From Blastocladiella britannica (taxonomy: Eukaryota; Blastocladiomycota; Blastocladiomycetes; Blastocladiales; Blastocladiaceae), in the NCBI GenBank assembly GCA_025349905.2, contig MU624581.1, forward strand, positions 1 through 47,189: DNA of 47,189 bases, given 5' to 3'. Numbering within the stretch: the first letter of the stretch is position 1; each line of letters begins with the position of its first letter. A program made the translations under genes and the position numbers. Positions 1-47,189 of this stretch are shown in pieces. The notes beneath the pieces were generated by a model. That model saw nothing but the letters and a program-made list of their open reading frames with translations. It did not search any database and was not told where the DNA came from.

Positions 1-172
1 GAAGGACTGACTGGAATATCAACGAGAAAACCGGACTGGTTTGACATTGAAAAGAAAAATGGGCATTAGAATTCGAATGGAAGGATTGGGACACGAGAAT
101 TCCGTGCAAAGTAAATCGTGTTCACCGATTTCCATGGCAGGCCAGCTTGGAATTCCATCTCCAAAACCGTGT
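1..172. other. left edge, downstream of RAD18
   Basis: No gene is recognised here. The segment lies 3' of the RAD18 stop codon and probably holds its 3' UTR and the flank of a gene outside the window. Short ORFs on both strands overlap RAD18 and have no recognisable content. Confidence 0.5.
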
Positions 173-1540
173 TCAGTGTGCAGCCGTGATATTACCACCA
201 CTGCTGGACGCGGTCCCGGTCCGACTCTTCATGGTCGCCCCGGCTGCCGCTACAAGTGCCGCGATCGCGCCCTCACTACTGCTACTCGAAGCGACCGCCG
301 TTGTCGTGCCGCGTTTCCTCGACGACCCTCCACCCACATCCGCCGCCTCCGATGGCTTCGCCGACCGCGCGCGCTCCTCCGCCACCAGCTGCCGGCGCAG
401 CGCCGCTGCCGACTGCCGGCGGTCCTCGTGCGCGTCCATGTTGGCGTTCCACAGCTGCACCCACGCGCGGTGCCGGTCCAGCAACTTGGCCCGCGGACCC
501 GTCGTTGGTAACTGGTAGGTGGCGAGCAGGTCGCGTACCTGCGCGTCCTTGAGGACGTGGTAGTGCACGCGCGGCAGACGCACGCCCGACGCGACGAGCG
601 CACATGGCGGGTCGATTGGGACAGCGGCGGACTTGGGTGCCGCCGCCGCCGCGGTGATGATGGCGGGAGCAGATTGTTGCGCATCCAAGCACTGGTTGAC
701 GTGTTCCTCGAGCTTGACGGCGGCGACGCGGTTGCTGCACACGGGGCATTCGGTGCGATCATCGTTGCGAGTGGTGCGAGCACGCTTTCGCGTCGGTGAC
801 GGATCATCGTCTGATACAGCAGCACCGTTGTCTTCGTTGCTGTCGTCACCGGCATCGAAATCGGATTCGGACAACCGCGCGCTCCTTCTCCTCCTCCGCT
901 GACCGCGTCGACGCATGCTGGGGTGAGGCGACGAACTCGTGCTCTCGTCCGAGTCGGCACTGTGCATCCCTGACCCACCCACCTGAACGCATTCGCGTTT
1001 CTGGACTCGTTCTCGCCGCGACGGCGATGCTGGCGGCGGTAGAGGCGGCCGCTCGGCATCCAGCGCGAGCTTGAGCAGCATGGGCCGCGCTAACTTAAAG
1101 GCAACCACGATATCGTCGACGCACCGGGCCGGAATCAGGTTTTTTTCCTTGCATTCGCGTCTTTTAAAGAGAAGTGAGTCATTGTGCCATTAACCATGAA
1201 TTAAGAATACGCACTCGCACATCGGACACGACGTGTTGAGCTGGGTGATGCGGTCGCGGATGCACCGCGAGCAATGCACGTGCCAGCAGCCCTCGACCAT
1301 CATCGGGGTCTGTTATATTTTTTCAGTATTCAGTACATGGCAACCGATATATTGATAAAATATGACAGCTAACCAAACCGTAAACAGCTCATGGCATATC
1401 GGACAGCGCAGAAGCTGGTCGAGCTGCCGCGCGGGGTTGTAAGTCGCGGGCCAGTCGTCGGGGTCGTCAATGTCCATCAGATTCTTTTCGTAGAACGCGG
1501 CTGCGCGCGGGTCACCTGCGTAGAGCGCGTTGAGGTCCAT
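173..1540 (-). CDS. RAD18: E3 ubiquitin ligase RAD18 (postreplication repair)
   Basis: RAD18 with Rad6 monoubiquitinates PCNA at stalled replication forks in the nucleus. Three exons join in frame: 1540-1379, 1309-1211 and 1147-173, giving 411 aa. An acidic N-terminus leads into a RING finger beginning LLRCPICHELFT. Its second half, with the Cys/His cluster GCWHVHCSRC and then CPMCEC, is on exon 2. Next comes the segment after the RING that is typical of RAD18 (ARCVDDIVVAFKLARP). A Ser/Arg-rich linker follows, then a UBZ4-type zinc finger (CPVCSNRV...HVNQCL), then a SAP-like DNA-binding region (LPRVHYHVLKDAQVRDLLATY). RING, UBZ and SAP in this order is diagnostic of RAD18. The C-terminus is low-complexity Ser/Ala. 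The start is the first ATG before the acidic N-terminus. It is transcribed divergently from the LRR gene, 78 bp away. Confidence 0.9.
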
Positions 1541-1618
1541 TTCTTTATTTATTTTTTTTGGCAAAGAGGAGTTCGCATTGAGAAATCGGTCGCTCTCCCA
1601 ATCCAACTCTTCAAAAAA
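1541..1618. promoter_or_regulatory. 78-bp shared divergent promoter, RAD18 / LRR gene
   Basis: Only 78 bp separate the start codons of the two divergent genes, so 5' UTRs and core promoters must fit or overlap here. It contains a T-rich run on the RAD18 side, a CCAAT sequence near 1599-1603 and an A-run just before the LRR ATG. No clear TATA box is visible. The regulatory role is inferred from position. Confidence 0.5.
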
Positions 1619-3599
1619 ATGGGAAACGTCCTCGACGCCGAAATCAACCGCGTCAGGAAACAGCCGGACGTGGATCTCTCCAAGCGCAACCTGGCACAGC
1701 TTCCGAAACAACTGGCAAAGCTCACCAAGTGCGCCGCGCTCAACCTCTCGTCGAACCAGTTGTCGGATTTGAACAAGTACATTGGTATAATTTCATTCCT
1801 TTACTTTGGATTACTCATGACACTCACATCAAGATGATAGCACAATTGCCGATGCTGGAAAGCCTGAACCTATCGCATAACGTGTTTACCTCGTTTCCCC
1901 TGGACCTTGCCTTGGTGGTGCAGCTCAGTGCTCTTGACTTGTGTTTGTATTATTGATCCTCGTTTCCCTTTTTCGACCTACGTGCTAAAAAGACAACTAC
2001 AGCCCATAATCGCCTCTTTTTCACGCCTCTCTCGCCCCTCATTGGGAAACTGTGCAACTTGCAATCGCTCGATCTGTCGCACAACCAACTCGAGCGCGTT
2101 GATATATCTTTGCTGCCTGCCCCACTTTGCATTAACAAAAATGTATTGGTAGAGAGATCCCAAAGGAATTTGGCGACCTTGTCCGGCTCACCACGCTCAG
2201 CCTTTCGTTCAACCAGTTCCAAGCCATTCCCGATGTCATTTTCCTGCTCACAAAACTCGTCAGTTTGGATGTCAGTGACAACAAAGTCCGGGTACTCCAG
2301 TCTGAAGTGGGCCGCTTGACTGATCTCCATGTTCTTGGGCTCAACAATAACTTGCTATCTATGCTACCCGACACGATCGGCCAACTGTCGAGTCTCCAAG
2401 AACTATACCTCAGCTTTAACCGATTGCGCACGCTCAATTCTGCTGGTATTTTGTTTTTTCATCATTTTTCCTTTTTTATTGCAATTTCTCACGACGACAA
2501 CGGACAGTGGGAAAACTCAAGCGTCTGCGTTTGCTTCACCTGGAAGAGAATCGGGAGCTCTCGGTGTGGCCCGACTCGCTGTCCAATCTCCAGCAACTCG
2601 TCGAGCTTAACTTCCGCAACACCAGCTTTGAAGGGCTGCCTGTGTTTATCGAGCAATGGTCGTCGCTCAAGGAACTGGTCATGCGCGACAATACCCAAAT
2701 TGAGCTTCTGCCAGGTAATCCTACTTTCTTTCATTGGATCAGCACTTCCCATTCATCTAATTCGCAAAAAAAATTGAATAGATAGCATCGGCGCGCTGAC
2801 ATCCCTCACGCGTCTCGACGCGTCGACGTGCTCGATCCGCCAACTCCCAGATTCCATTGGCTACGTGACGACGTTGAGCATGCTCGATTTACATAAGAAC
2901 CAGCTCTACTCGTCCAGTTTCCCGTCGTCGGTCCGGTCCTGGTCGCTCATTTCCAAGCTCATTCTCAACGACAACAACATTGAGGTGTTCCCCGTCGAAC
3001 TGTGCGATCTGACATCGCTGACGGACTTGGATATCAGCACCAACATGCTCAAGGCGCTGCCCGACGAGCTTGGGAAACTGATTTGGTTGGAACGGTTGGT
3101 GCTGAATCATAACAAGCTGCGCGAGTTTCCTGCCACCCTTGGGTTCGTGTATCCTTTCTTTTTTGGATGGGAAATCTCACAGCCCCATTCCCACAGCAAA
3201 ATGGTGCGGTTGACGACGCTTGAGTGCCGACACAACCTGATCATCACGTTTCCGCCGTCCATTGGCGAGCTCCTGAACTTGGCCAAACTGGATGCGTCGC
3301 ACAACCAATTGTCGCTCATTCCACCCGAACTTTGTTTACTGCGCGACTTAGCGGTATTTTTTGTTTTTTCTTATGACGGACGATCTCTCCCTCCTTGATC
3401 TTACAAAAAAAAAAAAAAAAATCAGATCCTCGATATCACCGACAACCCGGTCCAGAAACCACCCATGGACATTGTGCTTGCCGGCACCACGTCGCTCATG
3501 GCGTACCTGGAAAAGGAGCTTGACGAAAAGAATGGCGGCGGGAAAGAGTGGCGAAAGAAGCGGGGCCGGACACAGTCGGCCAAGTCGGTTGCAGTTTGA
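1619..3599 (+). CDS. leucine-rich repeat protein, LRRC57/SHOC2-like
   Basis: This is a cytoplasmic-type LRR protein starting MGNVLDAE. Most of the protein is 22-24-residue repeats of the type LxxLxLSxNxLxxLPxxIGxL, for example LVSLDVSDNKVRVL, LHVLGLNNNLLSMLP, LISKLILNDNNIEVFP and LERLVLNHNKLREFP. I see about 13-14 repeats. The N-terminus resembles LRRC57, which also begins MGN. The C-terminus is a basic tail (KKRGRTQSAKSVAV). Exon 1 is 1619-1784 and the first intron 1785-1840 joins in frame as NKYIAQLPML. At least six further short introns follow near 1945-2040, 2110-2158, 2444-2510, 2715-2783, 3145-3200 and 3354-3424, so those exon ends are approximate. No signal peptide or kinase domain is present. 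Gly2 could be myristoylated, but Asp6 is not the preferred residue. Function is unknown; LRR scaffolding is inferred. Confidence 0.8.
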
Positions 3600-3616
3600 G
3601 ACTCAATTCATTTATT

Positions 3617-4535
3617 TTAACTCAATGCAGAAGCCACTCGGCGAAGCACGGACCACAGCTTTCCAAGTACCCCGTGGGACTCTGCTGAGCCGTCGGTGGC
3701 GGAGGTGGGGGGCACGTATCCAGGCGCCGATCCGGGAAGGTGAACGTTGACGACGCCATCATTGCGAGGATCGAGGCGATATTCTATCCTTTGCTGGCTG
3801 TGTGACAGACATGTGTCAATTGACAAATTAGTTCATAAAAAAAGACAGAACGAACCGAAGATACTCCTGAACCCGCCCATACAACACCGGCCCGCCACGC
3901 TGCTGACTATGATTTCCCCGACCCGTAATCACTTCCAGCACCTTGGCTTCACGAACCCGCGCATCGCGCATCAAGTCCTGTACCGCGCTGATCCGATCCT
4001 GCAGCACCGTCATGGCCTCTTGCGCCAACAGTCCATGCAAATCGAGCGACAAAAGCACATCCCAGTCCCGCATCTGGTACGCGCGGGTGCTCCGCGTATC
4101 CCCCGGACGATGTTCGTTCGCAATCCCCGGATTGTTTGACGTCAAGTGCGCATTGCGGGCGCGCAAGTGCTCGGCGTCGGCGCGCTGGCCTGCAGCTTTT
4201 GCTTGTTGCGAGAACTTGGACGCATTGCCGTGGTTTCCCTGTGTGATATTGTTTTTTCGTTTATTTTTCTGGGGCAATCAAAATGATGAAATGAGCTTGG
4301 TTCGTCGTACCGACTGGTACGCCGCCTGCGATTGCTTGGCGAGCTCCTGCCGCTCCTCCACAAGCGCAAATGCTTGTTGGCGGAAGTCGTCGGCTTCATT
4401 TGTGCTTTGCCCGCCAGAGCCTGTCACATCGTATATTGAGCATTGTCCGCATCGGATATTAAAACTCGTACCCGCCCCCGATCTCGTCAGCGGCCGTGTA
4501 TCCCCCTCGCGTTGCTGCGAGAACAAGTTTCCCAT
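3617..4535 (-). CDS. DUF1771-Smr domain protein, predicted N-myristoylated
   Basis: Exons 4535-4311, 4238-3856 and 3797-3617 join in frame to 262 aa. A helical DUF1771-type region (about residues 50-105) has the spaced Ala/Gln pattern FSQQAKAAGQRADAEHLRARN. The Smr domain follows (about 130-225), with its two hallmarks LDLHGLLAQEA (LDxH) and TGRGNHSQQ (TGxGxHS), and ends in LRQQRIEYRLDPRNDGVV. Eukaryotic Smr proteins are nucleases or RNA-binding factors acting on colliding or stalled ribosomes. Relatives often also carry CUE or PABP-binding motifs, which I do not see here. The N-terminus MGNLFSQQ has Gly2 and Ser6, a good N-myristoylation signal. It starts 43 bp downstream of the PIN-like transporter stop, on the same strand. 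Confidence 0.88.
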
Positions 4536-4578
4536 ATTGATTTACTAAAATAAAATTACATCCATTTGAAAGAGAAGC

Positions 4579-6224
4579 TCAAGCAATGGCCTTGAAAATG
4601 AATGCCAAGCTCCCCGTCAGCGTCACCATGGCCGCCGCGTACTGCACCAGCATGATGGTGGCCATTTCCTTTGACTCTCCGCGCGGGTGCAAGTACTGGG
4701 TGATCACGACGCAGATCTGGGCCGTCGGCACTGTGTAACAATCGCTTGAGTTCCCACATCAAAAAGATGAGAAAATTGAGGATACGCACTGCATCCTTGC
4801 GCCATGAGCACAAACCGGAGCATTTTCTCCTCCTCGGGCACCCACCCAGCGCTCGTGGCGACATACACCATCCCAATCCCAATCGCCGGCAGCAAAAGCA
4901 AGTGGTACACTGCGAGCACGATTCCGCTCCACAGGACTCCCGGGTACTGCCGCAGCGTGGCCCGGTCCAGGTCCACGGTAGTGAGTGCGGCGCCAAAGAT
5001 GGTCATGGAAATGGGCACTGCGGCCGCGCCGAGGAACGCCGCCGTGTCGTACACGAACGAGAAGGGGGCGGTCACCAGCGGGAAAAACAGGCCATGCAAG
5101 CCTGGGACTAAGGCTGCCAGTAGGCCCAGGAATAGACCAACATTCGGCGGAAAGAGCACTGCGCGTCCTAATGGGTTCGCTTGCACGCGGGCGTACGCGG
5201 ACGACACGCGGGCCCAGGCTTGGGCGGGCCACCGTGGCAATCGACTGGCACCAGGGTCAAGGTCTGGTGAAGTGCCAGTGCGTGCATCGTCGTCGGGCGC
5301 CATTGGCGCCAGCGGAATCCCTTCGTTCGCTTCCTCCTGGACATAGGTGACGGTTGCTGCTCCTGCTGGTGATGCAGCTGCCGCACTGTGACTCGATGTT
5401 GGCGACTCAGGTGCCTTGGCCAGAACATCGGCTTCCTCTTCGTCGTTACCATCATCACCACGGACATTGTCGCTAAGGGCCACTTCCTCGAGCTCCGGAT
5501 CAGCTGCATCTTCGACGCGAGCGAGTGCGGCGAAATCGGCCTCAAAGAACCTGATCGAGAACGCGTAGAAAAACAGGTTAAACACCGAGTACCACACGGC
5601 AACGAACGCGACACCCTTGTCCACGTCAGCTGACGTGAACGGACCGGTGCCGGCCAGTGAGACAATGATGCTGAGCGGGAGGTCGCCCTGGTTGGTGAAT
5701 GCCGTGGCTGGCTACAACCAAATCACCTTGTTCAAAATGCGGAGTGACCACAACCATTGGGGGAGGAACCGTACCAGGAATCAAGCTCTTACGCAAATGG
5801 ACCGGCATCTTGTTGCGAAACATGAGATAGACCAGAATGCCCACCAAATGCCCGAAGATGAGGTACCCGGACCCAAAGGCAATGATCACGCCAGCAAAGC
5901 GGATATTGTCGGAGGTGAAGGCGACCGATACCTTGGAAAAGGTCAGCATTGGCAGAAACAGTTTGATGAACATCTGTACGAAGTCGTTGGTCAAGTCAGA
6001 TTTTTTAGTGATTATCTGTCGTGCGGACTGCATAAGACGCACGTTGGCCAAGTTTTTCGAGGTTGGCCGGTCAAAGACCTGCATGCGGAATGCGAGCCCG
6101 CCAGCGCCTGTTCCAGTACTTATCAATCAAGGAGATGATGGAGACGACGCAGACACGAACCACAAACGCAGGCAACCTTGAGCATGGCGCGTGCCCCGGC
6201 CCAAATAGCTTGCCCAGTCGACAT
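4579..6224 (-). CDS. auxin efflux carrier (PIN/PILS-like) family transporter
   Basis: This is a membrane transporter of the Mem_trans (PF03547) family, like yeast YNL095C/ECM3 and plant PILS proteins, which sit mainly in the ER. Four exons join in frame: 6224-6161, 6107-5775, 5707-4790 and 4730-4579, giving 488 aa. The N-terminal start MSTGQAIWAGARAML resembles the fungal family's GQAIW start. Hydrophobic helices follow (FIKLFLPMLTFSKV, LIFGHLVGILVYLMF, GDLPLSIIVSLAG). Then comes a long acidic, hydrophilic central loop of about 170 residues, and a C-terminal helix bundle (NVGLFLGLLAALVPGLHGLF, AVPISMTIFGAALT, MPTAQICVVITQYL). The two-bundle layout around a loop is typical. The substrate is unknown in fungi. 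An alternative first acceptor a few bases away cannot be excluded. Confidence 0.85.
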
Positions 6225-6272
6225 TTAAAATTGGTGGAATTGTCAGTAACCTCGGAAGAGATACAAAAATAT

Positions 6273-7474
6273 TCATGCAATGGAGCGGGCCTGGTCAATC
6301 CACCGCTCGTGACGCCGGACAAGATCGGGCACAATCAGAGCCTCGATATCGTTCCCGGCAGCCAGCTCCTGCTCCGTCAACGTGATCTGCTCATTGACGA
6401 CGCGCCGCGCATCCCCGACCGGATGCTGGACGTCAATCGACAGCAGATCTACGCGAAACTTGCGGGTCTTGAGCATGTTGCCAATGACCAACTGGTGGCC
6501 GTACCGCTCGAGTGCCGCGACGCTCTTGGACTCGAGCAACGCCGGATCAGTCTCCAGCTTGAACGAGATAATGTACCCTCCGGGAGCCCAGTCACGCACC
6601 AGCGGCCGCAACAGCTTGGGCACCGGATCCAACTCCAGTCGAAGCGCGCCGCCACGCGACTGGATCTTGTGCTCGACCATCTTGGCGTGCGGAACAAAAA
6701 AATCCGACACTGCCGCCGCCAAATAGTACATGGCACGGGCACCCGAGTGCACATGCAGCCGCTGCACGACCGCGCGCAGCAGGAACAGGTAGTCGTGCAC
6801 CGACGTGAACTCGAGCGGGAGCAAAGCGCGGTCGGCGGTCGCGTACCGGTGGTACTCGGCCAGCAGCGCGCGGGCTGGGGACTCGAGCTCGGGGCGGACT
6901 GTTTTTTTTTTCCCATACAGCATCAAATTGATGGGCTCATGGGCGAAATAAGGGATAATGGCATACCAGTGACGGCGCCTGAGGCCGGATCCAGCGACAG
7001 CAGGTCGAATACCGTCTCGCGCGAGTGCGTGTAGTGGCGCGAGAACGGCCGCAGCGAGTACTGCCGGTGCATAAAGATCACCGCGTACCCGGCGCGCAAG
7101 AAATGCTCGGCCGACGTGGCGCCACGGGTCCCCGCCGAGAAGTTGTCGAGGAACCGCACCGTGTTCTGCTCCAGCGGGACCGTGGTGCCGCCCGACGTGA
7201 CCAGCACGATCGGGCGGGACGGGAACCGCGCGCGCTGGTCGGCCAGGAACGCGTCCAGGTCGGCAATGGCCGCGGGCAGAAACGCTGGCGCTGGGGTGTC
7301 GGCGTAATACCGCTCGGCCGCCGCGTCGTCCTCATGAATGGTGCCGCGCCGGGTCGCAATCGACGGCGAAAGTGGAGGCTCGGGGGATGGTGCAAGGGCG
7401 CTGCCGATTCCTCTGCCAGCACCACCACCACCGCTACCAGGTGCGGTCAAGATGGGCAGCGTGGGCGGCGACAT
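6273..7474 (-). CDS. CAB2: phosphopantothenate-cysteine ligase (CoA synthesis)
   Basis: This enzyme condenses 4'-phosphopantothenate with cysteine, the second step of CoA synthesis after pantothenate phosphorylation. Exons 7474-6967 and 6898-6273 join in frame ([10 protein letters not shown]) to 377 aa. It carries family signatures: [23 protein letters not shown] followed by [15 protein letters not shown], the nucleotide-binding start typical of eukaryotic PPCS; then [13 protein letters not shown], the AAVSDF motif; then [12 protein letters not shown] and [11 protein letters not shown] near the C-terminus. Like other eukaryotic forms it is monofunctional, with no decarboxylase domain. About 55 N-terminal residues are Gly/Pro-rich and look disordered. 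It diverges from the Ser-rich gene across 97 bp. Confidence 0.9.
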
Positions 7475-7571
7475 ATATAGTTTATATTTTGGTAAATTGA
7501 TGCGAAAATCAAGAGATCCATTTCCCATCGCTCGTATCCAAAACTCCAACTCGGCAACAAGGAATAAAATA
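7475..7571. promoter_or_regulatory. 97-bp shared divergent promoter, PPCS / Ser-rich gene
   Basis: The start codons are 97 bp apart. An AT-rich block at 7473-7492 reads TATATAG and TATATTTT and could serve as a TATA element for either gene. The rest has no recognisable motif. The assignment is positional. Confidence 0.45.
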
Positions 7572-10331
7572 ATGGCTCTGGGCCATGAAGACAATCACGA
7601 CGATAGAGTGGACCATGAGGACGAGGGCAATGGTATCTGGCACGCGCTCCGCCGCACACTGGATCCCGTCACGCTGCTGCGCTGGATCATCTCCGCCGTA
7701 ACCTGCGCAATGGCTCATTCGGTCATGTACAAGGTCCTCAACTTTTCGTTGCCTGTCTCGCTCGCCACCAGCCTGTTTCTGGGGCTCATGATCTTTTCGC
7801 TGCTCAAGGCGCAGCAAATCTACACCGCCGAGCTGCACCTGGAGCAGCTGCATAGCATTGGCCATGACGGGAATGCGAACGGAGCCCGATCTCGCTCCGG
7901 ACACCAGCGAGGTGGGGTATCATCGCTCACTGACCTGCTGGCCAAGGCGAATGCCGCAGGACAGGCTGTGGATCCGGCGGCGATCATTGACGCAGCCGTG
8001 CTTTCCCCACACTCGGCTTCTGCCAGTCCAACCGCCGCGTTTGGGGAACAACCGCAGTCCATGCATGGCCTGGATCGCACAGGAACCACGCCCATGCTGT
8101 CGAGCGGCGCATCCGCATCGCAGAAATCAGGATTAATCCCGAGCCTTGGCGTCAACGGCATTCCAACCGTCGATATCTCGCAACCGTCGCTGAGCTCCAG
8201 TAATGGCACTTCCCCACGCGGCTCGTCCCTTTTCAGCCCAACGCAATCCACTCCTCGATCCATGGCAAGTATCGCTCTGCCAGTCTCGCCGACTGTTGCC
8301 CACGATGGTTCGATTCTTTCCCACCATTTGCGCGAAAAAATGCCAGTACTTACAACCAAAGTATGTAAACTAGAGCCAAATGGAATACCGCGAATGGTCC
8401 GAGCCAACTCGTTCACTGCCCCTTCCACCACAGGGCCGCTGGCAAGCAGTAGTGCAGCAGCTCCAGCACCGTCGGCGACACCGCCTCGCCGTTACTTTGG
8501 AGCTCTGTCGGCCAATGTCCCCAACCACATCTCCACTATTTCGGCCACCTCCATCACGCCTATGTCGCAGCAAAACTCGCACGCGGTCCTGCTTCCGTCG
8601 CCGCTTTCGCAGTCGCTCTTGTCGTCGGAAACGTCGCCAACTGCCTCCTCCACAGTGACCTCCAAGGGCAATGTGATGCTTGGAGACTCGACGCCCCACG
8701 TGTCACCAAAGACGAGTGTCTTGCTACTGACACCCTCGCGGTCAGGCGACCAGCTGCCTTCGTCCTTGCAAGTACCGGGGACGCTCCCGATCCATCATAA
8801 TGGGAGTAATGGTGGCAGTGGGACCGGTGGCAGTGGAAGCAATTCGGTCTGGAGTGCATCGTCCGTGCTCTCGCCACACGCATCACACGCATCCTCGCTC
8901 TTGGCCGCCGCCGCCGCGAGCCCTCCGAGTCCCTCACACGCGTCCTTAGCATCGTCCACGGTGTCTTCGATCGCGCTTCGAGCAGCCGCCGCGGCGGGAT
9001 TGACATCGCGGGCGTCGCTCGCGACCGCCATCACGTCCGTCACAAGCATATCGCGGTACTCGCCACCGGGCACCGCAACCCCCACTGCGTCCAAGGATCG
9101 GTCGGCAGCCGACTCTCTCTCCTCTCCAAGCAGTCCGCTATCCATGTCTGCCTCAACAAGCGCGTCGGCGTCTCAATCGGGAACAGGGCTTCCGTTCCCG
9201 CCAACCTTGTCCTCTGCATCGTCGCCCACGGGCATGTTGACGCCTTCCTCGTCTCTTTCTCCCGAGGGGATAACCAACGATGGCGTGAAATCAAACAAGC
9301 TGAACTTGATGTCTGGCCTGCAGCCAGGTACTCTCGCATCAGGAACAGCAACACCATCCAATGGAGGCAAACACGTCCCAATGACGGGCTACTCTCTCCG
9401 GCTGCCAACATTCCTATCCCCCATTCCTTCCTCTGGTGTGTCGGCAGAGACGGTGCGCCAGTCTGGCCACTCGGTGGACGGATCTGTGGGCTCGGTGCGG
9501 TCGGCTGCCAGCGCCGTTTCCGACTTGGGTCCCTTCATTTCGCAAATGGCCGCCGCAGTCACGGGCCGCTCGGAGGGCGACATGGAAGCCTCCAGCAGCA
9601 GCAAACCCACCGCGACGTCGTCATCTTCAACGATAACAACAACAACAACAACGTCCCGATGGCCCAGCCTGCTCAAGTCATCGACTGGGTCGTCGCCGTC
9701 CTCTACCCAACAACAGCAACAGCAACAACAAGACCAACAGCAACAACAAGGGGTGCGGCGAGGTAGTGGTGGCAGCAGCAAGGGCAAGCGGCGGCAGTCG
9801 ACCACGGCTAGCGTCACACCCGATGCGCCGCCGTCAGCGGTAGCGATTGAACGCGAAGCGCAGGTACACCTGAATCCCGAGGCCGCGTTTCTTTCGTCAG
9901 CGGTCTCGCGCGGCCGGCGCATGAGCATGCCCACGACCAGCACAGGATGCCTTGTTGTCAATGATCCTGCGGGTCCTTCCGCGACCATTGTGCCAGCAAG
10001 CAACGGCGGTGGCGGTGGGGGTGATCTGGCAACCAAGGGCCTCAACTTTGGTCCGACGCGACGAGTGCGGCCGGCCGAGGTCGAGGTGCGCATGGCCTTG
10101 TTTTCGGAGCAAGTGGCCGCGCGGCTCTTGCAGTTTCTTCAACCATCGTCGTCGCCGACAACCGAACAGTCACAAACGGAATCTGACCCGGCACGCGCGA
10201 TGATCAAATCTGGGTCTCTGCATCCACCAGAACAGTCGACGTCTCTGATCCCACGCGGCGGCGCACATGTCGGCCACAGCGCCGTGAGCATTGTCGTATG
10301 TGACGAAGAGGGTCTCCCGCTCGATGAATAA
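7572..10331 (+). CDS. Ser/Thr-rich low-complexity membrane protein, orphan
   Basis: This is a single uninterrupted ORF of 919 aa. I do not recognise the family. Residues 1-20 are His/Asp-rich. They are followed by two adjacent hydrophobic segments at about 30-80 ([38 protein letters not shown]), probably a two-helix hairpin anchor. The remaining ~830 residues are dominated by Ser, Thr, Pro and Ala, with a Gln tract encoded by mixed CAA/CAG codons near 9709-9750. A short helical, charged patch lies near the C-terminus ([22 protein letters not shown]), and the protein ends EEGLPLDE. I chose the ATG at 7572 because the upstream in-frame stretch runs back through PPCS. The stop codon lies inside an AATAAA hexamer. 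The likely topology is a membrane hairpin with a long disordered cytosolic tail, possibly regulated by phosphorylation; that is inference only. Confidence 0.7.
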
Positions 10332-10332
10332 A
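10327..10332 (+). terminator. AATAAA poly(A) signal overlapping a stop codon
   Basis: The hexamer AATAAA contains the TAA stop (10329-10331) of the Ser-rich gene. Only 20 bp separate this stop from the UTP10 stop on the other strand, so the cleavage site must lie inside UTP10 coding sequence. Confidence 0.55.
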
Positions 10333-10351
10333 AATATATATTCGCTAAAGA

Positions 10352-13300
10352 TTACTTTTGGAGGTACTTGTCCATGGGCTCGCCAAGGACCGCCTCCATC
10401 TGGCGCACCGTGACGCGCGTCGTGCGCTCGAGCTCCTCGTCTTCGAGGCACTCGGCGATCGCCGGCACCGTCTCGGGCAGCAGCGGGAGGTACCCGTCCC
10501 CGACGGTCTCAAACAAGCGTCCAACGACAGCCACGGCAGCGCGGCGCCAGTCCGAGACGGCCGCGTCGTCCATGACCGAGGGCTCCAGCGGCGCCGCACG
10601 GTCGTCGTCGTCGCCGGCGTCGGCGCGCGTGGCTGCCAGCACGGAGCCGTGCAGGATGCGCCACGCGTCCATGTCGTTGACGGTGACCGCCATTTGCACC
10701 AGCACCGCCGACGCGGGCTCGGTGAGCGCCGGGACACGCAGCGCCGACGTGGCGGCCCGCGACAGCCGGTCCATGTCCGCCGCCACCACCGCGGCCGTGT
10801 CGTACAGCGCCGTCTTGTGCAGCACCACCAGCGCCTGCTTGGCGGCAACCACAACTGGAGTGTTCTCAATGGGAGTGTTCTCAATGGGAGTCGCCGAAAC
10901 AAATGTCTCCACCACCGCAGCGTCGCACAGCGCCACCAGCTCGTCGAACGCCTGGCCGGCGTACGGCACCAGCAGGTTCTTGAGCGCGTCAAACAGCACC
11001 GACACCACGCCAAAGAATGGCACCGCGCGCGGCTCGGGCGCATCGCGGTACCAGCGCAGCAGCTGCGCGTACAGCGGCCGGAACAGGTCCTCGTTGAGCT
11101 TCATGACCAGCGCCACCACCGTGGTCAGCACCGATGCCGGGAACTGCGAGCGGCCCAGGATCGCCAAAAACACCTTGTTGAACACCTCAGCGTGGAACTC
11201 CTTGACCGCGTCCTTGCCCATGGCCGCGACAAAGTGACGTGCGACTTCGACCACCTGCGTGGTCTCGGCCTCGGCATCGTCCGAGAGGGACGCCACTTTG
11301 CCCGTGAGCGCCTTGATAAAGTGCCGCGGCGGGACCGTGGTGGCCATCAATGCCGCCACCGCGTCGAGCTTGCCGTGCAGCAGGTCGAGCTGTGGGCTGC
11401 TGCCGGACCCCTGGCTGGCAACGCGCACGCGCATCAGCACGTCGAGCACTTGGCCCAGGTACGGCGTCAGGAACACGTGCAGGTGCAGCACGCTCTGCTC
11501 AATGCACGCCAGCGCCGACAGCTGGTTGAGCGGCACCGACTGCTCGGCCAGGAACGCCAGCACCGCCGGCATCCACTGGTTCACGTACTTGACCGCGCGC
11601 TTGGACAGCTGTGCGATAAAGTGCGACAGGCAAACAAACGCCGACGCGCGCACCGCCGGGTTGGCGCGCGCATTGGTAATCGCCACTTGGAGTTGGGCCT
11701 TTTTACCGCTGGGCGATTTGGGACCCTCGGTGTTACCACCAACGACAATGTGCGCCAGGACCGTCGGCATGCACGCCTGGAACTCGGCGTGGTGGGACTC
11801 GCTGCCGGCATAGTGCACAGCCAGGAGCTGCAGAGCCATGAGCCCGAGCTGGAGCATTTCCGGGTCGGCACGGCAAGGCGCGTCGGTCGAGAAGATCCAC
11901 ATGACCGCGGGGAGCGCGCTCATCAGCGACCGCTGGTACTTGAGCACTGTAGACTTGGACAAGTGGCCGATCCGGTCGTTGAACATAGTCACTGCGCGCT
12001 TCTGAATCAGCAGGTTCGGGTGACGCCACAGGTCTGAGACCACCGCCAGGAACGTGGACAGCGACAGCAAGTGGTGCACCTTGTCGAGCACGCCGTACGC
12101 CAGCCGCAGCAGGTTCTTGTTCTCAGCCTGCGCTTGCACCAGGACCAGCAGCGCCTCGATAAACTGCTTGACCTCCGACTCGACCTGCGACTTGCTCAGG
12201 CTGTTGATGAATGACCGCATCATCAGGTTCTCGTCGATGAACATGAGCACGGGTGGCTGGATCTTTTCCAGCGACGACAGCGGGATTAGGCGACTGTCAT
12301 CGTCACTCTGGTGCGCGGCAGCGGAAGCGGCGGCAGCAGCGCCGCCCTTGGAACCCTTGCGGCCACCCTTGCGACCCGTAGCCGCTATGGCAGGGTCGGG
12401 CTTGGGCGCGACAGACTTGAGCGAGGTTGACGACGACGACGACTGAACGTCCTCGCCATTGCACATACGAATCAGCTGCACCATAGCGTGGAGCTGGGCC
12501 GCGACCGGGAACTCGGCCGATACCAGCAGGCAAAACTCGAGCAGCTTGACGTGCTCCTGTTCCAGCAGCAGGGCCACAATCGCGTACAAGTACTCTTCGC
12601 CGAGTGTGCGGATCAGCGTGGTGAACAACCGCAGGCGGCGGTGCACGGGAATGTGCTGGATCGCGTCCACAAACACCTGAATCACGTGCTTGACGTGGGT
12701 GACGTTGAGCAGCAGCGCCGGAATGATCTTTTCAATCGTCGACTCAATGACCGTGAACGTGTACTCGTCGTCCTGCTTGAGCACGTGCGCGCCCATGAAC
12801 GTAAAGATCGGCATCACGTTGAACAGCACCTTGTCGGCGCAGCGCGGCGCCAGCGCCGACAGCACCAGCAGCACCGAGTTGTGGGTCTGCGGGTTGTCGG
12901 TGGAGCTGATGCAGGCCACCAGCAGGTCGACGCGGAACACCGAGTCGTCGAGCCCGTCCTTTTCCACGTGCAGCAAATCCGCCAGCACCAGCTGGATAAT
13001 GTAGTCGTACTGGTTGTACGCTGGGTGGTTGAGGATCGTCTGCAGCGTCGCAAACAGCGGCGCCACCAGCAACCGGTTGTCATCCACGTCCTTGTACGAG
13101 ACGAGCTCCAGCAGCGACGTCAGCTTACCGAGCCGCTGTCGGACCATGGGCTGGTCGGCCAGATGCGCGCGCTTGTTGCTGCCCGAACCACTGCCAGCAG
13201 CAGCAGCGGCGACGGCGGTAGCCATGATCCCGAGCTTGCCCGCGTTCGGGCCCTTGGTGGTGATCAGGTGCGTAAACATGTCGACAATCACGCGCACCGA

Positions 13301-16300
13301 CACGGGGATGCGCTTCAGCACCGACTTGGCCTCCAGGACCACGTCCGAGATTTGCGACTTGCTGACAATGTTGAGAAGCACGTAAAACACGTCAAACTGC
13401 TGCTCGTGCGAGAGCGACACCCACAGCTCGGACGTGATGCGCGTGAGCGCCGCCTGCTGGACGTGCGCCAGCGCCGGCGTGCGGTACCCGTTGAGGAACT
13501 GGGTGAGCGTCTCGAGCGCGTCGGCCTGTTGCAGGATGCGCGGGGCCACCGATGGCGTCAGGCAGTGGATGAATTGCACAATGATGCGCACGCGCGGCGA
13601 GTCGACCGACTCGTCGGCCAGCGCCGAGTGGCGGGCGCGGAAGTGCGTGTGCAGCGCCAAAAAAACTTCGGGCGAGTCGACGCGCGAAAGCACCTGCAGC
13701 CACTCGGCCGCGCATGCCAGGTCCAGTTGCGGAATGTGCGACAGGAACGCCGTCAGCACCTCGCGCGACCGCTTGCGGTACGTCAGGTGCATGACCGCAT
13801 CCGCCGACGCCGCCACGTCCGACTCGAGCGCGGCCGTGAGCCACGGCGCAAGCACTTTCGGGTCGGCAAACAGCACGTCCGACGCCTTGTACTCGCCCAC
13901 GGGCGGCAGCACTTTGCCGTCGCTGCCACGTCCCTTCTTGTTTTTCTTCCCACTGGATTGCGGCACATTCGATGGAGTAGCAACAGTCGAGGCACCGGGC
14001 ATGGCCACGAGCGCAAACCGAATCACCTCCACAACAGCGTCACGGACCGCGCGGTCAGTGTTGCGCAGGCACGGAAGCACGTGCGGCAGCAGCGACTGCA
14101 CGTCCATGCTACCGGCAGGAATCGCCTCCACGGCCAGAGCAATGCGCTCGAGGCAACGGCGCACCAGGACGGCGTTTTCGCTGCGGAGGCCAGGGCACAG
14201 TCGAGCGTAAACACCAGCGCCAGTGAGGAGATCGTGGATCAGGGGCTCGGCCGCCTCAAGCATAGCATCGGGGAGCGCCAGCACGCGCATGAGCGCCATT
14301 TGGTGGTGAGCGGTGCGGTCGCTGGTCAGCGCCAGGGCCAACGCAGTTCGTGCCACATCCAGCGTCGAGTCGCCGACAATGAGATCCGTAACCGGCTCAA
14401 TTACTGCCGGCAGCTGCGCGGGCGTGGTAAAGTGGAGACCCGAGGTGGCGTAGCGGGTGTCGCGCAGCAGCGCCACCACTTCGTCGGTGGTTGGGAGCGC
14501 CGGGAGCGGCGTGTAGGACGCGGCCTTGAGCCACTCTGCGTGCGCGGCCTGCACGTGGCGCAGGTACAGCAGCAGCGTCTGGGCCGCGCCGGTCACCGAC
14601 ACGTCCTTGGTCAGGGCCGACCCGTGGTCACGGGCGACCGCCGCGGCAGCAGCCACGTGCGCTGGCGACAGGCCGACAATCGCCGAGTGCGCCACAATGG
14701 CGGCAGCGGTGGCACCGGGAGCGTGGGTCGCGGCAAAGTGGATGAGCGCGCTGCTGCCCAGGACCGCGTCGGCAATGGCGGGCATCGGGCGCTCGAGCGC
14801 ATCGACCAGGGAAAGCGCCAACTCGACACCGTCCTCGGCTGCGAGCGTCTCGAGGGCAAGGCGCGGCGACGACGTCGTCGTTGACACGTTCACTGCTGCA
14901 GCCGCGGCCAACGCGCTCTTGCGAGCCTTCTTGCTCTTGCCAGCCGGAACAGTGGCAGCAGCCGCAGCGGTGGGGATCGGTGCGGTGGCGGGAGCCAGGA
15001 GCTCGGCCAGGTGCTGGACCGCGGCAAGGCAGTAGGCGTCCTCGGGGTGGCGCATGGCCAAGAAGAGGGTGGTGTTGAGCGACTCGACGACCGAGTGAAC
15101 TGTTGTGCCGAGGCAGTGCTGCACGACGTTGAAGGCGGCGCGGCGGTTGGTGCCGGTTGCCTGGCTCAGGAACTCTGCAATCCCTGCGTCCAGCGCTGAC
15201 GAGTATTTGCCCTGCAGGCGGTGCAGGAGCGCAACGAGGTCAGCGGGCAGATCAATGGCGGCATCCGTGCTTGCGGGCATGGCCGCTTCCAGGACACCGC
15301 TGACGAGCGCCGTGATGGCGGCCGTAGGAACAGCAATGCCCGAGGCGCCGCTCACCAGCACCATCAGATCGGCGTAGCGCTTGCGAGTAACGAGCGACGA
15401 CACCATGGACATGAGCAGGTCATCGCACGAGTACCGCTGGGAAGCAGCGGCAAGGACGACAATGGCGCCGGGCACGGTGGCCAAGGCGGCGAGCGCGTCG
15501 CTGTCGCGCGGGAACTCGGGCTGCGACTGGGCCAGGGCGAGGATGGCCGTGACGGCCGGAGACACGTCGTCGGCCGGAATGCTCTCCACGAGTGCCTTGA
15601 CGAGCTCCACCAGGGTGCGCGCTGTGAAGGCGGTGCGAGCGGCCAGCTTGCAAAGCACGAGGTAGTTACTCAGGCGCCATTCCTTTTTGTTATTTTTGTC
15701 ATTTGTTATTTTTGTCAGTCTCTTCATTTTGCTCAGAGTAAAAATACAAAGACGAACCTTGTGGGCGCTCACGATCCCATCGACAATGAACGGCATGAGC
15801 AGGCTCGCGGTCTCGCTCGTGACTTGATCGAGCTTGGTCACATACGAGATGACGGTGGTGATGTAGAACGTGAAGGCGGTGTTGAAGGCATTGTTGGAGC
15901 CGACGCGATCCTGCACGGTAGAGGCGGCAAAGGTCACGAGCGACCGATCCGTCATCAGGCGACGCATGAAAAAGAGACGGTCCATGGGCTTGGCGGTCTC
16001 GACAACGCGAGCGAGGAAGCTCCAGCGTGGGGATTTGCTTTATAAACAATTGAATTGGTGAGATCAGTTGGCCGCATATAAAAGACCAGAAAGTTACAAT
16101 ACCTCAGATCCAGAGCAGTGACCATGTGCGTAAACTGCTTGCTCTCGTAGTAGGGCAGAATGCAGGCAATGACCGACTCGACATTGAATTCGTTGACGCG
16201 GAAGCGGCGAATCAGCCATTCCAGAACTTTGCCCGCGGGCTTGGCCAAAAAGTGCGGCGAAAGAGCCAGGAGCAGCGCGTGTAGGGTCTTGTCGAGCGCG

Positions 16301-16581
16301 TCATTGAAGGATTTGGGCTGCAGCACGCGATCCGTGTCCTTGGCCGCGTCCGAGAAGATGGGCAGCTCAAAGGCGGCGAAACGCGAGTCCGAGTGCACCA
16401 GCTGCGCGAAACCGTTGCAGCCAATGTTGTGGATGGTGGCCAGGTCGTAAGTAGCCGCGACCTTGGGGTCAAACAGGAACGACGGGCGGAGCTTGCCCTC
16501 GGAGCGGCCAGAGCCGGTGCCGAAGGTGAATTCGGGGTTGGCCGAGAGCTGCGAGAGCTGGGCGGCGAGTGCCGACGTCAT
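10352..16581 (-). CDS. UTP10: UTP10/HEATR1, U3 snoRNP (SSU processome) HEAT-repeat protein
   Basis: UTP10 is a large nucleolar scaffold of the t-UTP subcomplex, needed for 18S rRNA processing and Pol I transcription. Exons 16581-16103, 16037-15758 and 15682-10352 join in frame to 2029 aa, between yeast (~1770) and human (~2140). The N-terminus has the family block SFLFDPKVAATYDLATIHNIG followed by FELPIFS, then LEWLIRRFRVNEFNVE and ILPYYESKQFTHMV. The middle is Ala/Leu-rich HEAT repeats. The C-terminal BP28CT-type region includes HSDDDSRL, then LDVLMRVRVA, and ends in MEAVLGEPMDKYLQK. The second intron (15757-15683) is exactly 75 nt with no stop codon, so its retention would keep the frame. 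A tandem 15-bp duplication at 10858-10888 repeats the residues PIENT. It converges on the Ser-rich gene. Confidence 0.93.
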
Positions 16582-16772
16582 TTTTCGAGTTTTATTTACG
16601 CTGTACTCATCAGCAAAAAAAGGATTATGTCGCTCCATCGCGTGCATTTAAAAAAAATTGTTCACGTGCTAGTGTTAAACTATGGTTGCCATGCAGGGTG
16701 CGCCACAAAAAATTTCAATAGTTACGACGCCCCATCTTTCGCACGCCAACTTTTTTCATATAAAAAAACATA
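16582..16772. promoter_or_regulatory. 191-bp divergent promoter, UTP10 / TBC gene
   Basis: This is intergenic DNA between two divergent starts. On the TBC side a TATAAA-like sequence (CATATAAAAAAA, about 16758-16769) lies just upstream of the ATG. On the UTP10 side there are only short A/T runs. Nothing else is recognisable. Confidence 0.45.
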
Positions 16773-18748
16773 ATGTCATCCGCTATTGCGCGCGGTCGCG
16801 ATTACACGACACAGGCAGACCTGCCACCACGTCCGCGCTCCCGCGCCTCCCGCTCGAGGTCACGGTCACGGTCCCGGTCGCTCTCGCAGGCGTCGCGGAC
16901 GCACCGCCGCGGCTCCAATGGGCGCGCCCGGTCACCGCAATCCTGCGCGATAGGAACACCGCTTGCGCTTCTGCCTGAGCTCTCGGTGCTGGGACACTCG
17001 TTACAGCCATTGCCTTTGACGCCCAAAACAGCCACTGGATTTGGCGTTACTGCCACCACTGCCATTCATGGAGCAGCCGAGGACCGGTTCGAGTCGCTCT
17101 CGCTGGACGACAGCGATGACAAGGACAAGGAAATGGATGACGAAAACGGAGAGAATGTGGTAGCTGAAGCGGTGGTTGCCGACAAAGACGACTACGACCA
17201 CCACCGCGTGCCCTATGGTGCGTCTTTTTTTTTCTACTGGATGTTCGTGGAACTCACCTTTTCGCTTTTGCTATTTTCCGCGACTGGTGCTGCCACTGAA
17301 TTTGGATTGTACTCTACGCTACGCTTGTCTGATTGAAATGAACCGCAGCGGACGCGCCAGCCCCTCCCGTCGAGCCTCCGTTGCCGCCTCAAAAGACACC
17401 CCAAACACCCGCTTCACTTGCTCGCAAATCGAGCTCGTCTGATCGCCGTCTCGCGTCTTGGCTCTTTGGTCCCCGATCCCCACCATCGCCCCCCTCGCCA
17501 CCAACGTCTGTAACACCCTCCAACACATCCGTGCCAATCACCCTGACTCCCTCGGCCGCCATGCGCCACCTGTCCCGCACACGCCCACCGACGCTCCCGC
17601 CCAAGCCCGCGTCAGAAGACTCCAAGCACCTGGCCGAGTACGCCAAGATGGTCGCGCACGCCGAACGTGCCGCCGCGCGCGCGGCTGCCGATGCGGCCAA
17701 ACGCGCCGCCAAACGCGACGCCCGCGCCACCAAGTCGCTGCAGTACTGGACCACCACCGTGTTGCCGCAGTGGGAGAAGCTGCGGTACACGGACAAGCTG
17801 GCGGCGCAGTGGGTGCGCGACGGGATCCCACCACGGCTCCGCGGGGTCGTGTGGCCCAAGGCTCTGGGGAACCTGTTGCACGTCACGGACGACGTGTACC
17901 GCGTGTGTGGGGCGCGCGCCGCTGAGGCCCTGACCAGTCGTCGCATGCGCGCGAGCGCCAACGGTAGCGACTCTTCATCAAGCACCGCTGCCGCGACTAC
18001 CGCCCGACCGACAACGTCAAATGGCACAGCAGCCGAAATGGTGCTGGTGGGCCGCGAGGACACGCTGGTGGTGATTCGCGACGACATTGCTCGCACGTTC
18101 CCGTCGCTGGCCATGTTCCAGCCCGAGTCCAACGGCCCGCTGGCAGCGCCGCTGGCAGCCGTCCTCGAGGCGTTTGCAGTGTACCGCGCCGACATTGGGT
18201 ACGTGCAGGGCATGAGCTACCTGTCGGCGATGCTGCTGCTCAACATGAACGAAAGCTCCGCGTTCACGGTGCTGTGCAACTTGTTCAAGCAGCCGCGTGG
18301 CGTGCTGCCGGCTTTCTACTCGCTCAACTTGCCCCTGGTCAAGTCCTACTTTGCCACGTTCGAGTACCTGCTAGGCCTGGCATGCCCAGACCTGAAACAG
18401 CATTTCAATGCCGTGGGCGTGCGGCCCGAGTTTTTCCTGTACGAGTGGTTCCTGACCATGTTTGCCAAGCCGCTCCCGCTCGACACGGCCCACCGCGTGT
18501 TTGACCTGTACTTTTTGTGGGGCGACCTGGCGCTGTTCCGCGTGGCCGTGGCGCTGCTCAAGTTCTTTGAGCCACGGCTGCTGGGCCTTCCGTTCGAGGA
18601 GTGCTTGCAGGACGTGCTGCGGTTGCCGTCGCGCATCCGCCAGGACTTTGACGAGGACAAGCTGTGGTCGATCGTCGAGTTTCTTCACCTAGACCGGGAC
18701 GTGTACCGGGCCGCATGCCGCGCCCATGGAGTGGATCCGCCCGAGTAG
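16773..18748 (+). CDS. TBC-domain Rab GTPase-activating protein, TBC1D12/14-like
   Basis: TBC proteins accelerate GTP hydrolysis by Rab GTPases on membranes. Exons 16773-17217 and 17349-18748 join in frame (VPY/ADAPAPPVE) to 614 aa. The N-terminal ~260 residues are disordered: an Arg/Ser-dipeptide stretch, an acidic patch, then Pro/Ser-rich sequence. A helical Ala/Lys/Arg segment precedes the TBC domain (about 305-600). Both catalytic fingers are intact: the Arg finger in VVIRDDIARTFPSL and the Gln finger in DIGYVQGMSYLSAMLLL. Further similarity to TBC1D12/14 runs through FLYEWFLTMFAKPLPLD and LWGDLALFRVAVALLKFFE. Human TBC1D14 acts on recycling endosomes and autophagy; recyclin-1 and ATG14 are also in this window, but they are not adjacent and no functional link is implied. 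Confidence 0.92.
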
Positions 18749-18789
18749 AATTTTTTTTTTTACTTCTTGCTCAAATGAAAAAAGTGTTT

Positions 18790-19860
18790 TCAATGATTGT
18801 ACACGTCGGCTTCTACGCTGTAGTGCGGGGACATGAAGGCCGGAGTCATGGACGCGAGAAAGAACTGCCGCCACATCACTACGAATGCATACAGCGGGTC
18901 CACGGCAAGGGGGAGGGGCACTGGTCGCACTGTCGCCCCAGGATCGTCATGATTTGTGGCAGCAATGTCGCGTGGAGGTTTTGGTCCGACCTTCTCGCCT
19001 GTCCCGATCGCCAACGAGTCGCCGTGGCCGTACATGCTACGCACTGCAGCGTCGCGTTCCGCCAGCAACGCGCGGACCACTCCCTCCCCGTGCTCGACAA
19101 ACCCTGGCCCGCGCTCCGAGTCTGGCAGTGCGGCGGCTGCGACCAGCACCTCCATCGCAAGCGATACTGGATCATTAGCAATCCCGAGCACCGCCGCGAC
19201 CGTGGATCGCAGTTCGGCGATGCGTGCGGCCGGGATCCGAGCCAAGACATCGGGCCCACGAACCAAAGGGGACGCGGCTTTCCTTGCGAGGGTCCATTCC
19301 GGCCTTGCGATCCACGGCGCGCCCATTTCCGGAATCCCGTAGTGCGCAGCAATCTGCGCCACAACAGTGTGCGCCTGGGTGTTGTATCGGGCCGCGCACG
19401 GAGAGCACACGGGCAGAGCGTCTGCGTGCGAGTGCGACTTCACACACACGGGCATGTGCTTGCGGTACTGCGGCGGCACTATCGTCAGTACATGCAGGTC
19501 GATGGTCGTTCCACACACCACGCACTGGTCGCGCTTGTCTTCCAGGTACCAGTCCTGGCCCGCGCGGCCCGTCCCGCGGGGCATAAATGTCAGCGCTATT
19601 GCCCGTGGCACGTCCTCTGTAGTGCAGCCATCACCATTCAGGAGAGTCGCGGTGCCATGCTCGGGCAGCGCGCGGGCCAGTGACCGCGCCAGGTACCACC
19701 TGATTTTCTTGTGCGCGCACCGAAACAGGAGCGTCGTGCCGTCGGGACCATACACGCTGAAATTCTCGTACACAGGACCCTTTCGTGCCTGGAATGGTAG
19801 TTTTGCCGCTTTTCCCGATGGCGGCTGGCCGTTGTTATCGTCGTTGTGGTCGAATTGCAT
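18790..19860 (-). CDS. stand-alone EXD2 C-terminal (HNH-like) module
   Basis: This is a single-exon gene of 356 aa. It aligns over most of its length with the region of animal EXD2 that follows the 3'-5' exonuclease domain. Shared features are YENFSVYGPDGTTLLFRC, then KKIRWYLARSLA, then a zinc/HNH-like core CVVCGTTID with VPPQYRKHMP, KSHSHADALPVCSPC, and a late WRQFFLASMTPAF segment. In EXD2 these residues follow the DEDD exonuclease. Here no exonuclease domain is present, and upstream sequence is occupied by phoD. CxxC pairs at CVVC and CSPC flanking His residues suggest metal binding. Whether it is a nuclease is unknown. Its ATG lies only 11 nt after the phoD stop, and it converges on the TBC gene with 41 bp between the stops. 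Confidence 0.72.
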   Translation of the reverse strand: MQFDHNDDNNGQPPSGKAAKLPFQARKGPVYENFSVYGPDGTTLLFRCAHKKIRWYLARSLARALPEHGTATLLNGDGCTTEDVPRAIALTFMPRGTGRAGQDWYLEDKRDQCVVCGTTIDLHVLTIVPPQYRKHMPVCVKSHSHADALPVCSPCAARYNTQAHTVVAQIAAHYGIPEMGAPWIARPEWTLARKAASPLVRGPDVLARIPAARIAELRSTVAAVLGIANDPVSLAMEVLVAAAALPDSERGPGFVEHGEGVVRALLAERDAAVRSMYGHGDSLAIGTGEKVGPKPPRDIAATNHDDPGATVRPVPLPLAVDPLYAFVVMWRQFFLASMTPAFMSPHYSVEADVYNH

Positions 19861-19865
19861 TTATT
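19860..19865 (-). terminator. AATAAA of phoD touching the next start codon
   Basis: Reading the minus strand, the phoD stop TGA is followed by ATTGTT, then AATAAATG. The last A of AATAAA is the A of the next gene's ATG. If this is the phoD poly(A) signal, cleavage falls inside the following coding region. Confidence 0.45.
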
Positions 19866-19871
19866 AACAAT

Positions 19872-21871
19872 TCAAAATGTTTTCGTAACGCGATTGGCTC
19901 CCCGCGCCATCTCGAACGTCTTGGCACGCTGCGGCTCGCCGCCTTGAATGTCGTGAATGTCGTGCACAAACATGTAGTCGACGCGGGCCGCCGTCTTGGT
20001 GAACTGCATGTTGATCCACCCGTGCTCGACAAAGTCCGAAAAGTGCACGTTCTTGTTCCAGATCTTGAGCACAGGAGTCAGCAGCTTGGCCAGGAACCAG
20101 TTGTCGAATGCCGGCGTAGACGACGTCACGGACGGAGCAATGAACTCGCTAAAGACCGATGCTTGCTTGTCCTTGGCGGCCGGGTTCGGGATATCGGACA
20201 CGAGCGATCTAATTGTTTTTTTTTTCTTCATAAGGCCGAGGTATTGCAGCAAAAATTAGACTGGGAAGTAGCGCACGCATGGAAATCGCCTGTGATCATG
20301 AGCGTGTCGTTGATCTTGTTGTGCGCCATGTGGTCGAGCAGGTTCTGGCGCGACACGAGCGCGCCGTTCCAGTCGTCGCCCAAGAGATTGAGCTCCTTCC
20401 ACAGAACCTTGGTCGGCTTGGGTGCAAACATGACCTGGTTACCGAGCACGCGCCATGTGGCCCGGTTCTCCTTCATGCCGTCAAAGAGCCATTTCTCTTG
20501 CTGTTTATTTTTAAGTGTAAGTCCTTCTCCCAAAAAGTGACAAGGTAAAAACACAAACCTCAACGCCAAGGAGGCGGCGATCCTTGGGAGGAACGCGATC
20601 GTCGCGGGCGTCCATGCGCGTGTCCATCATAAACAAGTCCACGAGCTTGCCAATGTTGAAGCGGCGGTAGATCTGCCACTTGTTGTCGGCAACCAAGTTG
20701 GGGCGGATGGGGAGGTGCTCGTGGTAGGCGCGCGCTGCAGCGTCGCGGCGAGCGGGCCAGTTGCCAGACTTGTCGTCGGGAGCATCGAACGGTGTCGCGT
20801 TGTCGGCAAACTCGTGGTCTATTTTTTCATGTCTCAGTTATGTAACCATAACCAAACCAAAAAAATGAAAAAATAGAGTACCATCCCAGATGGCAATCAT
20901 GGCCTTGGCAGCGTGCATGCTCTGGAGCGCACGATCCGTCTTGTACTGGGTGTAGCGTGCGCGGTAGTCGGCGAGCGACGTAATCACTTTACCGCCAGAC
21001 GGGACGCGGTTGGCCGGCGGATTCCACCCCTTGGTGGGCTTGTAGCTCTTGAGATCGTACTCGTAAATGTAATCACCGACGTGGAGCGTCACGTCGATAC
21101 TCGGGTCTTCAGCAATGCGCGCGTACGAGTGGAAATAGCCGTGGGCCATGTTGGAACAAGTCACAACCGCCAGCTTGAACACGTCGAGCTCTGCGTCCTC
21201 GGCCGGCATCGTCTTGGTCACGCCCACGGTAGAAACGACAGGGCCGTTCGCGTTGGGGGAAATGAAGCGGTAGTAGTAAGTTGTCGCCGGGGTCAGTCCC
21301 TTGACATCGATTTTGACGGTGTGATCCACCTCGCTCGTGGTCAGAAGCTGCATGCCATTTTTTTTTTCATGAGTCCTCTTTTTCCCCAGAAAACGAAAAT
21401 AGGAACGACACATGCAGCTCCACGCTTGACAACGCGAGTAAAGGCCCGATCAGTGGCAACCTGCCAGTCAACGCGAGCGCCATGGCTCTTTTTACGGGGC
21501 TGCGACAAGTCGGGCGTGACTTTCGTCCATAGAATCACGGCATTGGCAAGTGGATCACCGGACGCAACGCCATGCAGGAAAGCAATGGGGACCGCGTTCA
21601 CGGAGATGGGCATGCCGGCCTTTGTCGACGTTGAAGAGTTGGTGGAAGTGGAGCGGAACCCGCTCAGCAAGGCCTGCCGGCGGTCATCCGACAGCGTGAT
21701 GGCCAGGTTGGGGCGGTTGGTCACGGGCGGCAGATACGCCAGGTTCTCGGCATAGCGTGCGATAAGAGATGCGGCAGAGACGGTGGCCAGAGACTCGACC
21801 GAGACGGGCGAAGCGGTTACTGTCCCTGATTGGGTCGCCAGGAGCACCAAGAAGACCGTCGCTGTGAGCAT
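19872..21871 (-). CDS. phoD: secreted alkaline phosphatase D (PhoD family)
   Basis: PhoD enzymes are Ca2+/Fe3+-dependent phosphomonoesterases and phosphodiesterases. A signal peptide (MLTATVFLVLLATQSGTVTA) directs secretion. The N-terminal PhoD domain has HGVASGDPLANAVILWTKV. The catalytic domain shows the canonical motifs in order: VVTCSN, HVGDYIYEYD, WDDHEFADN (split by an intron at about 20884), MMDTRMDARD and TGDFHAS (also split by an intron). The C-terminus contains HGWINMQFTK. Four introns are visible, near 21365-21410, 20820-20884, 20500-20562 and 20212-20270; the first junction is approximate. All metal-site motifs are intact, so it should be active. A role in scavenging extracellular phosphate is inferred from the signal peptide. 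Confidence 0.9.
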
Positions 21872-22189
21872 TGTCTATACTTTCTATGATTGCCTAACTG
21901 GCAAATAAGAGCACGCTCAAAGAGGTCCTACTGGGCGGGAAGGCACCATTTCAAGGAAGAATTTGATGTGGCGACGGCCGCCGCGAATGTACGGTTTGCT
22001 TGTTGGTTTTGGATGTTTCACCTGCGAACAAGATCCGGGTGCGGCTTGCGCTAAGACAACGAACGACCCCCCCTATTTTCAACTTTGAGTGTGACTGCTC
22101 TGCTTGCTGCGGCAATGGCAAAGACAGGCCATAGTTGGGAACTTGTCTCACACACGCTCTGCTCTGTGATCTCAAAACTTCAAATAATC
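21872..22189. promoter_or_regulatory. 318-bp divergent intergenic region, phoD / small GPI gene
   Basis: No gene is recognised. The region holds the two 5' flanks. A C-run sits at about 22068-22074. No TATA box, repeat or RNA gene is evident. Confidence 0.4.
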
Positions 22190-22544
22190 ATGATCCGCTC
22201 GACCCCTTCAACGATCCTGGCGCTGCTGGCGCTGATGCTCGTGGCCCTCGCGCTCCAGGCGCAGGCGCAATCGAGCACCACCGCGTCGAAAAGCACCACC
22301 ATCGGTTCGTTTCCCTCTTATTCAATATTTAACTCATTTGTCCCAAGTGAATCCTTTACCAAAATAAGGCCCGTTCTCAACAGTGATCGTCACGACCACG
22401 GCTACGGCCACGGCCACGACCAAGGTCACATCTACCGTGACGGCGACCAAGACTGCCCACAATCACGCCGTGGGTGCGTCTGGCCGGGATCACCTTCCTG
22501 CCGCTCTCGCCCTGGCCGCTGCCGCCGCTCTGGCAAACGTGTAA
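22190..22544 (+). CDS. small Thr-rich secreted protein, predicted GPI-anchored
   Basis: Exons 22190-22304 and 22384-22544 join in frame to 91 aa. A clear signal peptide (ILALLALMLVALALQAQA) is followed by a short Ser/Thr-rich mature part made of TATATATTK-type repeats. It ends in an Ala/Leu hydrophobic tail (LPAALALAAAAALANV) with small residues just before it, the layout of a GPI attachment signal. There are no cysteines and no known domain. It is probably a tiny O-glycosylated wall or surface protein. The intron donor is GTTCGT. It converges on the large oxidoreductase with 49 bp between stops. The family is not recognised and the call rests on composition. Confidence 0.65.
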
Positions 22545-22593
22545 CCCCTTTGATCGTATTGATTGACAAGATATGAATATATTACATTTATTT

Positions 22594-25500
22594 TCAGCCG
22601 CGGGTCCGTGACATGGACTCGCTCGGCAAAAAGAACCACTGTGGTTCGTTGCTGCGGGGATCGGCGCGCACGGGCATAGGCGGCAAGCACGCGGCATATG
22701 CATCCGCTGACATGTACGGATCGCTTTCATCGCCGCCGCCATTGTAGGTGGCCGTGGCATCGTCCTCTTGCTCGGACTGGCGGTCGCCTCCGAACCGGCC
22801 AGGATTGGACGGGAGAGAGGAGCCAAACAGACCATTAGAATCGACCGACTGTGCTAGGATCGGGTAGTAGCCAGGAATGCTGCCGGCGGGTTGCGATGCC
22901 GTGAATGGCTGCGGTGCTGCCGTGTCACCATAATTGCTGGAATTGTTTCGTTGGCCACCACCATTGCCACCAAGGACAGTGGCCGGCGGATCGGACGTCA
23001 CGGGCGTAGACAACGTCGATTTGGTGGTCATCGAGAACTTGATGGCCTTCCACTGCCAGTGTGGGTTGACGAGGTACGAGTGCGCCGGAAGGGTAATCAC
23101 GTCCTCTTCGGGCACACCGAGATCCGTCAGCAGGGAATACGTCACGTTCTAATGTGGTGCATTCCAGTCAATACATGAACAAATAGATGAAAAACAAGGA
23201 ACGAACCATAAACTTTTCCGGGCCGCAGAGAAGAATCTTTTGCGGGCGCCCATTCTGACCCTGGCGAATCCAGTCCTTGTCGGCAAGCAGCCGCTCGAGG
23301 AACGGGCCATCGACGCGCCCCCCACGGCGATCAAACCCGCGGACACCACCGGCAACCAGCGGTTCGGGTTCCTCGCGCGTGAGCAGGTACCGCAGCTCGA
23401 CTTGGTCGGGATAGGCCGCGTGCACGAGCTCAAGTGTCTCGGACCCAATCAGCGACGCCATGTTATGCGCGGCATTGACCACCGTCAGCCGCGGTTTGCG
23501 TCCAATCCACGGCGTGAGCTTGGACAGGTGAATCATACCGTCAATGCCCGTGTCGGCGTTGCGCGCAAACACCCAGCCGTTCTGCAGCGGGTGCCGAATA
23601 AACACCTTGTCGTTCAAGTGCACCGCCAGCTCGTTGGCCTTGATGGGCACGTTGGCCGCGCGCGGCCGGAGCGAGAACGTCGTTTGCAAAAAGTACCACG
23701 AGATCAGCTGCAGGTGCGGCGTCATCCCCGAGCCCACGCCGACACAGAGTAACTCGTCCCAGCATCCGTTTTGCATGGGTAGCGGCCGCTCGACGTTGAT
23801 CAAGGGGCTGCCAAACGGTCCACGAATCTTGTACTGCATCTGCCCGGGCTTGTTCCGCCGGAACTCGGTAGAAAAGAGACCATCGTTAATGCACTTGACG
23901 ACCACCTCGAATGCTGCCATGTTTCCTATTGAAATTAAATATGGATGTGAATAGGGTGCCGAATTGGCCAAGTACAAGTGTTGCAACATACCAGAACACG
24001 GAGTATAGTAGCGCGAAGTGTACTTGCCGCGAATGCGCATTTGAATCTCGACCGCTTGGCCTGGGAACAGAAAGAGGGGATCTGTTGTTATCGTTCATTG
24101 GTTTAGTCCAACGTTGCTCAAAAAAAAAAAAAGACACGGACCTTCCTCGTACAACTCGTTGGGGAACAAGAGGCAAAACTTGAGGCGGTACACCTCGGCC
24201 TCGGCCGTCGGCCCCGACAAGAGCTCCTTGGCAGTCAGTGCGTAGCGGCGGTATTCCTCCTTGACAAAGCGGTTCTGGCCCGCGACGTCGAGCTTGGCGA
24301 CCACCAGCGTCTTGAGCTTTTCCACCGCTCCGTCCGAGTGGAAATGCTGGTTCCGTGCGGCAATGATTTTGTGCCAGTCCTCTTGCAAAATGCGCGGATC
24401 GGCCTCCACGTCGCGGTTCCCGATCCCCGCCAGATCCGAGATCATCGACTTGCGGTTGGCGCTGCCGGTGGACAGGCCGACGCCGAGCTCGTCACCGGAC
24501 CGGTTCCGACCGTGCCGAGGCCGCGGTAGGGACCCGTGCTGCGGGGCAATCGCCGACGTCCGAACCTGGGGCATGTCGGTCAGCATCATGCTCGGATCGG
24601 CACCACTGCGACGACGGCGCATCGACGGTACGGCCGGGCGGTTCGCCGCTGCCGACTCTCTGGCATTGGGTAGCGAGACCCATGGGTTAAAGAGGTCCTC
24701 GTCGTACTTGGAGTTGTTGAAAAAGTCGGACGTGATGCTATTCAAGATGTTTTGAGTGAGTTCTTTTGACACGTCGAGACCAAAAAGTTAAAAAAAAACG
24801 TACTCGGTACCAAAGGACGAATACAGTACGGCCTGGCCTCCGGGGTGGCTAAACACCCACTGGTCAAGAGAAAACACGAGCCCGTTCCCGACCACCCACC
24901 GCTTACCCTCAATGACCTGCTGGTCAATGTCGCTCCAAGTCACAATCGGCAAATCGTCGGTCTTGACCACAATGATTTCGGCCGCGACTTGGCGCGTGTT
25001 GGCCTTTTGCGTGCCGTTGACCCCAACTGCACGTGTCAGGGTATCAGTGGACCCAATGGCGCGGACGCCGCGGTTGGCGGTGCTGCTCAGAATGCGCCGG
25101 GCCTCCATGATTCCGAAAAACGCGACCCAGAACGAGCCCAGAACAAAGTAGGCGATCCACCACGGCGAGCCAAAGCTGCCCGGTGTCGACACGGGATAGA
25201 CAACGTGCAGGCCCAGGGGAATGTTGACCAGGGCGGCGGCAAGGACAAAGCGGCCGAGATTGTTGTGGATCAACTTGATATAGGGGATGAAAGAATGCGT
25301 GCCGCCGACCAGCATGCGCCGCAAATTTCCAAACCCAAACAGAAGCTGGATCAGCACCAGGGTGTAGAGAATGATGCCGACGATCGAGTGTGCGCTATGG
25401 CCAGTCACAGTGACGGAAATCGAAAATCCGCCAGCGACAATGACGGCAATACCGCCAATCACTTGCAACGCGACGTGCCAGATCAACCATCCTTCGCGAG

Positions 25501-27997
25501 TTCGGGCATAGCGAGAAATCGACACTGCCGACGGGAAGATGAGGCCAAACGCGGGGAGCATGAGTATGGCGTGCACCAGCAAGGGCCCCACGAGCTGCTC
25601 GACATCCTCGAGCGAGCCTTGGCCGACCGTTCCCTCATTGGTGAAAAAGTTGATGGTGCCCGCGCCGCGATTGGAGCCGTGGAACGTGATTTGCGACGAG
25701 CCAGAGACGGTAAATGAGAAAATCATGGGCTGGGTCCCGGAGCTGACCAGCTTCTCGCGCCCGTTCCCCGGCTGGACGGGACGGGTAAACTCGATCTGGA
25801 ATCCGTTCGTCGGATCTTTACCAAAGACTTTGGAGCTGAGGACGGTGATGGGTGAAGGGCCGGCCCGGGATTGAGAAGCAGGCACGGGCCGCTCGTACCG
25901 CCCCGTGGGCTTGAGCTCGGACACGGTGACGGCGCCGGCCACATTGCGCACGAGATACATTTCCGTCGCGGTAAGCATGCTGCCCCCACCCAGCCCAAAC
26001 GCACAAAAACCGGCGTAGGCGCACTGGACAATCATGTGAAGCGTGTCGCCCGCCTCAATTGACCACGCCACCCTGTATCCAGGAGCAAACTGGCGCACAT
26101 GCGTCATGCCCGGCGGCAAGACGTCGATGCCGCCAAGGGTGGTCTCGGACCCCTGTGGGGTGATCTGCCAGATGTTGGCAGGGAGAGCGTCAACCGGCAT
26201 GGCCGCGTTGCGCACAATCACGTCCCGGAGCGACGTGGCGCGAATCTCGGCCAGGTGCGCTTCATCCAGCACGCCTGGACTTTCAAACCAGAAACGGTCG
26301 CCGTCGCGCGTCGCCTTGAACTGGGCACCGACCGATTTTGTAAACATCGGGCCGAGGTTGGTGCCGAGAATGTCGCGGGGCTCGAGCAAACCGCCAATGA
26401 GCGCGTCCACGTCATTAACAGACGGGTACGCGGCAGCGAGCGCGCTTGCAAACTGGGGCGAAATATCCGAAAACGTCTTTGGCGCCGAGAACCCAAGGGC
26501 CTGGCGCACCTCGCCGTACCGAGGAATCAAATAGTCGCGCGCGCGGAACAGGTCAAAGACAAACCCATCGAGCCCGCCGAGCTGCGGGCCAAAGATCATG
26601 GAGCGCATCGGCTCAGAGTAGTAAATATCCATCTCGTTCTGCACTTGCGTTGCGAGCCCAATGAACATGGGCTCGATGCCCTGGGCGCTCACCAGCTCGG
26701 TGCGGAAGAAGTTGGCCGCCATGTCCACCTTGACGGACTGGTTGTTGGGCGTCACGTAGCTCAGGAGCGAGGGGATTTCGCTGTGGCCAAATCGGTACGA
26801 GACGGCCGTGAAAAAAGAGTCCATTTCGGGCCGCACATTCGGGTCGTATTTGAGGTAAGGGTCGATCGGGGCGCCAAGCAGCAGTGGCTATGTATCAATT
26901 TTTTAAGGAGTGAGTTTTGTCTGTCTCTGTAAAATGTAATTACACGCACAAGGTACTCGTAGTACGTAACGTGCTGAATGATGGCAATGACGTGCTGGCG
27001 CGCGCGCTGAAAGATGCTGTCGTCCGAGGCGCCGGAATTTGCTGGGTCCTTTTTCAACGCGGCGGCATAGCGGTTGTGTTCGCGGATAAAGAGCGTAAAG
27101 AGCGACTGCGAGTAAGGGGATGTGTTTCCGACAATGGCGCCAAAGGAGAATAGGGTGCCTCGGTTGCTCGTGGTGCGAGTCTGCGATGTGTTGGTTCCTG
27201 TAGGGTTCTGTCCGTCCACCAATCCTGTTAGGTGACTTTAACTCTGTGGAGAATATCAAAAAGACATACTTCGGTGACAGTCTGGGGCATGGGACCCACG
27301 CTCGTGCTGTCAGTCTTGAGGAAGGGACCACTGCGAAGAGCCGCGGCCTGCGCGTCTGATTGGCCATAGATCTATACATATGCACTTCGTTGGTCTCATT
27401 GCCTTGGCCCACAAGAAACGATTTCGGGACGTACATGCGATCCATCGATAAAGTGAGTCTGGACATTGACCGAGAGTCGCTGTGCACTGGACAGGGAGCT
27501 ATTTACAACTGCCGCGCTGTACATATAATCTCATTTTGTTGGTAAGCACTTGCCCAGAAAAAGACAACTTGACGACAATAGTACCGAGTAAAAGACATGT
27601 TGAATCCAGGTGGAAGAAATTGGTCATTGTCGGGAACCGTCACGGAATACGTATCGCCGGGCACGCGAGAGGAAACCACATGGGCCGTGTCGTGAATGAA
27701 AAACTCGCCCCAGAACGTGTGCAATACCGTTAGCTGCCGGGCATTCGGAATGTCGCCGGTGGATCGGACCACGGTGTTGGAAACGGTGCGCAGATTAGCC
27801 AACTCGCTGCCATTAAAGGCACGCGCCGTCGGCACCTGCGCGCGCAGGTACGCCGTGTTGACCATGCCCCATGTCATATGAGCGACGTTGTTGCCCGAGC
27901 CGTCAAAGGAGCGATATTCGCCAGGAGCCACTGCTTGTCCGTAGACGGTCGCTACGGCAGCCAGGCCCAGGATCGCCAGGAGCATCGTTGTCTGCAT
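22594..27997 (-). CDS. DUOX-type peroxidase-DOMON-b561-cyt b5-reductase fusion
   Basis: Nine exons (27997-27585, 27516-27435, 27371-27270, 27207-26950, 26887-24811, 24762-24142, 24060-23992, 23925-23207, 23148-22594) keep frame throughout: 1631 aa. Domains by approximate residue: signal peptide 1-20. DUOX-like animal haem peroxidase 21-512, with distal His102 (WGEFFIHD), FIDGSHIYG, REHNR and proximal His320 (YRFGHSE). DOMON 550-700. Cytochrome b561 720-880 with several candidate haem His (TGHSAH, KLIHNN). Cytochrome b5 with HPGG (966-969) and, after a ~150-residue insertion, HFHS (1117-1120). Reductase FAD motif RYYTPCS (1201-1207), IRGPFG, and NAD motif GVGSGMTP. An SH3-like domain (1300-1346) lies inside the NAD lobe. 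The tail is disordered. Inferred role: cytosolic NAD(P)H electrons cross the membrane via b5 and b561 to an extracellular DOMON/peroxidase. Oddity: Val225 stands where active peroxidases have the catalytic Arg. The exon 5/6 junction is the least certain. Confidence 0.85.
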
Positions 27998-28293
27998 TCT
28001 TTTTTTTTGCATTTTGCGTTTTGGCTGTGCAATATAGCTCGCGGTAGTGGGCGCTATGTCAAACCAGAACCGGCCCAGCGGCTGCTTTATAAATTGAGTT
28101 AGGTTTGAACGACTTGAAGGAGCGCGAGCGTCGTCGTCGTCGTATGTGGTCGTCGAAGGAAATAATTGAATGGTCGGTGTTCGAGTATTTTTAGGGGACA
28201 AATTCATTGAATCCAATCTTCAGGTGGCGCTTCCGATATTTGACAACTCCCTGCGCAAAAAAAAACATAGACAGCGATCAAAAAAAAAAAATT
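27998..28293. promoter_or_regulatory. upstream region of the oxidoreductase gene
   Basis: 296 bp separate this start from the next stop on the same strand. A TATA-like TTTATAAA (about 28086-28093) lies roughly 90 bp upstream of the ATG on the minus strand. A GTC repeat-like stretch (CGTCGTCGTCGTCG) occurs at about 28131-28144. There is no gene. Confidence 0.4.
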
Positions 28294-28846
28294 TCAAAGA
28301 GCCAACAGCGCAACAAACATCGCGGCAACCACCGCCAAGCTGAGGGCCGCACTGTGTGCCAAGACCGAGACCGCGGCGGATTCTTGCGCTGCAGCGCTAC
28401 CATTCGCCTCACTTGGCGACACGCGATCCGGGGATTGCGTTGCCTTTGCGTCCGACGCCGAGGAATTGCCTGTGTGCGTTGGAACGACTGCTGGATTTTC
28501 ATGTGTCAGTTCCCCATTTCAGTCTTTTTTTTTTTGTTAAAAACAACATGCCGCTACTAGAGGCGACCGTGGATGGGATCAATGTCACTGGCGCTGGCGA
28601 CGGCGTTGGATCAATCAGGTGCGAACAGCGATCAAAGCACACATTCAAGGCAGCGATATCCATGACGGTTTGCTGGCAGCGGGCGGTGCATTCTTCTGAT
28701 TACCAATGGTGAGCCAATTTGTTTGACTTGACAAAAAGGAGAGCACACATACGAGCAGCAAGCGACGCGTTGAAAGCGACAGTTGGATCGCTTTGAGCAG
28801 CAACTGCAAGTACGTAAGCGAAAAGGGCAAGAAGCGGGGAGTGCAT
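28294..28846 (-). CDS. small secreted twin-CX3C protein, predicted GPI-anchored
   Basis: Exons 28846-28753, 28695-28558 and 28490-28294 join in frame to 142 aa. The signal peptide is LLALFAYVLAVAAQS. The mature N-terminus has exactly four cysteines arranged CX3C-X12-CX3C (CTARC...CFDRC), predicted as a helical hairpin with two disulphides. A Pro/Thr/Ser-rich linker follows, and a hydrophobic C-terminus (LSLAVVAAMFVALLAL) ends at the stop, as in GPI-anchor signals. Twin CX3C is best known from mitochondrial small Tim chaperones, but the signal peptide and tail here argue for a surface protein. The second donor (GTAGCG) is non-ideal. The family is not recognised. Confidence 0.62.
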
Positions 28847-29078
28847 GGTTTGGTTGGGTTTAGCAAGGTAGGGTAAATAAATCTGAAAAACCGTACAGAC
28901 TCGGCCGGGGGCAAGTTGCCCTTTTATTGCCGCGGTTTTTCCGGTTGGGGTCATTAAAAGGAAGTGGAGGTAAGAGCGCCATGTCTCATTTGGGTGGTGT
29001 CCAAGCTCAAGACACGGATCGACGGATCAAAGCACGAAACCGAGCAGGAAATAAAATGCTACTGAGACTGCATTATAA

Positions 29079-30125
29079 TTAGCCCAGAAGCGCCTTGTTC
29101 TTTGCCTTGACGACGGCGTCGATCTTGTCAGTGAAGGTCTTCGTGATTTTTTCAATCTGTGTGTCTCGGTCCGAATTGGCATTGCTGGGTGAGTGATTTG
29201 ACATCCAATTGAGTAAAACTGAAAACCGCACATCCGCACTGACGGCCTTGCGATCGTCCGATGAAATGTTGGGGTGCTTGTCGTTCTTGACCTTGGCGAT
29301 CTCTTCGTGACGAGCATCGCGCACTTTGCCCTTGTACGTCTCGGCCACCTTGTGCACCTGCTTGGCCAGCGTTTCACGAAGGTCTTTGGATGCGCTGTTC
29401 TCCTCGCAAAATCACACCCTTTAGAGGATCACCACAATGAACAAAGTATATAAATAAATACCGAGGAATGGGCACCTTGAGCGTCGTCTTGGACTCGGGC
29501 ATCGGGTTGAGGTTGAGGCTGGCCGATCGAATGGCATTCTCGACTGCTTTAAAGTTCTGTTGATCCCAAACCATTGTCAACACAAGTATCCATATTGGAT
29601 GCGATCCCACATACCTCCTCCTCCGGCACAACGACACGCAGCGAGTGCGCGTCCTTGATGGTCACCTGGGCCACATCGGAAAGGGGCACAATCTCCTTGT
29701 GCAGCTTGACGCGCACCAGGTCCAACAGTGCTATCGAAAACAACAAAAATCAGTCGGTTTGTGCGTGGACACATGTACAATCAACGGGGCGGACTCGGGC
29801 TGGCCTTGGCAACGTCAATTCGCACAAGATCGTCCGAGAGTCGCGAGACAATGGCGGTCATGTTGGACTCGAGCTTATCTGACGACCATTCCCACGGGTC
29901 CATGGAGGAGGCGCTTTCTGCGGCCTTGCCACCTTTACCGCCCTTGGCACCAGCTGGCGATGCCTTTTTGGCGTATCCGCGCGTCCAGGCAGCGGTTACT
30001 ACGGCGGCGAGGACGGGTGCGCCCCGGGCAGCAATTGGACGAGCAAGAAGCAGAGGATGCAACAAGACTGGGCGCGTTGACGTCGTCGTCAGCATCGCGC
30101 GAAAGATACGGCCAGGGGCAGACAT
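29079..30125 (-). CDS. RRF1: mitochondrial ribosome recycling factor
   Basis: RRF with EF-G2 splits post-termination mitoribosomes. The N-terminus is a presequence (Arg/Ala/Leu-rich, RIFRAMLTTTSTRP...), followed by a Lys/Gly linker. The RRF fold begins at WSSDKLESNMTAIVSRLSDD. It continues through ASPTLLDLVRVKL, VPLSDVAQVTIKDAHSLRV, NFKAVENAIRSASLNLNP and LKVPIPR. It ends with the helical arm: ASKDLRETLAKQVHKVAE, RKAVSADVRNANSDR and IEKITKTFTDKIDAVV. Four introns interrupt it, near 29744-29832, 29557-29610, 29405-29461 and 29188-29230. The first uses donor GTCCGC. All RRF blocks are present in order, so it should be functional. It diverges from RCY1 across 170 bp. Confidence 0.9.
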
Positions 30126-30295
30126 GATTTCTTACGTTCTTCGTCTTTTGATTTTCGAAAAGGGACAACGAAACCTTCAACGCATACGAACCTTCAACTC
30201 GCACGGGCAGACGCACGGCGCCCTGGGTCTATTTGCCCATCCATATTATTTTTGTTCGCCAAGCACACGGACGGGAAAAGAAATATAAACGCAAA

Positions 30296-33200
30296 ATGTC
30301 GTTCCTCAGTATCGGCGCCTCGCGCGATCGCCAGGGCACCGCCACCTCTTTTGGCTCGTCGTCCAACTACTCGCGCAATGCCTCGGGCGCGATACCCCCC
30401 AGCGGTGGTGGTGGGACCATCCGCCTCGCCGCCTTCCCGCAGGACGTGACGCTGCGCATCCTGTCGTTTCTGCCGCTCAAATCGGTCGCGCAGCTCGCTG
30501 CCTGCTCTCGCCGCCTGAAAGTCCTGGCTTACAATGACGTGCTGTACGAGCGCAAGCTGCGGGTCTGGTTTTACACTCCTCCGTCGTCGACGGGGAATCC
30601 AACAGTTACTACTGTCGTTCCGGCAACGGCGGCGGCTGGATCGGTCGCCGCCGCCTCGCTAAAACCCCCGCCGCTCGATCCGGAAAACATTCCTCTGCAC
30701 ATTCGCGATGCATGGGCCCGTGCCGCGCCGGCCATCGCGCGCTTGAATGCCACCGACGTCTCGGCTGCTATGCCGTCGTTCATGAATATGAGCACCGGCA
30801 GCTCGAGCATTGGCGGTGGAGGTGTCGGCACGAGTGCTCGCACCGCCTTTCGCCACGTGCACGCGTTTCTGTGGCCGCTATACCGCGCATTCCGCGCTGG
30901 CCCGACCGCCGGTGCAGCCAAAATCTTGGAATATCCCGATCCCGTGGACCAGACCATGTACTTTTCGCTTGCCAAGACCTTTGGTAAGGCGGCGCTGGTG
31001 GACGACTTCAAGGCAGTTCGTTTTTTTTTTTTTTCTTCCGACTGCGTACTTGCAGCCGATCCAACAACTGACTTGCCTTCAATATTTTCAGATCAATGCC
31101 AATATCCAATCCGGTATCCAGGTGCTCGAGTCGCAGCTGCTCTCGGCATTCGATCGCCACTACGATGCCAACAACATCCAGGGCATGCAACTCCTTGCAA
31201 AGTGCCTGTTTTTTCTGACGGGCGGCGACTCGTGTGTGCAAATGTTCATTTACAAGTCGCCCATCTTTTTCGACCATGTCAAGGACGTGACGGAAAACTT
31301 TCGCGTGCTCTCGGTCGTGCAGCCTGCTCCCAAACGCGCAAACGCGAGCGCACCCACCAGCGCAACGCCATCCACTGCTGACTCGGCCATCACCTCTCCC
31401 GGTGGTGCGGCAGCGAGCGCACCTCTGGGTATGCTCATGTCGGCCGACTCTCAACAGCAACCGGGATCGCCAGGGTCAGCCACCACCACTCCTTTGCAGC
31501 GGTACCTTGACACGGTCTCTGCGACCTTGGAGACGCAGCTGCCACTAATCCGCACCGTGTTCCCGCACCCGTCGCCGTCGCAGTACGCGTTCGTCAACAA
31601 GGTCTTTGACGAGTGCATCTTGGATTACCTGACGCGTCTGCTGCGTGAAGCCGAGAAGCGCGATTTGGCTGTATTTCTCGCGTCGCTAACGCACATGTTT
31701 GAGCACTGCTCGGCGCTGCTGCGCGACCTCGCCGACCACCACGCGCTCGATGCCACGCGTCTGGAGGAAATGCTGCACAGCGTGCTCAAGCCGTTCACGG
31801 GCGAGCAGTACATGGAGCGCGAGGTGGCGTACCTTCGATCCGAGTACGCGCGGGCGCTGGACGCGTGGAGTACCGGCATTGCGTCGCGCCGGGCCGCTTG
31901 GGCTGCGCGCGCATCGCGCGGTGAAAACGTCAAGATCGCGGTCCCTGATCCCAACTTGGGCCGCCGAGTGCTTTCGGGTGTCAAGTCAGCGTTGCTGACC
32001 CCACAGGCGCTCGTGCAGCGCGTCGTTTTCCGCCAGGGGGACAAGTACGCGCCGACGCTAGCACTCACGGGCTCTCCGCCGGCCAGCCCGACATCGGCCG
32101 AAGGGCCCGGAAGCGGTTTTGGACCCGGGTCGCCCGGAGGTGGTGTGGTATCGCCTGACGGCACGCGCCAGGATGGGTTTGACCAGCTGGATTCGTTGCT
32201 GAGTGTGGATCTGGTCATGGCCATGATTGCGCAAAACAAGGTCAGTCTGAAGCGTTGCGTGGTCATGATGAAGCGTTCTGGCGATGTGTATGTTTTATTT
32301 ACTATTTATTTGTACGTCGCGATTTCTCACCAATGCCTGTACTTTTGTGCAGCAAAAAACACGTCGAGCGGCTCTTTGCGATCCTTGCCCAAACTGCAGG
32401 CGAGAAGCACATCCGGCCATCCTTTAACATGTACCTATCTTGTTGAACAATCGTTGGAAGTGCCAATTTTGCTGACGCATTGATGAACTGAATCCAGCGC
32501 AACAGAGCGGCTCTCATCCTATAAGGCGTCCGAGGATTTGGAAGTGCTGCCGCTGATTCAGTTCTTTGCCATGATCCAAGTGGTGGACGTGCTCTTGCAA
32601 ATGGTCCACCTCTATTTTACCGAGGAGCTGGTTTGTATTTTTCCTTTCATTTATGGAGGCAGAGTCTCTGAACATTTAAATTACAGGCCAACTACGTGAA
32701 TCTCAACGATTTCTTGAGCGACTCGATCCAAGAAAAGAAAAAGTTTGAAGCGCTCATTGACGACAGTGTTGCCAGCGGCCTCGACCGTGCGATGCTGACG
32801 CTCATGTCCCAGACTGAGTTTCTGCTGTTCACGGAACAACACCCGACCGATTTCGAGCCACCAGAGGATATCATGACCGACACCCGGCCCACCGACGCGT
32901 GTCGGATGTCGGTCGCATGCTTGGAGAAGCACATTGAGATGCTTCGGGCCTGCGCCGAAAAGAACATTCTGAACGTGTTCTTGGCCGAGGTTGGGTCGCG
33001 GTTCTTTACTGTCTTGTCCAAGCATATCAAGCGGCAGCGAATCTCAGTCGTGGGCGGGTTCCGGCTCATGTGGTTTGTTTTTTTCTCCTTTTTCTTTTAT
33101 GGCCCATGCATTGACAACACCAAAAATATAACAGCGATGTCAACTCCTACTATGCGTGGTCCGAGTCGCTGCGCAACCCAGAAGTGATCCGCATGTTCAA

Positions 33201-33387
33201 AGGCTTGAAGGAGCTGGTCAACATTTACATTGTCACGGACCTGCCGTCGCTCAAGCAGCTGGTCAAGGAGCAGACGCGGTTCCACGGCGTGTTCCGCGTC
33301 GAGGACGTGTACGAGTTTATCGAGTGCCGGTCCGACTACGACAAGATCAAGTCGAAGGTCAAGGAGAGCGAGTGTACGATCATGTGA
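30296..33387 (+). CDS. RCY1: recyclin-1: F-box, Sec10-like endocytic recycling protein
   Basis: Fungal Rcy1/pof6 acts at endosomes and sites of growth in plasma-membrane recycling and binds Skp1 through its F-box. The F-box is at about residues 43-90 (FPQDVTLRILSFLPLKSVAQ). A Ser/Ala-rich spacer follows, then a long helical exocyst Sec10-like region: INANIQSGIQVLESQLLSAF, KRCVVMMKRS, KKHVERLFAILAQTAG, then LPLIQFFAMIQVVDVLLQM, MFKGLKELVNIYIVTDLPSL. The last four residues CTIM form a CaaX prenylation box, as in yeast Rcy1. Five introns lie near 31019-31091, 32287-32352, 32427-32500, 32630-32687 and 33072-33134. The total is roughly 910 aa. Its stop is only 20 bp from the ALG12 stop on the opposite strand. 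Confidence 0.9.
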
Positions 33388-33407
33388 AGTTGACGCTTTA
33401 ATGAAGA

Positions 33408-35167
33408 TCAAATCAGTCCCTCGCTCTTGACAAGGCACACGCGCGGCTCCAGCTTCATAAACCCGCCCAGGCCGCCCCACTTGACCGCGAACGGGTACTT
33501 GTCGGTCATGTTGGTTGCGGCGGTGCCGTCAACTTGGATCGGGCCAACCCAGGCGCTGATAGCACGGCGCAGATCCACGCCCGCAAACCCATCAAAGCAC
33601 ACAGCCTTACCGGCGAGAGCATGCGCCTCGGCCTCCGCCAGTCCGGCGTCGCGCACCCAGTCGTCAAAGGACGTGAACCGAGCATGGAACCGGCGCGGGC
33701 TGGCGCGAGCCGCAAACGACAAGCCCTCGGACTTGTCGTAGTGCACGCGGTCGGTGCGCTCCAAAAACCGCGACGCGCCGGTCTGCGCCGTGACCACGTC
33801 GATATGCAGTGCCACTGGGCCTTGGGTCGGATCCACGATCGACGTGCACCGCGGGTCGGCACGCTGCACGCACCGCAACGCGTCGCCGCCCGGGTAGTTG
33901 TGGGCCGAGGCCGCGGACATGGCCACGCTGACGGCAGCCGAGGCGGCCAGCGACCCGAGAACCGCCACGCGGACCACCCGCCGCAAAGGTTTCCAGCCAG
34001 TCCCAGATGACGACCAGGTCCATACGCGCGCCATGGCCACTCCGGCCGCGGCGTTAGCGATGGGTACCGCGTAAATCACGAACCGCGCCTCCTTGTGTGG
34101 GAGCAGCGAGTACGCAATCACAAACAGCGATGCGGCCGTGGTCAGCACGCGGAGTCGCGGCGCAGTGGCAGCCGACGCCGCACCCAGGACCGCCCATGGA
34201 CCGGCACCCAGGAGCATCTTGGGCACGTGCAGCGTCAGGTAGGCGTGCCAGGGGGCCACGCCCCACCGGTGGCTCTGGTTGGCGACGGTATTGAACAGCA
34301 GCACGTTCAGCTCCGGCCAAAAGCTCTCGCGCTGCCAAAAGTACGAGTCGACGGTCACGGTGGCGGCCAGCGACAGTGACGCAAAGAGTGCCGCGGGGAC
34401 CCAGAATCGAGCGCGCGTTAGGTGAACCGTTCCGCGCGCAGCTTCCAGCAAGTACAGCGGCACCGCGAGCAACACCAGCTCGGACCGGAACACGATCCCC
34501 GCCAGCGCAAACAGAGCGGTGGTGGCGTCCGGCATTTGCGCGCGCTGCGATCCTGGCCGCAGAAAGAAGGCGATCGCGTACGTGACCAGAATCAGCGCAA
34601 ACGTGTTGGGTAGGGGCCGCGATCCCCAGAACGGCAGGTGGAACTGGGTCGCACACGCCAGGAGAAAGAACGTGGCCGAGTGCCGGGGGTACGATGGGCT
34701 GCGCAGTGATTGGGCCACCGCGAGCAAGCTCAGAGCGAGCCCGCTGCCGAGAGCCAGGCGTGCTATTTTACATTATATTAGTTGGTGCATTTGTACAATT
34801 TGAAAAAAGCACCGTACTGCCAAGGAGCATGGCATATTTCTGATCCACGAGCGACCAGCGACCGGATGCCTCGAGAAGCAGGCGGATCGGGTACAGGACG
34901 GAAGCAATGGACAGGGGACCGAGGAAGGTGCGCGGGACGACGCCCGGAAACTCGAGGTGGTCGTACTGGAGTTACTGCAACATCATTTTTTTAGTCAAGG
35001 ACTGGACGAATGGAAATAGAAGGGAAACGGACCGCATCGATGTTGGTGCCGTGAAACAAGAGGTCGTGGGTCGCCTGGGTATTGAACGACTCTTCGACCT
35101 TGGTGTACGGCGCGAGGAGCGCGTGGGCGGCGATGGCGGCGACGAGCAGGATGAATGCCTTGATCAT
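33408..35167 (-). CDS. ALG12: ALG12 dolichyl-P-Man alpha-1,6-mannosyltransferase
   Basis: ALG12 is an ER multipass GT22 enzyme that adds the eighth mannose (alpha-1,6) to the dolichol-linked N-glycan precursor in the lumen. It is about 540 aa in three exons. The first junction gives [20 protein letters not shown], and the second, near 34749-34815, gives LLGT/RLALG. Signatures are [21 protein letters not shown] followed by [16 protein letters not shown], the ALG12-specific N-terminal block with the lumenal acidic residues, and [10 protein letters not shown], the HKEXRF motif of the family. Multiple hydrophobic helices and a non-membrane C-terminal domain complete it. The start ATG begins an N-terminal hydrophobic helix ([14 protein letters not shown]). 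The first intron donor is GTCCGT. Convergent with RCY1, divergent from the ubiquitin gene. Confidence 0.92.
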
Positions 35168-35375
35168 TTTTTGATGTGAAAGAGGGTTCGGGTGGTTTGC
35201 GCGCCGGAGCGACCCAGTCACAGGACCTGAGGAAAATAGACGCGCAATAATTTTTTTTTTGACCCAACACCAAAGTCAGAATTTGGCTCCCTCTCTTCTC
35301 GCACAGGACTGGTGACGAGTCTCTTGGAATCAATCATCTAACAGAGGAGCCCGTCCATTTTGGAAACAAAATAAA

Positions 35376-36024
<649 letters not shown>

Positions 36025-36175
36025 ATGTTTTTTTTCGTTCACTCAATGAATATTTACTTTGGATTGTACTTACATATTTCACGGCGAAAGGTTTTTGTAT
36101 ATTTTAAAAGAAAAAGGAGGGCAGACAGACATTTGGATCAACTTGCAACGGCAATAACTTGGACTTGGGCCTCGA

Positions 36176-36394
36176 CTAGGCAATTGTGCAAGCACACGGT
36201 CCTCCCATCGGCCCGTATGGATCCTCTTTCTTGTCGACAGTACCCCACACGGACGGCACCAGGTAGTCCTTTGTGGTCTTGACGTACTTGATCAGCGACT
36301 GGGACGCATCCGACACCGTGAGGCGCGGCATGTCGAGCTGCTCCTTGAGGCGGTTGTTGAGCTCGAGCAGCTTCTTGAGTTTGAGCTCCGACAT
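36176..36394 (-). CDS. heterotrimeric G-protein gamma subunit (GGL domain)
   Basis: This is a single-exon 72-aa protein. Gamma subunits pair with G-beta by coiled coil and anchor the dimer to membranes. The N-terminal helix [21 protein letters not shown] is the GGL coiled coil; then [15 protein letters not shown] and the DYLVPSVWG segment that contacts the beta propeller. In place of the usual Asn-Pro-Phe motif near the end there is DPYGP. The C-terminus CACTIA provides a CaaX box (CTIA, X=Ala, predicted farnesylated) with an extra upstream Cys that could be palmitoylated. I chose the ATG at 36394 because it starts directly at the domain. It converges on the ubiquitin gene, 151 bp apart. Confidence 0.9.
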
Positions 36395-36869
36395 TTTGTT
36401 GTTTTTTGTGGGTGGTTGGATCGGATTGTGTGGTTGATTTGCTGTAAAAATTTGAACTGTGTGAGAAAAGTTGAAATACTGGCGAAATTCCCATGCAGTA
36501 GAAATATCACGACATGATTCTTGCGCGCACGGGCGGTGGGTTGGTACTGTGCCATATGCTCTGGCATACACCGGCACACCCACACGCACAGGAGCAAATA
36601 TTGTCGTGGTATACGCGGCCCGGTGGCGCAGCGCAATCAAAACGAATTTCAAGGAAACCGCACCTTGCGAGCTGGCAGCAAATGTCGGGATATGGATTGC
36701 AAAGGAGAGTTGGCCTCGTTCGTGCTGGAGTTGTCCAAAGAAGTGTAAAAAAAAAAAATGGTTTTCGATATTTGAAGAGAATACACGGGCAGGTGGCGGT
36801 GGCGGAAAATATTCAGATTTTATTCGGATCCTTTCAAGTATTGCTCACGTGGAGAATATTATTCAAAAT
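36395..36869. promoter_or_regulatory. 475-bp divergent intergenic region, G-gamma / SERINC
   Basis: Short ORFs occur on both strands but none has recognisable content or codon structure. It probably contains both promoters and 5' UTRs. An A-run of 12 lies at about 36748-36759. No TATA box or repeat stands out. Confidence 0.4.
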
Positions 36870-38418
36870 ATGCCCTCTTCTTGCCTCATACCATCCGGAT
36901 CGGGAACTGGGTGCTGCGGTTGCTGCTGCGGCCTCTCGTTCTCTGGTCGCCTTTGTAAGCTGCTCTGCTGCTCCATTTCCGTTCGCAGATCGATCGTCAC
37001 AAGGCTCCTGTACAGCGCTGGTTTCTTGCTCGTTGGTGCCATTGCGCTCGGCTTCCAGTACCTCTTTCTCTCTCCAATCTATCAAATATAAAAGCCGGAC
37101 CTCACGGATACGACAAAATGACAGCTTTTCCAATCCGGATCTTCCTCTATCGCTGACTCCAGCGTCCGCTCTAGCCAATTGCACGAGCCGCGCCTGCTTT
37201 GCGCTCCTTGGCGCATTTCGAGTCATACTTGCCAACGCATTGTACCATGCGCTCCACATGATCCTGCTCGTTGGTGTGAAATCGACGCGGGATCCAAGGG
37301 CATACATTCAAAACTCGGGATGGCTCATCAAGGCAGCTGTGCTCGCTGCGATCATGGTCGGTTTATTCTATGTACCTGCTTCCGCCCTGACTGCCGCGCC
37401 GGTTGTCAGCATGGTCTTTGCGACCTTTTTCTTGTTTCTGCAAACCTTTCTGCTCGTGGATTTTGCTCACTCCTTTGTACGTCGACCTTTACGCTATATG
37501 AATGAAAAAAAAAAAAAGCGATTGATTTCTTGATTGAATCAGGCCGAGAAATGCATCTCCAAGCACGAGGAGACCAGCGGCATGATCTGGAAGTGTGCGC
37601 TGATTGGTGGGTCCGTCGCGTGCTATTCGGTCATGTTTGCCGGCACGGTCCTGCTCTATGTCGCGCTCGCGCCGAATGCCACAAGCAGCGCAACCACACA
37701 CCCTTGCTGGGCAAACCAAGCCCTCATATCAGTGCACTTGCTCCTGACCCTTGTGCACACGGTGCTGTGCGTCCATCCGCGCATCCGCGAAGCAAATCCG
37801 CGGTCAGGACTGTTCCAGTCGGCGATTATCGCCGTGTACACGAGCTATCTCTTGGTCTCGGCCCTCGCCACGGACCCGTTTGGGTGCACTGCGGGTGGAA
37901 GCTCTCTGCTGCCTGGGTCCCACAGCTCAGCATCACTTTCCAGCGGATCTTCGGCACTTGCGCGCGCCGCCACCATTGCAGGAGTGGTGTTATCCATGCT
38001 ATCGCTCGCGTACTCGGCGCTCGACACTGCGTCCAACGATTTCTTTCTTCCACCACCACTGACCGCGTCGCAGACGGTCGGGTGTGCAGCCGCGGTGGTG
38101 GATGGATCGACAGAGGGCGTGCTGGACGATGCCGCGTCGGTGCTGAACGATGAGGCCAATGCCACCGCGTACTCGTACTCGTACTTTCACACCATCTTTG
38201 CCCTTGCCACGTTTTATCTCGGCGTGATCATCACTGGGTGGGTCGCATCGGTCGACGACGCTGCGGCTGTGGGCGCCGTGTCCGGGTTGGGAGCGGCGGA
38301 GACGGCGGGGGTCGCGCCAGCAGTGTGGGTCAAACTCGGATCGGCCGGCGTGGTGATTGTCCTGTACTGCTGGACGCTTTTGGCGCCGCTCGTGCTTCCT
38401 AACCGCGACTTTACTTGA
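36870..38418 (+). CDS. TMS1: SERINC/TMS1 family membrane protein
   Basis: SERINC proteins are 9-11-helix membrane proteins linked to phospholipid scrambling and, in some reports, serine incorporation into lipids. Exons 36870-37057, 37125-37476 and 37543-38418 join in frame to 471 aa. The N-terminus has the family's Cys cluster (GCCGCCCG, KLLCCS), probably palmitoylated. It continues with RLLYSAGFLLVGAIALGF, then SRACFALLGAFRVILANAL. The strongest family blocks follow: TFLLVDFAHSFAEKCISK, PRSGLFQSAIIAVYTSYLL, SALATDPFGC and YSYFHTIFALATFYLGV near the C-terminus, then TGW and WVKLG. Human SERINC5 restricts retroviruses, but that role cannot be inferred here. The second intron donor is GTACGT. 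Confidence 0.92.
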
Positions 38419-38800
38419 TATCTTCAGTCGGGCTCCTCGGTGCTGGTTTGTGATGGATCCCAACCAATCAGGCAGAACGCGTCCATCCCAGAGACGGAAT
38501 ACACAATTCCCAACGTAATTGTATAACGAATCACTCCTCATAGTATACACAGCAGCATACAAGGCAGTACGCACGGTAATATACACGGTAGTATACACGA
38601 CCAACCACACGACTTTTTTTTTCGAATACAATGACGGTTTTGGACGAGCGTGGTTGTGTGCCAGCACGCATGCACGAGCGTACTTTGTGCTTTTGGCCGG
38701 AGGCCCTGGTTACTCACTCAGGCTCTCGAAACTATGAAGAGGGGGGCGATCCCGATCCTTTGTCCCGTTGCTTCGTCACACCCATCCACATATTCACACA
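38419..38800. promoter_or_regulatory. 382-bp region upstream of the Cys-rich peptide gene
   Basis: No gene is recognised. It contains the 12-bp tandem repeat at 38542-38601 and a T-run near 38612-38620. It is probably the promoter of the downstream small gene plus the SERINC 3' UTR. Confidence 0.45.
38542..38601 (+). repeat. imperfect 12-bp tandem repeat, five units
   Basis: Five consecutive 12-mers of consensus AGTATACACGGY (AGTATACACAGC, AGCATACAAGGC, AGTACGCACGGT, AATATACACGGT, AGTATACACGAC). Most carry a GTATAC-like half-palindrome at the same offset, which places the motif once per helical turn or slightly more. It lies about 200 bp upstream of the Cys-rich peptide gene. Confidence 0.75.
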
Positions 38801-39076
38801 ATGCGTGCCTCCATCCTCGCCCTCTTTGCTCTGGTTGCTGTTGTCGTCGCAGCTCCCGCAGATATCAAGGCCGCCTCAGCTGAAGTGAACTTTGGTAAGC
38901 TTTTTTTCCCTCTTTTTTCTTTTGGATCCTTTGCGATTACGCTCACTCTAGAATATATATACTGCAACAAGATTCCCAACTGCTACGCTATCTGCACCCG
39001 CGGCTGCAAGGGACCCGATGCCCACGACTGCCGTGCCGAGTGCGGCACTTACTGCTACAACTGCGATCAGATGTAA
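38801..39076 (+). CDS. secreted 8-cysteine peptide, unknown family
   Basis: Exons 38801-38894 and 38952-39076 join in frame to 72 aa. The intron (38895-38951, 57 nt, donor GTAAGC) is a multiple of three without stops, so the unspliced reading also stays open. The signal peptide is SILALFALVAVVVA. The mature part is about 50 residues and contains eight cysteines with spacing CX5CX3CX3CX7CX3CX3CX2C, and it ends CDQM. I do not recognise the family. Eight evenly spaced Cys imply four disulphides and an extracellular location. Possible roles such as effector, antimicrobial or wall-associated peptide cannot be told apart from sequence. Confidence 0.72.
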   Translation: MRASILALFALVAVVVAAPADIKAASAEVNFGKLFFPLFSFGSFAITLTLEYIYCNKIPNCYAICTRGCKGPDAHDCRAECGTYCYNCDQM

Positions 39077-39210
39077 ATGATCGATTCACCTAGTTGCCTC
39101 TTCCAGTCGATTAAACTCCACTCTTCTTCCTCCTTGGCGCCCGTCCAAAAGGGGAAAATAAATAAATAAATAAATTTCCACAAGGCAGGACAAGACAAAA
39201 AAAAAAAGTG

Positions 39211-42200
39211 TCACAAGGTTGATCGCGTCAAGTTGGACGACCGAGAAGCCCGTCCCGTGGTCGTCGCCGACGATGACGGAGCAGGCCGCGTCGCCGAGTT
39301 GCTTCCATACTGATGATCGGTCCCGAGTCCAAGCGCACCCGCTTGTCTCACCACAATCCGCGGTATTGCTGGTGCCGGCTGTGGTGGTGGTGGCGGACGA
39401 TGCGAACGCAATGGGGGTGTGGGCGACGATCCCACCGGATCCTCCATGCTTGCCATCGTAGCCGTGCCACCAACCACGCCGCTCCCGCTGGCGATCGCTG
39501 CCGCGTCGGCCGCCGCGCGGGCAAGCGACACTGACGTGCCGTACACGAGTTTCCCGATGGTCCACACCGAGCTCAGAAGCGGCTGCGCATTGGACGCCAC
39601 GGCCGTTGCTGCTGCTGCCGCCACCGCGAGTGACGGTTGTTGCTGTTGCCTTTGTTGGTCGGACCCAGGAGGCGCGCCTGCTTCCGTTAAACCAAACCGA
39701 GTGGACAGTGCCGTCTCATCGCTACTATCGTCGCCCGGTAGTACCGTGTAGTCCCATTCATCCTCGGAAAACGGGACGGACCGATCGTCGCCACCTGGTG
39801 TGCCCGAGGACGAGAGGCCGCCACGCGTGGAATAGGCCAGCTGGGCGACTGAAGCGGTCACGGCCGGGGCGGCGTCCATCATCATTGCCTCGTCCGACAA
39901 GTCCAGGAGCGCCGCCGACTGTAATGGGGGATGCGTCGAGTCCAACTCTTCCCATTCCGAGTCCCCCGCTGCTAATGCTGCTGCGGTTGCGACTGCGAGT
40001 AACGTGTCCCTGCTGTCGGCGGTCTGTGGTGGTACCGATATATGTGGCGGCAGAGACGCCGCGGGTCGTGTCGATGGTGGTGGTGGTGGTGGTCGCAAAT
40101 CCGCTGTCGGTATTGGTGGCCCTGTCGGCCGCGGTAATATGGTGCTGCTTGAGCTACGTCCTCCAGCCACTCCAGGGCCAAAGAGGGTCGGCGCCGGCCG
40201 CACCGACAAGTGGCGGTGGTTGAAGCTGGCCTGTGTGATAGTCCGGTCGGGATCGGCGTCCTCTGCCGCCGGCTCGTCCGCGTCGCCATTGCTGGGCCGA
40301 TGGAGCATTCGGGGCAGTGGGCCATAATCGGAACCACCGGCAAGGCCAGCATGCATGCCACGTAGTGCGCGTGGAATGGACCCACGGACGGGCGCGCACG
40401 ATCCCAGCCGCGCGACCGACTCGTCCATATTGAACATGGACGCCTGAGAAAACGACAGCGAATCAGCGTCTCCTCCTCCTCGGCGCGACAATGACGACGA
40501 AGAAACGTTCCCGCGGTGGTGCCGAGATCCACCCCGCGTCGAAGTCGGCGCACTGGCGACCGACTCGTCGTCGTCGGACCCATCGGAATCGCCGTCGTCG
40601 CCCGCATCGCCCACGTCATAGTCCAGTCCGTGCGGAAAGAGCGAGCCGCCAGTGAACCCCGCGCGCAGATCGTCACGCATGCGGACCCGCTCGGCTCGTA
40701 GCGTGGATCCTGACATGCCCATGGACGACAGCGATTCCCGAGACCCGCGTGATCCCGGACGCGCCGCGGCACCGCCCACAATGCGCTGCTGCCCGTCAAT
40801 CGATGTGAATGATGACGATGCGGATGACGTCGATGCCCCACCGGTCTTGACATTCTTGATCGGGTTTGCCACAAACTTGAACCCGGCGTCGGTCTCGTGC
40901 TGCAGCATCGAGGTTCGAATGCGCGCAAGGACCTGGTCAATCTGCGGCGGAGCCGTCGATGGCTGCCCGACATGGAGCCGCTGCAAAAACGTGGCCTTGG
41001 GCTGCAACAATCCTTTGGCACTCGAGTCCATCTCGGGTGGGTGCGCCACGACTCGGGTGGCAACCGCATGGAGCAGCCGGAGCACGTCCAGTTTGTCGAG
41101 CGAGTGGCTGTCTTGCTGGCCGTTTGCGAGCAGTGGTGGTGCCGTGGTCGGTGGTGGCGGCGGCCGCTTTCCCGATGGGGAAATGACAATCCCAATCGTG
41201 GCCGCGAGGTGTGCTGCTTGCTGGTATAAGATCGCGAGCCCGAGGGCCGTGCGCTCGGCGCCCTCGGCATGGTCGACATGCATTGGAAACAGGTTTTCGG
41301 GTCCTGCCCCCGCGAGATCGACCGCAAATGATGGCATCGGGATATATGGACAGAGTGGATGTCGGTGGGCTCGGTAGTGCAAATCCGCCACGGTGGCCGA
41401 GGACCGCAGCAGCAGGTCGTACGGGAGTGGGACCGCCAGGTACATGGCGAGCAGCGCAATCAGGTGTGCGGTGTATCCAAAGGCAGCATTCAGCTGTTCT
41501 GGTGGAATCGCAGCTGTTGTTGTAGATACAAAAGTAAGATGCGTTCACAATGTAAAATAAATGGGAATGAACTACTCGCACCAGCAACGTCCATGTTGAC
41601 GGGAACCGCGAGACCAATGATCGTCAATGTGGGGGCGGGCGGACGCGACGGATTCAGCGCCATGGGCTCTTCGCGGAGTTGAAAAGTGCGGATCAGCTCC
41701 GTCACAATTAACCGGCGAGCGTTGTAGATGGCGGTTTGCTTGTGCCGCATGTCGCGACGGGCGCGGGCGGGAGCAGCGGCCATTAATGCAATGCCATCCG
41801 CTACTGCCCTGTCTGCGTGCGTTTGGGCGCGACGAAGGCGTTCGGCGCGTTTGGCGACCGTTGCTGAAATGGTATCCAGTCGCGCTTTTTCTGATTTGTG
41901 AGTCATTGATCGTGAGTGGTAAGTATTTGGGATCACAATTGCAAAGTGAATGAAAAAAAAAACCGTACGAGCCGCGGTCGCACTTCTGCGCTCAGTGACA
42001 TGAGCGCGCAACGAACTCGCGCGAAGCCGTAGTTGCTCAAGTCGGCCCAAATCAGCAGTTGTAGCGGGGGCTACGGCGGCATCGGTAACGGTACGTGCGA
42101 TGAGTGCCTCCTCGGCAGCGGCTCGCGACTTGGCAATCCGTGAGAGGAGATGGGTATGATCAGGGAATGCGTCCAGCACATTCATAATACTGCAAATTTG

Positions 42201-42390
42201 AATGTTGGTGAATACTCTTTGTCCGAGGGTGAGACCATGTCAATACGTACCGAGATTGCGAGCAGGCAGAGCACACAATATCCTGCAAGGTATGGGAACA
42301 AACGACGCAAAGGGAAGGAGCCGAAACAGAAGAGGAGAGGGAAATGGGAGCTGGTGGCAAACGAGTAGAGCGGCGAGTCGTAGAGGACAT
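39211..42390 (-). CDS. ATG14: ATG14-like PI3-kinase complex autophagy subunit
   Basis: Atg14 (or Vps38/UVRAG) is the complex-specific subunit of the Vps34 PI3-kinase; Atg14 directs it to autophagosome formation. Four exons. Junctions are SQSR/IMNVLDAF (near 42257-42189), TAAQ/KARLDT (about 41966-41891) and MDVA/AAIPPEQLN (about 41580-41511). The N-terminus has a twin CxxC motif (LCVVCSHTLQDIVCSACSQ), the zinc-like motif typical of ATG14. Long coiled coils follow. Then comes the ATG14/UVRAG core: AAFGYTAHLIALLAMYLAVP, LPYDLLLRSSATVADLHYR and the ALGLAILYQQAAHLA helix. The C-terminal ~550 residues are Ser/Pro-rich and disordered, making it nearly twice the usual length. The N-terminal Cys motif favours Atg14 over Vps38. 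Confidence 0.75.
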
Positions 42391-43309
42391 GGAGGTAACG
42401 AATAAATGGATCAGAAAAAAGTATATAAGGGTGGATGAATGGGGGCGTTGGTTACAGCAACGACACAGAAGAAAGAGAGAGGGGAATAAATGAATGCAAG
42501 GGCCGGATCGCCCAATAAATAAACGAGAATGAAAGAAGAAAAAAATCAGGTGCCGTCTGAATCGCGGCAATGGAAACGATGGGATTGGAGCGTGGGTTGG
42601 TCTACGAAATCCAAAGGATCAGTTTTTATATGTAGAGCCAAATCAATATTTCAATTGAGGTATCAAGGAAAAATGTTCGCACCAACAACAAAAGGAGGAA
42701 AAGACAAAGAATAAATAAATAAATAGAATAAATAGAGAGTGTGTGAAAGACGAAATTGACAAAAAGGAGGAGAGCAAGCAATAAAAACGAGATGCTGTGG
42801 GGTGAAAATCTCCTTGTTGTTCAAATTCGCCTGCCAGTAGTTGGTGGCAAGGGTGTTGGCGTTGGTGATGGTGGTGGTGGTGGTCGCAAGAGGAGCGGGC
42901 CGAGGTCAGAGTCCGGGGGGTCGAATTGTCCAGGGATTCCCACCAACATGAGGCGGGCGCGGCACGGGCGCTGCTGGCTGGCAAAAAAAAAGAGCGACTC
43001 TTTAGATGGAGATTCGACAGCGGCAGGCAGTGGTTGCTTGTGGCAGTGGCAAAATAGGCTTTAATCGATCGAATGTGGAGCGGATTGCTTTTGATTTTTG
43101 TTTTGTTTTTGCGACAACAATCGCGAGCGAAAGAGAGAAAGAGGATCTTGAGGCGAGGTACCCCGAATACCAACAGAGAGGGCGAAATAAGGTTATTGGC
43201 CCTTCACTTTTACCCATATGGGAAGCAATCCAATTGATCCAATCGAACAATGGTGCCTCTTTTGAGGGAAGGTAAGGGCAAAAAATTGATGATCTTGACA
43301 GGGACTGCG
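42391..43309. other. 919-bp purine-rich gap, no gene assigned
   Basis: This is the longest stretch without a recognised gene. From about 42410 to 43260 the plus strand is strongly purine-rich, with repeated AATAAA units near 42710-42731 and GGT repeats near 42861-42878. A TATATAAG sequence lies near 42421, upstream of ATG14. Minus-strand reading at about 42830-42955 encodes a Pro-rich stretch (LRPPPPPSPTPTPLPP) without a convincing start or partner exons. It probably holds the ATG14 promoter and a long 5' leader. Confidence 0.4.
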
Positions 43310-44359
43310 ATGGCCCCACGACAACTGCGCGCCGGCATGATGGTCGCCATCGTCACGCGTCAACGTGGACTCTCGTCCATTGCCACGACACCAGTCCCGC
43401 CACCGTCACAACAACACACGCTGCACCTGGTGGCCCTGCCCGTGGCCGTGCACCACCCGCACCGCGCCGAGCCCGGAACTACATGGATTCTGGCGTCGCC
43501 GCACGTGCCACACCCAACCCTACCGCTCCACCAGTCTGCGCCCTACCTGCCCGCGCCGTCGTGGTCGGCACGCCTGAAGCACAAGGTGGCAGTGGAGCTG
43601 CCCGAGCGCGTGGGCAAAGAGTGGACTGGACTGGCCGCGCACCCAGACGCCGACGGCTGGCGGCGCAAGGTGCACGCGTACGGCACGCGCCTGCTGAGCC
43701 GACTCGAGTGGGAGGAATGGCTCGCGGTGCAGCTTTCGGTCCCCCATAACCACACCTTGGTGCCGTCGTCGTCACCGGCAGCAGCGCCTCACTTTTCGGT
43801 GGTGGTGCACCACCCGACGACCACCGCCGCCCCCGATGTGCGCGCCGCCGTGGCCGAGTGGGCAGAGACGCGACGGGCGGTGCACGCGCGCTGGCGTGGG
43901 CTGACGGGCATGGCGCTCCCGCTGTCGCTGCTGTGCGGTGTACTTCCCGGCCCAAACCTGCCACTGTTCTACAACGGGTTCCGCGTGTGGGCGCACCACC
44001 GCGCGGTGGAGAACCTCGACGTGCTGCTGGCGAGCGACCCCTCGCACTGGGCGACGGTCGAGCTGGAGCCCCTGGACGCGGTCCAGGACCAGCTGCAAGA
44101 GCTGCCCGGCGACGTGGACGCGGCGGCGGTCGAGGACGCGCTCGCACTTGCGTTGATTGTGGGTGGGACTTCTGCTGCACCACCTTCGTCACTCGCTGGT
44201 GCATCGGAGGATGGGGTTGCAGAAAAGGGAGCACTCGCGCCGATTGGGCCCGTGTCGTGGGCTAGTCCCGCGCAGCAGCAGGTGCTGGCGGCCGCGATGG
44301 CGCGGGATGTGCTCGTGGCCTGGCGCCAGATCTCCAAGCGCGCTTCGCTGGAGTCGTGA
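43310..44359 (+). CDS. mitochondrial K+/H+ exchange-related protein (YDL183C-like)
   Basis: This is a single-exon protein of 349 aa resembling the fungal Mit_KHE1 family (yeast YDL183C), implicated in mitochondrial K+/H+ exchange. It begins with an Arg-rich presequence (RQLRAGMMVAIVTRQRGLSS). Family features are WRRKVHAYGTRLLSRLEWEEWL and the conserved membrane segment ALPLSLLCGVLPGPNLPLFY leading into FRVWAHHRAVENLDVLL. The C-terminal quarter is Ala-rich and less conserved. Upstream in-frame Met codons exist at 43250 and 43289; I prefer 43310 because it starts the presequence. The transport role is known only indirectly for the family. It ends 43 bp before the next gene on the same strand. 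Confidence 0.78.
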   Translation: MAPRQLRAGMMVAIVTRQRGLSSIATTPVPPPSQQHTLHLVALPVAVHHPHRAEPGTTWILASPHVPHPTLPLHQSAPYLPAPSWSARLKHKVAVELPERVGKEWTGLAAHPDADGWRRKVHAYGTRLLSRLEWEEWLAVQLSVPHNHTLVPSSSPAAAPHFSVVVHHPTTTAAPDVRAAVAEWAETRRAVHARWRGLTGMALPLSLLCGVLPGPNLPLFYNGFRVWAHHRAVENLDVLLASDPSHWATVELEPLDAVQDQLQELPGDVDAAAVEDALALALIVGGTSAAPPSSLAGASEDGVAEKGALAPIGPVSWASPAQQQVLAAAMARDVLVAWRQISKRASLES

Positions 44360-44402
44360 TTTTTGGGTCGTCTCCCTCTCAAATGTACTTTTAAAGGATA
44401 TA

Positions 44403-45787
44403 ATGCCAGGCTCACCGGTATTCAGTCTCGCGACGGCCTTGCCAGCGGTTGCCGTCGCGTCGGCATTGGCAACCTACCTGCTTATGCGATCGCGTACCTC
44501 GCCCGAATCAACAGTTTCACGACAGTTGGTGCAAGATGAAAAACTACCTCTGGAATGGGACGCCATCGACGGCGTTGTGGGCATGGTTGGCAACACGCCG
44601 CTCATCCGGCTGCCAGAGCTCTCGCGACTGACCGGATGCGAGATTTATGTGCGTCTTCTGCTCCGTGGTCCACCCTGTACATTGAATGGTCCATAACAAT
44701 GGTTCCCTTGAATTATTAGGCCAAGGCAGAGTTCACCAACCCGGGCGGATCGTCCAAGGACCGCGTCGCGCTTGCGATTTTGCGAGCCGCCGAGCAGCGC
44801 GGGGTGCTGGTGCCCCATACCGGCGCGACCGTGTACGAGGGCACAGTCGGGTCGACAGGGATATCGCTGGCGGTACTGGCGCGCGCACTCGGGTACCGGT
44901 GCCACATCGTGATGCCGGACGACGTGGCCATGGACAAGGTATCGATGCTGGAGCGGCTGGGTGCCACGGTAGAGCGCGTACGGCCCGTCTCGATCATTGA
45001 CCCGGGCCATTTCGTGACAGTCGCGAAACGGCGCGCCGACGCCCACCATGCGCACGCGGTGGCAGCCCACGGCGACTCGGTAGGGCCAGTACATGGCGGC
45101 GCGCTGTTTGCCGACCAGTTTGAGAACCAAGACAACTGGCGCGTGCACTTTAACACCACGGGGCCCGAGATCTGGCGCCAGTCGGCTGGCGGCGCGCTCG
45201 ACGCGTTTGTGATGGGCGCAGGGACTGGCGGGACGCTGGCGGGGGTTGCGCGGTACCTTACTGCACGACGACAACGCGAGCGCGCGGCCGCGGGACTTGC
45301 CCCCACCATGCCCACTGACCGGTTTCCCGACATTTCCATGGTGCTCGCGGACCCGCAAGGCTCGGGCCTCTTCAACAAGGTGGTGCACGGCGTGCTGTAT
45401 GCGCCGACCGACGCTGAGGGTACGCGCCGCCGCCACCAGGTGGATACGGTGGTGGAGGGCGTTGGGCTGAACCGGCTGACCGCCAACTTTGCGACGGGCC
45501 TTCCGTTCGTGCAAACGGCCGAGCGCGTCACGGACCAGGAGGCGGTCGATATGGCTCGGTACATGCTGCGCGAAGAAGGGTTCTTTATTGGATCGTCTTC
45601 GGCCGTCAACCTGGTCGCGGCCGTGCGCACTGCCAAGCGGCTTGGGCCCGGGAAGCGAATTGTCACGCTCATGTGTGACTCGGGGGTGCGGCACACGTCA
45701 AAGTTCTGGGACGACGCTTACCTTCGCGCCCAGGGACTCGAGACGCGCGCTGTTGGGCCGTCGTTCATTGAAGATCTTTTGAGCTGA
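44403..45787 (+). CDS. MCY1: mitochondrial outer-membrane cysteine synthase-like enzyme
   Basis: This is a PLP-dependent fold-type II enzyme, most like yeast YGR012W. Exons 44403-44648 and 44720-45787 join in frame (CEIY/AKAEFTNPGG) to 437 aa. An N-terminal hydrophobic anchor (ATALPAVAVASALATYLLM) matches the outer-membrane signal anchor of YGR012W. Catalytic features are VGNTPLIRLPELS, the PLP lysine in NPGGSSKDRVA, the loop EGTVGSTGISLA in place of the usual TSGNTG, and the phosphate-binding GAGTGGTLAG. The C-terminus has FIGSSSAVNLVAAV and VTLMCDSG. Donor GTGCGT. Whether it makes cysteine from O-acetylserine is not established for this subfamily. Confidence 0.9.
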
Positions 45788-45837
45788 CTTCTTTGAGCGA
45801 AATGAAGTAATAAGAAAGAAAAAAAAAGAGAATCCAT

Positions 45838-46961
45838 TCACGACTGCAGCGCGGCCACCAGGGCTTCGCGGACCCGCTCAGCGGCGCCAGATGTGGTGCG
45901 AATCAATTCGACCACTTGATCGCCGACCTGCTCCCCCAGCGACGATGCCGCATACGAGAACTCGGACACGTGGCCGTGGAACTGCGATCCAATCAGTGCG
46001 TACCCAAACAGCGCCGCGACGCAAAAGAGCCCAAGCTTGTACGCCATGAATCGCAGGTGCCAGGATCCGCCGAGATACGCGGCATAGTGCACGATTCGGG
46101 CAGTGACCAACGTCACCGAGAGGCTGGGTTTTTTTTCAAGTACAAAAAAAAGTCAGTTTTATGTTGTAAATGTTGTGATAGGAGACTGGTGAGAACGGAC
46201 GCAATGCGGATCTTGAGATCGACCTTGCGCGCGTGGGCGATAATGATCGCGGAAGCGGCCATGGCGATCCCCTCCACATGATTCAAGTGGGCGGCCCAGG
46301 CGCGTGCAGCCAGCGAGTCGGGTGGAAGTGTTGTTCGCGACGCGCGCGGAGTCTACGACGTGCCGATCGAGTCAACCAATAAAGAAGAGCCAAGAAAAAA
46401 AAAACTGAATGAACAAAAAAAAACACACACATTGGGCTCAAGGTAGCCAAGGTGAAGGAGCTCCAGGAGGTACGCCGTGTAGGGAGTGACCAAGTGCGCC
46501 AAGGCAATCAAAAGACCAAGGCACAGGAACGGAATACCGGCGCGGTCGAGGTCTGTTCCAATGTGTAAGGGGTCCATTATGCCATTTCCAGCACACGATA
46601 AAAAAATACCATGAAGCACTGACGTGCCCTGCAGGACCTGCTGCACGCCCGTGTCAATCAAAAATGCTTCTCTGATCGCCAAAGAGGTGAGGAAGGCGGC
46701 AGTGAGCGCCAGGAGGCCGTAGGTGGGCACGGCGGCAATGGAGACGCGCGAGGACGGCATGGCGGCGGCGGCGGCGGCCACAGCGGTGGTGGTGGTGTCG
46801 TGCAGGTGGTGGTACAGCAGCACCACCGGCGTGGCGTGTCGCGGGAACGAAATCACGCGCGAGCGCGGGCGTGGCGGCGGCGGCGGCGGCGGCACAAAGC
46901 GGAAGCGCGGATCGGCGGTGGTAATGTGCGGAGGGAGGTCGGCAAGCGAGCCCTCGGGCAT
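45838..46961 (-). CDS. multipass membrane protein, weakly TMEM205-like
   Basis: The gene has four exons with junctions at LQGTSVLHD/LDRAG, GYLEPN/TPRASRT (near 46430-46352) and KIRIA/LSVTLV (about 46207-46129). The last donor is GTCCGT. The predicted protein is roughly 275 aa with an N-terminal Pro-rich and Ala-rich stretch, then about four hydrophobic helices: YGLLALTAAFLTSLAIREAF, IPFLCLGLLIALAHLV, HVEGIAMAASAIIIAHA and LGLFCVAALFGYALI. A TGVQQVLQ segment, LLHLGYLEPN and HLNHVEG recall the DUF4149/TMEM205 family layout, but the match is weak and made by eye. The ATG at 46961 is preferred; 47015 is an in-frame alternative. It converges on MCY1 with 50 bp between stops. Confidence 0.5.
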
Positions 46962-47189
46962 CCGTAAATGGCTTTTGTCTTTTCTTTTTCTTTTTTTGTG
47001 GAGGTTGGCTTGCACGGGCTCACTGACTTTTGCTTGCTACTGCATCAGCAAAGCGATTTCTCTAAACAGCCTCTCAGCAGGTTCAAATAAACAACCTCCA
47101 AACAGACCACGTCAACTCTAAATAGCCCAATATTGATGGGACCGCGATGAAAATGGTATGAAAATGATCGCGGACGTCCTGCGAGCATT
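46962..47189. other. right edge, upstream of the membrane-protein gene
   Basis: This is the 5' flank of the minus-strand gene. A pyrimidine run (CTTTTCTTTTTCTTTTTTT) at about 46979-46997 precedes its ATG on the plus strand. No other gene or element is recognised. Confidence 0.4.

Follow-up and report, generated by a model that had tools for sequence, protein, structure and literature searches.

A predicted Blastocladiella britannica protein joining a peroxidase-like domain to a b561-b5-reductase chain, a candidate outward electron exporter

Gene structure

The window, a stretch of 47,189 nucleotides of Blastocladiella britannica contig MU624581.1, carries a predicted gene of nine exons on the minus strand at 22594..27997. 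From the ATG at 27997 to the TGA at 22594 the frame is uninterrupted and encodes 1,632 amino acids. The preliminary description had claimed that a signal peptide, haem peroxidase, DOMON, cytochrome b561, cytochrome b5 and FAD/NAD reductase share this frame, which is confirmed by the spliced model and by Pfam. Exons 1 to 5 are placed at 27997-27585, 27516-27435, 27371-27270, 27207-26950 and 26887-24804, and exons 6 to 9 at 24737-24142, 24081-23992, 23925-23207 and 23148-22594. The eight introns are all of the GT-AG type, 58 to 68 nt long, and their removal keeps the frame; base composition points the same way, with a GC content of 60% in the exons (74% at third positions) versus 32-48% in the introns. 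The splice sites are predicted, and translation may in fact start slightly further upstream, at another ATG of the same frame only a few codons away. An earlier end of intron 6 at 24061 was replaced by 24082, because the pattern (E/Q)EPxF(F/L)xPGH is found there in three paralogues; this gains 7 residues.

Exon 5 is central to the integrity of the model. Its 2,084 nt (26887-24804) contain no stop in the frame used, against 17 stops in each of the remaining two frames of the minus strand, and code without a break for the peroxidase from residue 286 onwards, the DOMON, the b561 and the first half of the b5 domain. With one open frame thus spanning everything from the middle of the peroxidase to the middle of the b5 domain, it is very unlikely that two separate genes are involved. 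The regions at 26.9 kb and 24.7-24.8 kb had been named as possible gene boundaries; the introns at 26.9 and 24.8 kb fall in the middle of the peroxidase and the b5 domain, respectively, and the frame continues across them.

In a Pfam scan of the 1,632-aa model, four families score above their cut-offs: An_peroxidase (5e-107), FAD_binding_6 (2e-8), Cyt-b5 (1e-7) and Cytochrom_B561 (2e-5). DUF2427 overlaps the b561 region below its cut-off (6e-4). The only NCBIfam match below 0.001 is PaaE on exon 8 (6e-5, far under its cut-off), all others being weaker. One scan of viral contigs and a search with an EF-1alpha DNA pattern each returned no match. Three features go beyond the domain list given earlier: an SH3-like insert, a b5 domain split in two, and a lost peroxidase arginine.

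The peroxidase-like domain

A signal peptide is predicted at about residues 1-20 (27938..27997, minus strand, as are all features below), with a hydrophobic stretch at 5-23. It is followed by an animal-type haem peroxidase domain, residues 28-515 in exons 1 to 5 (26198..27916; PF03098, E=5e-107). The pocket was compared with 45 of 48 bacterial loci, three being excluded for partial coverage, and with five PDB rows, of which the lactoperoxidase row starts past the distal histidine, so that distal-side counts refer to four. The distal His102 (27692..27694) is kept; it is histidine in 44 of the 45 bacterial rows and serine in both DUOX1 rows. The proximal His320 (26783..26785) is also kept, with histidine in all 45 bacterial and in three of the five PDB rows, and again serine in both DUOX1 rows. 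The RxxE motif with the catalytic arginine is given in the available text of a review (PMC4420034). At this arginine, present in 45/45 bacterial and 5/5 PDB rows, the protein has Val225 (27130..27132). An earlier assignment of Arg138 as catalytic arginine in a competent pocket was dropped, as RxxE places the arginine at 225.

Further changes affect the acids of the haem esters, with Ile101 at the Asp site and Thr228 at the Glu site of RxxE, as well as Glu98, which replaces Gln, and Asp397, which replaces Asn beside the proximal histidine. The isoleucine at the ester-Asp site also occurs in peroxinectin A, so this loss alone is no mark of an inactive enzyme. Taken as a whole, the domain is unlikely to be a peroxidase of the classical kind, having lost catalytic residues, as has the peroxidase-like domain of DUOX.

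DOMON and cytochrome b561

The DOMON domain, about residues 556-697 (25652..26077), is matched by PF03351 over 556-670 with E=7e-5 and 23.4 bits, under the cut-off of 32.7. Met589 and His688 are likely its haem ligands by analogy with HYP1, an Arabidopsis CYBDOM protein with the same ligand types; the spacing is 99 residues here versus 84 in HYP1. The five-helix b561 core (residues 717-881; 25100..25594) is supported by PF03188 (E=2e-5), hydropathy and a check of its histidines, His724, His756, His785 and His826.

HYP1 transfers electrons across the membrane to ferric and cupric substrates outside, along a path proposed to involve three b haems, with ascorbate as the electron source and P302, R307 and N311 modelled for its binding (PMC10784544, available text). 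At matching offsets the present protein has G814, I819 and K823. The ascorbate residues are not kept, which fits an on-board NAD(P)H donor. By eye, the arginine at the R307 offset is kept in two paralogues with a fused reductase (C228 and C104), so its loss does not go hand in hand with the presence of a reductase.

Cytochrome b5, reductase and SH3-like insert

The b5 domain looks complete though split by an insert of about 120 aa. Its first part, residues 935-989 (24710..24940, interrupted by intron 5), matches profile positions 1-55 of 74 of PF00173 (E=1e-7) and holds His966 in HPGG. The second part is placed at residues 1113-1130 (24287..24340), with His1113 as the probable second axial histidine. 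This rests on a rank test in a family of four, with the second halves of five ordinary b5 domains from this genome serving as reference; the site ranks top in all four members, in a test run without shuffle control. A profile search with the second half chose the site in three of the four, weakly (best domain E 0.16), and another site in C42, while Pfam gave no b5 match on the second-half pieces in any of the four. A first count had left the b5 domain without a second histidine and was revised through the common (V/F)H(S/T)xxA site; the pattern was spotted first and tested afterwards.

RxY(T/S), GxGxxP and CGP are motifs of FNR-type FAD/NAD(P) reductases. Such motifs are present here together with FAD_binding_6. 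The FAD lobe lies at about residues 1172-1248 in exons 6 to 8 (23807..24163; PF00970, E=2e-8 over 1178-1248), with RYYTP at 1202. The NAD(P) lobe, residues 1271-1468 (23089..23740, interrupted by intron 8), is recognized from GVGSGMTP and CGPEKF, which are similar in the paralogues; no NAD_binding family, NAD_binding_1 included, was matched in the protein by the Pfam scan.

Within the NAD lobe, residues 1306-1348 (23507..23635) form an SH3-like domain, assigned at the level of the family through a family profile and the paralogue C228, the protein alone giving E=0.12 with SH3_1. C228 reaches E=9e-5 and 22.5 bits (cut-off 22.9), and a profile built from four sequences matches PDB chains of SH3 domains, with E=4e-5 at best. 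AlphaFold2, run without an alignment, gave no usable model (pLDDT 34.5 for exon 8 and 56.1 for the SH3-like piece). Foldseek on this piece returned no match at E <=0.001; its top rows are SH3 at E >=0.16, with unrelated folds lower, and are at most consistent with an SH3-like identity. The insert is a candidate regulatory site.

Paralogues and origin

The genome contains three relatives with b561, b5 and reductase and without a peroxidase match, among them a paralogue on contig C104, which has b561, b5 and FAD lobe in one open frame of 697 aa; for the C227 piece, the Pfam scan covered 571 of 775 residues. The reductase chain can therefore stand alone as a unit. Because these three relatives exist, the gene probably added peroxidase and DOMON onto an existing reductase family. 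A C-terminal W(F/L)(F/Y) motif, here at residues 1619-1623 (22624..22638), is common to the paralogues; by eye, it reads WFFLP in the present protein and C227, WFYQP in C228, and WLYFK in C104+C265.

Proposed function and alternative explanations

The combination of these domains suggests an NAD(P)H-driven exporter of electrons out of the cell across the plasma membrane, with a non-classical peroxidase-like domain at the outlet, a reading that we favour at somewhat better than even chances. From the N-terminal signal and the five helices we infer that peroxidase and DOMON face outside and the reductase inside, in the plasma membrane or a secretory membrane. Cytosolic NAD(P)H would reduce FAD, which would pass electrons to a cytosolic b5 haem, from there to the inner and outer b561 haems and on to the DOMON haem outside. 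This route had been put forward in the preliminary description and is plausible, since each station has candidate ligands or motifs: GVGSGMTP and CGP, RYYTP, His966/His1113, the four b561 histidines and Met589/His688. A working peroxidase as its end point is made less likely by the valine at the catalytic arginine. The DOMON haem may deliver electrons to oxygen, to ferric or cupric ions, or to a haem of the peroxidase-like domain, and this domain would most likely act as a haem or docking module for the product (superoxide or peroxide) or for a partner at the outlet.

It could also be imagined that the protein is a CYBDOM-type reductase of ferric or cupric ions, in which the peroxidase-like domain takes no part in the redox chemistry and serves, free of haem, as a scaffold or as a cap that binds substrate. 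The precedent of HYP1 (PMC10784544, available text), the loss of catalytic and haem-ester residues and the paralogues lacking a peroxidase match all point in this direction, but His102 and His320 are kept, which a haem-free cap does not need, and the DUOX1 domain, described as inactive (PMC4420034, available text), has serine at both; we consider this rather unlikely. Conversely, the ecto-domain may itself reduce hydrogen peroxide with electrons from b5, b561 and DOMON, making the protein an intramolecular NAD(P)H peroxidase that protects the cell surface. Both haem histidines, Asp397 at the Asn position and a complete electron chain agree with such an activity, yet Val225 stands where every bacterial and PDB row has arginine, and the proposal appears clearly unlikely. 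That neighbouring genes, two or more, were wrongly joined, or that the assembly is chimeric, seems extremely improbable: the model is predicted from genomic sequence, in an assembly of 624 contigs whose ends cut some paralogues, but exon 5 joins peroxidase to b5 in one open frame, introns lie within domains, and the order b561-b5-reductase is common to the paralogues.

A further alternative concerns descent; that is, whether the peroxidase is that of a true DUOX relative, whose NOX core was replaced by the b561 chain. The peroxidase had been called DUOX-like, and that it is specifically so is not supported, as the PDB scores are 221 bits for 8s6c (a structure deposited as lactoperoxidase) and 215 for peroxinectin A, but 166 for human DUOX1. 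Likewise, RDGDRFWFE, presented as a DUOX likeness, is closely matched in peroxinectin A, in lactoperoxidase and in 8s6c. The stretch FGAxxGNxxPxxQxL is common to the protein and DUOX. The peroxidase tree that had been proposed as a check (again with 45 of the 48 bacterial loci, three of partial coverage being left out) does unite the protein with DUOX1 (93/58, flagged for a long branch), but constrained trees that group it with PoxA (p-AU 0.50) or LPO (p-AU 0.52) are no worse, and it takes no fixed place once the DUOX rows are removed. The histidine and arginine losses also differ from those of DUOX1. Descent from DUOX is quite improbable, and the likeness of the proposed exporter to DUOX is most likely one of layout only.

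Comparison with known systems

The present protein and DUOX both have a signal-led PF03098 domain with a decayed pocket, joined to a haem core in the membrane and an FAD/NAD(P)H reductase in the cytosol; here, the signal-like start suggests a DUOX-like position of this domain outside the membrane. The pocket Gln, the two ester acids and Asn are missing in both. The present protein keeps both haem histidines and loses the arginine, whereas DUOX1 has serine at both histidines and keeps the arginine. The absence of a NOX core, as first described, is borne out by Pfam, which matched none of Ferric_reduct, FAD_binding_8 and NAD_binding_6, nor an EF-hand; b561, b5 and an FNR-type reductase, plus DOMON, are found instead. 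We tentatively suggest, at a little less than even chances, that the DUOX layout evolved twice, the second time in a flagellated fungus, where a b561-b5-reductase family gave rise to it with no NOX part involved. If so, pockets that decayed by different key losses (Arg here, His in DUOX1) would indicate that the domain is kept for a role other than turnover. The role of the inactive DUOX domain is called obscure in the available text of a 2015 review (PMC4420034). The two proteins offer a natural comparison, in which the features kept by both may hint at the purpose of the domain.

With CYBDOM proteins such as HYP1, the protein shares a signal peptide, a DOMON with Met/His and a five-helix b561 with four histidines. 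It differs in the peroxidase in front, in the b5 and FAD/NAD reductase behind and in the modelled ascorbate residues. In one chain, b561, b5 and DOMON would form a complete wire from NAD(P)H to the outside, where HYP1 uses ascorbate. Peroxinectin A, which we take to be from Dictyostelium, and the bacterial members of the peroxidase-cyclooxygenase superfamily resemble the domain over its full length with the highest sequence scores, but they keep Arg and nearly all keep Gln, Glu and Asn. In all 48 bacterial loci of a six-pattern scan, the match ends at the peroxidase. The full architecture had been thought undescribed, and a search confined to the literature found no description; the novelty of the architecture is accordingly provisional.

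The DOMON ferric reductases of Naegleria, Albugo and Phytophthora also carry an outside DOMON on a transmembrane reductase, built on a ferric reductase domain and not on b561, and the available text names no peroxidase in them (PMC3591440). For the NOX homologues of Naegleria gruberi, which have a NOX core, the same text does not name peroxidase, DOMON, b561 or b5, but it describes an SH3 within the NADPH domain (PMC3591440). The SH3-like domain found here would parallel this arrangement, as it too lies in the nucleotide-binding lobe of a reductase that spans the membrane.

Gene Structure and Domain Organization

The target gene occupies 27997-22594 of the minus strand and consists of nine exons separated by eight GT-AG introns of 58-68 nt each; the best model, based on predicted splicing, encodes a protein of 1,632 amino acids. 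The single continuous gene of the preliminary description is borne out by several features. Exon 5 (2,084 nt), which codes for the protein from residue 286, within the peroxidase, to mid-b5, is open in a single frame, and the two alternative frames of that strand contain 17 stops each. Furthermore, two of the introns (at 26.9 kb and 24.8 kb) fall within domains, and exon GC is 60% (74% at third positions) versus 32-48% in introns. The end of intron 6 was set at 24082, since the motif (E/Q)EPxF(F/L)xPGH is kept in three paralogues; the other acceptor, used in the initial model, would delete this motif.

Along this minus-strand product, Pfam recognizes An_peroxidase (residues 28-515), DOMON (556-670, under cut-off), Cytochrom_B561 (723-845), Cyt-b5 (935-989) and FAD_binding_6 (1178-1248), and hydropathy indicates a signal-like stretch and five predicted membrane helices. 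As far as could be seen, the modules are known but their combination is new: no description of a peroxidase-DOMON-b561-b5-reductase architecture was found in the literature searched, which was accessible in part and lay largely outside subscription journals. Fungal peroxidase-P450 proteins are described in PMC10629195.

Proposed Electron Transfer Stations

The reductase carries an FAD motif (RYYTP at 1202) and NAD(P) motifs (GVGSGMTP at 1271, CGPEKF at 1442), the b561 domain has histidines 724, 756, 785 and 826, and Met589 and His688 are candidate haem ligands of the DOMON domain. According to PMC10784544, the Arabidopsis CYBDOM protein HYP1 has b561 histidine pairs 1-3 and 2-4 and a DOMON Met/His pair, and carries electrons from ascorbate to metals outside along a path proposed to involve three b haems. 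The ascorbate residues modelled in HYP1 are replaced in the target by G814, I819 and K823. This loss fits a donor switch to the fused reductase; against such a reading, the reductase-bearing paralogues C228 and C104 retain Arg at one of the three ascorbate offsets (by eye).

The b5 domain seems to be split. The Pfam match covers 55 of 74 profile positions, and this first part is followed by about 120 variable residues and then by HSDGAVEKLKTLVVAKL. The second halves of five ordinary b5 domains encoded in this genome served as references for ungapped scoring. By this measure the site ranks first among 1,616 windows in the target and its counterparts first among 878 (C228), 812 (C104+C265) and 759 (C227), although the pattern was spotted ahead of the ranking and the four members, being related, are not independent tests. 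This top rank suggests that the second axial histidine is probably His1113. A profile scan for the second half was weaker, finding the site in three of the four members, and Pfam gave no b5 match on any of the four second-half pieces. Ordinary HPGG b5 domains occur on contigs C315, C253, C287, C136 and C46 of the assembly (G000); those of C287 and C136, presumably fatty-acid desaturase b5 tails by their look, most resemble the split half.

All four members contain an SH3-like insert of about 45 residues in the NAD lobe, between the GxGxxP helix and the following strand, in which V, NGW, N, L, L and PW are invariant. Pfam SH3_1 matches C228 at 9e-5 (22.5 bits, cut-off 22.9) and the target alone at E 0.12; no SH3_1 match is listed for the remaining two. 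A four-sequence profile picked out PDB chains with SH3 domains, NAP1-binding protein 2 being the top match (E=4e-5), and the best 60 of 94 matches are all SH3-bearing by name except 5c53 and 6nnb. Such an insertion is already known from another reductase, as two Naegleria NOX homologues have an SH3 within the NADPH domain (PMC3591440).

The Peroxidase Domain and Its Possible Role

In peroxidases, the pocket is marked by GQxxDHD and RxxE, and an Asn holds the proximal His (PMC4420034). The target retains His102, Asp103 and His320; its Gln is replaced by Glu98, the ester Asp by Ile101, the catalytic Arg by Val225, the ester Glu by Thr228 and the Asn by Asp397. The Arg is present in all 45 bacterial rows (from 48 fetched loci) and in 5/5 PDB rows. 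A splicing error is excluded as the cause, since Val225 lies within exon 4, distant from splice sites. On these residues the pocket is judged to be decayed. Peroxinectin A (PoxA) shares Ile at the ester-Asp site. Human and mouse DUOX1 likewise are without the Gln, both ester acids and the Asn, but retain the Arg and have Ser at both His positions; some losses are therefore common while the key ones differ.

The preliminary view of a specifically DUOX-like peroxidase is not supported. PDB scores are 221 bits for 8s6c (deposited as lactoperoxidase), 215 for PoxA, 166 and 159 for DUOX1, 146 for lactoperoxidase (LPO) and 121 for myeloperoxidase (MPO), and scoring restricted to 410 residues starting near position 117 gives the order PoxA > 8s6c > LPO > DUOX1 > MPO. 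The suggested peroxidase tree, with 51 rows (45 bacterial, five PDB and the target, so that the PDB chains and the target form the eukaryotic sampling), did group the target with DUOX1 (93/58, carrying a warning of long branches meeting); constrained trees placing it with PoxA or LPO were no worse (p-AU 0.50, 0.52), nor was one joining PoxA and DUOX without the target (0.56). Removing the DUOX rows left the target's placement not fixed. The strongest pointer toward DUOX is FGAxxGNxxPxxQxL, common to the target and DUOX1. In 48 bacterial loci, retrieved with six short patterns, the match is confined to the peroxidase, up to residue 254 of the 699-residue query.

Electrons would pass from NAD(P)H via FAD, b5, b561 and DOMON to an acceptor outside, and the ecto-domain would most likely bind haem and handle a product or partner instead of performing peroxidase turnover. 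We lean, by a little, towards this NAD(P)H-driven outward wire with a haem-binding, turnover-free ecto-domain as a whole; the wire is better secured than the destination of its electrons.

Paralogues and Genome Setting

Scans covered the assembly of 15.26 Mb in 624 contigs, which also encodes Zn2Cys6 domains (5 matches), chitin synthase and one radial-spoke protein locus. This gene content indicates a fungus with a flagellum, probably from an early-diverging, chytrid-like lineage. Peroxidase (PF03098) matches fall solely in three exons of the target gene. Separate NOX-type open frames occur on C191, C306 and C131, the last with an EF-hand match under cut-off, and none has a PF03098 match. In those of C131 and C306, which are possibly NOXC-like or unclassified chytrid NOX, about 500 residues precede the ferric reductase core.

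Three paralogues have the b561-b5-FAD/NAD reductase order: C228 (894 amino acids), C104+C265 (828) and C68+C227, interrupted by a contig gap. FAD_binding_6 is over cut-off in all three reductase pieces, b561 in C68 only (E 0.03 in C228, 0.17 in C104+C265) and b5 in C104+C265 only (C228 just under); the remaining b561 and b5 assignments rest on alignment with the target. C228 and C104 have Gln at the aligned position of the third b561 His, so that one haem there would be short of a ligand; the target keeps all four. Pfam found neither peroxidase nor DOMON in the four paralogue pieces (571 of 775 residues scanned for C227). Directly upstream of C104 another open frame, which we take to be MOB1, leaves little space for an extra front part, and C68 carries its own signal-like start (by eye). 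C228 may have lost a front part from the sequence, since it lies close to a contig end. Stand-alone DOMON-b561 frames occur on C147 and C100. The simplest history would be the joining of peroxidase and DOMON onto a b561-b5-reductase family member.

Neighboring Genes

The target has ordinary neighbours, recognized by Pfam: a TBC RabGAP (17342-18745, plus strand), Sec10 (30792-32480, plus), an Alg9-like mannosyltransferase (33411-34772, minus), Serinc (36502-38415, plus) and a PLP-dependent enzyme (44720-45784, plus). A 1,895-residue open frame at 10355-16039 (minus) matches HEATR1 repeats, BP28CT and U3snoRNP10. Directly upstream of the target, on the same strand, a stretch at 28278-28860 (minus) would encode, by eye, a short secreted-looking protein with hydrophobic ends and several Cys. 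A small gene-like, Ser/Thr-rich stretch with a signal-like start at 22190-22545 (plus) apparently ends, by eye, about 50 bases from the target stop, tail to tail.
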